A stretch of DNA of 38,518 bases from positions 1-38,518 of the IMG/VR virus record IMGVR_UViG_3300032516_000073, one strand, 5' to 3'. The stretch is from a virus. Numbering within the stretch: the first letter of the stretch is position 1; each line of letters starts with the position of its first letter. The position numbers and the translations under genes were made by a program. Positions 1 to 38,518 of the stretch are shown piece by piece. The notes below the pieces were generated by a model, which was not told the origin of the DNA, made no database searches, and saw only the letters and a list, made by a program, of their open reading frames with translations.

Positions 1-370
1 GTAACGCGTTGACTTGCTCAAGCTCCTGTTTTAACGGAGTCAAAACAGCAACCATTTTCTGCGTCTTATCTTTCGCGTTCGGGGTTTCTTTCTCAAACTT
101 TTCCCACAGGGCATAAGACGAGTCCATGTATTCGCTCTTTGCCTTCTCGAAAGACTGTTTGACCTTGAGCATAAGTCCCGAAAATATTGCGGCGTCCTCG
201 TCAAGGCTCTCCAGATTAGCCCTGAACTCACTCCTTGTTTGCTCTTGAACCTTTTTCATGTAGTCTTCAAAAACGGCAATCTGTTGCTCCCGCATTTCTT
301 TTTTATTTTCAAGCATTTTGTACTTTTCGGCAAACTCTTTTTCTACCCATACTAATTCTTTATTATCCAT
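1..370 (-). CDS. Partial coiled-coil protein, early operon, runs off the left edge
   Basis: An open frame starts at the ATG at 370-368 (MDNKELVWVEKEF...) after a strong AAGGAGGGGAAG ribosome binding site and stays open to the window edge, so the C-terminus is missing. The visible 123 residues are charged, Glu/Lys/Gln-rich and helical, with heptad-like spacing, which suggests a long coiled coil. There is no signal peptide and no membrane segment. It is the last visible gene of the leftward early operon. I do not recognise the family. Phage single-strand-annealing or Gam-like helical proteins are possible, but nothing seen here is diagnostic. Confidence 0.8.
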   Translation of the reverse strand, partial: MDNKELVWVEKEFAEKYKMLENKKEMREQQIAVFEDYMKKVQEQTRSEFRANLESLDEDAAIFSGLMLKVKQSFEKAKSEYMDSSYALWEKFEKETPNAKDKTQKMVAVLTPLKQELEQVNAL

Positions 371-397
371 CTTCCCCTCCTTGTTTAGGCAACCGAG

Positions 398-640
398 TTA
401 AATTACAGCATCATACGTTGCTTCAAAGATGTCAGGCTTACACGGATAAAACTCGCCCTTAACGCCCTTAATAATCCAATCTCCGACATTACACATCATC
501 TGTCCTTCAAGGGTGGGGATGATTAAAGAACACTCAACCCCGAGATAACATCCTGTCGGTAATTCCTGCGTTAAGAAGTCTGACGCAATCCCTGTCCACT
601 TCCAAGCATCAATAACAACTGGCTTTTTTCTGAATTTCAT
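398..640 (-). CDS. Small conserved phage protein (MKFRKKPVVI family)
   Basis: This 80-residue protein opens with MKFRKKPVVIDAWKW and ends with GDWIIKGVKGEFYPCKPDIF and a short tail. From memory that pattern is common in small early or accessory phage proteins of unknown function, which usually end just after a KPDIF motif. The length fits that family. The ribosome binding site AAAGGAGAAAAAAG sits immediately upstream. It is soluble with no clear catalytic residues. The gene shows the early operon carries ordinary phage accessory genes. Confidence 0.88.
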   Translation of the reverse strand: MKFRKKPVVIDAWKWTGIASDFLTQELPTGCYLGVECSLIIPTLEGQMMCNVGDWIIKGVKGEFYPCKPDIFEATYDAVI

Positions 641-684
641 CTTTTTTCTCCTTTGTTTATCCGCTAGATGCGGGGATTAAACTT

Positions 685-789
685 TTACTTACAAGCGTCA
701 AGAGTTCGTAATAAAATTATCATAACAATCCATACTCCACACATCGCCAGAAAACCCAACATAAACCCAAACATTACATCTCTATTCAT
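685..789 (-). CDS. 34-residue single-span membrane peptide
   Basis: The ATG at 789-787 overlaps the stop of the upstream 63-residue gene in an ATGA junction and is preceded by GGAGGGAGT. The product starts MNRDVMFGFMLGFLAMCGVW and continues hydrophobic through IVMIILL before a short polar tail, so it is essentially one transmembrane helix. Function is unknown. Early membrane micropeptides of phages can alter the host envelope or exclude other phages, but that is only a possibility. The gap from here to position 641 holds only a 4-bp stem (661-675) and the next gene's ribosome binding site. Confidence 0.65.
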   Translation of the reverse strand: MNRDVMFGFMLGFLAMCGVWIVMIILLRTLDACK

Positions 790-977
790 ACTCCCTCCTT
801 GGACGGACGGAACATCCTGCTTTCCAGCAGTTCACGATAAGCCTTAATGCCCGCATAAATCTGTGCGTGAACCATTCGTATAGGCAACATTTGAATTTCC
901 GCGGTTGTTCTTGCGTAAGCCTCCACCAACTCATATCTTGTCATTACCTTCCCCGCCTTATCGTTGGCCTTATCCAT
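786..977 (-). CDS. Hypothetical small helical protein
   Basis: A 63-residue protein, MDKANDKAGKVMTRYELVEA and onward, starting at an ATG preceded by AAGGAGCCGCAAA. It overlaps the end of the preceding 68-residue gene by 8 bp, and its own stop forms an ATGA junction with the membrane peptide downstream. It is predicted helical, with no cysteines and no membrane segment. I do not recognise the family. Its place in a run of short overlapping genes fits an early accessory operon. Confidence 0.75.
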   Translation of the reverse strand: MDKANDKAGKVMTRYELVEAYARTTAEIQMLPIRMVHAQIYAGIKAYRELLESRMFRPSKEGV

Positions 978-1176
978 TTTGCGGCTCCTTGAGTTTGCGA
1001 ATTCTTTCTACGAGCTTCGCACGTTCTTCTTTCCACTCGTTCCTCGCTTCAGATAAGGCACGTTCAATTATCTTGAATTCAACCTCGTCGATGTCTCGAC
1101 TCGATACCTTGTCCTCGAATACAGCCTTGGCAATTTCTGCTCTTACTCTTTCTGCCTTCTTCCTCAAGTTATCCAC
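970..1176 (-). CDS. Hypothetical coiled-coil protein with GTG start
   Basis: 68 residues, starting at GTG (1176-1174) about eight bases after AAAGGAG, which favours this start. The sequence is almost entirely charged helix (MDNLRKKAERVRAEIAK, later NEWKEERAKLVERIRKLKEP) and likely forms a coiled coil. No domain was recognised. It overlaps its neighbours by a few bases on both sides, so translation is probably coupled. Confidence 0.75.
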   Translation of the reverse strand: MDNLRKKAERVRAEIAKAVFEDKVSSRDIDEVEFKIIERALSEARNEWKEERAKLVERIRKLKEPQNG

Positions 1177-1477
1177 GGTCAGACTCCTTTAGGGCTTTGC
1201 GGATAGCATAGAACATATCCGTTTCTTCTGGATAGATTTCACCTAAAGGCAACGAGGATGGATTGTTTATTGCTCGTTGCTTGAACCATTCCGCCCATTC
1301 CTCCGCCACCTTCCGGTCAATCGTCACCGTCGGCGAGGGGACGGGCTTGTTATAAGCCTTTCTAAGGTAATCTAAACCATCCTTCGCCTCCGTGGGCTTC
1401 ATAACAATCCTATTAACTTGATTCTGTATGTCCTTTACGGAGTCTTCCAACGCCTTCAGCCTGTCGTCTGTATTCAT
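1169..1477 (-). CDS. Hypothetical protein sharing a C-terminal module with the upstream gene
   Basis: I chose the ATG at 1477 (MNTDDRLKALEDSVKDIQ) because GGGGAGG lies six bases upstream. An ATG at 1531 is also possible and would add 18 residues. The N-terminal part is coiled-coil-like. The C-terminal part (PVPSPTVTIDRKVAEEWAEW ... AIRKALKE) resembles the end of the protein encoded at 1538-2134 (PVPSDKISISRSVAEDWFHN ... VCKALKE). The two genes therefore carry duplicated copies of one small module. Function unknown. Confidence 0.75.
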   Translation of the reverse strand: MNTDDRLKALEDSVKDIQNQVNRIVMKPTEAKDGLDYLRKAYNKPVPSPTVTIDRKVAEEWAEWFKQRAINNPSSLPLGEIYPEETDMFYAIRKALKESDRG

Positions 1478-1537
1478 ATAACCTCCCCTTGGGTCTTTGT
1501 GCTTTTTGTATTCTCCAGTCTTTATCTTCATGGTTAT

Positions 1538-2134
1538 TTATCCCTGCTCCTTGAGTGCCTTGCAAACTTCTACCATCATTTTCCAATAATCAACTTTAGT
1601 AATGTGCTTCGTATCCATATTGTGAAACCAATCCTCCGCCACGCTTCTCGATATCGAAATCTTGTCGGAGGGGACGGGCTTAACATTCTCACAATATCCG
1701 CCGTGTTCTGGATGACCGCAATACTTACAGGTTAGTTGCTTCTCCGCCGCAGGGTCGTCTGGTGTTCTCAATCCAACATTTGGGATATACTTCGGGTCTG
1801 CATCCTCACACCCAACATAGTGTCCTGATTGAGCGTGGCATTTAAGGCACTTCGGGACGGGCAAATCAATCTTAATCTCAGGCGGTTGTTCGCACTCCAG
1901 CTCGGATTGTGGCTTAAATGTCCACGTCCCATGCTCTACGCATGACGGACAGAACCGTTCATTGTGCCGTTCACAAACTGACGTGCGAGGCTCCGGCTCC
2001 GCCTTGCTCTCGGGCGGAAGCATTTGCTTTAAAATGCACTCCAAATGTTCAGCGTTTACTGACGCTCTTGGATTAGAATATATCCTGTGAAGTTCTCGCA
2101 TCCCCCGCTCAACTGCCGATTGAAGTTCGCTCAT
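1538..2134 (-). CDS. Cysteine-rich zinc-ribbon-like protein
   Basis: 198 residues from an ATG that forms an ATGA junction with the replisome-organizer gene, with AAGGAG eight bases upstream. The middle holds several paired cysteines: CERHNERFCPSC, CLKCHAQSGHYVGC and CKYCGHPEHGGYC. These would suit two or three small zinc-binding knuckles. The C-terminus carries the PVPS...RSVAEDW...KALKE module also found in the next gene. This could be an early DNA- or protein-binding factor. The function is not known and the zinc is inferred from the spacing only. Confidence 0.78.
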   Translation of the reverse strand: MSELQSAVERGMRELHRIYSNPRASVNAEHLECILKQMLPPESKAEPEPRTSVCERHNERFCPSCVEHGTWTFKPQSELECEQPPEIKIDLPVPKCLKCHAQSGHYVGCEDADPKYIPNVGLRTPDDPAAEKQLTCKYCGHPEHGGYCENVKPVPSDKISISRSVAEDWFHNMDTKHITKVDYWKMMVEVCKALKEQG

Positions 2135-2772
2135 ATCTTCCACTCCTTTATTTTTTTATTCTTTTCCTCAACGGTCAACAGCCCGGAAGAATAGTCTGAC
2201 TCGATCTTACTTAGAAAGTTCTTAAACGCGGCCGGTTCGGAATCTATCTTCTTTGAATATTCATTTTTCTCCCAGGTCCTTACGGCGGCCCGCCAGTCCT
2301 TCATCCTGACCTTGTTTAACATCCAGCCACGAGCAGTATAAAAGTCTAAAAACCGTTGCGGATCGACTTTATTGCAGCGTTCTTTGCAGTAATCAATAAT
2401 TTGTGTGAGTGTTGGCGGAACGCCATCTTCTCTTCTCTTCTCTTCTCTTCTCTTCTCTTCTCTAGGTGACGCTTCTTTTGAATTGTCGGGTACAACATCA
2501 ACGAAGTTGTGTAACATTTGCAACGTCAATGACATGCTGCGTTTTTTAAGGTCAAAACCCTTTCTGACCCAAAAAAAGTTATCCACAGGCAGAGGCTTTT
2601 TTGCCCTTAACTCCAAGAGGATCATTTTAACCAGCCTTGAGAAGTCAATTTCGCACAATCCTTCCGTGTCCGGGTCCCCCTCAGCCATATTGATAAAGAT
2701 CTTCCCCCAACTCAACGTCCTGTCTTTGTAGCCGGGATGATACTTTTCAAGATTTCTGACGTGTATAGGCAT
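2131..2772 (-). CDS. Phage replisome organizer / DnaD-like replication protein
   Basis: 213 residues. The N-terminal part (NLEKYHPGYKDRTLSWGKIF ... KKPLPVDNFFWVRKGFDLKK) looks like the winged-helix region of phage replication initiators. The C-terminal part (FLDFYTARGWMLNKVRMKDW followed by RAAVRTWEKN) is the typical end of these proteins. A charged linker, REEKRREEKRRED, joins the two and is encoded by a 5-bp microsatellite. The start codon overlaps the upstream stop by one base (TAATG). The likely role is loading a helicase at the phage origin. Neither a helicase nor an origin was identified. Confidence 0.72.
   Translation of the reverse strand: MPIHVRNLEKYHPGYKDRTLSWGKIFINMAEGDPDTEGLCEIDFSRLVKMILLELRAKKPLPVDNFFWVRKGFDLKKRSMSLTLQMLHNFVDVVPDNSKEASPREEKRREEKRREDGVPPTLTQIIDYCKERCNKVDPQRFLDFYTARGWMLNKVRMKDWRAAVRTWEKNEYSKKIDSEPAAFKNFLSKIESDYSSGLLTVEEKNKKIKEWKI
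2426..2463 (-). repeat. 5-bp microsatellite (TCTTC)7.6 inside the replisome-organizer gene
   Basis: 38 bases of uninterrupted TCTTC units on the plus strand (GAAGA on the coding strand) encode the Arg/Glu/Lys linker of the replication protein. Because the unit is not a multiple of three, gain or loss of one copy would shift the reading frame and remove the C-terminal DnaD-like part. Confidence 0.95.
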
Positions 2773-3020
2773 TATCGCGATTTCCCAAACTTTTTAACCC
2801 ACCTAACAGACTTGTGCTGTTCTTCGTAATTCTTTTCAGCCCCTGGCTTTTTCCTGAGAAGCGCCATGAACCCGATATCATCCCTCACAATTTCACATCC
2901 GCCCATCCTTACCTTCTCCCTTTTGACCCACGTCTCCCCGTCTACAAATCCATACTGGGATTCAAAGCGAACGTCCGGGTCGATGTAGTTTGTGATTAAA
3001 AGTTTTTCGTTGATTTTCAA
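2772..3020 (-). CDS. First gene of the early operon, hypothetical, TTG start
   Basis: 82 residues, starting at TTG (3020-3018) seven bases after AAGGAGG. No ATG lies between the promoter and this point. It encodes MKINEKLLITNYIDPDVRFE and a basic C-terminal end (VRWVKKFGKSR). It is the first gene after the consensus promoter at 3044-3071, with a very short leader. No family recognised. Being promoter-proximal in an early operon, it could be a regulator or an accessory to the replication protein it overlaps. Confidence 0.8.
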   Translation of the reverse strand: MKINEKLLITNYIDPDVRFESQYGFVDGETWVKREKVRMGGCEIVRDDIGFMALLRKKPGAEKNYEEQHKSVRWVKKFGKSR

Positions 3021-3037
3021 TGCGGCCTCCTTGGTTA

Positions 3038-3054
3038 ATTCGCATTATACGAAT
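3038..3054 (-). promoter_or_regulatory. Candidate operator dyad over the early promoter -10 box
   Basis: The sequence ATTCGCATTATACGAAT has perfect 5-bp inverted arms (ATTCG/CGAAT) separated by seven bases. It covers the -10 box and probable start site of the early promoter. That position is typical of a repressor operator. No repressor gene was identified in the window, so this is an inference from symmetry and position. Confidence 0.45.
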
Positions 3055-3071
3055 ACAGGAGAACTTGTCAA
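3044..3071 (-). promoter_or_regulatory. Consensus sigma-70 type early promoter
   Basis: On the minus strand, TTGACA (3071-3066) and TATAAT (3049-3044) are both perfect consensus boxes separated by 16 bp. The promoter lies in the only gap between the end of the ejection block and the leftward early genes, and points at the TTG-started gene at 3020. Transcription would begin about 3037. It should be recognised by the host housekeeping sigma factor. Confidence 0.88.
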
Positions 3072-3107
3072 CATTTATTATTGACGTCGGAGTGTCCGTC
3101 GAGAGAA

Positions 3108-6100
3108 TTATTTTCTAGATTCGTTCTGGCGGGCTGCTTTAGCCCCTCCGCGAATGATCTTAGAGGCAGGGTTCCGGCCTCCAAACACCAGGGCATTGAT
3201 CTGCCCCTTCGTAAGGCCGGAGTATTTAGAGCGGATAAGGCGGATTTTTTCTGCGGGAGACTTGCCTTGCATTTCATCGCGCATTTCCTGGTCGTAGTAG
3301 GCCTTAATGGCGATCGCCTCTCTAGCCTGTTCGAGCTGGCCAGCCGTGACGCCTTCTTCCATGCGCTGGCCCTTGGTTGTTGACACGCCGAAGAACTTGA
3401 CCGTATTGAATATTTTTGATGCTGTTGGGTTTTCCGGAGCAACAGGAAGCATGTCTTCCTTGCCAAACCCGAACGGCGTTAAGCTGGCCAGAGTGTACTT
3501 GGCCATGATTTCGCCCTTCATTAGATACGGCAGCTTGTCGTCCTTGATGATCTTCTCTCCCAGTCCAACATCAACGCCGGTGAACGCCGCGATCATGAGC
3601 TCGCCAAAGCTGTTGAGGCGGTTCTTGTGCCATTTCAATACGCCTTCAGGCATTGACTCTGACCCGAAATTGCCGGTGATATCAACCAGTTGCCGGAATT
3701 CCCGGATGAATTGTGGGTTAATGAAGATCCTGCGCTGGTTCTCGTCCTTATCTGACGTTCGGATAGACCCGCGGCGGCCCGGCTCGTTGTTCCAGATCCA
3801 GCGCTTCTTGGCCATGGGGTCGCCCTTGGCCCGCTGACCGTGCTCATCCAGCTTATCGTCATCACCGAAAGAAAGGACGTACTGGACCGCGGCATAGGAC
3901 ATCAGCCCCAACCCGAACACCTTGCCCAGGTGCTGCATGTACATAATAGACGCCTTGTCCATGAGCTTAGGACTGAGTTCGGCGTGAACGAACGGGTTAA
4001 AGTTCCTGGAGAACTTGCCCGTGTGCGTCTTATAGATGCTACGGGCCAAGCCCGGGGCGAACTTCTTCATCGGAGCGTACGCCGCGCCCGTTACCTGGGA
4101 AATGAACCCGGTCGTCAGCCCCCTTGCAAACCACAGGATATTCAGCAGGTCGCCTTCAGCTCCGAACAGGTGCGGAGAGAACAGCCCGGCAGTTCTGGAG
4201 ACATGACTTGCGGCTATCCTGGCGGCGTCTTCGCGCGAGAACCCCTGCTTCTCCAACATCTGGACTTTCTTAATAGCAACCTTGATCAGAGACGGGATAA
4301 TAAATCTTTTAAATACTTCGTTATTTATTCCAAGCCCCGATGTGGCAAGCTCGATCCCCTCTTCTTTTCTGGTTATCGTTGAATCGAACTTCCCGATATC
4401 GCTCTTGACGTAGATCGCAGACATGGCATTGGCGATGTTCGACAAATGCCCGAGCCCGTGCTTTCGAAGCGAAGTCCATATAGCCCGCTCTTCCGCCGTA
4501 TCCAAAAGCGCTGTTGGCTCCCACATCTTGGTCGAATCAAGCTTTTTATTCTGTATCAACTTCCCGACGTCAGTGAACGCCGTCACGGACGCCCGGCCAA
4601 GGACCTGGGCGTATGGCCAGAAAATATCCGGGATCCAAAACACGGGATTGGTATTAACCAGTGCCGTTGTGATAAACAACAACGGAGAGTCGAACGGATT
4701 GATCGAAACACCGCGCTTATAATAAGAAAGAAAGTTATTAACCGCGCTGAAGAATGGCGACGCCGTGCCAAGCCTGGAATCGAACACGGAATCCATGAGC
4801 TCCAGCACCGGCTTCACAACGAACGGAGCTTCGAACCCCTTACCGATGAACTTGGCGAACCCCGGCGCTTCATGGCTCTGCTTCATCTCCAGTATCGAAA
4901 AGATCCCGCCCGTATCAAACCCGACCTTGCCCTTCTGGCCGTGGCCGGTCATCGCTGAAATGTTCCTGACATGCGGGGAGTCCTGATAATCAATGATCCC
5001 CAGCATCCGGACTTCTTTGATAAGGTCAGCCTTGTCCGGGACAGTATAAGATTCCGGCTTCTTTGCGCATTCCGCGATGATCAGGTCCGCGATCTTTTCC
5101 GGATCCGGCGTTTTTAATTCTTTCATTTTATTAAGATAAGTATGCTGAGCCACCAGCATCCCATACTCCTTGACGTAATCCTTGGAGATCGCCATATAGT
5201 CATCGTAAGCGGTCAACCGGCTCTGCATCGTAACCTTCTCGTGCCAGTCGGAATAAGACTTCTCTTCAGAATACCTGCGCGGTGCGCGGGCAGACTTCCC
5301 ACCGCCGGTTTGTTTATATCCCTTGCCTCCGCCATCGAGCTGTTGCTCCTCTCCCTCTTCCCACACGCGGTGAACATATCCAGACAAGATCCACGCGGCC
5401 ATAGCGTGTGAGGTAAACAGCCCGACATCGATCCCGGCCATGACCAGGGGATACTCAACATGCGCTTTGTTATAAACCAACAGCTTGAATAGCCTTTGGT
5501 CGGCCTGATCAATAAGGCTGGACCACAAACGCCGCGGCCGGCCCTTCTCAAGCTCTTTTAAAAACGGAGCCTTATCGATCCCCATGGCATCACAAAATGC
5601 TGAGACCGCCCGCATTTCCGTTGCCTTCTGCTCAACGGACTCCCACGGATACCCGATCCCCATCATCGTTGAGCCGATCAACGACTTGTCCCCATCAAAC
5701 CCGGCAACGCCAATCTCTTCATGCGACCGCGTCATGGCGGACGCAATATACTTGCGGACTTCCCGCTCAAGGTCACGGCCCCTCAACGTTCCGGCTTTCG
5801 CAAGCGCGGAATGCGGGGCGATCTCCTCAATGATCTTCGACATCAGACCGTCCTGCGGCTGCATAATGGCGTTCGCGAGCGAGCCCCAGTTCGAGCCTTC
5901 ATTCTTCAGCTCCCACATCGGCATGACGATGGTGTCGATCAAGTCCTGCATCTTGGGCTTCTTGGTGCTCCTGGCCTTGCCGAGAGTATCGTACATCCAG
6001 TTTTTAAAGTTATCGAAATGAGAATTAACGATCAGCTTATCAACAACATCAACAACAGACGTCTTGGCTTCCGGCTGGCCAGCGATCTTTGGCGGGGTGC

Positions 6101-9100
6101 GCAGGGGCTTGCTGAGCGATGGCATCAGCAGGTCTTCATACGTCACAGCATCTCCCTCATCGATCTTGAACGAAATCGAATCGGTGGCTTCGATCATCTC
6201 GCCTGTGGATAACGTCTTCTTTGTTGTTGAATTCTCAAATGTGTAATGCTCGCCCTCGAACGTGATCTTGTACATCCCAGCAGGAAGCAGCCCGCCATCG
6301 CCGTACGGCGCGGGCAAGTCGACCCGACCGAACACCGGCTCTTTAAGCTGGGCGCGGCGCGTTAACTCTTCTTCTTTTGTCGTTGGCTTACGCTGGGGAA
6401 CGACGCGTTCCTCCGCCAGATCGCGAACCTTCTTCATGAAAAGCTCTTGATTCGATAGAATATCAGGGTTCTCATACAGGAATTCAGCCGATAGCCCATG
6501 TTCTTTCAACAGGTTATCCACAGATTTCTGGTACTCCAGGAACATGTTCCGGGCAAGAACAGCATTTGCGTTCAGGTCAGGCGACCAGGCCTTGCGCAAC
6601 ATATTAATATTATTTTTAGTACGGTTGATCGGACCGTCCCATTTCTTGACAGTCCGGGCAACGTCCATATCGTTCTTGGAAGCCTGAAGTTCTCGAGACT
6701 TCTCGTACTCTTGCTTCTGGAGCTGGGCTTCGATCTCACGAATCTTGCGTAAACGGGTCAAGGAGGCGTCAATTCCTTCAGTTGAGCCTTCCACCCCGCT
6801 TTTAAGGAGATCGTTGAACCAGGCCATAGCTGCGTAACGAGCAGCCCCCTTCCTGATGGCGGTGGCTTCTGCTTCCTGCCCCAAGCGGCTAAATCTCTGC
6901 TTTACAGGTTGGGACCTCTGAGATTCAAGAAAGAGTGACTCTATCTGAGAGATAAAGTCTCTGTAATGATCTCCGATATTGGAAACAAGGGTGTCCGGAG
7001 CGGTCGGCGCGAGCTGTTCTCCGGTCTCCGTGATCGAACTGAGATCAACGGATTCAAGGTCGCCGTCTTCATCAACAACGAATAGCGCCTCTTTCGCCAT
7101 ATCCGCTCGGGCGTCTTCATAGGCGGCCTGTTCAGCCTTGACTGACGGCAACTCTTCGTTTCTTTCAACCTTACGGTACATCTTACCCCAGGTCTCTTTC
7201 TTGTCCCTGCGGTCCTTGATGCCCATGCCATCTTCGTAATTTTCAAGCGCCTTGTTCATTCTTACAATATCGTGAGCATGTTCCAGGGCCATCTCGTCCG
7301 CGATCTTCTGCTGTTCAGCTTGCGACTGTTCGATCCCGGCCTTGATCTCATCGGTCTGGGCGATAATTGCGGGGACGGATCCCGGCTTACTTCCTCGTTC
7401 CTCCGTCCGGCCATCTGGATACACAATAAGCACAGGCTTCCCAGAGGAAACAGCCTTATTAATACTGTCTTTTGTCCCTCGCGATACTCCGTCCCAAAAT
7501 GCGATTATTCGATCAGCGTTATTAATAATGTCAGAGTTGCGAGCAAATCCGGCGCCACGGCCCTTACTCCAGTCTGGCTTGAATATCTTTGTAGCCAGGC
7601 CGTGTTTCTTCGCGGATGTTTCAGATAAAATATCTGCCCCGCGGGCTCCCCCTGAAACAACTGTCGACCCACGTGGAAGCCTAGAAACCTGTTCATCAAT
7701 TAGCTTAGAGTCCGCAAATGTTCTTGACCCAATAAAGGCGACTCTTTGCGGAGCAATATCCTGAAGAGAGGGCGCGTCCTTGGCTTTAACACTAATATCT
7801 CCGCCCTCTTCCAGCAAGCCGTAAACATTATCCACCAGCTTCGTCAACACGGAATCATTCTTGATCGTGATCCCGGCCGCTTCCGCGATCGACTTGATGA
7901 TATCAACAACGGCTTTCTTAAAGCTCTGCCAGGCTGTTGACTTCCCGCCATCAACAAAGGTGTTGTTGAGCTTCTCCTGAAAAGCTTTGTTCGTGAAGCC
8001 CTGGGCAACGAACTCATGGACATTCACAAAGCCATAGTGATTGTTATAGTCGTTCTCCGTCGGTGATTTCCCGTCGCGAATGGCCTTGATTGCCTTCTGG
8101 CTTTCATCGGGAAGCTGCGCCAGCGTCTCTTCGTAAAGATCAACGATCTTCTTGGCCGCGGCATTCTGGCCATCGGTGTTCCTGGTCTTGTCGCTTAAAT
8201 AGTTTTGCAGAACATCAACAGTCGAAACGTGAACGGCTTCGTGCAGAATAACGCCAGCCGCTTCGCGCGTGGAGTTCTTATCAACAAGAGCGTCGTGATA
8301 GATATTAACCGTGCCGTCTTTCGGATTCGTTCTTCCCCTGGCCTTCAGCTTTCCCGCTGAAATGTCTTCCGCCTGGAAGAGGACCTGATACTCGATCCCG
8401 GCCCGCTTTAAATACGCGATCATGGCTTCAGCAAGCGGCGTGTACTCTTCGCCCTTGATCGTCTGAAGAACCTCGGTCATGTCCTTACCGTCAACGCCGT
8501 CTTTCCACTTGGAAAACTCGGCAGCAGTCGCAGCGCCCTGAGGCTCTGGCCTGGAAACCACATCCGGAACATACCCTTCCGACCCGCGCTTGAACGTTGT
8601 CTTGTTGCCTTCCTCATCAGTCTTCTCTGCGATCTGTGGATCCCGGTCGTACTCCCCGCGCAGGATAGCTTCGACTTTTGCGGACGCAACCGAGTTCTCA
8701 ATGAAAGAACCGGTCTTATCGAGAAGCCCGTGAGAAAAATACGTCAGCTCATCCGGGAGGATCGACCCGCCCGGCTTGTTCCGCGCGTCCTTAAGCGTCC
8801 GGGAAAGCTCGGCAATCGTCACCTTCTTATGAAGTGCGCCGACCCAGACTTCCGTATCCGGGCTCCAGGTGCGGTGTGTCGCGCCAAGAACGAACAAATT
8901 AAAATAAGTATCGAGAGTGTTTTCCTGGAACTTCTTAACAGCCAGGCGGGCTTCTTTGACGGTCTTACCATCGCGCCTGTTGTTGATGGCCTCTCTTAAT
9001 AGATAATGAGTATAAGTTAAAGGAACATCCTTCATGTTCTTAATAAGCGGGTTGATAACGTCAAGCCCGTCACGCATGTCCTTATCGTTCCCAAGCAGGA

Positions 9101-10217
9101 TCTTCTCGACCTGGACCGTGGAGCCCTTCGCGCCAGATAACGAGGTAAGCGTGACCGGAAGCCCGATAGCTTCGTTGAACTTGTTTAAGAACTCAACCGG
9201 ATCCCGGCTGATAACTTCGGAAAGCTCATCGAATTTATCGGCAGCCTGTTTGGTCTTTGCCTGGATATCCTGCGGCGTGTACTCCGGATGCTCGGCCTTG
9301 ATCGCCTCGACCCGGTCTTTAATGAAATTGCTCTTTGCCTGGTTGACGACATGCTGGACCGCGCCGCCCATTACCGCACCGGTAATGAAGCCTGCGGCCA
9401 TCGACTCTCCAACGGCGCTCACAATGTGGGGGTCGTTCCACCCGACATATCTGAGAACGCCCTCGCCCGTAGCCTGAGCGGCGTTAAAAGTGCCCATCTC
9501 AGCGCCAAGAAGCGCGGCCTGCTGGGCAGTCTTGAAAGCCCCAGACTTAACAGCCTTTCCAACAACAGAGGTTGCCGCTGAAGTCGCGGCGTGTTTGAAC
9601 ATGTTGACCTGCTTAGCAGCCTTGGCGAACTGGCCCATGGGGACAGCAACAGACGCGCCGGTCAGGACCATATTGGCCATGGCAAGCTTCATGGCTTCTT
9701 CGTGCTTGACGCCGTTGGCTGTGGCCTGGTCGTAGAAGTTCCCAAAGGAGGGAATAGCGAAGATGGCGATCGGCATCATGGGGTTTCTGGTGAGAGCGGT
9801 CGCGGCCATGGCGCCGGCCATAAGCGGAGCGCCGGCTCCAACGTTATAGGCGGTAGCCATCACGGGGTGTTCCGCAAAATTCGCGCCTTCATCGGGAGCG
9901 CCGAACCCGCCTTCGATCGCGCCCTGAAGCTTATCTTCATAATACTGAAGAACAGACGCGAGATCTCCAGCGTTAGCCTCAATCGCGTTCGCGCGGGCAA
10001 CCGTCATCCAGTTCTTGACTGTTGACTTCGCGCCCGTAGCCACGCCCTTACCGAAGTAAGAAACAATATCGGCGGGCCCGTACTTCTTCGGTCCGGGGGC
10101 GAACTCAAACGGCTGGAGAGGCTGGCTCTGCGTTGGCTCAAGAGAGAAGTTCCCCTCAAGCCCGTAGTTCCCGCCTTCAAGAGAGAACGCGCTGTTGTTC
10201 AGCGGATCATTGGCCAT
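3108..10217 (-). CDS. Giant polyvalent ejection protein with metalloprotease and SLOG domains
   Basis: 2369 residues from an ATG (10217-10215) preceded by GAGGGATATGT; it overlaps the upstream gene by 11 bp. The N-terminal 300 residues include Ala/Gly-rich hydrophobic stretches. A zinc-protease signature, HEAVH, lies at about residue 659. A SLOG/DUF2493 (YAcAr) domain spans about 823-940, with GSRTFAD, SGGARGAD, a conserved RN and a GT near its end. The last 600 residues contain long amphipathic and hydrophobic helices of the kind seen in large polyvalent protein-associated domains. Such proteins are packed in the virion and injected with the DNA. Likely roles are membrane passage plus action on host proteins and nucleotide signals, but the substrates are unknown. 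Confidence 0.82.
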   Translation of the reverse strand: MANDPLNNSAFSLEGGNYGLEGNFSLEPTQSQPLQPFEFAPGPKKYGPADIVSYFGKGVATGAKSTVKNWMTVARANAIEANAGDLASVLQYYEDKLQGAIEGGFGAPDEGANFAEHPVMATAYNVGAGAPLMAGAMAATALTRNPMMPIAIFAIPSFGNFYDQATANGVKHEEAMKLAMANMVLTGASVAVPMGQFAKAAKQVNMFKHAATSAATSVVGKAVKSGAFKTAQQAALLGAEMGTFNAAQATGEGVLRYVGWNDPHIVSAVGESMAAGFITGAVMGGAVQHVVNQAKSNFIKDRVEAIKAEHPEYTPQDIQAKTKQAADKFDELSEVISRDPVEFLNKFNEAIGLPVTLTSLSGAKGSTVQVEKILLGNDKDMRDGLDVINPLIKNMKDVPLTYTHYLLREAINNRRDGKTVKEARLAVKKFQENTLDTYFNLFVLGATHRTWSPDTEVWVGALHKKVTIAELSRTLKDARNKPGGSILPDELTYFSHGLLDKTGSFIENSVASAKVEAILRGEYDRDPQIAEKTDEEGNKTTFKRGSEGYVPDVVSRPEPQGAATAAEFSKWKDGVDGKDMTEVLQTIKGEEYTPLAEAMIAYLKRAGIEYQVLFQAEDISAGKLKARGRTNPKDGTVNIYHDALVDKNSTREAAGVILHEAVHVSTVDVLQNYLSDKTRNTDGQNAAAKKIVDLYEETLAQLPDESQKAIKAIRDGKSPTENDYNNHYGFVNVHEFVAQGFTNKAFQEKLNNTFVDGGKSTAWQSFKKAVVDIIKSIAEAAGITIKNDSVLTKLVDNVYGLLEEGGDISVKAKDAPSLQDIAPQRVAFIGSRTFADSKLIDEQVSRLPRGSTVVSGGARGADILSETSAKKHGLATKIFKPDWSKGRGAGFARNSDIINNADRIIAFWDGVSRGTKDSINKAVSSGKPVLIVYPDGRTEERGSKPGSVPAIIAQTDEIKAGIEQSQAEQQKIADEMALEHAHDIVRMNKALENYEDGMGIKDRRDKKETWGKMYRKVERNEELPSVKAEQAAYEDARADMAKEALFVVDEDGDLESVDLSSITETGEQLAPTAPDTLVSNIGDHYRDFISQIESLFLESQRSQPVKQRFSRLGQEAEATAIRKGAARYAAMAWFNDLLKSGVEGSTEGIDASLTRLRKIREIEAQLQKQEYEKSRELQASKNDMDVARTVKKWDGPINRTKNNINMLRKAWSPDLNANAVLARNMFLEYQKSVDNLLKEHGLSAEFLYENPDILSNQELFMKKVRDLAEERVVPQRKPTTKEEELTRRAQLKEPVFGRVDLPAPYGDGGLLPAGMYKITFEGEHYTFENSTTKKTLSTGEMIEATDSISFKIDEGDAVTYEDLLMPSLSKPLRTPPKIAGQPEAKTSVVDVVDKLIVNSHFDNFKNWMYDTLGKARSTKKPKMQDLIDTIVMPMWELKNEGSNWGSLANAIMQPQDGLMSKIIEEIAPHSALAKAGTLRGRDLEREVRKYIASAMTRSHEEIGVAGFDGDKSLIGSTMMGIGYPWESVEQKATEMRAVSAFCDAMGIDKAPFLKELEKGRPRRLWSSLIDQADQRLFKLLVYNKAHVEYPLVMAGIDVGLFTSHAMAAWILSGYVHRVWEEGEEQQLDGGGKGYKQTGGGKSARAPRRYSEEKSYSDWHEKVTMQSRLTAYDDYMAISKDYVKEYGMLVAQHTYLNKMKELKTPDPEKIADLIIAECAKKPESYTVPDKADLIKEVRMLGIIDYQDSPHVRNISAMTGHGQKGKVGFDTGGIFSILEMKQSHEAPGFAKFIGKGFEAPFVVKPVLELMDSVFDSRLGTASPFFSAVNNFLSYYKRGVSINPFDSPLLFITTALVNTNPVFWIPDIFWPYAQVLGRASVTAFTDVGKLIQNKKLDSTKMWEPTALLDTAEERAIWTSLRKHGLGHLSNIANAMSAIYVKSDIGKFDSTITRKEEGIELATSGLGINNEVFKRFIIPSLIKVAIKKVQMLEKQGFSREDAARIAASHVSRTAGLFSPHLFGAEGDLLNILWFARGLTTGFISQVTGAAYAPMKKFAPGLARSIYKTHTGKFSRNFNPFVHAELSPKLMDKASIMYMQHLGKVFGLGLMSYAAVQYVLSFGDDDKLDEHGQRAKGDPMAKKRWIWNNEPGRRGSIRTSDKDENQRRIFINPQFIREFRQLVDITGNFGSESMPEGVLKWHKNRLNSFGELMIAAFTGVDVGLGEKIIKDDKLPYLMKGEIMAKYTLASLTPFGFGKEDMLPVAPENPTASKIFNTVKFFGVSTTKGQRMEEGVTAGQLEQAREAIAIKAYYDQEMRDEMQGKSPAEKIRLIRSKYSGLTKGQINALVFGGRNPASKIIRGGAKAARQNESRK

Positions 10218-11211
10218 ACATATCCCTCGGCTGCACGGTCTGCCGGTAATAGGCGTCCCACGCCTCCGGGGTGTTCTGCGTTGGCTGCGGAATTTGAGGA
10301 GCAGACCACGGAGCAGGCGCGTGGACCCCGCCGCTATCGCCAAACATAAAATTCTGTATACTAGAAGAAAACGCAGTATTTCTCGGAGAACCAGGAACGG
10401 CCACGTCTCCGTACTGAAGAGCTTTCCATCCAACTTTGTTAACATCATGCAAAAGGTTTGCCGCCGTTCCCACCACTCCGCGACGCTTGAAAAGATCCTT
10501 GACCTTCTCCTTGCTCTTTTCCATTGAGACATCAGAAACTTTTCTGGAAAGTGTCTCTGCCGTCGGAGTTTTCCATTGCTTCGCCAGGCTACCCGTGCCC
10601 TTAACCGACCAGCCGCCCTTGCGGGAATCGAGCGTCTTTCCTTTTACAATTTTAGCTTCAACCCCGCCCCAGACCTTAACGCCTTCTGGACCTAAATTGG
10701 CAATGCTGGCCAGGTCTTCTTTTGTCAACGGCTGGTTATTGTCTCTCTTCGCGGTAATATTTATAATGGTGTTCTTATCCGTCACTGGAAGACTTGCAAA
10801 CCCAGTTAAATCCGCGCCGTAAGCAGTCATCTTCGCCTGGAATACATCCTCAGCAGACACCTGACCTTCCTGTCCGGCCTTTTTCACCTTCTCCCATGAT
10901 TCAAGAACTGGAGCTCCACCCCTAGATGGCACGGCAACCGGCTGACCGCCGATATTCATGATCGTGTACTCATCCTTGGCATTGCCCGTGATCATCCACG
11001 GGATCCCGCCAACAACGCCGTCAGCTTTCTCGCCCGGCTTCGCCCTGCGGAGAAGGCCCTGATTCGCGAGGTAGCCGAACATCTTGCTCTTCTCGTCAGC
11101 GGCCGCCAGCTGGTCCTCCCGCTGCCGAGCGAAATAACTGTTGATGCCCTGGACGATGTAGTCCGCTGAAGAGGGTTGAGTATTATAAGTTGCTAAAGTT
11201 TCTGTTGGCAT
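10207..11211 (-). CDS. Putative internal virion / ejection protein
   Basis: 334 residues starting MPTETLATYNTQPSSADYIV after AAGGAGGCATT. The N-terminus is polar with a helical segment (INSYFARQREDQLAAADEKS). The rest mixes Gly-rich and Lys-rich stretches, and the C-terminus is Pro/Gln-rich (APWSAPQIPQPTQNTPEAWD). No catalytic motif was recognised. It sits between a hydrophobic-N-terminus protein and the giant polyvalent protein, the usual place for podovirus ejection proteins, and that position is the main support for the call. Confidence 0.68.
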   Translation of the reverse strand: MPTETLATYNTQPSSADYIVQGINSYFARQREDQLAAADEKSKMFGYLANQGLLRRAKPGEKADGVVGGIPWMITGNAKDEYTIMNIGGQPVAVPSRGGAPVLESWEKVKKAGQEGQVSAEDVFQAKMTAYGADLTGFASLPVTDKNTIINITAKRDNNQPLTKEDLASIANLGPEGVKVWGGVEAKIVKGKTLDSRKGGWSVKGTGSLAKQWKTPTAETLSRKVSDVSMEKSKEKVKDLFKRRGVVGTAANLLHDVNKVGWKALQYGDVAVPGSPRNTAFSSSIQNFMFGDSGGVHAPAPWSAPQIPQPTQNTPEAWDAYYRQTVQPRDMYGQ

Positions 11212-11220
11212 AATGCCTCC

Positions 11221-12036
11221 TTAAACAAAAGATTTAAACGTTCCACCGCCTGCACCGTATCCAGCGGGAGTGTGCCCGGAACTATAAGACGTCGGAGAAT
11301 AATTCCCGACTTGTCCCGTGCCGACAGAAGACCCATATAATCCAGTTGCGGAAGTAGTATTATTGTAAGGATTCTGATCTTGTCTGTTTTGGTTCCACAT
11401 TTTAATTGCCGAGGACATATCGCCAACATTAAGAGAAGCCGCGGCCGGACCTCCAGGAACATTGAACGGAGTTCCGCCGGTCGATACTTGAGTTTGCCCG
11501 GAAATAAACGCCGGGAGCTGTTGAGCTTCCTGCGCCATAGCGTTATACCTCATCATTCCGAGCTGGTCGTCGATCTGCTTGGATTGCTGGTTATAATCAT
11601 ACATGGACTTCCGTGCGGCTGCAGTTACCGCCTTCGGACCGGCTCCACCAATAGACGCGGCTTCCATTGAACGTTGGATCATTCCAGGGCCGGCCGATCC
11701 GCCACCTCCCCAATAGCTCTCTCTCAGCGGATCCATAGCCTGCCGGCGCATCGTTGGCATAGCGTTCTCCAGCCAAGACGGAGCCTGTCCGGCATTCATG
11801 CGGCGCATTTGATTTGCCGTGTAATCACCAAGCATGGACGTTGCCTGCCCCATTCCGGGCCTGGTCATCCACTCTGGCTTCTGGACCTGCATACTTCCCT
11901 TGCCGGCCTTACTTGAAGAATACATAGACGCGCCAGCACCAATAACAGCGGACGCACCTATTGCCGTGGCAACACCAGTTCGGCATAAATTGGTAGCGAC
12001 CCCAGCGCCATTCAGGGCCATCATTGGATTTGGCAT
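11221..12036 (-). CDS. Putative ejection protein with hydrophobic N-terminus
   Basis: 271 residues from an ATG preceded by AGGAGAGAAATT. After MPNPMMALNG comes an Ala/Gly-rich apolar segment (residues about 15-40: GVATAIGASAVIGAGASMYS). A long Gln/Met/Arg-rich helical middle and a Gly/Ser/Tyr-rich tail follow. The composition resembles internal virion proteins that form part of the DNA-injection conduit. The gene overlaps the cupin gene by 16 bp and precedes two further ejection candidates. No sequence family recognised. Confidence 0.65.
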   Translation of the reverse strand: MPNPMMALNGAGVATNLCRTGVATAIGASAVIGAGASMYSSSKAGKGSMQVQKPEWMTRPGMGQATSMLGDYTANQMRRMNAGQAPSWLENAMPTMRRQAMDPLRESYWGGGGSAGPGMIQRSMEAASIGGAGPKAVTAAARKSMYDYNQQSKQIDDQLGMMRYNAMAQEAQQLPAFISGQTQVSTGGTPFNVPGGPAAASLNVGDMSSAIKMWNQNRQDQNPYNNTTSATGLYGSSVGTGQVGNYSPTSYSSGHTPAGYGAGGGTFKSFV

Positions 12037-12887
12037 AATTTCTCTCCTTTTATATACGCAATTTTTTTACTCGAAGGAACATGAGAAGACAACAATATCT
12101 CGCCATTCTTATCCTTGCGGGAATTCTTTTCAGCAACCGCGATGCTCAGATCAAGAATATCTTCCAGCGGATTAAGCCCAAACTGCTCCGCAGATTCCTT
12201 CATGTTTATCCATTGGCCGAGAGCATCGATCTCTTGTTCGGTATACCCACGACTTCTCGAGAACGCTTCCCAGTCTCCGGAAATATAAAGATCCTGCTGT
12301 TCTTTTGTCCAGTCGCTCCAGAACCCGTCCTTCTCATGAGCAAAGATCTCTTTTGTAAGTTCTCGAAACTTATCTACGTCAAACAGAACTTCTTTCATAA
12401 AGCTCTTGACCTCGACACACTTGTGGGCGTCAATGATCTGCGGAAGATCATCATAATCTTTGGCGTGGATCCGGTCTTCAAGAATATCAATGTCGGTAAT
12501 GTTCTCAGGGTTTGGGTGGACTGTTACCCACACAGTGTCCTCATGAGAAAACCCGAACCTCTTTATCCCTTCAGGCGCGACATTCCAGCACGGACCCTTA
12601 ACTCGCCTGACACCTTCTTCGGTAAGAACCGACATATCCCCGGAGAGAATAAAGCTTGCGTAAGAGTCACGATGTAGCTTTCCGACGAGGAAGTATCCCT
12701 TCGGGATAAACAGCTCTCTGATATAAACGCCTTCCGCAAAAGTATGCTTCAACGGGAACGGGTCTTCACCAAGATGACCAGGTATGCTTTCGATCCACGC
12801 TTCAGCCGCACGGACAATATCCCGAAAGCGTTCGTTGATAACGCGCCGTGGAGGAAGCTCAATAACTCGTTCCTGAAGATCGTTCAT
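12021..12887 (-). CDS. Cupin-like phage protein
   Basis: 288 residues from an ATG forming an ATGA junction with the upstream stop. Residues about 50-130 read as a single cupin beta-barrel: YIRELFIPKGYFLVGKLHRD, then FILSGDMSVL, then PCWNVAPEG and DTVWVTVHPN. The His of GKLHRD and the His of VTVHPN sit where metal ligands occur in cupins. The C-terminal half is helical and acidic. Cupin-like genes of this kind occur among phage tail and ejection genes. Whether it is an enzyme or a structural sugar-binding fold cannot be told from sequence. Confidence 0.7.
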   Translation of the reverse strand: MNDLQERVIELPPRRVINERFRDIVRAAEAWIESIPGHLGEDPFPLKHTFAEGVYIRELFIPKGYFLVGKLHRDSYASFILSGDMSVLTEEGVRRVKGPCWNVAPEGIKRFGFSHEDTVWVTVHPNPENITDIDILEDRIHAKDYDDLPQIIDAHKCVEVKSFMKEVLFDVDKFRELTKEIFAHEKDGFWSDWTKEQQDLYISGDWEAFSRSRGYTEQEIDALGQWINMKESAEQFGLNPLEDILDLSIAVAEKNSRKDKNGEILLSSHVPSSKKIAYIKGEKLCQIQ

Positions 12888-13108
12888 ATCGTTGTCAACC
12901 CCACATAACAAACATTGCCTTCACTAGTGCGGACGTACAGCCTGACAGTCCCCGCGCCATCATCATATATTACAACCTTGCCCGACGGAACATCTTTATC
13001 TGTCGGCAGGGTCTTTGTAAACGCCGTGCCCAGCGACTGCGAATGCAGATGTTCCAGCGCCCGCTGGGTTTCGTTGTCTTTAGATTTGTAGACCTGGTCG
13101 ATGCTCAT
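12884..13108 (-). CDS. Hypothetical small beta-rich phage protein
   Basis: 74 residues starting MSIDQVYKSKDNETQRALEH, at an ATG overlapping the upstream stop (ATGA). The C-terminal half (GKVVIYDDGAGTVRLYVRTS) is beta-strand-like, as in small fibre or head-fibre capping domains. It sits between the tail hub block and the cupin gene. Probably structural; no specific family recognised. Confidence 0.72.
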   Translation of the reverse strand: MSIDQVYKSKDNETQRALEHLHSQSLGTAFTKTLPTDKDVPSGKVVIYDDGAGTVRLYVRTSEGNVCYVGLTTI

Positions 13109-13236
13109 TCGTTCATCGCCCTTCCGGCTTCCGCATAATAACGAGGATCCATAGACTGTGGAATATCCTCTATCTCTCTTTTAGCGTTGCTTCCTATGTC
13201 AACCATTGTGTTCATTTGAACAAAATGGTCTTTCAC
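13105..13236 (-). CDS. Possible 43-residue protein with GTG start
   Basis: The frame VKDHFVQMNTMVDIGSNAKR ... DPRYYAEAGRAMNE ends in an ATGA junction with the next gene. A GTG at 13236-13234 has GAAGGG six bases upstream; ATG codons at 13215 and 13206 are alternatives. The frame is open much further upstream (to 13419) through a repeat array but has no earlier start. The coupled junction and protein-like composition support translation. Function unknown, probably a minor structural protein. Confidence 0.5.
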   Translation of the reverse strand: MKDHFVQMNTMVDIGSNAKREIEDIPQSMDPRYYAEAGRAMNE

Positions 13237-13333
13237 CTCTTGCCCTTCAAGCGTGGGAGGTAGAAACCCAATATCTTTCTTTTCATTCTTAACATTCTTA
13301 TATTCTTGATTGTGTCCTTCTGCTGCCCTTCCG

Positions 13334-13483
13334 TTATCCTTCTGTTGTCCCTCTGTTGTCCCTCTGTTGTCCCTCTGTTGTCCTTCCGCTGTCCGCGCTT
13401 TGGTATTCTTTCCACTTAACTATTGTTATTAAACGATTTCTGTTAGTTTTGTGTTGTTCTATTTGAATCCATGTCGTCAGGGC
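13334..13483 (-). pseudogene. Remnant of a replisome-organizer winged-helix end and linker
   Basis: This frame has no start codon. It translates as TTWIQIEQHKTN, then RNRLITIVKWKEYQ, then SADSGRTTEGQQRDNRGTTEG and a stop. Phage DnaD-like initiators typically have an ITIVxWxxYQ strand at the end of their winged helix, followed by a repetitive TTEGQQKDN linker and an NKNVKNVKNEK tail. The same tail (YKNVKNEKK) is present here in the next frame. It looks like a fragment of a replication gene placed inside the tail operon, interrupted by the copy number of the 11-bp repeat. Confidence 0.55.
13341..13383 (-). repeat. Four tandem copies of an 11-bp repeat
   Basis: Four head-to-tail units of TCTGTTGTCCC (plus strand), the last lacking one base, with degenerate units on both sides. 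Since 11 is not divisible by three, each gain or loss changes which frames are joined. With one more copy, the upstream remnant frame (13334-13483) would continue into the frame ending at 13105 and give one protein of roughly 130 residues. With one copy fewer, a GTG at 13415 would join the same frame. Confidence 0.9.
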
Positions 13484-13493
13484 TTACGCTCAT
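13443..13493 (-). CDS. Possible 16-residue leader-like peptide
   Basis: An ATG overlapping the stop of the upstream 107-residue gene (ATGA) has GGAG eight bases before it and encodes MSVSPDDMDSNRTTQN before a stop. It may be the surviving start of a gene disrupted by the replication-gene fragment just downstream, or a chance ORF. No function can be assigned. Confidence 0.3.
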   Translation of the reverse strand: MSVSPDDMDSNRTTQN

Positions 13494-13813
13494 TGTGGCA
13501 ACTCCATCCAAGGCGGGGGAGACTGCTCCCCCTCTTGCGCATACGGCGAAAGACCTAAAATTTGACGAGACCGTTTATGCTTCATGGCTTTCTCCATAAT
13601 TCCAGGAGTAGGTTTTCCGCCACTCAAAAGATGCTTTACTTCTTCCTTCGTTAAAGTTGGAACTAACAACGGATAATCGTCCATCGTTAACTCTGTCGAA
13701 ACAGGAGAAGAATATCTCGGATCAACAGGCGCCCCCGTATACGGCAACGGACCAAAATATCCATTTCCCTTTGCAGATCCGTCCCCCCTTGTTCCGTACC
13801 ATGGCGTAATCAT
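13490..13813 (-). CDS. Conserved small phage protein of the tail/ejection block
   Basis: 107 residues from an ATG in an ATGA overlap with the hub gene. The pattern GNGYFGPLPY, then VSTELTMD, then YPLLVPTLTKEEVKHLL resembles a short phage protein family with a strongly conserved PLLVPTLT box, often found near internal virion proteins. Function unknown. The C-terminus is Pro-rich. I am confident it is a gene and less sure of its role. Confidence 0.75.
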   Translation of the reverse strand: MITPWYGTRGDGSAKGNGYFGPLPYTGAPVDPRYSSPVSTELTMDDYPLLVPTLTKEEVKHLLSGGKPTPGIMEKAMKHKRSRQILGLSPYAQEGEQSPPPWMELPQ

Positions 13814-16800
13814 ATCAACATCGGCTGCGGAGATAACAGCCCCTTAAACTCCTTGAGAGTTACCGTGTAAAGATCGTTCTTATAGAACCGTATCGCGACC
13901 GTTGAGCCCATAGCGTTCGAATGGAAGAACGACTGCCAGCGCTTCGGGTAAGTCGCGAGGTCGAACGTGAATGACCCCGTTGCGTTCTCGGTTGTCCACG
14001 TCACGGTCAACGATCCCTGCGTACCGGAATGCTCACTGATGATCTTCTTGAACAATTTGTCCAGCATGGGCTCGTCAAAGTTCAGGTTGCCAGTATCGTA
14101 AATGAACTCAACAGCGGTTTCCGCGACTGCGCCAGACCGGCGATAGCTGAACTTAAACAGGTATCCGTCGGACGTGTACAGCTTCGGGATCTGCGTGGTC
14201 GTATCCACGGCAACGAACTCGATCAGGTACTGGATCCAGACGTTCGCGGGGACCGTCATCTGGTCGCCGCTGAATTCCATAGCGTATCCCCATTCCTTAA
14301 CCACAACATCTGTTCCTGCGGTAGAGAAGTCAACAGGCGCACCACCGCTGGTTAACGACAGCTGGAACGTCCCCAGGGCTGACGTTACCACATAATAAAG
14401 CCTGGTGTTAACCAGCCCCGTTGGGAGGACTGTTGCCGAAACAGAAACAGTATCCCCGTCCGTTAGCCCATGCGCCGCTGCGGAAAACACATCTGTCCCC
14501 GCGTCAGCAGTTACAGATATCCCCGTCTCAACTAGCGCCTGTGTCGTGTTCGACCGGAAGTAGACCTTAACCTTATCGCCAGTAGCCTTGCTCACGTTCA
14601 TGTACATGATGCCAACGCTTTCGGCGTTGATCTGCGCAGCGGTTGATTCATAAAGCCCGTAATAATAATCCGTGAGTACCGCGGCGTTATACCCGCTCAT
14701 CTGCCCCAGGATCCGCTTGACCAATTTGAATGAATAATATGGCGGGTTTGGAAGATCGGAAGACGCAGCCGTTGCTTCTCCGGAATGAGAATGAGACACC
14801 AAAGAATGAGATAGGGATCCCTCCCCGGGATAACCATAGGTAGTTCCCGGATCAACAGTCGTTACATCTGAATCATGGGTATGTGCATATTCAGCCCTTG
14901 TTATAGTCGTCAGCGGAGAGTCTCCGGCAAGAAGATACTTTCCAGCAAAATCCGATGTCACATCTGTCCATCCGCTTCCGCCGATCGCGGCATCCGAATG
15001 GTAAAGACAAAAACAATACTTGTTTGCGCCATCCCATGAAGACTCTTCGCCAACCTTCTGAATAAGCCGGAAAGTGATAGCGTCAAGCAACCATTCGGAC
15101 GTGTCCGCAGACGCGACAGATCCATGTATCAAATGAGTATGGTTCGGCGGGATCGGATAGAACGATCCGTTGGTCTGACCAAGATCTATCTCGCACTGAT
15201 TTGTTCTAGGCATCCCGGAAGAAGTAACGCTGAAAGTATGCGAATGCGATGGGTTCTTGTCAGCAATAAGATCCGTTAAGGCGCTTACAAGATAACAACT
15301 ATCCAGATCTGACCTTGCCAGCCATCCATCCGGTTCGTCAGCCTGGTCCCACATAATGATCGATCCGACCGGAAACAAGTATTCCGTCGTTCCTGCGTTC
15401 TTATAAAAAACACGGACCCTGACATTTCTCGGAAGCGCCGCGTCTGAATATGCAGAGGAGCTCGCGGCTGTATGCGCGTGATTATTATTCAAGCTCTCGT
15501 TGTTCCACTCATCCCCTCCGCTTCCGCCCAGGGAAGCCGTAGACTGATCGAGCGTTACGCTGATCGTATGTGCGTGATCTTCAGTCCCGCCAGTCGTCCC
15601 AACCGCGGATGTCGATATATAAAAGAATTTTCCGTCCGCAGCAGTTATCTCTGTCCATCCCGGCCCCGGAGAAGTTTCTTCGTTCATCCAAAAAATGCAA
15701 ACGTTCTCTGGAATAGCCGTTGCCGCAACAGCCGTTCCGATCTCGATCGTTGGAGAAGATTCTGATCCGCCAACGAAGGTCGTATATTCCGTCCCGCGGT
15801 CCGCTTGAGTCTTTCCGGAAAGCCTGTGATAATTGTCGCCCTCTTCCGCCTTATAAAGCCATCCGCCAAGCGAGCTTCCGATATAAAGCTCACTTGCTTC
15901 ATCAACGCCAGAAGCAGAAGCAAAGCAGTTCGCGCTCGTCGTATCCAGCGAGAACTTATCCAGCAGATAATCGTAGCACATGATCCGGTTGTTCTCTTGC
16001 GGAGAAGACTCTTTATCTGCATACGCGGCGTAGAGGACTCCGGTATTGAAATAAGAAACAACATTATTATAAAGTGCCGGGAGAATGTTCCGGCAGTTGA
16101 ACTGCGGAAGGATCGCTTTCGGAATCCCGCCGTCACAGACATACCACTGATCCCAGCCCAAGAACACAACTCCGAACGGGGTCTCAACAACAGACCACGG
16201 GGCCGGTGTGCCGATCTGAGCGATTGGATCTTCAACGTACCATGATGTCGGGTCTGCGTTCGACAGAGCAGAAGATACCCCGATCTTTCTAATGTTGTTC
16301 TGCTTCAGGCACATCAACGTGCCCTGGAAGTTCTTTATTCCGGTGATCTTATCCCCGTCGTCTTTGGCGACTTGGATCAAGTCAAGATTTGTGGTCTGCT
16401 GGATAAGGTGAGGCAGAAACGGATTCGAGTAATAAATCTCACTCTCCGCATCAGGATTCCCGGAAACGAACAACCGCTCCCGGTGTATCAACAGCAGATT
16501 TCCTTTCGGCATATCATCGTTGACTGTTGGAACCTGAACGCCGCCTGAGGCGTCCGCGGTCGTGTCTTCATAAGTCGTTACGGTATTGTTGTTGAGCGTG
16601 ACGATCAGACGATACCCGGACGTTTCGCTGGACTTCCGGTAGATCTTTCGATCAGTCGTTCCGATCGGGCCAACGGGAATATGGCTAAGGCTGATGCTCT
16701 GGTTTGTGACTGACGCGATCGTGTTCGATATCGCACCGCAGACGTAAGACCCGGTCGGAGTCGTTATCTCGACCTCGTAAGATATCGCAGTCCGCGTGAT

Positions 16801-17268
16801 CCCCGTTGACGTGCCGATAACAGCCTTACAGCTCCCGAGTTCCCAGGTCACGTTATCTGACGACCCGTCATAAACAAACAGGTTGTCCGCGCCGTTGCCT
16901 GCGATCATGAGCTTGTTATAAGTCACAAAAGACATGCGCAGGTTGCTTGTGGATAACGTCCTGATCTGAGTCATAACACCGGTCGCGTCATCCCCAACAT
17001 AAACACCAGAGTCTCTAACACAGATCTGCTTGGCTCCGGCTGCACTATAAAATCGGTACGTCCCTAGCATGGGTCCGGATAAGCCCATCTCGCTTTCGTT
17101 ATAATAAGCCAGGTTCGGCCGCTTGGTCGCGCCACCAGGCTCTTCTTCGAACCGGCAGTTCTGCGCTAACCGAACACGCTGGCCGTTTAAGTCAAGCTCG
17201 TCGGTGTGGTTATCCATTCCGGGAGCTGTCTTGAAATAAAATGGGATCAACTGGTCGTCGAGTGGCAT
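13810..17268 (-). CDS. Large tail hub protein, gp10-like propeller plus collar-like domains
   Basis: 1152 residues. Residues about 1-480 show repeated blades (KQICVRDSGVYVG, NKLMIAGNGADNLFVYDGS, RERLFVSGNPDAESEIYYSN, GVVFLGWDQWYVCDGG) as in P22 gp10-type stabilisation hubs. Residues about 500-830 contain three or four collar-like units of the form FWMNEE...GPGW or GSIIMWDQADEPDGW. Each is followed by paired HxH motifs (HAHT, HAHT, HSHT, HTH, HTH, HSHS near residues 565, 597, 675, 709, 794, 824), which bind metal in T4-type fibre tips. A HGLTDGD beta unit and a C-terminal domain follow. It probably joins the tail tube to receptor-binding parts. Confidence 0.8.
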   Translation of the reverse strand: MPLDDQLIPFYFKTAPGMDNHTDELDLNGQRVRLAQNCRFEEEPGGATKRPNLAYYNESEMGLSGPMLGTYRFYSAAGAKQICVRDSGVYVGDDATGVMTQIRTLSTSNLRMSFVTYNKLMIAGNGADNLFVYDGSSDNVTWELGSCKAVIGTSTGITRTAISYEVEITTPTGSYVCGAISNTIASVTNQSISLSHIPVGPIGTTDRKIYRKSSETSGYRLIVTLNNNTVTTYEDTTADASGGVQVPTVNDDMPKGNLLLIHRERLFVSGNPDAESEIYYSNPFLPHLIQQTTNLDLIQVAKDDGDKITGIKNFQGTLMCLKQNNIRKIGVSSALSNADPTSWYVEDPIAQIGTPAPWSVVETPFGVVFLGWDQWYVCDGGIPKAILPQFNCRNILPALYNNVVSYFNTGVLYAAYADKESSPQENNRIMCYDYLLDKFSLDTTSANCFASASGVDEASELYIGSSLGGWLYKAEEGDNYHRLSGKTQADRGTEYTTFVGGSESSPTIEIGTAVAATAIPENVCIFWMNEETSPGPGWTEITAADGKFFYISTSAVGTTGGTEDHAHTISVTLDQSTASLGGSGGDEWNNESLNNNHAHTAASSSAYSDAALPRNVRVRVFYKNAGTTEYLFPVGSIIMWDQADEPDGWLARSDLDSCYLVSALTDLIADKNPSHSHTFSVTSSGMPRTNQCEIDLGQTNGSFYPIPPNHTHLIHGSVASADTSEWLLDAITFRLIQKVGEESSWDGANKYCFCLYHSDAAIGGSGWTDVTSDFAGKYLLAGDSPLTTITRAEYAHTHDSDVTTVDPGTTYGYPGEGSLSHSLVSHSHSGEATAASSDLPNPPYYSFKLVKRILGQMSGYNAAVLTDYYYGLYESTAAQINAESVGIMYMNVSKATGDKVKVYFRSNTTQALVETGISVTADAGTDVFSAAAHGLTDGDTVSVSATVLPTGLVNTRLYYVVTSALGTFQLSLTSGGAPVDFSTAGTDVVVKEWGYAMEFSGDQMTVPANVWIQYLIEFVAVDTTTQIPKLYTSDGYLFKFSYRRSGAVAETAVEFIYDTGNLNFDEPMLDKLFKKIISEHSGTQGSLTVTWTTENATGSFTFDLATYPKRWQSFFHSNAMGSTVAIRFYKNDLYTVTLKEFKGLLSPQPMLI

Positions 17269-17269
17269 A

Positions 17270-18010
17270 TCAAATATTCCTATAATTACGCATCAAAATT
17301 ATTCCATCATCTTCCTGTTCCTTGCTCCGCTCGGTCATATACGTCAGCAAGCGCTGGCGGTACTTGTTCCAGTAATCATTCGCGCGTTCGATCTGTCCGC
17401 GGGTCTCATACCCGGTCGCAGCAACGAAGTCAACCAGGGCAATGTGCAAGGGTTCCGGGATTGTCGGTGATTCCGTGTCGGAAAGAATATCTGAATGTCT
17501 CTTCGTGATGTAAAGCTTCATATTATCTGAAGTCGTATTGTCCGTGTCTGTCCCTGGATACCATCCGAACAGATCAAGCTCGGAAGACCAGTAATAAACA
17601 AACGGAATGCCTGGCGTTGAGCCGTAGTTGTAGGTGATCGTTCCGGTAGACGGGTCGGTATACGTCCGGCCAGTTGTGTCGCGCCATCCGAGATACTCCG
17701 TGTCCATATCCAGGATAGACTTGGGATCAAGCTTATCCCATCTGTTATCTGAGTTAAAATAAACCTCAGTAATGGAATACATATTCGGATCGATCGTTGT
17801 GAGCTTGGTCTCATTCGTTCCGGCAGCAACCGCGTTAGCCGTACAGTCCGACGTTGATATCGTCGTCACTCCCTTGACGCACTTGGTCATCGCGGAAACG
17901 TCCCGGCAGGCGTCGTTGATGAACGCGTTGATCTCCGTGTCTGTCCAGAACGCGCCGGTCGTTTCTCCGAGCTTCTTCCGCGCGAGGTCTCTGATCTGTA
18001 ATCTGTTCAT
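17270..18010 (-). CDS. Head-tail adaptor protein
   Basis: 246 residues starting MNRLQIRDLARKKLGETTGA, followed by FWTDTEINAFINDACRDV. This helical N-terminal pattern is shared by many podovirus and siphovirus adaptor/connector proteins that dock under the portal. The middle is beta-rich (SITEVYFNSDNRWDKL, YYWSSELDLFGWYPG). The C-terminal helical part includes ANDYWNKYRQRLLTYMTERS. Length fits the family, and the gene lies one base from the hub gene it should contact. Catalysis is not expected. Confidence 0.82.
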   Translation of the reverse strand: MNRLQIRDLARKKLGETTGAFWTDTEINAFINDACRDVSAMTKCVKGVTTISTSDCTANAVAAGTNETKLTTIDPNMYSITEVYFNSDNRWDKLDPKSILDMDTEYLGWRDTTGRTYTDPSTGTITYNYGSTPGIPFVYYWSSELDLFGWYPGTDTDNTTSDNMKLYITKRHSDILSDTESPTIPEPLHIALVDFVAATGYETRGQIERANDYWNKYRQRLLTYMTERSKEQEDDGIILMRNYRNI

Positions 18011-18017
18011 AGGATTC

Positions 18018-19487
18018 CTATCTGTTGTAAGTCAAACAGCCGCAGTTCGGGCAACCGGCGGTAACAACCGGGTCCTTGACCTTGAGTTTCTTTCTTATGA
18101 TGATCGTCGAGTTGACGCCGACCGTAATCGTCTGACGTCCTGTCCATGGATAATATCCAGCAGCGAGCCGGTAAGCCGTTGACGAAACTGTAAACGCGAT
18201 CGGAAGGCTGCCAGCTCTAGCAAGTTCAACCACCAGGGCGTGAGACGGAGAAAATCCAATGGTTTGACTTCCTGCCCAGCTTAAACTAGCGACAATAGAA
18301 CTCGATGGAGTGACCCCGATCGTTACGCTGCCGTTCCATTCGGTGTTCTTGTGAGCGGTAGACGCCGGGAGGATCGACAAAGGTATCGATCCGGAATATG
18401 TAAATCCGTCAAAATCCGCGTAAGAAGATCCAGGAGTTACTCCGACAGTCACTGCGCCGGAATAAGAATAGATGTCCGGCAAGACCCACCCCGTGTTATT
18501 CCCGAGATCGATCGCGTCTGACCCGCCGACAAAGCTGGCTCCTCCGGTAGCTGTTGAATATTGTATCTGTATGTGGTTAACAGATATTGTCCCGGACGGG
18601 CAAGATATCGTGTGGGCGCTTGCCGTTAACGATCCAAGGCTTATTATCTTGCTTGAACTGTACCCGGTCATCGTTAACGAAGATATGGTCTGTGTCGTTC
18701 CGGCTTGAATATAAACTATCGGAGACGATGTGGAGTCGACCTCCTGTTCGATGTTGTTAAAGGTATTCGAGTTGTAAATCCTCACCGATCTCGAGGCGGC
18801 CCCGAACTTTAAATTGTAATAAGTCTTTCCTCCGCCGTAGAAGTATCGATATGTTCCGGTTGAAAGATATATTGTCGAGGTTCCGGCGCTTAATGTTGCG
18901 CCGGAATCAAAGTCCCAAACATAAGAAGATGAGCTCGTAGTCCCGGTTAGCGTGATCGTTGAGCTTCCGAGGCTTATTGTTCCCGCCATATAGCTCGCTC
19001 GAAAACGATATGCGGTAACATTAAAGTTCTGAGTTGAAAATGATCCGTCATTTATGTCGAGCTCATCATTAACAGAAAGGTTGTCGGAAAGAGCGAGAGT
19101 TGCGTTGTCTTCCTTTCTGACAGATCCATCAATCACACAACCGTTAGAAGCCAGATAACACGTTCCGCTTGCTGCATAGAATTTAATATTGGATGAAAAT
19201 GTCATCCCTGATGACAGCGTCGCATTTCCATATACGCGAAGAATCCCGGACGAAGATAAAGAGTTCGAATATCCCGTGAAGTTTATCGTCTTTACTTCCG
19301 CATAATAAAGCAACGTAATCGAACAGTCGGATGCCCCGGAACCAACTCCGTCAAAGATAACATCATCCGATGATGTCGGAACCGACGCGTTGTCCTGCGT
19401 GTTGGACGCGGTCCCCCAATTCGTCTTGGGAGACGTTGCGTTCCACGCGGTTGTTGACGCGCCTCTTACCCAGTAGCGAGTTGCCAT
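18018..19487 (-). CDS. Repeat-containing tail adhesin with C-terminal CxxC
   Basis: 489 residues. I chose the ATG with GGAAGGACTT upstream, giving MATRYWVRGAS. The N-terminal part (SVPTSSDDVIFDG) resembles phage surface proteins that begin with an RYWVGG-type strand and fold as a beta solenoid. Residues about 340-465 hold five imperfect repeats of about 26 residues built on G-x3-I-x3-P-x-S. The protein ends with a basic segment and CPNCGC, possibly a small metal site. Probably a particle-surface or receptor-binding component. Confidence 0.72.
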   Translation of the reverse strand: MATRYWVRGASTTAWNATSPKTNWGTASNTQDNASVPTSSDDVIFDGVGSGASDCSITLLYYAEVKTINFTGYSNSLSSSGILRVYGNATLSSGMTFSSNIKFYAASGTCYLASNGCVIDGSVRKEDNATLALSDNLSVNDELDINDGSFSTQNFNVTAYRFRASYMAGTISLGSSTITLTGTTSSSSYVWDFDSGATLSAGTSTIYLSTGTYRYFYGGGKTYYNLKFGAASRSVRIYNSNTFNNIEQEVDSTSSPIVYIQAGTTQTISSLTMTGYSSSKIISLGSLTASAHTISCPSGTISVNHIQIQYSTATGGASFVGGSDAIDLGNNTGWVLPDIYSYSGAVTVGVTPGSSYADFDGFTYSGSIPLSILPASTAHKNTEWNGSVTIGVTPSSSIVASLSWAGSQTIGFSPSHALVVELARAGSLPIAFTVSSTAYRLAAGYYPWTGRQTITVGVNSTIIIRKKLKVKDPVVTAGCPNCGCLTYNR

Positions 19488-19504
19488 AAGTCCTTCCTTT
19501 AGTA

Positions 19505-19930
19505 TCAAGCGATCGTTATCGACGGAGTCACCTTAACTGAATCACCATCATTGATCGTATACGGCCCGTCGGTAAACGTCTCAACGGCCATCAACACCCC
19601 TGCCGTTCCTGCTGACGCTGTCGTAATGAAATACCCGTACACGCTGCCCCAGGACGCCCCTACCGCGGTAAACGTCTGCTGAGAATAAGCCGCAACGCTT
19701 CCAGTTGTTGACCAGACCCCGCGTGTCAGTACCTTTCTTTCGTACCCGCCCGCTCCAACAACCGCCGGCTCAGTGATCCCGGCCGTAGTCGTAAGGGCCG
19801 CACATGTCGCAGCCTCTGACGGCTCTGCCACATTCTTGTACAGCCCCATACGATAATCCTCAACTGCCGTTGCCATAAACAGGATCTTGGCAACCCTGTT
19901 TTCACCCTCGTCGCACCATTTGCCTGCCAT
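19505..19930 (-). CDS. Minor virion structural protein
   Basis: 141 residues, MAGKWCDEGENRVAKILFMA, followed by a beta-rich Ala/Thr/Gly sequence ending in DGDSVKVTPSITIA. I recognise the opening GKWCDEGEN pattern as common in small phage proteins next to fibre or adhesin genes. The C-terminal strand ending GDSVKV is typical of such structural proteins. There is no enzyme motif. It is translated just before the repeat adhesin and may form its base or a decoration of the tail. Confidence 0.75.
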   Translation of the reverse strand: MAGKWCDEGENRVAKILFMATAVEDYRMGLYKNVAEPSEAATCAALTTTAGITEPAVVGAGGYERKVLTRGVWSTTGSVAAYSQQTFTAVGASWGSVYGYFITTASAGTAGVLMAVETFTDGPYTINDGDSVKVTPSITIA

Positions 19931-19944
19931 TTGAAACCTCCTGT

Positions 19945-20154
19945 TTATGTTACGTTTTCTATTCCTGTCACAACACCATTAACGATCGTCGTCTCCCGAT
20001 AGACCTGACGATAGCTTATTCCCTCTCCAATCCTCGAACCTTCTGACGATCGGCTGTCCCGATCTTTATTACACCAGAATCCACAGCGGGCACAGCGCAC
20101 ATAGCTGTCATCGCGATAAGACCCGAGATCTCTATTCAGTCCGCTATTTGCCAT
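19945..20154 (-). CDS. Small zinc-ribbon-like phage protein
   Basis: 69 residues from the ATG at 20154 (MANSGLNRDLGSYRDDSYVR). It has CARCGFWC (Cys21, Cys24 and Cys28), a half zinc ribbon followed by a charged turn and a beta C-terminus. The start overlaps the metallopeptidase gene by 11 bp. With three cysteines only, a site may form in a dimer or with a virion partner. Similar short Cys proteins occur next to phage adaptor genes; role unknown. Confidence 0.72.
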   Translation of the reverse strand: MANSGLNRDLGSYRDDSYVRCARCGFWCNKDRDSRSSEGSRIGEGISYRQVYRETTIVNGVVTGIENVT

Positions 20155-20509
20155 CTGGCAGCGCCTTTCTGACCTCAAACTCCGCATACCCCGCCAGAAT
20201 CTCGTGCATCCTTGGAGTTATCTTTCCATCCAGCCTGAGAACCACGGCATGGGCCACCTCGTGCGCCAGGATGGCCGTGGTGACGTTATCTGTCCCGTAG
20301 ACAGTGATCGTATCATCCGTAAGGCTATAGTATGCAGAAGGGGCCTTTGCGTTTGAATAAACCACAATCCTTGGTGGCTTCTGGATTGGAGTCTCGAACC
20401 AACCGCAAACCTGCTCGGTCAGCACCTCAACCAGCTTCTCTGCTCCAGCGTTGTCAACCAGCCTTGGTTTCTTTCTAAACTTAGCACACAGATCAGATAT
20501 CCAGCCCAT
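20144..20509 (-). CDS. Small HExxH metallopeptidase-like protein, possible lysis enzyme
   Basis: 121 residues from the ATG at 20509, seven bases after GAGGTGG. The active-site motif LAHEVAHAVV contains HExxH (the two His would bind zinc, Glu would be catalytic). About 20 residues later MHEILAGYAEFE offers a Glu as third ligand, as in gluzincin-like proteases. There is no signal peptide. The gene follows the holin-like gene and its frameshift extension, so a role in cell-wall or envelope cleavage at lysis is plausible. Processing of a virion protein is the alternative. Confidence 0.7.
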   Translation of the reverse strand: MGWISDLCAKFRKKPRLVDNAGAEKLVEVLTEQVCGWFETPIQKPPRIVVYSNAKAPSAYYSLTDDTITVYGTDNVTTAILAHEVAHAVVLRLDGKITPRMHEILAGYAEFEVRKALPDGK

Positions 20510-20516
20510 ATCCACC

Positions 20517-20690
20517 TCACCATTTAAATTCCAACTTAAACCCACGATATTCGATCCCTGTTGGTGTCTTAAACTTCCCGAACCTGATGTTTAGCAGGAT
20601 CTTCAGCCATAACGGCAACTGCCCGGTCTTGCAATACGTCTTCAGCACCCCTAACGCTACCCGGATGAGAAAGGGGGGTCTTACTTTGGG
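20517..20690 (-). CDS. -1 frameshift extension of the holin-like gene (slippery C CCA AAG)
   Basis: The holin-like gene ends CGC CCA AAG TAA, placing a canonical X XXY YYZ heptamer (CCCAAAG, 20690-20684) in the correct phase right before the stop. The -1 frame continues for about 55 codons (VRPPFLIRVALGVLKTYCKT, later LPLWLKILLNIRFGKF, ending FKLEFKW). It has no ATG of its own; a weak GTG exists at 20648. Bases ACCCC and GGGGT downstream could pair as a stimulator. The extension is basic and partly hydrophobic, so the fused product would be a longer membrane protein. Programmed frameshifting is inferred. Confidence 0.5.
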   Translation of the reverse strand, partial: PKVRPPFLIRVALGVLKTYCKTGQLPLWLKILLNIRFGKFKTPTGIEYRGFKLEFKW

Positions 20691-20878
20691 CGCACGTCCG
20701 GAGCGTTAGTGTTCAACGCGATAAACTTTGCAATGAACTTCGTGATCCCCAGAAGGATGTCGTCATCGCGAAGCGTTGGAGTGAGCTTAACGATCACGCT
20801 CGCCAGCCCAACGATCGCAAGATACACCTGAATAACCGTTGCCCAATTCGTCTGTACCCAACTGATCATGTCTGCCAT
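20681..20878 (-). CDS. Holin-like small membrane protein
   Basis: 65 residues, starting at the second of two adjacent ATGs because AAGGAGG is best spaced to it (the first ATG at 20881 adds one Met). The sequence MADMISWVQTNWATVIQVYL leads into one transmembrane helix (AIVGLASVIVKL). A conserved-looking TPTLRDDDILLG and an amphipathic helix follow. Small phage proteins with this one-helix-plus-DD pattern are often annotated as holins. It lies just upstream of an HExxH peptidase. The end carries a frameshift-type junction. Confidence 0.65.
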   Translation of the reverse strand: MADMISWVQTNWATVIQVYLAIVGLASVIVKLTPTLRDDDILLGITKFIAKFIALNTNAPDVRPK

Positions 20879-20970
20879 CATTTCCTCCTTGTTTTTTCGA
20901 ACTCTTCTACTTCCTTGGTCGAATCCCGCTTCGTGATTGGCGGGTTTATATATGATTCTGCTCAACATGA

Positions 20971-21072
20971 TTATGATCTAAAGCGACGCGGATACACTCG
21001 ATGATCGATCTGCTGTTCATTCAGCCGTTCGTTATGGCACTCAGATCCTCTTTGGCAGTCGCAACAGTCCAT
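20971..21072 (-). CDS. 33-residue cysteine-rich peptide
   Basis: The ATG at 21072 has an excellent AAAGGAGGAGTGAT site and starts one base after the upstream stop. The product is MDCCDCQRGSECHNERLNEQ plus a basic tail (DHRVYPRRFRS). Cys3, Cys4, Cys6, Cys12 and His13 could bind a metal ion or form disulfides. Too short for family recognition. The strong ribosome binding site makes translation likely. Confidence 0.62.
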   Translation of the reverse strand: MDCCDCQRGSECHNERLNEQQIDHRVYPRRFRS

Positions 21073-21073
21073 A

Positions 21074-21253
21074 TCACTCCTCCTTTGTTATTTCTGCATA
21101 CCGTTTCATCATCCGTAACTTCAAATTATCAAGCAAAGTCAAGGTAATCTTTGGCATATCGAAATCAGAAACCGACATCCTAATGGCATCGAGCATCTCA
21201 ATATCCCTAAGAATCCCGTCCTTCAACAGGTTTAACTGGTCGCTTGTACTCAT
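21074..21253 (-). CDS. Small helical protein, hypothetical
   Basis: I prefer the ATG at 21253 (MSTSDQLNLLKDGILRDIEM), giving 59 residues. The frame is open further upstream, but there it overlaps a more protein-like Cys-rich ORF. The product is helical, with Leu/Met-rich amphipathic pattern and a basic C-terminal end (LKLRMMKRYAEITKEE). No domain recognised. It sits between the HD-GYP gene and the lysis block. Confidence 0.6.
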   Translation of the reverse strand: MSTSDQLNLLKDGILRDIEMLDAIRMSVSDFDMPKITLTLLDNLKLRMMKRYAEITKEE

Positions 21254-21353
21254 ATTCTTCGCTTTCTGGTATCTTGTAATCGCAACCTCTTGGATAAGTA
21301 CATTCGATTCCTTTTCTCCACTTGCATCCATTCCCAATAGTACAGATAACCAT
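21207..21353 (-). CDS. 48-residue four-cysteine protein
   Basis: An ATG four bases after the HD-GYP stop opens a 48-codon frame: MVICTIGNGCKWRKGIECTY, then PRGCDYKIPESEEYEYKRPV and a short tail. Cys4, Cys10, Cys18 and Cys24 suggest a small metal-binding or disulfide knot. The composition is more protein-like than the competing frame here. No Shine-Dalgarno is seen, so translation would depend on coupling to the HD-GYP gene. Function unknown. Confidence 0.55.
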   Translation of the reverse strand: MVICTIGNGCKWRKGIECTYPRGCDYKIPESEEYEYKRPVKPVEGRDS

Positions 21354-21357
21354 TTTT

Positions 21358-22038
21358 TCAGTAATTGTTCAATATTATCAGCCTTATCCGTTGGCTCAGA
21401 CCATTGGTTATCGACTTGACTATCCCTTCGTCATACCACGCCCCTGATTTATCCTTTAACTCCTGAACGATATGCTCAAAACTTAATGCCAATCTGTACG
21501 GGCGGGGCATCGCCATCGCATCAATCGAATCCGCTACCCTCAAGATTCTCGCTCCCAATGTAATTTCCTCGCCTTTAAGGTTGAGAGGGTATCCTGTTCC
21601 GTCAAGGTTCTCGTGGTGCTGTAATATGGTGTTACAAATCGTTGGCGATATCTTGAACTTCTCAGCCATAACTGCCCCTTTAAGAGGATGTAAACGAACC
21701 ATCTTCCACTCATCCTCAGTAAGTTTTCCATCTCGATGCAAAATCTCCTCGTCGATAAACAACTTGCCAATGTCATGCAGATGAGCAGAGGATAATACTT
21801 CCTTCCGTTCAGAGCCGCCAACCGCAAGATGTTCGCATACCGCAGAGCATATAAGAGCCACCCGACGGCTATGCCCATAGAAATAAGGAGATTTGATATT
21901 GAGCGTGTCATACATAGCCTCCAAGGCTAACTCCTGTGACGGAACAACCTTTCTCCACAACTTGAATATCAGCGTTGCGAAGATTGCCTTCACCATCAAA
22001 TCGAACGCCGTGTAGTAATCGCGTAGAGTATCCAACAT
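21358..22038 (-). CDS. HD-GYP domain cyclic-di-GMP phosphodiesterase
   Basis: 226 residues. After a possible membrane-associated or amphipathic N-terminus (residues 12-30), an HD-GYP domain fills most of the protein. It has GHSRRV (His56), HLHDIGKL (His88, Asp89, Lys92), RLHPLKG (His117), HHENLDGTGYP (residues 141-151) and ILRVADSIDAM (Asp170, Asp173). These match the metal-binding and GYP residues of enzymes that degrade cyclic-di-GMP, so activity is expected. It lies directly after a coiled-coil membrane protein (TAAATG junction), which might localise it. Lowering cyclic-di-GMP could change host motility, biofilm or exopolysaccharide. Confidence 0.9.
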   Translation of the reverse strand: MLDTLRDYYTAFDLMVKAIFATLIFKLWRKVVPSQELALEAMYDTLNIKSPYFYGHSRRVALICSAVCEHLAVGGSERKEVLSSAHLHDIGKLFIDEEILHRDGKLTEDEWKMVRLHPLKGAVMAEKFKISPTICNTILQHHENLDGTGYPLNLKGEEITLGARILRVADSIDAMAMPRPYRLALSFEHIVQELKDKSGAWYDEGIVKSITNGLSQRIRLIILNNY

Positions 22039-22443
22039 TTAGAATTTCAATCCCTTGCTTATTGCCCACACGATTGTCGAAACCACGCCTCCGATTAAAC
22101 CATAGACAATCCACCATCCAATGCCCTTTAACCCCCTGATAATATCATCGTGGTCATCAATCTTCGGCTTCAAGGCTATCAGCGTTTCGTTTATCGACTT
22201 TAGGGTTGGTGCAATCCCTTCATCAATCCTGACCTTGATGTGAGAAATATCCCCCTGCACCTCTGCCATCGTAACCCGAACATCAGCGAACTTCTCTGTA
22301 CACTCCGCCAGAATACCGTGTCCGTTTCCACCAAGGTCTTTCCTGACTTCATCCGCCATACGCTTCACCTTTAAATCCAACAGCCTGTCTGTCAGAGCCA
22401 ACATCCTTTTCTTCGCTTCAGCAAGTTCGTTTTCTTCATACAT
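22039..22443 (-). CDS. Coiled-coil protein with C-terminal membrane anchor
   Basis: 134 residues, MYEENELAEAKKRMLALTDR. The first about 105 residues are charged coiled coil. One transmembrane helix (IGWWIVYGLIGGVVSTIVWA) lies near the C-terminus and is followed by a short basic end. The shape is tail-anchored, with the coil in the cytoplasm. Similar topology is seen in phage proteins called XhlA-like (hemolysin-type) or lysis accessory factors. It is directly coupled to the HD-GYP gene, so it could recruit that enzyme to the membrane. That pairing is inference. Confidence 0.7.
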   Translation of the reverse strand: MYEENELAEAKKRMLALTDRLLDLKVKRMADEVRKDLGGNGHGILAECTEKFADVRVTMAEVQGDISHIKVRIDEGIAPTLKSINETLIALKPKIDDHDDIIRGLKGIGWWIVYGLIGGVVSTIVWAISKGLKF

Positions 22444-22449
22444 AAATCA

Positions 22450-22509
22450 CTATTCAGGCTGTGCTGATTCATTCTTCTTCTCGTCCAGTCTCAGCCAGTA
22501 ATGCTTCAT
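22450..22509 (-). CDS. 19-residue micropeptide with strong ribosome binding site
   Basis: A perfect AGGAGG three bases before the ATG opens MKHYWLRLDEKKNESAQPE and a stop seven bases before the next gene, which has only a weak site of its own. It may be a real micropeptide or, more likely, a translational relay that couples the coiled-coil membrane gene to upstream translation. Confidence 0.45.
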   Translation of the reverse strand: MKHYWLRLDEKKNESAQPE

Positions 22510-22526
22510 GCCTCCTGTTTATAATT

Positions 22527-23945
22527 TTACATCCCAACAGATGCACAAGTAACTACTCCGCACGATGTAGTTCCAGTAATAACAGGGCATCTTCGACAAA
22601 CTGTTCCAGTTTTAAAATAAGAAAACGCAACAAACGAATAAATTGCCCCGTCTGTTCCTATCCGTATTCCATTGTTATAAATAATGCCATCAACCGCAAA
22701 GTTGCCCTTAACTGCCTGTTTTGCACTCGTACCCGCTGTTAATGTCGGATCTGGACTGCCGACTTGGAGTGTATAAATTGCAGAAGATGTCCCGATCCCA
22801 ACGTTGCCCATCATGTACACCGCGCCTTCGACGTCCAGCAACGCGCGGGCCACGCTCGTGCCGATCCCCACGTTCCCATGCCCGTAGATCGTACCGTTCA
22901 CATCCAGCTTCTGCGCCGGCGCGGTCGAGCCGATCCCGACGCTGCCGGCTAATGTTGAGTAAATGTTCGTACCGGAGGTCGTCCACTGGCTGTTGTTTGT
23001 CTGGTAGACCGTTGCGTCATATGAAGGAACTGTTCCTGCCATTCTGACAAGACCCGCGCCATTGAGCTGCGTCTGATAAACCGTGCTATCAGTCGATAAC
23101 AACCCTGCCGTTGACCTCACAAGACCAGTCCCGATCGTCCCGAAATATACCGAGCCTTCAACATCAAGTTTATGCTGTGGCGCAGATGAGCCAATGCCGA
23201 CGTTCCCGGCTCCAACAATATTAAGCTGGGCGCTCAATGTTGTTGCCCCGCCGAGATAAGTCGTGCCGTTAACATCAATAAGGGCTCTCGGTGCCGTCGT
23301 TCCAATCCCAACGTTGCCCATCATGTACACTACGCCTTCGACATCCAGCAACGCGCGGGCAACGCTTGTACCGATCCCCACGTTCCCATGCCCGTAGATC
23401 GTGCCGTTCACGTCCAGCGTCTGTGCCGGCGCGGTCGTTCCGATACCGACATTGCCACCAGAAGCTATTGTCATCCTGATTGGAATGTCCGCGCCTGTCG
23501 CGGCTCCAGATGGCTTTGTGGCGAAATACATATCTCCATAAGAGTTAGACCCAAGCCTCTTATGGATAATCGCCGCCCCGATGTTCGAGTTTGTCGAAGA
23601 TAACCCGAACCCTAACCCAACGGCCTGATTCGTATCGTCAGAGTTGTGTCGGAAAGTTGCCGTCAAGTTGGAGACATCCACATTTGTACCGGTGATTGCG
23701 TCGGCTGTATTTTGCACCGATAGCGACCACGCAGGGCTTGTTGTGCCTATTCCAACCTTATCCGTTGACGTTGTCAGCCAAACCGTTGACGTTCCGCGCG
23801 TCCACCCGGCTGTACCGTAGATCGAAGCGTCTGTTCTTCGCTCGTAATAGTCCTGTTTGCCCGTAAACGGATTTAGCGTCCAATCGGCAAAGGCAGGAAA
23901 ACTAAGTGCCAAGCTCGCGATAAGTGTAAGAAGTAACGTTCGATC
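22527..23945 (-). CDS. Exported fibre-like protein with VGIGT repeats
   Basis: 472 residues from the ATG at 23945 (GGGGAACGT upstream). The first 20 residues are a Sec signal peptide (MDRTLLLTLIASLALS, cleavage after PAFA), then DWTLNPFTGKQDYYERR. The body repeats NVGIGT-x-P-x-x-LDV-x-G units about ten times; this is typical of trimeric phage fibre shafts. Two blocks are near-identical at DNA level. The C-terminus has several cysteines (CRRCPV, TTSCGVVTC). A signal peptide is unusual for a virion fibre and suggests export to the host envelope, or an Omp-like surface role. Confidence 0.75.
   Translation of the reverse strand, partial: DRTLLLTLIASLALSFPAFADWTLNPFTGKQDYYERRTDASIYGTAGWTRGTSTVWLTTSTDKVGIGTTSPAWSLSVQNTADAITGTNVDVSNLTATFRHNSDDTNQAVGLGFGLSSTNSNIGAAIIHKRLGSNSYGDMYFATKPSGAATGADIPIRMTIASGGNVGIGTTAPAQTLDVNGTIYGHGNVGIGTSVARALLDVEGVVYMMGNVGIGTTAPRALIDVNGTTYLGGATTLSAQLNIVGAGNVGIGSSAPQHKLDVEGSVYFGTIGTGLVRSTAGLLSTDSTVYQTQLNGAGLVRMAGTVPSYDATVYQTNNSQWTTSGTNIYSTLAGSVGIGSTAPAQKLDVNGTIYGHGNVGIGTSVARALLDVEGAVYMMGNVGIGTSSAIYTLQVGSPDPTLTAGTSAKQAVKGNFAVDGIIYNNGIRIGTDGAIYSFVAFSYFKTGTVCRRCPVITGTTSCGVVTCASVGM
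22801..22941 (-). repeat. Long direct repeat in the fibre gene, copy 1
   Basis: About 140 bp that is nearly identical to 23311-23451. Both encode the VNGTIYGHGNVGIGTSVARA and LLDVEG-x-VYMMGN segments. The few differences are mostly silent, which points to a recent duplication or gene conversion within the fibre. Confidence 0.9.
23311..23451 (-). repeat. Long direct repeat in the fibre gene, copy 2
   Basis: Second copy of the roughly 140-bp repeat at 22801-22941. The copies are 510 bp apart and in the same frame, so recombination between them would shorten the fibre by 170 residues without breaking it. Confidence 0.9.
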
Positions 23946-24171
23946 CATACGTTCCCCAGATGAATTTAGGCGCATCAGTTGCAACCCCGGTGTCGGTATC
24001 AACCGGATACTTCATGGTCCAAGCTGTCGTTCCAGAGTACTCCATCTTGCAGATCTGCCACCCCGCCTTCCCCTCACCACACCCCTTAGCCGCCTTCCCG
24101 AACCACTGGCTTACGCCGTCTGTGTAGAAAGCATCCGTGGCGTTAGGTGTTGGCTCAAAGTAATTAGGCAT
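23902..24171 (-). CDS. Small phage protein of unknown function
   Basis: 89 residues: MPNYFEPTPNATDAFYTDGV, then GWQICKMEYSGTTAWTMKYP, then APKFIWGTYGS and a tyrosine-rich end. The WQI-K-x-EY...WTxKYP...FxW pattern is one I associate with short proteins next to phage fibre genes, probably a small beta barrel. The start overlaps the HiPIP-like gene by 8 bp and its end overlaps the fibre gene by 44 bp. No catalytic residues seen. Confidence 0.72.
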   Translation of the reverse strand: MPNYFEPTPNATDAFYTDGVSQWFGKAAKGCGEGKAGWQICKMEYSGTTAWTMKYPVDTDTGVATDAPKFIWGTYGSNVTSYTYRELGT

Positions 24172-24400
24172 TGCCCTGTGTCTTTCTGTACTCGCTCAGG
24201 AAGAACTCCCCGTCCTTGGCCTGTTCGGGCGGCCTAATCGCCCAGACGTTGCATACAGCATCTGGGGACACGTTTCCGGCAACAGTTTCACAGCTATTGG
24301 GGGGATAGAAGTGCATACACGTCTTGCACTTCTCGTGCTGGCGATAATTGACGTCTTCCTTGCTCTTGCCTGCCCCAGCTACTATTCCGCTTGTTGGCAT
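24164..24400 (-). CDS. HiPIP-like four-cysteine phage protein
   Basis: 78 residues. CKTCMHFYPPNSCETVAGNV followed by SPDAVCNVW gives four cysteines at 25, 28, 37 and 50 (CX2C, then X8 and X12). The order and the final C-x-W resemble high-potential iron-sulfur proteins and a small phage family with a V-x-G-x-SP-x-x-C motif. It may bind a 4Fe-4S cluster or zinc. There is no signal peptide, unlike periplasmic HiPIPs. It lies between the LamG gene and a fibre gene. The function in phages is unknown to me. Confidence 0.65.
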   Translation of the reverse strand: MPTSGIVAGAGKSKEDVNYRQHEKCKTCMHFYPPNSCETVAGNVSPDAVCNVWAIRPPEQAKDGEFFLSEYRKTQGNA

Positions 24401-24409
24401 AATCGCTCC

Positions 24410-26827
24410 TTATTGTAATGCCGTGTTTGCCGATGTCACCTCATCTGCTGTTAAAGTATGATCAAACACAACAAATGATTCTAAAAATATCGATTGTCCA
24501 TCATCAGGAAGGATATTAAATGTTGTTGAATCAGAAAAGTCTCCACCAGGCTGCCAGAAACCCTCTGAAGAACTTGTACTGTCAATCAATGTCCCGCTAC
24601 TATATGTATTGATATCATCAATATCAGTAGTACCTCCACCTCCCTTATAAAATGTTCCAATAAGTGTATAACTATTATATCTTGTGAATGCGTCAGAATT
24701 AAACGCTATATTAGGATCATAACCGCCCTGCCAATTAGCCCCTAGATTTGAATCACTCGCAAGCACAAGAAGAGTTCTTTTTAATCCCGTCGTGTACACT
24801 GTTTCCCCAGTGGAACGAATAGCGTATCTATTTAAACGCGTATATACAGACGCATCAACATCAAAATCCATTGAAAAAACCAAATGTCTAAGGTTTTCGA
24901 AGCTTCTTTCCTCAGGAAGAGAAATCGGTCTGTATTTTAGTGCAATCGATAAATTATGATTATAATATGTCCATGTTGGCCCGACTATTGTTCCATGATT
25001 ACCATATGTATCCTCAAGAAGACTCGTTAAAACCGTTGAACCACCTACAGGTTGGAAGTTATATTCAGCTGTTACGCCAGAGACGGGAGATAATTGTCCT
25101 TGAATAAATGTTCCCCCGCCATAAAGCGTATCAACTTCAGTCTGTGTGAGAGCCTTATCTCTAAACAACCTGACACGCTGAATAAATCCATCCATGGTCT
25201 TATCGAGTTGCGTCCTGTTCCCTAAATAAATATTCTGATCTCCGTCTAGGTTTCCTGTTCCATGCGTATGAGACTGCGCGGTTTTAAGAACACCATTTAT
25301 ATAAACCTTAATCAACTTATCAGCATCTTTGTTATATGTAACAACATATTGTTGTAACGGACCCCCAACAGCAATCGTCCCGGGATATAATGTTGTAACG
25401 GCGTTTGTTGAATCAGTCGATATAGTCGCGCTGAATGCAACTCCACTGCTAGTATTAAGAGTTATTCCAGTTGACCCCGCTCCGAATGAATCAAGAAAAT
25501 ACCCAAGACCTTCCCCATATCCCCTTCTTGCAGCCCACATTTCTATGGAATATGTTGTTGCACCCAATGTTGCATTTGCCGTTGCACTAGCTGGAATCTT
25601 AACATAGTCACTACCGTCTTCTGAAAATGAACTAGAGCTATTCCCATTAAACGAAAGCATCGGCGGACCGTAAGAATGCACCATATTGTTTCCACCAGAA
25701 AGATAAGTTAATGTCTCCTTGTTTCTGGTCACACTAGTACCGCTTGTTGGAATATAAGAAGTAGGAAACTTATCATTCGTAAATGTTGCTCCAAATGCGT
25801 ACACCTCATCTCCGGAATAAGGAAGTCGAATTATTGCTTTAGTCGGATTCGACCCATTATAAACGATTGTTCCGTCGAATCCAGATGACGGAGCGAAACT
25901 ATCCTGACCACTTCCTGTTGATGTGGCAGTATATGAATATGTTCCGTCACCCGTGATACCCGTTTTCGCTGATCCAGCCATATACGGAGTCAGTGTGCCA
26001 GTTGTCATGCCAGAAACAGTCACTGTTCTGGTGTACTCAACTCCCAATGTGAGCGGAGTGCGAACGACTAAAATACTTGTTGTGTTCCCAGCAACATGTG
26101 TCCAGCCATACCCACCGCTTTGAATCCAGTGACCTTGATCATACTGTGTATAAATTTCGTTATCAATGTTTGATGAGAAACATCTTACCCACGTATCTTC
26201 AGGCAATACGCAAGACGTATAAATACTAGTATCAGCAGAAAGATCAACTGTTCCACTCCCGGAAGATTTTTTGAGAAACAAAGAAAATGTTTTGCCATAA
26301 AGTGCGCCATCCGTATTGAATGTCAAATCAGCATTATCCGCTGTTGCCTGTAAAATGTTTGTTGTTTTGTCCCCAATAGGTGTGCTTACAGTTCCGCCTC
26401 CGATTGTGACATCAGTAGATACCCAGGCCGCATTTGTAAAATCATCAGAATACGTAATATAATTCGTAGAAGATCCTTCAAGCAATAACCCATTCGCCGC
26501 GTGAAATCCTGTCTCGTCATAATAGCCACCGACAAAACGCGGAGTGTCATCTGTTGCCACGGTGCTAATCGTTCCATCGGCATTGACAACAGTGGCTGGG
26601 TTTCCAGAAGAGCGGCTTGCTGTGAATGTTGCTTCTTTCGGGCCATCGGAATAAACAGCATCTGAAATTCCATCCCTGTAATCCGCGAAGAATGTAAGTC
26701 CGATTGGAGCAAGTAAATTAGCATAAGAATTATTTCTATGAATGTTGCTTTGTATTACGACTCCACCTGAAAATGCTGGAGACGCTAATACAAGAAACAT
26801 CAAAACCATAATAAGCCTCTTAATCAT
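24410..26827 (-). CDS. Exported LamG/lectin-like adhesin
   Basis: 805 residues from an ATG preceded by AAGGAGGAGTTT. Residues 1-20 are a Sec signal peptide (MIKRLIMVLMFLVLASPAFS). Residues about 90-395 contain phage fibre lectin-like units (LLLEGSSTNYITYSDDFTNA; FPTSYIPTSGTSVTRNKE). Residues about 395-585 form a LamG/concanavalin-like domain (YSIEMWAARRG, VYINGVLKTAQ, NIYLGNR, GFIQRVRLFRDKALTQTEVD). A second domain of similar style ends at the C-terminus (FVVFDHTLTADEV). It likely binds polysaccharide outside the cell. Its signal peptide is almost the same as that of the PEP-CTERM gene upstream. The gene is AT-richer than its neighbours. Confidence 0.8.
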   Translation of the reverse strand: MIKRLIMVLMFLVLASPAFSGGVVIQSNIHRNNSYANLLAPIGLTFFADYRDGISDAVYSDGPKEATFTASRSSGNPATVVNADGTISTVATDDTPRFVGGYYDETGFHAANGLLLEGSSTNYITYSDDFTNAAWVSTDVTIGGGTVSTPIGDKTTNILQATADNADLTFNTDGALYGKTFSLFLKKSSGSGTVDLSADTSIYTSCVLPEDTWVRCFSSNIDNEIYTQYDQGHWIQSGGYGWTHVAGNTTSILVVRTPLTLGVEYTRTVTVSGMTTGTLTPYMAGSAKTGITGDGTYSYTATSTGSGQDSFAPSSGFDGTIVYNGSNPTKAIIRLPYSGDEVYAFGATFTNDKFPTSYIPTSGTSVTRNKETLTYLSGGNNMVHSYGPPMLSFNGNSSSSFSEDGSDYVKIPASATANATLGATTYSIEMWAARRGYGEGLGYFLDSFGAGSTGITLNTSSGVAFSATISTDSTNAVTTLYPGTIAVGGPLQQYVVTYNKDADKLIKVYINGVLKTAQSHTHGTGNLDGDQNIYLGNRTQLDKTMDGFIQRVRLFRDKALTQTEVDTLYGGGTFIQGQLSPVSGVTAEYNFQPVGGSTVLTSLLEDTYGNHGTIVGPTWTYYNHNLSIALKYRPISLPEERSFENLRHLVFSMDFDVDASVYTRLNRYAIRSTGETVYTTGLKRTLLVLASDSNLGANWQGGYDPNIAFNSDAFTRYNSYTLIGTFYKGGGGTTDIDDINTYSSGTLIDSTSSSEGFWQPGGDFSDSTTFNILPDDGQSIFLESFVVFDHTLTADEVTSANTALQ

Positions 26828-26844
26828 AAACTCCTCCTTAGTAA

Positions 26845-26876
26845 TTATAAATCTCTTATGCTTATAAATCTCTTAT
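26845..26876 (-). repeat. 15-bp direct repeat between the PEP-CTERM and LamG genes
   Basis: Two exact copies of TTATAAATCTCTTAT (26845-26859 and 26862-26876) are separated by two bases. The right copy includes the PEP-CTERM stop codon. A TATAAT-like box lies in the downstream copy, but no good -35 is present. It could be a duplication scar from insertion of the AT-rich cassette. Confidence 0.85.
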
Positions 26877-27367
26877 ACTCTTTTACGACGAAGCCATGCG
26901 ACTAACGGCAACCCACCCAAACCATATAAAATAATACCCATTGGTTCTGGAGTAACAACAAAACTGACTTCTCTGCAATCAAGGAGATTCCGTCCATCTT
27001 TTAGAAAAGTATTGATTCTCCAATCTCCTAGTTTTTGATTATCTGTTAAAGTACCCCAGCTTGAGATAGCTAACCAACCCTGGACACTCGAAGAACTAAT
27101 AGAAGAGGTAACTAAATAACCTTCATTGGTCTTGTCGTACCATGTTGCAAGAACACTTGGCGTTGTAGTCGGCGCGGGTGTTACATGGAAATAAAGATAC
27201 GGAGTTTGATTTAACGCATAACTTACAACTGCCGGATTATTCTGTGAAGCTGTTGCGTTCCCAACATCTTCCGGACTAACCATTTTATAATAATCAAACT
27301 TCGTGACTGCAAACGCCGGAGACGCCAACACCAAAAACATTAAAACCATGAGAAGTTTCTTGATCAT
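26873..27367 (-). CDS. PEP-CTERM sorted exported protein
   Basis: 164 residues from the ATG at 27367 (AAAAGGAGGATTT upstream). Residues 1-19 are a Sec signal peptide (MIKKLLMVLMFLVLASPAFA). The mature part is beta-rich with one cysteine. The end is a textbook PEP-CTERM signal: VTPEPMGIILYGLGGLPLVA then WLRRKRV, that is a PEP motif, one transmembrane helix and a basic tail. In hosts with exosortase this tail is cut at PEP and the protein is passed to the cell surface or biofilm matrix. Finding it in a phage late operon implies that the host has that machinery. Confidence 0.85.
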   Translation of the reverse strand: MIKKLLMVLMFLVLASPAFAVTKFDYYKMVSPEDVGNATASQNNPAVVSYALNQTPYLYFHVTPAPTTTPSVLATWYDKTNEGYLVTSSISSSSVQGWLAISSWGTLTDNQKLGDWRINTFLKDGRNLLDCREVSFVVTPEPMGIILYGLGGLPLVAWLRRKRV

Positions 27368-27378
27368 AAATCCTCCTT

Positions 27379-28170
27379 TTATGTTCCTGAACAAGCGGTT
27401 GTTGAAGAACGGACTGTCCCGATATCATCAATGCACATATACCTTGTGCCAGTCGTCGATCTGAGACTATCAAAATATATTGCACCATCCACCTGAATTG
27501 TTCCTTGAATATAAACACCGGGGTCAACATAAACTTGACCAGCCTTTGGTGTTCCGCTTCCGATCGTAAGCCTCTGTTTTGGAACCGTGCTTCCGATCCC
27601 AACGTTTCCAGTGCTATAAATCGTCATATCAACAGTGCTCATCGTTCCAGACGATCCATATCCAATGTTAAGCCACTGAGTAGCAGTGTTGCTCTGTCCA
27701 TTTGCAGCCATCTCCATGTACCCATACCCATTCGCGTTGAATAGAAGCTGAGGAACGGCAGATAAAGAATTAAGAAGGACATATGTATCAATCTTCGCAA
27801 CTGCTTGAACATACAGATTAGAATCAATTTCAACGTTCCCCTTGAATAAAGCATCATAGGTTCCATTAATATAGGTTTTTGAACCACCGCCGACATCAAG
27901 CAGCGCTGTAGGCAAAGTTGTCCCAATACCAAAATTCCCTGCTGCCGATAGCTGAATTTTATTGGCATAAATCGTATCGTCTGAATAAATTCGACGCCAT
28001 GCTCTTGATGTTGTCCCAAGATCATAAGTTGTGCTCTTGGTCGGAGTAATGCTCGACCCAACGTTCTTTAGAAAGTCTCTGAAAGAATCCCACGGGGTCC
28101 ACGCCATGGCCTGCCCCACACATAAAACTGTCAGGACAAAGCCCGCCAATAATATTCTTAATGTTTTCAT
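27379..28170 (-). CDS. Exported fibre-like protein with VGIGT motifs
   Basis: 263 residues. A signal peptide (MKTLRILLAGFVLTVLCVGQ, cleavage after AMA) precedes WTPWDSFRDFLKNVGSS. The body has beta-solenoid fibre features: TTSRAWRRIYSDDTIYAN, NFGIGTTLPTALLDVGGG and NVGIGSTVPKQRLTIGSG. The C-terminus, YMCIDDIGTVRSSTTACSGT, has two cysteines. It resembles the 472-residue exported fibre at 22527-23945 in layout. Like that protein it should enter the Sec pathway, so it may act on the host surface rather than in the virion, or both. Confidence 0.75.
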   Translation of the reverse strand: MKTLRILLAGFVLTVLCVGQAMAWTPWDSFRDFLKNVGSSITPTKSTTYDLGTTSRAWRRIYSDDTIYANKIQLSAAGNFGIGTTLPTALLDVGGGSKTYINGTYDALFKGNVEIDSNLYVQAVAKIDTYVLLNSLSAVPQLLFNANGYGYMEMAANGQSNTATQWLNIGYGSSGTMSTVDMTIYSTGNVGIGSTVPKQRLTIGSGTPKAGQVYVDPGVYIQGTIQVDGAIYFDSLRSTTGTRYMCIDDIGTVRSSTTACSGT

Positions 28171-28200
28171 TGTTATTCTCCCTGTCCTGACAGTTTATTG

Positions 28201-28557
28201 TTATTCTTCAAAAACAAGCGTGATCGTAACAACACCAGCCCCGGCGTTATTCTCGACACACCGGAACCTGATAAACGGAGCGATAATAACAGACCAGGCA
28301 CGGTACGCCCCAGTGCTTGTACTCGAGCCTACAACCTCCCCAACCGAGGTTCCCGCGCTATCCGTTGGCGTATACCAGTTAATGTCATCAACAGAACACT
28401 GCTGGTATATTGTTAATGACGGGGCAACAGATGTGACTTTTACTTGAACAAGCGCAGCGCATTGTCCTCTAAAACTACGCTCAACCATAGCCTCAGTGTA
28501 TTGGGTTGACGCCTGGGTCATTGTGAGCGGAGCAAACTTATTCGTATGAATACTCAT
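28201..28557 (-). CDS. Hypothetical beta-rich structural protein
   Basis: 118 residues starting at the ATG in a TGATG overlap with the upstream stop; a GTG one codon earlier is an alternative. The sequence MSIHTNKFAPLTMTQASTQY, then LTIYQQCSVDDINWYTPTDS, then RFRCVENNAGAGVVTITLVF is a beta-sandwich-like pattern of the sort found in phage tail and decoration proteins that report sample-type values (means with variance). It is probably a particle component. No family name is certain. Confidence 0.72.
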   Translation of the reverse strand: MSIHTNKFAPLTMTQASTQYTEAMVERSFRGQCAALVQVKVTSVAPSLTIYQQCSVDDINWYTPTDSAGTSVGEVVGSSTSTGAYRAWSVIIAPFIRFRCVENNAGAGVVTITLVFEE

Positions 28558-28988
28558 CACTTATCCTTTCGTAACGACTCTATTGATTTTGGATCCCGCG
28601 GCCGGAGGATCCTCTGGATCGCCACATACCGCTGGATTCGTTTCTGGTTGATGTTGCCCCACTCCATGTGCTTCCGGACCGCTCCGGGGTTCCTGGCTGG
28701 ATGCCGCATCTCATCGCGCGTTGGCATCCCTTCCGCGATCTGTTCCTCGAGCTCGCGCTCTTCCTTCACCAGCTGGTCCTGCTCCGTTGCCTTCGGCTTT
28801 GGCGCCGTACCGTCCCCGATCACCGCATTGATCCTGGCGATCTCCCGCTTGATCTTGACTGTGTCAACCTGGGAGCCAGCGGTGCCGGCTCCAGCGCCGC
28901 CCTCGATCTCCTTAAGCGCTGACTCCAGCTCCTTCTTTTCCTCCTGGAGCGACTCCTGCTCCGACTGACTCAGGTACTGCTTCTTCAT
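28557..28988 (-). CDS. Coiled-coil hypothetical protein
   Basis: 143 residues from the ATG at 28988, chosen because GAGGAAAAGGGACG lies just upstream; ATGs at 29009 and 29042 are alternatives. It starts MKKQYLSQSEQESLQEEKKE, and two coiled coils flank a Gly/Ala linker. The C-terminal part (MRHPARNPGAVRKHMEWGNI followed by NQKRIQRYVAIQRILRP) is basic and contains a conserved-looking R-P-x-x-x-x-x-x-R-x-W segment. It overlaps the TMTC-like gene by 77 bp. Perhaps a scaffold or assembly factor; unknown. Confidence 0.7.
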   Translation of the reverse strand: MKKQYLSQSEQESLQEEKKELESALKEIEGGAGAGTAGSQVDTVKIKREIARINAVIGDGTAPKPKATEQDQLVKEERELEEQIAEGMPTRDEMRHPARNPGAVRKHMEWGNINQKRIQRYVAIQRILRPRDPKSIESLRKDK

Positions 28989-30444
28989 CGTCCCTTTTCC
29001 TCTGACCATGGCTCTTCCCGCTTTCCTGGGTCGTTGACCCATTTACAACAGGGGGGTGTGAAAGAGGCCGGCCAAGCGCACTCCCACCTGCTGGTTTATA
29101 CTTATCGAGAAGCCTCTTCTCGATGTTTGCCTTCTGTATCAACAAGCAGTCCATCGGTCTCCTGATGCCACCCAGGGGCTCAAGAATGATCATGGACTTG
29201 ATCGTTCTCTTGTAAGCTTCCTCCCACTGCCCGATCGTGGCAAAGAAAGCCGCTATATTCATCTGGCAGGCCCAGTCCTTATCGTCCATGCTCTCTGATC
29301 GGAAGACGTTCGTTGCGATCTCATTGACGGCTACGTTGCTTAAAGTCCCGCCAGTTGCCAGAACATACTGGGCGTAGTTATTATAGACCTGGGCATTCTC
29401 GGGATAGTTCCTAAGGTCGTTCACATAAAGATCGCCAATGGTCTTCCAGGCCGGTATGAATCGATGCGCACGGATCGCCAGATACGTCGCCACGATCGTT
29501 ATTAAGATCGGGTAAGGCTGCAACAGCTGACCAGCCACGATGCACAACCCTACGATCGGAAGGTAAAGATATCTCTGAGCATAAAACTGGCCCGTCATAT
29601 TCCACTGGGAATGGAGGGCTATAATTACGAAGAACCATAAGGCACCTACTGGGTTGACGATATAACAAAGAGCGAAAACAGACGAAACAAGCGCAAGAGA
29701 AGCCCAAAAGTCCTTATCAGCGCTGTGGTATTTTTTGTAGACTTCAGGCCGGTCCCGGAGGTTCTTGCCGACACCGCTGAAGAAGCCGATCTTCTCTGGC
29801 ACGATCGAGTCGTAAGTGTAGCGGGCAACGGTCTTAACCATAAGGAAAAGACGCCTGGGTGTCGGCCGGCAATCTACGAGCTTCTTATTCTCGTTGAAAG
29901 AATGACGGATCTTGATACCGGTCTTGAACCGCTTGCCGGTCAGAAAGGCCGCTAACGGCCAGAACATCGACAGCCCCCACGGCCACAGCACGAAACTGGC
30001 AAGAAAGGGAAAGGTGATCGGGCAAACCGTAGAGTTCAGCGCGGCCGCGAAGATCGGCATGGCCACGATCGCTCCGGCTATATTCGGGAACGTGTGCAGA
30101 ATAAAATACGCTATGAGGGTGAAGTACGCCGCTGTTGCGTAGTAATTCCCAGTGACCCAGGCTACGCCCCAGACACATTGCGGGTGTACCGCAAATATCA
30201 ATGCCGGCCCCCACCCCCATAGCATATAGATTATTGATACATTAACGCAGTGCATACCGATCATAAAGACGCGGTACATCCTGCTTGGACGTGTCTTGAA
30301 GAAGTCAGCAGCCGGAGGAGACTCCGGGACGTCATAGAGATAGCCGTCGCGCTTGACCGCATCATCAATAACGTATAAATACGCCTCAATGATCGTCCTC
30401 GCGTACAGCAATAATACCAATGCTATGATGCCGAGAAGTATCAT
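28912..30444 (-). CDS. TMTC-like multi-span membrane glycosyltransferase with TPR-like end
   Basis: 510 residues. The start is the ATG after CGGAGGCGTG. There are about nine to eleven predicted transmembrane helices. In the first loop, YLYVIDDAV (Asp27, Asp28) matches the acidic pair of GT-C glycosyltransferases. ALIFAVHPQCVWGVAWVTGN (residues 81-100) matches the FAVHP...VAW-x-x-GR block of TMTC/DUF1736 proteins. FYAQRYLYLPIVGLC matches their later ERYLYLP box. Residues about 370-460 look like TPR helices (VYNNYAQYVLATGG). Relatives transfer mannose from a lipid carrier to proteins. This one may glycosylate capsid or host-surface proteins. Confidence 0.8.
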   Translation of the reverse strand: MILLGIIALVLLLYARTIIEAYLYVIDDAVKRDGYLYDVPESPPAADFFKTRPSRMYRVFMIGMHCVNVSIIYMLWGWGPALIFAVHPQCVWGVAWVTGNYYATAAYFTLIAYFILHTFPNIAGAIVAMPIFAAALNSTVCPITFPFLASFVLWPWGLSMFWPLAAFLTGKRFKTGIKIRHSFNENKKLVDCRPTPRRLFLMVKTVARYTYDSIVPEKIGFFSGVGKNLRDRPEVYKKYHSADKDFWASLALVSSVFALCYIVNPVGALWFFVIIALHSQWNMTGQFYAQRYLYLPIVGLCIVAGQLLQPYPILITIVATYLAIRAHRFIPAWKTIGDLYVNDLRNYPENAQVYNNYAQYVLATGGTLSNVAVNEIATNVFRSESMDDKDWACQMNIAAFFATIGQWEEAYKRTIKSMIILEPLGGIRRPMDCLLIQKANIEKRLLDKYKPAGGSALGRPLSHPPVVNGSTTQESGKSHGQRKRDDEEAVPESVGAGVAPGGKEGAGVSA

Positions 30445-30457
30445 CACGCCTCCGGGA

Positions 30458-30892
30458 TTATGCCTTCGTTAAAGCAATCACTACGCCAACATTTGTCTGA
30501 GAAGTAGCACAAGTGCCAAGCGTAACCTTAACGATCTGACCAGCCTCAAGAGTTGACCCGGCGCTATTCGTGATCGCAACAGCGGCACCAATAACTGTCG
30601 TCTGTGTCGGAGTAACATCGCCCGTCGTTCCCTGTTCGGCTCCGGCAGACCCGAGAGTTACCGCAACCGCGCGTCCTGTTCCGGTTGATACGGCGTAACA
30701 CGCATACCCTGTCCATGTTGACTTATACGGAATGCGGAAATACTGCAACTCATTTGCGGTCCATAGGGTTGTCGTTAAGATCCCCTCGTTTCCGCTAATA
30801 AGAACTTCAGAACCGGCAGCGCCTTTATAGACTCCATCGATCCCAGACACTTTTTTGAAGTGTGTATATCCTGCTCCTGTTGATCCAGCCAT
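30458..30892 (-). CDS. Capsid decoration-like protein
   Basis: 144 residues from the ATG with GGGAGGGTGCA upstream (MAGSTGAGYTHFKKVSGIDG). The sequence is beta-rich and Gly/Thr/Ala-rich, with GNEGILTTTLWTANELQYFR and a final strand set (AGQIVKVTLGT, NVGVVIALTKA). There is no enzyme motif. It follows the major capsid gene and a strong hairpin, the usual place for a decoration or head-fibre protein. The call rests on composition and position. Confidence 0.68.
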   Translation of the reverse strand: MAGSTGAGYTHFKKVSGIDGVYKGAAGSEVLISGNEGILTTTLWTANELQYFRIPYKSTWTGYACYAVSTGTGRAVAVTLGSAGAEQGTTGDVTPTQTTVIGAAVAITNSAGSTLEAGQIVKVTLGTCATSQTNVGVVIALTKA

Positions 30893-30920
30893 TGCACCCT
30901 CCCTTTCTTGGAAGAGCAGC

Positions 30921-30945
30921 CCCAGGGGTGTCGTGCACCCCCGGG
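30921..30945 (-). other. Strong GC hairpin between the major capsid and decoration-like genes
   Basis: On the coding strand, CCCGGGGGTG, loop CACGA, CACCCCTGGG forms a 10-bp stem with one G-U pair. No run of U follows, so it is not a standard Rho-independent terminator. It may protect the 3' end of capsid mRNA, act as a processing site, or set a lower level for downstream genes. Confidence 0.8.
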
Positions 30946-30976
30946 ACCACAATGTTAATTAGAACAATAAAACGAA

Positions 30977-31021
30977 TTACGCAGCTCGATCTTTTCGCTC
31001 TATGTATTCGTTAGACAACAT
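30977..31021 (-). CDS. 14-residue micropeptide after the capsid gene
   Basis: An ATG with AGGAGAATCAAA in front starts ten bases after the capsid stop and encodes MLSNEYIERKDRAA. It ends 31 bases before the strong hairpin. The ribosome binding site is good, but the peptide is very short; it may be a leader rather than a functional protein. Confidence 0.4.
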   Translation of the reverse strand: MLSNEYIERKDRAA

Positions 31022-31031
31022 TTTGATTCTC

Positions 31032-31928
31032 CTATGCCACCTCATGCCCGTACAAGAAACTCCAGTCCGAGAAGCCATAAGAATAACGAGTGTAGACACT
31101 CCACTTACTAAGGTAGGTGTCGAAATCCTTATCCTTATTGAACTCCGTCGGTGTGCGATCGAACCATTTCAGGTACATCTTCATCATGCGGCTATCGACC
31201 ATGAACCAGTTGTTCGAATCGGTCAGATAATCCCACACGACGATTTTGTACTTGCCCTTGTTGAAGTTGGGGTTGTTGTCAGCCGTGTCCATCTTGCCCG
31301 ACGCGTTGACAATTTCCCAAGCCGTTTCCTCAAGCTGCGGAGGAATGACCAGCATGTCCCCGCGAGCGATCGCGAGGTTGTCTGTCTCGTCAGTAAACTG
31401 GCGCATCAGAAGACGCGTAGCCTCAACTGCCGTCGCCGACAAGGCCGTGGTGCCCATGTTGCCGACGGTTGTGCTTGTTCCGACGAAGGTGTGTGCAGTC
31501 GCGCACAAAGCCAACCCATCGCCGCCTGTGAAGATCGAAGTCGAGAACGCACTGTTCCACACGCTGGAGGCATGTTTCTCCTGGGTGCGCTTTGTGACCA
31601 GCGCCAACTGCGCGGGCCGCTTGTTGATGACGCTGTACTGATCATCATCAACGATCTTCCGTTCGATCTTCATGCCCTTCACCCACTCTTTGTGGGTGTA
31701 CGACGTGCGGTACTGCTGCTTGAAGTCATCATACGGGACAGTCCCATCGAATTCCTGCAAGTCACCAGTTCCGCCAATACCGAGGTCGTATTCGGTTGCT
31801 TTATTCGATTTCTCAACTCCGAAAAGATTCAGACGCTGACCTTCAGGAAGGTCATATTCTGACATAAAAATTTTTCGGAGGCCAGGATCGAGTAAATAGC
31901 CGAAGCCCTCACTGGTTATAACGCCCAT
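31032..31928 (-). CDS. Major capsid protein, gpT-like
   Basis: 298 residues, MGVITSEGFGYLLDPGLRKI, from an ATG after GGGAGTTTTAA. The order of motifs fits Mu gpT-like HK97-fold capsid proteins: an E-loop-like region (FDGTVPYDDFKQQYRTSYTH), KRTQEKHASSVWNSAFS, ALCATAHTFVG, LVIPPQLEETAWEIVNASGK and a late WFMVDSRMMKMYLKWFD strand. Size is normal for the family. It follows a scaffold-like and a decoration-like gene, as in a standard head module. Confidence 0.85.
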   Translation of the reverse strand: MGVITSEGFGYLLDPGLRKIFMSEYDLPEGQRLNLFGVEKSNKATEYDLGIGGTGDLQEFDGTVPYDDFKQQYRTSYTHKEWVKGMKIERKIVDDDQYSVINKRPAQLALVTKRTQEKHASSVWNSAFSTSIFTGGDGLALCATAHTFVGTSTTVGNMGTTALSATAVEATRLLMRQFTDETDNLAIARGDMLVIPPQLEETAWEIVNASGKMDTADNNPNFNKGKYKIVVWDYLTDSNNWFMVDSRMMKMYLKWFDRTPTEFNKDKDFDTYLSKWSVYTRYSYGFSDWSFLYGHEVA

Positions 31929-31946
31929 TTAAAACTCCCTGGTTGC

Positions 31947-32744
31947 TTATTCCTGTAAACCAAACGCATGATCTTTCAGGATGATCTCCTGATAGAACTT
32001 CGTCTTCTTTGCCTGTACGCTATCGACCTTCTTCTGGCTGTGCGTCTTCGTGCGCAGAAGTTCAAGCCCGGTCCCGCGATCGATGATATTCTCGACGACA
32101 CGGATGTTCGTTGCACCATTCGCGCCAACAGTCGTCTGACCCATCGTCAACGCATCCGCGGAGACCTGGTGCGGATACTTGTTGCGCTCAGAGATCAGAA
32201 TAACCTTATCGGCGGTTGTGATCGTGGCAGAAACTGAGGAGTCCATGACCTGAGAACCGCCCGTTGCCGAAGTGACGATCTTGCGGATGTTTCCGAAGTT
32301 CGGGCCCGCGCTCGCAGAGAAGTACACCCAGCTGCCGTTAAAGGCAGATGCCGGGATCCCTGTCACCTCAAAAGCGCCGGTTGAAGCGGACGACGCGATG
32401 GACAGGCCATCGGCAGTCGTGACTTCAGCTCGGTACACCGCGAAGGGGTTGATAATGACCTTGCCGAAGCAATGGTTACCCGTGGTAACACTTGCCGCGG
32501 TTGCGATACTTGGCACATCGGCCGTGGTCTTGCCCTCTAAGCAAATACCAACAGCATCGATCGCCACATTCGCCATGACTGTGCTCGGATACGCGGTAAC
32601 AAGTGCGATCCCCGCATCAGCCGCAGCGGTCCATGCAGACGCGCCCAACATGACAAGCTCACCAGCAGAGATCGCGGCGGCGTCATAGATCGGCATGTCT
32701 TTGATGATCGGCTCAGCGCCGGTTAAGTCGTATGCCCATTTCAT
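31947..32744 (-). CDS. Head decoration / stabilisation-like protein
   Basis: 265 residues from the ATG at 32744 (MKWAYDLTGAEPIIKDMPIY), which forms an ATGA junction and has AAAGGAGCATTAAA upstream. It is Ala/Thr/Gly-rich and beta-rich, with AAAISAGELVMLGASAWTAA and FGKVIINPFAVYRAEVTTAD. Proteins of this composition next to a gpT-like capsid protein usually coat the head. The C-terminal stretch is basic and helical. No enzyme signature. Confidence 0.7.
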   Translation of the reverse strand: MKWAYDLTGAEPIIKDMPIYDAAAISAGELVMLGASAWTAAADAGIALVTAYPSTVMANVAIDAVGICLEGKTTADVPSIATAASVTTGNHCFGKVIINPFAVYRAEVTTADGLSIASSASTGAFEVTGIPASAFNGSWVYFSASAGPNFGNIRKIVTSATGGSQVMDSSVSATITTADKVILISERNKYPHQVSADALTMGQTTVGANGATNIRVVENIIDRGTGLELLRTKTHSQKKVDSVQAKKTKFYQEIILKDHAFGLQE

Positions 32745-33019
32745 TTTAATGCTCCTTTTAGTTTCCTCCCGCGGACGAAACGTTGTATTTCGTCCCAAAC
32801 CTTACCCCCACTTTGGGCGTAAGGCGCGTACGGATTAAGGTCATCGCGATTAGAGATGTCGTACTGAAACGTAAGCCCGCACTTCCGGCACCTGTAACGG
32901 AGCCGGTACATCGTGACGTTCTCAACGAACCGTATGGCTTTCGAACCGCAGTTCCCAAAAGGACAAGTGAGCTCGCCCTGATACGCATATTTGCTTATTC
33001 CCCTCTGGAATATACTCAT
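32741..33019 (-). CDS. Zinc-ribbon protein in the head operon
   Basis: 92 residues. CPFGNC (Cys19, Cys24) and CRKCGLTF, separated by about 23 residues (FVENVTMYRLRYR between them), form a zinc ribbon like those of transcription-factor or ribosomal-type fingers. The rest is basic. The start shares one base with the scaffold stop (TAATG). It could bind DNA or RNA during packaging, or regulate late genes. Function unknown. Confidence 0.75.
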   Translation of the reverse strand: MSIFQRGISKYAYQGELTCPFGNCGSKAIRFVENVTMYRLRYRCRKCGLTFQYDISNRDDLNPYAPYAQSGGKVWDEIQRFVRGRKLKGALK

Positions 33020-33828
33020 TAATGACTCGGTGCTTTCGGCAACCCGGATGCGTACTCCTCGGGAGACATTCCCATGGCCGCGGCAGCATTGACCTGTTCA
33101 GGCGTCAATGTGACCGTTCCGGCCGGTGCCCCGCCGCCCGGGCCGAATGCCCCGGACGTTGGAGACTGGAAGTTTGCAGGTGCGTTGAACCTTGCCATCA
33201 ATTCGGCCTCCCGTGCTTTTAACACGGTGTCAAACTGCTGACCCCTGACCATAAAGTACGCCTGCTCGAGCTGGGCTGGGTTACGCTGCGCCAGCGGCAT
33301 CGAACGCATATAATTCATGGTCGCAGACCGGAAGTTCCCGAAGTCGGGGTACTTCACGGCCAACTGGTCGGCCTGGAAATCGAGCTGCGCATTGACCTGG
33401 TCGTACCAAGTGAACGCTGTGTACATCTCGGCCCTGACCGCCTGTTTAGGATCCTCTTCCCACAGCTTTTCGATCTGCTCCGGGGTATACCCGCCAGACT
33501 GCTGTGGCTGTTGACTCGGCTGTGTCTGTTGGGGAGGTGACGCCCTCAACTGATCAACCGTGGCTTTCAATCCGTCAAGTTCAGACTGCAACTGCTGTCT
33601 CTTCCCGCGCTCTTCGTGGAGTGCCGCAAGAGGTACCATTCCCTGTGGTGCGCCCGGGGTAGGCGTAACCGGCGGTTGTCCTGCTGCCGGTGTGGCTGAC
33701 CCCGGTGTCGCTGGGGTCTGTGCGGAACCTGGCTTTACGGCGCCTGGTTGAGCCGGTGGCACTTGTGTCGCTGGTGAAGCGCCTGCTACGCCGGGAGCAG
33801 GAACGATCGGCGTTTGTGGATCTGCCAT
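33019..33828 (-). CDS. Scaffold-like protein
   Basis: 269 residues, start coupled by TAATG with AGGGAGGCC upstream. The N-terminal 65 residues are Pro/Ala-rich and disordered (MADPQTPIVPAPGVAGASPA). A coiled coil follows (ALHEERGKRQQLQSELDGLK) and then helical segments (YTPEQIEKLWEEDPKQAVRA). The C-terminus is Gly/Pro-rich. Disordered-plus-coiled-coil proteins of this size just before the capsid gene usually act as internal scaffolds. Assigned from layout and position. Confidence 0.75.
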   Translation of the reverse strand: MADPQTPIVPAPGVAGASPATQVPPAQPGAVKPGSAQTPATPGSATPAAGQPPVTPTPGAPQGMVPLAALHEERGKRQQLQSELDGLKATVDQLRASPPQQTQPSQQPQQSGGYTPEQIEKLWEEDPKQAVRAEMYTAFTWYDQVNAQLDFQADQLAVKYPDFGNFRSATMNYMRSMPLAQRNPAQLEQAYFMVRGQQFDTVLKAREAELMARFNAPANFQSPTSGAFGPGGGAPAGTVTLTPEQVNAAAAMGMSPEEYASGLPKAPSH

Positions 33829-34055
33829 TAAGGCCTCCCTGTTGATGTTGATTCTTCTCGGTCTATTACGCTATCAGGGATCTGTAAAATCTCGTCAAGA
33901 CCCTGGATACGTTTTTGTACTTCCATCAATCTTTCCGGTGCGCACGACCTGAGCTCCTTAAGAGCGCATTCGATACGGTATTCGATCTCTTCAGAAAGAT
34001 ACTTCCAGGCTGAACTGTTCTTGATCTCTTCGGCCTGGCCTTTGGTCATTTTCAT
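33828..34055 (-). CDS. Small conserved portal-proximal helical protein
   Basis: 75 residues, MKMTKGQAEEIKNSSAWKYL, then CALKELRSCAPERLMEVQKR and IQGLDEILQIPDSVI. The LRSCAPERLMEVQ pattern occurs in short helical phage proteins located between portal and scaffold genes. It is joined to its neighbours by ATGA and TAATG junctions. Likely an assembly factor; no activity known. Confidence 0.75.
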   Translation of the reverse strand: MKMTKGQAEEIKNSSAWKYLSEEIEYRIECALKELRSCAPERLMEVQKRIQGLDEILQIPDSVIDREESTSTGRP

Positions 34056-34117
34056 TTATTGCCCTTCTTTACCCTTGCCTTACCGTACCATCCCTTTTTC
34101 ACTCCAGAACTCGCCAT
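34052..34117 (-). CDS. 21-residue basic micropeptide between portal and helical protein
   Basis: The ATG at 34117 lies one base after the portal stop, and GGGAGG inside the last portal codons is its ribosome binding site. The product, MASSGVKKGWYGKARVKKGN plus a final Lys, has a net charge near +7. Its stop makes an ATGA junction with the next gene. The precise coupling on both sides suggests real translation. It might bind DNA or RNA. Confidence 0.58.
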   Translation of the reverse strand: MASSGVKKGWYGKARVKKGNK

Positions 34118-34118
34118 A

Positions 34119-35930
34119 TTACCCTCCCATTCCGGCCATCATCTCATCCGGGTTAGCCGGCGGTTGCCCGGCAATCTCCATTTTGATCTGTTCCGGCGAA
34201 GCGCCTTCCGCAAGTCGTTGCTGTACTTGCTGTTGCATCTCAGGCGTCATCGCCCCTGGCCCGGTCGTGACCGGCTGTTGGTCAACGATAAACTCGTCAA
34301 CGTCCTTGAATCCCATGAGTTCCGCGATCTTCCGGTTAATAGCTGACCGGTTAAAGGTCGGGTCTTGCTGGGAAACTTCCTTGAGCTTGAGCAGGTTCGT
34401 GATCTGGTACTCCTTATTCGCCACCTCAGACAGGCCGGTCGGAATGAACTTGACCTTCGCCTTAAGGATCTCGGGCGATACCTGGACCGGGATCGGCGGC
34501 TTGCCCTTAGGATAGGCCGTGATCCACTCAGGAAGCGCCATGAACTGCGCCAGGTTCTGAAGATACATCTGCGCCAGCTTACCGATAAAATCATTCTCCA
34601 TCTTCTTGAGGATCGGCCTAAATCGCATCCCAGCCGCGCCCTGGAGGAGATTGATCCCGGAAGCCGTGCGGTGCTGGCCGCCATCGGTCGGCATTAAGGG
34701 GACCGTTGCGCCCGTTGACTCACGATAGTCTGCCTTTGCGATCTGCTCTTCCTGGTAGGAGGATGCGGTGACATCCGGCGTATCCATCCATCTGACAGAC
34801 GTTACGGTGTCCGACACCATTCGCCATACGCCCGGCTTCGACACCTGTAGCTTCTTGGTGTTGATCAGCGGGTCGTTGCCGTTATAGAACCCCTGCTTGT
34901 TGAGGACCAGGTCAACGTTATCAAGCCGCTGGTTGACGATCTTGTTCAGGCGCTCCTGGGATGGTTTACCGACCTGGCCGGTACCGATACCAAACCACGA
35001 CGGGCTGATGTCCTCATACAGCTTGATCTTAATAAATGGGGGCTCCTGGTGGTTGTAGGGGTTGTTGATCGAACGGATAACAACCTTCCTGTTAATAACC
35101 ATTATCCAGTACGGGACTGCCAGATCAGTTTTCGTTGAACCATCATCGTTCTTTATCGTTTCGTCCCAAGGCCCCCAATATTCCAATATCTCGTAATTCT
35201 CTTTTGGCTTGGTAAGAGTGTTCCCGGATCCTGTTACGAACTTCGTATCTGTCGTGACCGGGCATTCTGACTTGATCGCCGCGGATAGATTAGCGAACTT
35301 GAACTGCGGCATCTTTGAAAGGCGCTTTAAATACTGCTGGTCGCAAAACCTCCGGCGGATCATCGGCAAGCCGTCGTCAACTTCAAGCTTGGCCGGATGC
35401 GGGAGGATCTCGAAGAACCCGACAGGTTCGCAATCCGGCCGGTTTGACGTTACGGCCATGTACCGCTTACCGTTACGGTCAACCATCCAGTTCGTCCTGT
35501 AAACCCACGGAGCGTATAAATACCCGGTCCCGAGGAGAGTAGCCTGTGAGATCGGGAGAACTGCCTTCCCCTGCACATCCGACAAGCGGAAGTGATGCCT
35601 TATGAGGTCACGAACGAGTACGCCCTCAGCTTCAGTCGTGTCGCCAAAGACTGCCATTTCAACCGGAGACTCAGAGGGAAACAGCGCGGAGTGGATGCGA
35701 GGGGAGATCGTTTGCTCGGCTTCGAACGTCATCGGGACATGGACATTGTTCTGCCAGTCTTCGTCCCTTTTGATGTTCTTATTCAGCCAGTGATCGTAAA
35801 TCTTTTCTGCAATATCGAAACGTTCTTTACATGCCTGTTCGTATCTTTCGGCTTCTCCGACGACAAAATCAACTATCTTGCGGTCATCCTCACTTTGTGG
35901 AGGAATAGAGCCCGAGGTATCGGCTGCCAT
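34119..35930 (-). CDS. Portal protein
   Basis: 603 residues from an ATG after AGGGGATAAGTT. The N-terminal helices (KERFDIAEKIYDHWLNKNIK) lead to the clip and wing region. SPSWFGIGTGQVGKPSQERL, then NKIVNQRLDNVDL is a classic portal pattern, and the C-terminal helical barrel includes RTASGINLLQGAAGMRFRPI. The size and order between terminase and scaffold fit podovirus portals. It forms the dodecameric DNA channel at one head vertex. The C-terminal tail is Gln/Pro-rich. Confidence 0.9.
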   Translation of the reverse strand: MAADTSGSIPPQSEDDRKIVDFVVGEAERYEQACKERFDIAEKIYDHWLNKNIKRDEDWQNNVHVPMTFEAEQTISPRIHSALFPSESPVEMAVFGDTTEAEGVLVRDLIRHHFRLSDVQGKAVLPISQATLLGTGYLYAPWVYRTNWMVDRNGKRYMAVTSNRPDCEPVGFFEILPHPAKLEVDDGLPMIRRRFCDQQYLKRLSKMPQFKFANLSAAIKSECPVTTDTKFVTGSGNTLTKPKENYEILEYWGPWDETIKNDDGSTKTDLAVPYWIMVINRKVVIRSINNPYNHQEPPFIKIKLYEDISPSWFGIGTGQVGKPSQERLNKIVNQRLDNVDLVLNKQGFYNGNDPLINTKKLQVSKPGVWRMVSDTVTSVRWMDTPDVTASSYQEEQIAKADYRESTGATVPLMPTDGGQHRTASGINLLQGAAGMRFRPILKKMENDFIGKLAQMYLQNLAQFMALPEWITAYPKGKPPIPVQVSPEILKAKVKFIPTGLSEVANKEYQITNLLKLKEVSQQDPTFNRSAINRKIAELMGFKDVDEFIVDQQPVTTGPGAMTPEMQQQVQQRLAEGASPEQIKMEIAGQPPANPDEMMAGMGG

Positions 35931-36087
35931 AACTTATCCCCTTGCTGGTAAAAGAAACGGAACGGTTAATGGGACGGCCGGAACGGAGGGCGACGCCTGT
36001 CCTGGCCTGGGCTTCTTTCGCGGCGTCTTTGGCGGTCTTGCCTTGCTTCAAAAGACCTTCGTAAACTGCATACACGTCTTCAGCCAC
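35890..36087 (-). CDS. Small protein between terminase and portal, GTG start
   Basis: 65 residues, starting at GTG with GGAGG seven bases upstream. The sequence MAEDVYAVYEGLLKQGKTAK followed by DAAKEAQARTGVALRSGRPI is a helical Ala/Lys/Gln pattern with a basic Ser-rich tail. It overlaps the portal by 41 bp. Short genes in this position often encode head-assembly or terminase-associated factors; none identified here. Confidence 0.7.
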   Translation of the reverse strand: MAEDVYAVYEGLLKQGKTAKDAAKEAQARTGVALRSGRPINRSVSFTSKGISYGSRYLGLYSSTK

Positions 36088-36090
36088 AGG

Positions 36091-36195
36091 CTATCCTCCA
36101 GCTGACGGTATAACAGAAGTCTTTGTTAATGCAACAATATATTTGGAATTCTTTTGGGGAAAGTCAAAACCGTCCGCCTTTACCGCGTTCCTCAA
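36091..36195 (-). CDS. Possible 34-residue protein overlapping the terminase gene end
   Basis: The +1 frame of the terminase tail continues past its stop for about 25 codons: GFDFPQKNSKYIVALTKTSV then IPSAGG. The only start candidate is a TTG at 36195, without a clear ribosome binding site. The composition is protein-like, so either a small TTG-started gene or a terminase frameshift product is possible. Chance is also possible. Confidence 0.35.
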   Translation of the reverse strand: MRNAVKADGFDFPQKNSKYIVALTKTSVIPSAGG

Positions 36196-37714
36196 CGAGG
36201 TCGTGGTATCGGTCGGTCTCAACAACAACAGCGCGTTTTGCGTAATCGCCTTCGTACTTCACTGTTGTTGTTGGCGCGTCATCATCTGGCGCCATGTAGC
36301 GGGGGCCGTAATTGTAGATGTACCGGAGGGCGTCCATGAAGTGATCGAACTTCTTTTTAACCTCTTCCTTCAGGTTATATTCTTCTTTGTTTCGCCTGTA
36401 CTCGTCCCAGGAGTAATGCTGGAACTCCCAGATCGTTTGCGTACAGGTACGAAAGACTCGAAGTGACGGGACGTTGCGCTTGAGAACGTGAGAGTAGCGA
36501 GGGGTGAGCGCTTGCCGGATCTTAGACTTCCCCAGTAAAGTGTCTGAGTTCCCTTTTTGACAGAAGACTCCATGGCGCATCAACTCCTTCCTGAAATTGA
36601 ATCCGCCTGACAGTTGATTATCTTTATCGGCGTGAGGATCGATCAATCTAATAACCGGCCTCGTCCCGGACATATCGCCTTCCTGGGCGTGGATCGCGAG
36701 CGCGATCTGCTCAACGTCCATCTCGGAAAGCCATAGCTCATCGTAGATGTAATGGTTCTCTTTCTCGTCGACGGCGAGCCATAATACGGCGGTCGGAGTC
36801 CGTTCGTGCGGATCGATCGCCATATACCTCGTCCAATTCTTCGGGATCTGGAACGGATTAATAATGTGCTGGTCCGGCTCGAACTCTTTATACACTAATC
36901 CGGAAAGGTGCAGAAACTTTCCGTGGAGGCGAGCAGACTTTTCCTCCTCGGTGAGTTTAGACTCGAATTCCTTAATTGCGCTTTCATCAAGATGAGTGTT
37001 CTCTCGGATGTCGCAAGTGACAATGAAGATGGATTTCCCGTCGGCCTTTGTGTAAATGTCGTCGTAGATCCAGGGCTGGGTGAGCGGAGTGAGGGTAAGC
37101 CAGTGCCGTCCGTGGAAGTCGACGAGCCCGCGCTGGGTCGCAACGTAACGATCCCGCGGAGGCGGCTCATCAAACCACGCAATGTGCCCTTTCCATCCTT
37201 CGAATTGGTTAATGTCTTGTTCATGTGTAAGCAAATCAAACTGCGATCCGTCCTTTAAAACATACTTAACTGGTATGCCCATGTTATTTCTGATCTTCTT
37301 CGAGACGATGGCGGGGTCTAGCCATTCATCGAGGAACGGAATTATGACCTCTCCCACCCCTTTCTGGAAATCCGTCGCTATGATGCGGCCTTTCACAGGA
37401 CCGCTTAATCGGAGTTCCTCTGGATACCAGTCAGGATACGTCTTTGTGAGATCCATGCAGAACTGGATCCCGCCTACTGTCGTCTTTCCAGACCTGTTTC
37501 CTCCAAAGATCGCCTTGCATGTTGCGTCCGCAACAAGGAATTGCATCTGCTTTGGCATCGGCTTGAAGGTCAAAAGCTTCTTTGACATCTTGAGAGTGAC
37601 CTCTTCCTTCAGAAGCGCAAGATATTCCTCTTGCTCCTCCCTGGTCAATTTAGCAAAAGCAGCCTCGTCAAGCCTCGGAGCTTGCCGCAAGAGCCGTAAG
37701 TCGCTTGTATTCAT
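36164..37714 (-). CDS. terL: Terminase large subunit
   Basis: 516 residues. The ATPase has a Walker A motif GGNRSGKT (residues 71-78) and Walker B HIAWFDEPPP (Asp182, Glu183). The RNase H-like nuclease has RYMAIDPHERTP (Asp301), a later RLIDPHADKD and a C-terminal FDHFMDALRYIY. Size and motif order match phage TerL, the packaging motor that cuts concatemers and pumps DNA through the portal. The start overlaps the small-subunit gene by 47 bp, with AGGAACTCGTGC as ribosome binding site. Confidence 0.95.
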   Translation of the reverse strand: MNTSDLRLLRQAPRLDEAAFAKLTREEQEEYLALLKEEVTLKMSKKLLTFKPMPKQMQFLVADATCKAIFGGNRSGKTTVGGIQFCMDLTKTYPDWYPEELRLSGPVKGRIIATDFQKGVGEVIIPFLDEWLDPAIVSKKIRNNMGIPVKYVLKDGSQFDLLTHEQDINQFEGWKGHIAWFDEPPPRDRYVATQRGLVDFHGRHWLTLTPLTQPWIYDDIYTKADGKSIFIVTCDIRENTHLDESAIKEFESKLTEEEKSARLHGKFLHLSGLVYKEFEPDQHIINPFQIPKNWTRYMAIDPHERTPTAVLWLAVDEKENHYIYDELWLSEMDVEQIALAIHAQEGDMSGTRPVIRLIDPHADKDNQLSGGFNFRKELMRHGVFCQKGNSDTLLGKSKIRQALTPRYSHVLKRNVPSLRVFRTCTQTIWEFQHYSWDEYRRNKEEYNLKEEVKKKFDHFMDALRYIYNYGPRYMAPDDDAPTTTVKYEGDYAKRAVVVETDRYHDLVEERGKGGRF

Positions 37715-38156
37715 GCACGAGTTCCTGGGGAGTCATCCCCGCGAAGATGTTATTTTGAATGTTTTGGTTGATCTCGATCCCAACCGATGCCTTGGATAGG
37801 GCGTTCAACACCGAAACAAGCGTGTCTTCGTCGCGAACTCCGTCTCTGCGGTTGGCCAATAAGAACTCATTGATCTCTTCCATCACAATAAGCTTGTTCT
37901 CGCGCGTAATGCGCTTGATCTTATCAGCCTTGTTCTTGTCGATCTTCTTCAATTCTGAGCCAAAGAGCTGAACTACCGGGTCGCTCGGTGGCAGGCCCGC
38001 GTAAAGATCACACATTTCATCATAATGAATGTTTGATAGTTCTGCAACTCTTTTTAAGGAATAATCAGTTCCCCTCAAAAGCTTCAAAGCTTTCAGCTGA
38101 GAAGGACTCAGGCGAACTGTTTCTGCCGGAACAACTGTCTTTTTGCCTTTAATCAT
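37668..38156 (-). CDS. Terminase small subunit-like protein
   Basis: 162 residues with a helix-turn-helix near the N-terminus (LSPSQLKALKLLRGTDYSLK then RVAELSNIHYDEMCDLYAG), a helical middle, and an acidic C-terminus. It lies directly before the large subunit in an ATGA-coupled operon, the standard position for the DNA-recognition subunit. The helix-turn-helix is visible; the exact terS family is not certain. Confidence 0.72.
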   Translation of the reverse strand: MIKGKKTVVPAETVRLSPSQLKALKLLRGTDYSLKRVAELSNIHYDEMCDLYAGLPPSDPVVQLFGSELKKIDKNKADKIKRITRENKLIVMEEINEFLLANRRDGVRDEDTLVSVLNALSKASVGIEINQNIQNNIFAGMTPQELVHEYKRLTALAASSEA

Positions 38157-38350
38157 TTGAAAATCCTGATTTCCTTAGTGAATTCTTTTCCAATAGCCTT
38201 GATCTTCTCGTTTGCAAGCGCAGCTTTCCTGGCAACAAACTCCATATAGCGCTGAGCATCAACATTATCAAAGACCCGCCGCTTTGTTCTTACACCAAAA
38301 AAGTAAATATCAACGGTCTTCCATCTTCTTTCTTTAATGATCTTGATCAT
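38153..38350 (-). CDS. First gene of the late operon, hypothetical
   Basis: 65 residues from the ATG at 38350 with GGAAAGGAGGTTTT upstream. It begins MIKIIKERRWKTVDIYFFGV and continues basic (RTKRRVFDNVDAQRYMEFVA). There are no cysteines. It is the first gene after the late promoter and is ATGA-coupled to the small terminase. It may be a regulator or packaging accessory; unknown. Confidence 0.75.
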   Translation of the reverse strand: MIKIIKERRWKTVDIYFFGVRTKRRVFDNVDAQRYMEFVARKAALANEKIKAIGKEFTKEIRIFK

Positions 38351-38373
38351 AAAACCTCCTTTCCACACAATAC

Positions 38374-38401
38374 GTTATAACAGCAAGAAACAAAAAGTCA
38401 A
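38374..38401 (-). promoter_or_regulatory. Probable late-operon promoter
   Basis: Minus strand TTGACT (38401-38396), a 16-bp spacer and TATAAC (38379-38374), each one mismatch from consensus. It lies just upstream of the first late gene with no other gene between. It is a sigma-70 type sequence, so no phage sigma factor needs to be invoked. Confidence 0.72.
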
Positions 38402-38518
38402 GAAAAGATGTAATCATTAAGCGAGTATTGAAGAAATATAAAAAAAGACGGCGTTTTAGGCGTTTACAAGGTATTTTGTATCCCGAAAGTTTCCGCGGCA
38501 AGTTCTCTCTGACAGGTG
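38402..38518. other. Right-edge non-coding stretch
   Basis: About 117 bases upstream of the late promoter. I see no convincing gene. Near position 38440 on the minus strand there is a T-rich run (CTTTTTTTATATTT) preceded by AACGCC direct repeats, but no matching stem, so a terminator for an upstream gene is not shown. Confidence 0.5.

Follow-up and report, generated by a model that had tools for sequence, protein, structure and literature searches.

A gene of a 38.5-kb tailed-phage record in IMG/VR (this whole stretch, 38,518 nucleotides long, is called the window below) encodes a small protein that begins with a Sec signal peptide and ends with a tail that is probably of PEP-CTERM form, although borderline and divergent. 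The interpretation that we prefer, and to which we give a probability of roughly 0.55, is that the protein is phage cargo: it would be secreted, carry a divergent PEP-CTERM-type sorting signal, have been acquired as part of a cassette and be processed by the exosortase of the host, altering the surface of the infected cell. That phage genomes encode PEP-CTERM tails is a genuine pattern, undescribed as far as we found, of which the protein considered here is a divergent and weaker example.

The protein and its C-terminal tail

The PEP-CTERM tag puts proteins on the surface of many Gram-negative bacteria, and such proteins are usually present in multiple instances per genome; one tail of this type was found in the window, a count that covers the phage contig. 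The PEP-CTERM/exosortase (EpsH) family is characterized by a signal peptide, the PEP motif, one helix, a basic end and a mature part without homologues (PMC1569441). The phage gene reads from an ATG at 27367 to a stop at 26873 in the orientation of the late genes, with a good Shine-Dalgarno sequence, AGGAGGATTTATG, ahead of the ATG. Read directly, the N-terminus is a Sec leader of textbook form, MIKKLLMVLMFLVLASPAFA, whose A-x-A site is followed by V, and the C-terminus, VTPEPMGIILYGLGGLPLVAWLRRKRV, is made up of VTPEP, a single hydrophobic helix and a basic RRKRV. The leader, the PEP motif, the one transmembrane helix and the RRKR tail named in the first-pass annotation are thus all present. 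A hydropathy script found no helix between leader and tail, and the mature region is predicted, with low confidence (pLDDT 49, single-sequence AlphaFold model), to consist mostly of beta strands; this model, like that of a 511-aa membrane protein of the same window (pLDDT 37), is too poor for fold searches. No relatives of the protein were found in viral_contigs, genome_contigs or the INPHARED phages. It therefore matches the PEP-CTERM/exosortase (EpsH) system (TIGR02595 and PF09721) in signal peptide, PEP, helix and basic end, as well as in having neither an internal helix nor homologues of its mature part. It differs in being phage-borne, in scoring below the whole-protein cut-off and in its core sequence, given below.

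The whole protein matched TIGR02595 as the sole NCBIfam model, with 13.5 bits (E 0.1, 18,950 models), whereas the curated cut-off is 16 bits; it is therefore not filed as a certified member of that family. Positions 1-23 of the 24 in the profile align to residues 139-163, exactly at the C-terminus. Taken by themselves, the last 51 residues reach 17.0 bits (E 0.0079) and are also matched, weakly, by a second PEP-CTERM model. Replacement of PEP by AAA or shuffling of the tail abolishes the TIGR02595 match, and none of six natural decoys with C-terminal helices, taken from the window and its relatives, matched a PEP-CTERM model. The family's succession of Pro-Glu-Pro, one helix and a C-terminal basic cluster is found as TPEP-MGIILYGLGGLPLVAWL-RRKRV; where the common PEP-CTERM core reads VPEPATLLLLGxGL, the phage protein has TPEPMGIILYGLGGLP.

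An HMM built from viral VPEP tails gave just 5.3 bits against the protein, though end to end. This score is reached by 9 of 20,000 shuffles of the full tail and by 1,961 of 20,000 in which only the helix was shuffled while PEP and the basic end were left unchanged, so the model mostly sees PEP and hydrophobicity. Nine proteins recovered from other viral contigs by the pattern scan described below scored 23.6-29.6 bits with TIGR02595 and matched many PEP-CTERM models; since canonical phage-contig tails behave in this manner, the tail studied here is regarded as divergent. In general, the profile check that the first-pass annotation had proposed yields an end-to-end, PEP-dependent match but a whole-protein score below the cut-off: the observation is confirmed and its PEP-CTERM interpretation is partly supported.

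A foreign cassette in a tailed phage

The window is assigned to Caudoviricetes by its terminase, portal and major capsid genes (Table 1), and no exosortase was found in the contig. A Mollicutes host was considered and rejected: the sole match of the major capsid in genome_contigs is a 4.6-kb contig, 40% identical and binned as Mollicutes, which is too distant and probably misbinned.

Table 1. Features of the window discussed in the text
Feature	Position	Strand	Basis
164-aa secreted protein gene with PEP-CTERM-like tail	26873..27367	(-)	ORF and translation; TIGR02595 profile
Sec signal peptide MIKKLLMVLMFLVLASPAFA	27308..27367	(-)	sequence reading
Mature region, ~118 aa, without detected relatives	26954..27307	(-)	sequence searches; single-sequence model
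Tail TPEPMGIILYGLGGLPLVAWLRRKRV: PEP motif, helix, basic end	26876..26953	(-)	TIGR02595 positions 1-23/24
805-aa signal-peptide protein, phage head spike fibre and LamG domains	24410..26827	(-)	NF048003 50.3 bits; PF13385 53.7 bits; GC3 0.304
263-aa signal-peptide protein, weak tail-fibre matches	27379..28170	(-)	phrog_18345, phrog_9942; GC3 0.383
Low-GC island, ~41% vs 50-57% nearby, holding the three cassette genes	24250..28250	.	composition profile, per-gene GC3
Major capsid	31032-31928		phrog_371
Portal	34119-35930		phrog_332/1216
Terminase large subunit	36164-37714		phrog_2

The gene lies in the middle of a three-gene cassette that is compositionally foreign, having a GC3 of 0.30-0.38 against 0.43-0.74 in the other genes. 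All three genes begin with signal peptides, and the 805-aa neighbour, for which no relatives were found in viral_contigs, has the same leader as the PEP-CTERM-like protein. The leader DNA of the latter and of the next gene is identical at 47 of 60 nucleotides and then at 23 of 72, a pattern as after duplication of the leader. Host contamination or a chimera was rejected, since both flanking cassette genes lie on the same strand and carry phage fibre matches; together with the other signal-peptide proteins, some of them fibre-like, that related phages have near the same place, this argues for an exchangeable surface-module region. A short direct repeat, ATAAATCTCTTAT, occurs twice at 26846-26880, across the stop codon of the PEP-CTERM-like gene and the spacer before the next gene, and is possibly a footprint of leader or cassette rearrangement. 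Fibre-like proteins that start with a Sec signal peptide are a repeated feature of this phage group: they occupy 22527-28170 (-) of the window, and the same kind was seen at L031:16414-17778, L044:9950-10939 and 13000-14832, and L057:11493-12398.

The tail itself is rare in this lineage. Relatives were gathered by a major-capsid search, which returned 80 viral loci at 35-84% identity; the same tail is absent from all of them, and equally from eight relatives with long records, which means that the lineage does not conserve it, and the survey of related phages suggested in the first-pass annotation turned out negative. Among 9,760 stop-terminated frames from the related phages and the window, a rule combining PEP, helix and basic tail selects one, the protein under study. 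A rule combining signal peptide, C-terminal helix and basic tail selects two of 1,347 called ORFs, the second of which encodes 63 aa and lacks PEP. A second instance of the TPEP subtype was sought in viral_contigs with two DNA patterns, each of which gave one false match (L157 and L158) and nothing else.

Several other genes of the window deserve mention. An HD-GYP-like protein is encoded at 21358-22038 (-) (PF13487 HD_5, E 1.8e-34; motifs HDIGK and HHENLDGTGYP); judging by these motifs it is likely a candidate c-di-GMP phosphodiesterase that could affect matrix production by the host, and at a guess it would fit interference with matrix regulation alongside the PEP-CTERM-like protein. The 511-aa polytopic membrane protein mentioned above (28912-30447, (-)) has a TPR-like C-terminal part, and its copy in the window matched no Pfam model; it is 52-53% identical to proteins at L008:9959-11461, L013:10667-12169 and L031:11221-12714, and presumably resembles TMTC-type glycosyltransferase proteins (FAVHPQCVWGVAWVTG). 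A 158-nt direct repeat (89%) at 22789-22946 and 23299-23456 lies inside the gene of a 491-aa NVGIGTT-repeat protein. The 2,474-aa ORF at 3108-10532 (-) is probably an internal virion protein, with a stretch, VAFIGSRTFAD...SGGARGAD, that we take to be like a SLOG/DUF2493 nucleotide-binding domain.

PEP-CTERM tails in other viral contigs

A scan of viral_contigs (IMG/VR) with one narrow DNA pattern, VPEP[AS]T..LLGxG, returned 75 loci, of which 74 contain, in total, 76 proteins whose C-terminus is no more than 40 residues from the motif. At least one false match is present among the loci (L091). A crude rule assigns a signal peptide to 64 of the 76 proteins, which fall into many families, the largest with 23 members. 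A phrog_2 terminase was detected in 21 of 50 tested records bearing such tails, and an exosortase in one of the 50.

Because IMG/VR includes prophages and some host flanks, the contexts of individual loci were checked. L114 has its PEP-CTERM tail at 1685, and on the same strand follow a terminase (4533-5855), 3 kb from the PEP-CTERM gene, and a portal (6595-8820). The PEP-CTERM gene of L105 (2472-3137) is separated from a portal by 3.2 kb, in which a phage-type DNA methyltransferase is encoded. Two successive PEP-CTERM genes adjoin thymidylate synthase in L103, whose record has a terminase; they lie at 1101-1733 and 1730-2434 with a four-base overlap, and one of them encodes a choice-of-anchor C protein (TIGR04362). 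Contig L104 likewise has two PEP-CTERM genes, with tails at 3091 and 4749.

The families represented by L086/L114, L105/L084, L096, L103 and L153 are like the protein of the window in combining a signal peptide with a C-terminal PEP-CTERM tail in phage contigs without exosortase; unlike it, they have strong canonical tails, belong to unrelated phages and show no sequence similarity to it. For four viral PEP-CTERM proteins, a search of 50,697 phage records (isolate phages) yielded no relative, and no paper describing phage PEP-CTERM proteins was found in the open-access literature. The proposal of the first-pass annotation that a phage protein bears a PEP-CTERM signal is strengthened by the location of the gene among the late genes of a tailed-phage contig and by the strong PEP-CTERM proteins of other phage genomes, but the signal is borderline in this instance. 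The strategy, presented there as unusual, is less so than claimed, because PEP-CTERM-type tails recur in viral contigs.

Proposed sorting route, alternatives and meaning

We infer exosortase processing, a surface location and a surface function for the protein. It would have been acquired together with the three-gene signal-peptide cassette and be exported by the host Sec machinery during infection. The C-terminal helix would then hold it in the inner membrane so that PEP faces the periplasm, and the host exosortase would cut at or near PEP and pass the protein to the envelope or the extracellular matrix. The established PEP-CTERM model is behind the proposed export, anchoring and exosortase cleavage (PMC1569441). 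As the phage has no exosortase in the window, the host enzyme would be needed. The protein would most likely alter the surface of the infected cell, for example by remodelling the receptors displayed there and so blocking adsorption of competing phages (superinfection); an effect on the matrix is an alternative.

The helix and the basic end would alone suffice to anchor a protein, and the TIGR02595 score below cut-off and the weak score against the viral PEP-CTERM model also suit an ordinary C-terminal membrane anchor with an incidental PEP. Such a bitopic inner-membrane protein would be exposed to the periplasm, where it might, for instance, act in exclusion by blocking injection, and would require no exosortase. 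We consider this unlikely, though to be taken seriously: PEP is exactly at the expected position, the profile match depends on it, and a signal peptide together with a helix at the extreme C-terminus is very rare in related phages. A mere chance resemblance, a spurious PEP before a hydrophobic C-terminus picked out of many stretches read, appears very improbable. The score is borderline, the instance is single and presumably many stretches of DNA were read; against this, the profile statistics give a chance of about 5e-6 for TIGR02595 alone and about 2e-4 over the ~43 ORFs of the window (our own arithmetic), and the protein unites a signal peptide with PEP, a helix and a basic end.

It is also conceivable that the three signal-peptide genes encode virion fibre or spike proteins exported for assembly or decoy display, one of which is anchored at the envelope by the tail. 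The leader-bearing neighbours do match head-spike-fibre, LamG and tail-fibre models, and in related phages fibre-like genes with signal peptides are found at about the same position. However, the protein itself gave no fibre match in profile searches, and periplasmic assembly of tailed phages is not established; we regard this explanation as rather improbable.

Under the preferred reading, a cassette-borne protein processed by the host exosortase, there are parallels among known phages. T5 Llp and phi80/N15 Cor are phage surface lipoproteins for superinfection exclusion. They are small exported phage proteins put in the host envelope, as the protein described here would be; they use lipoprotein sorting, whereas it would use exosortase. 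More tentatively, and at somewhat short of even odds, many unrelated phages may display proteins on infected cells via the host exosortase, with the window carrying a divergent member of this set. If so, exosortase display would be a further envelope-sorting route beside lipoproteins, outer-membrane barrels and inner-membrane exclusion proteins, and would make use of a sorting system that is linked with exopolysaccharide and the formation of flocs, in environmental bacteria with little-studied phages. Superinfection exclusion or virocell aggregation, dependent on exosortase, would then be functions open to testing, and a phage with a PEP-CTERM tail would be expected to infect a host that has an exosortase.
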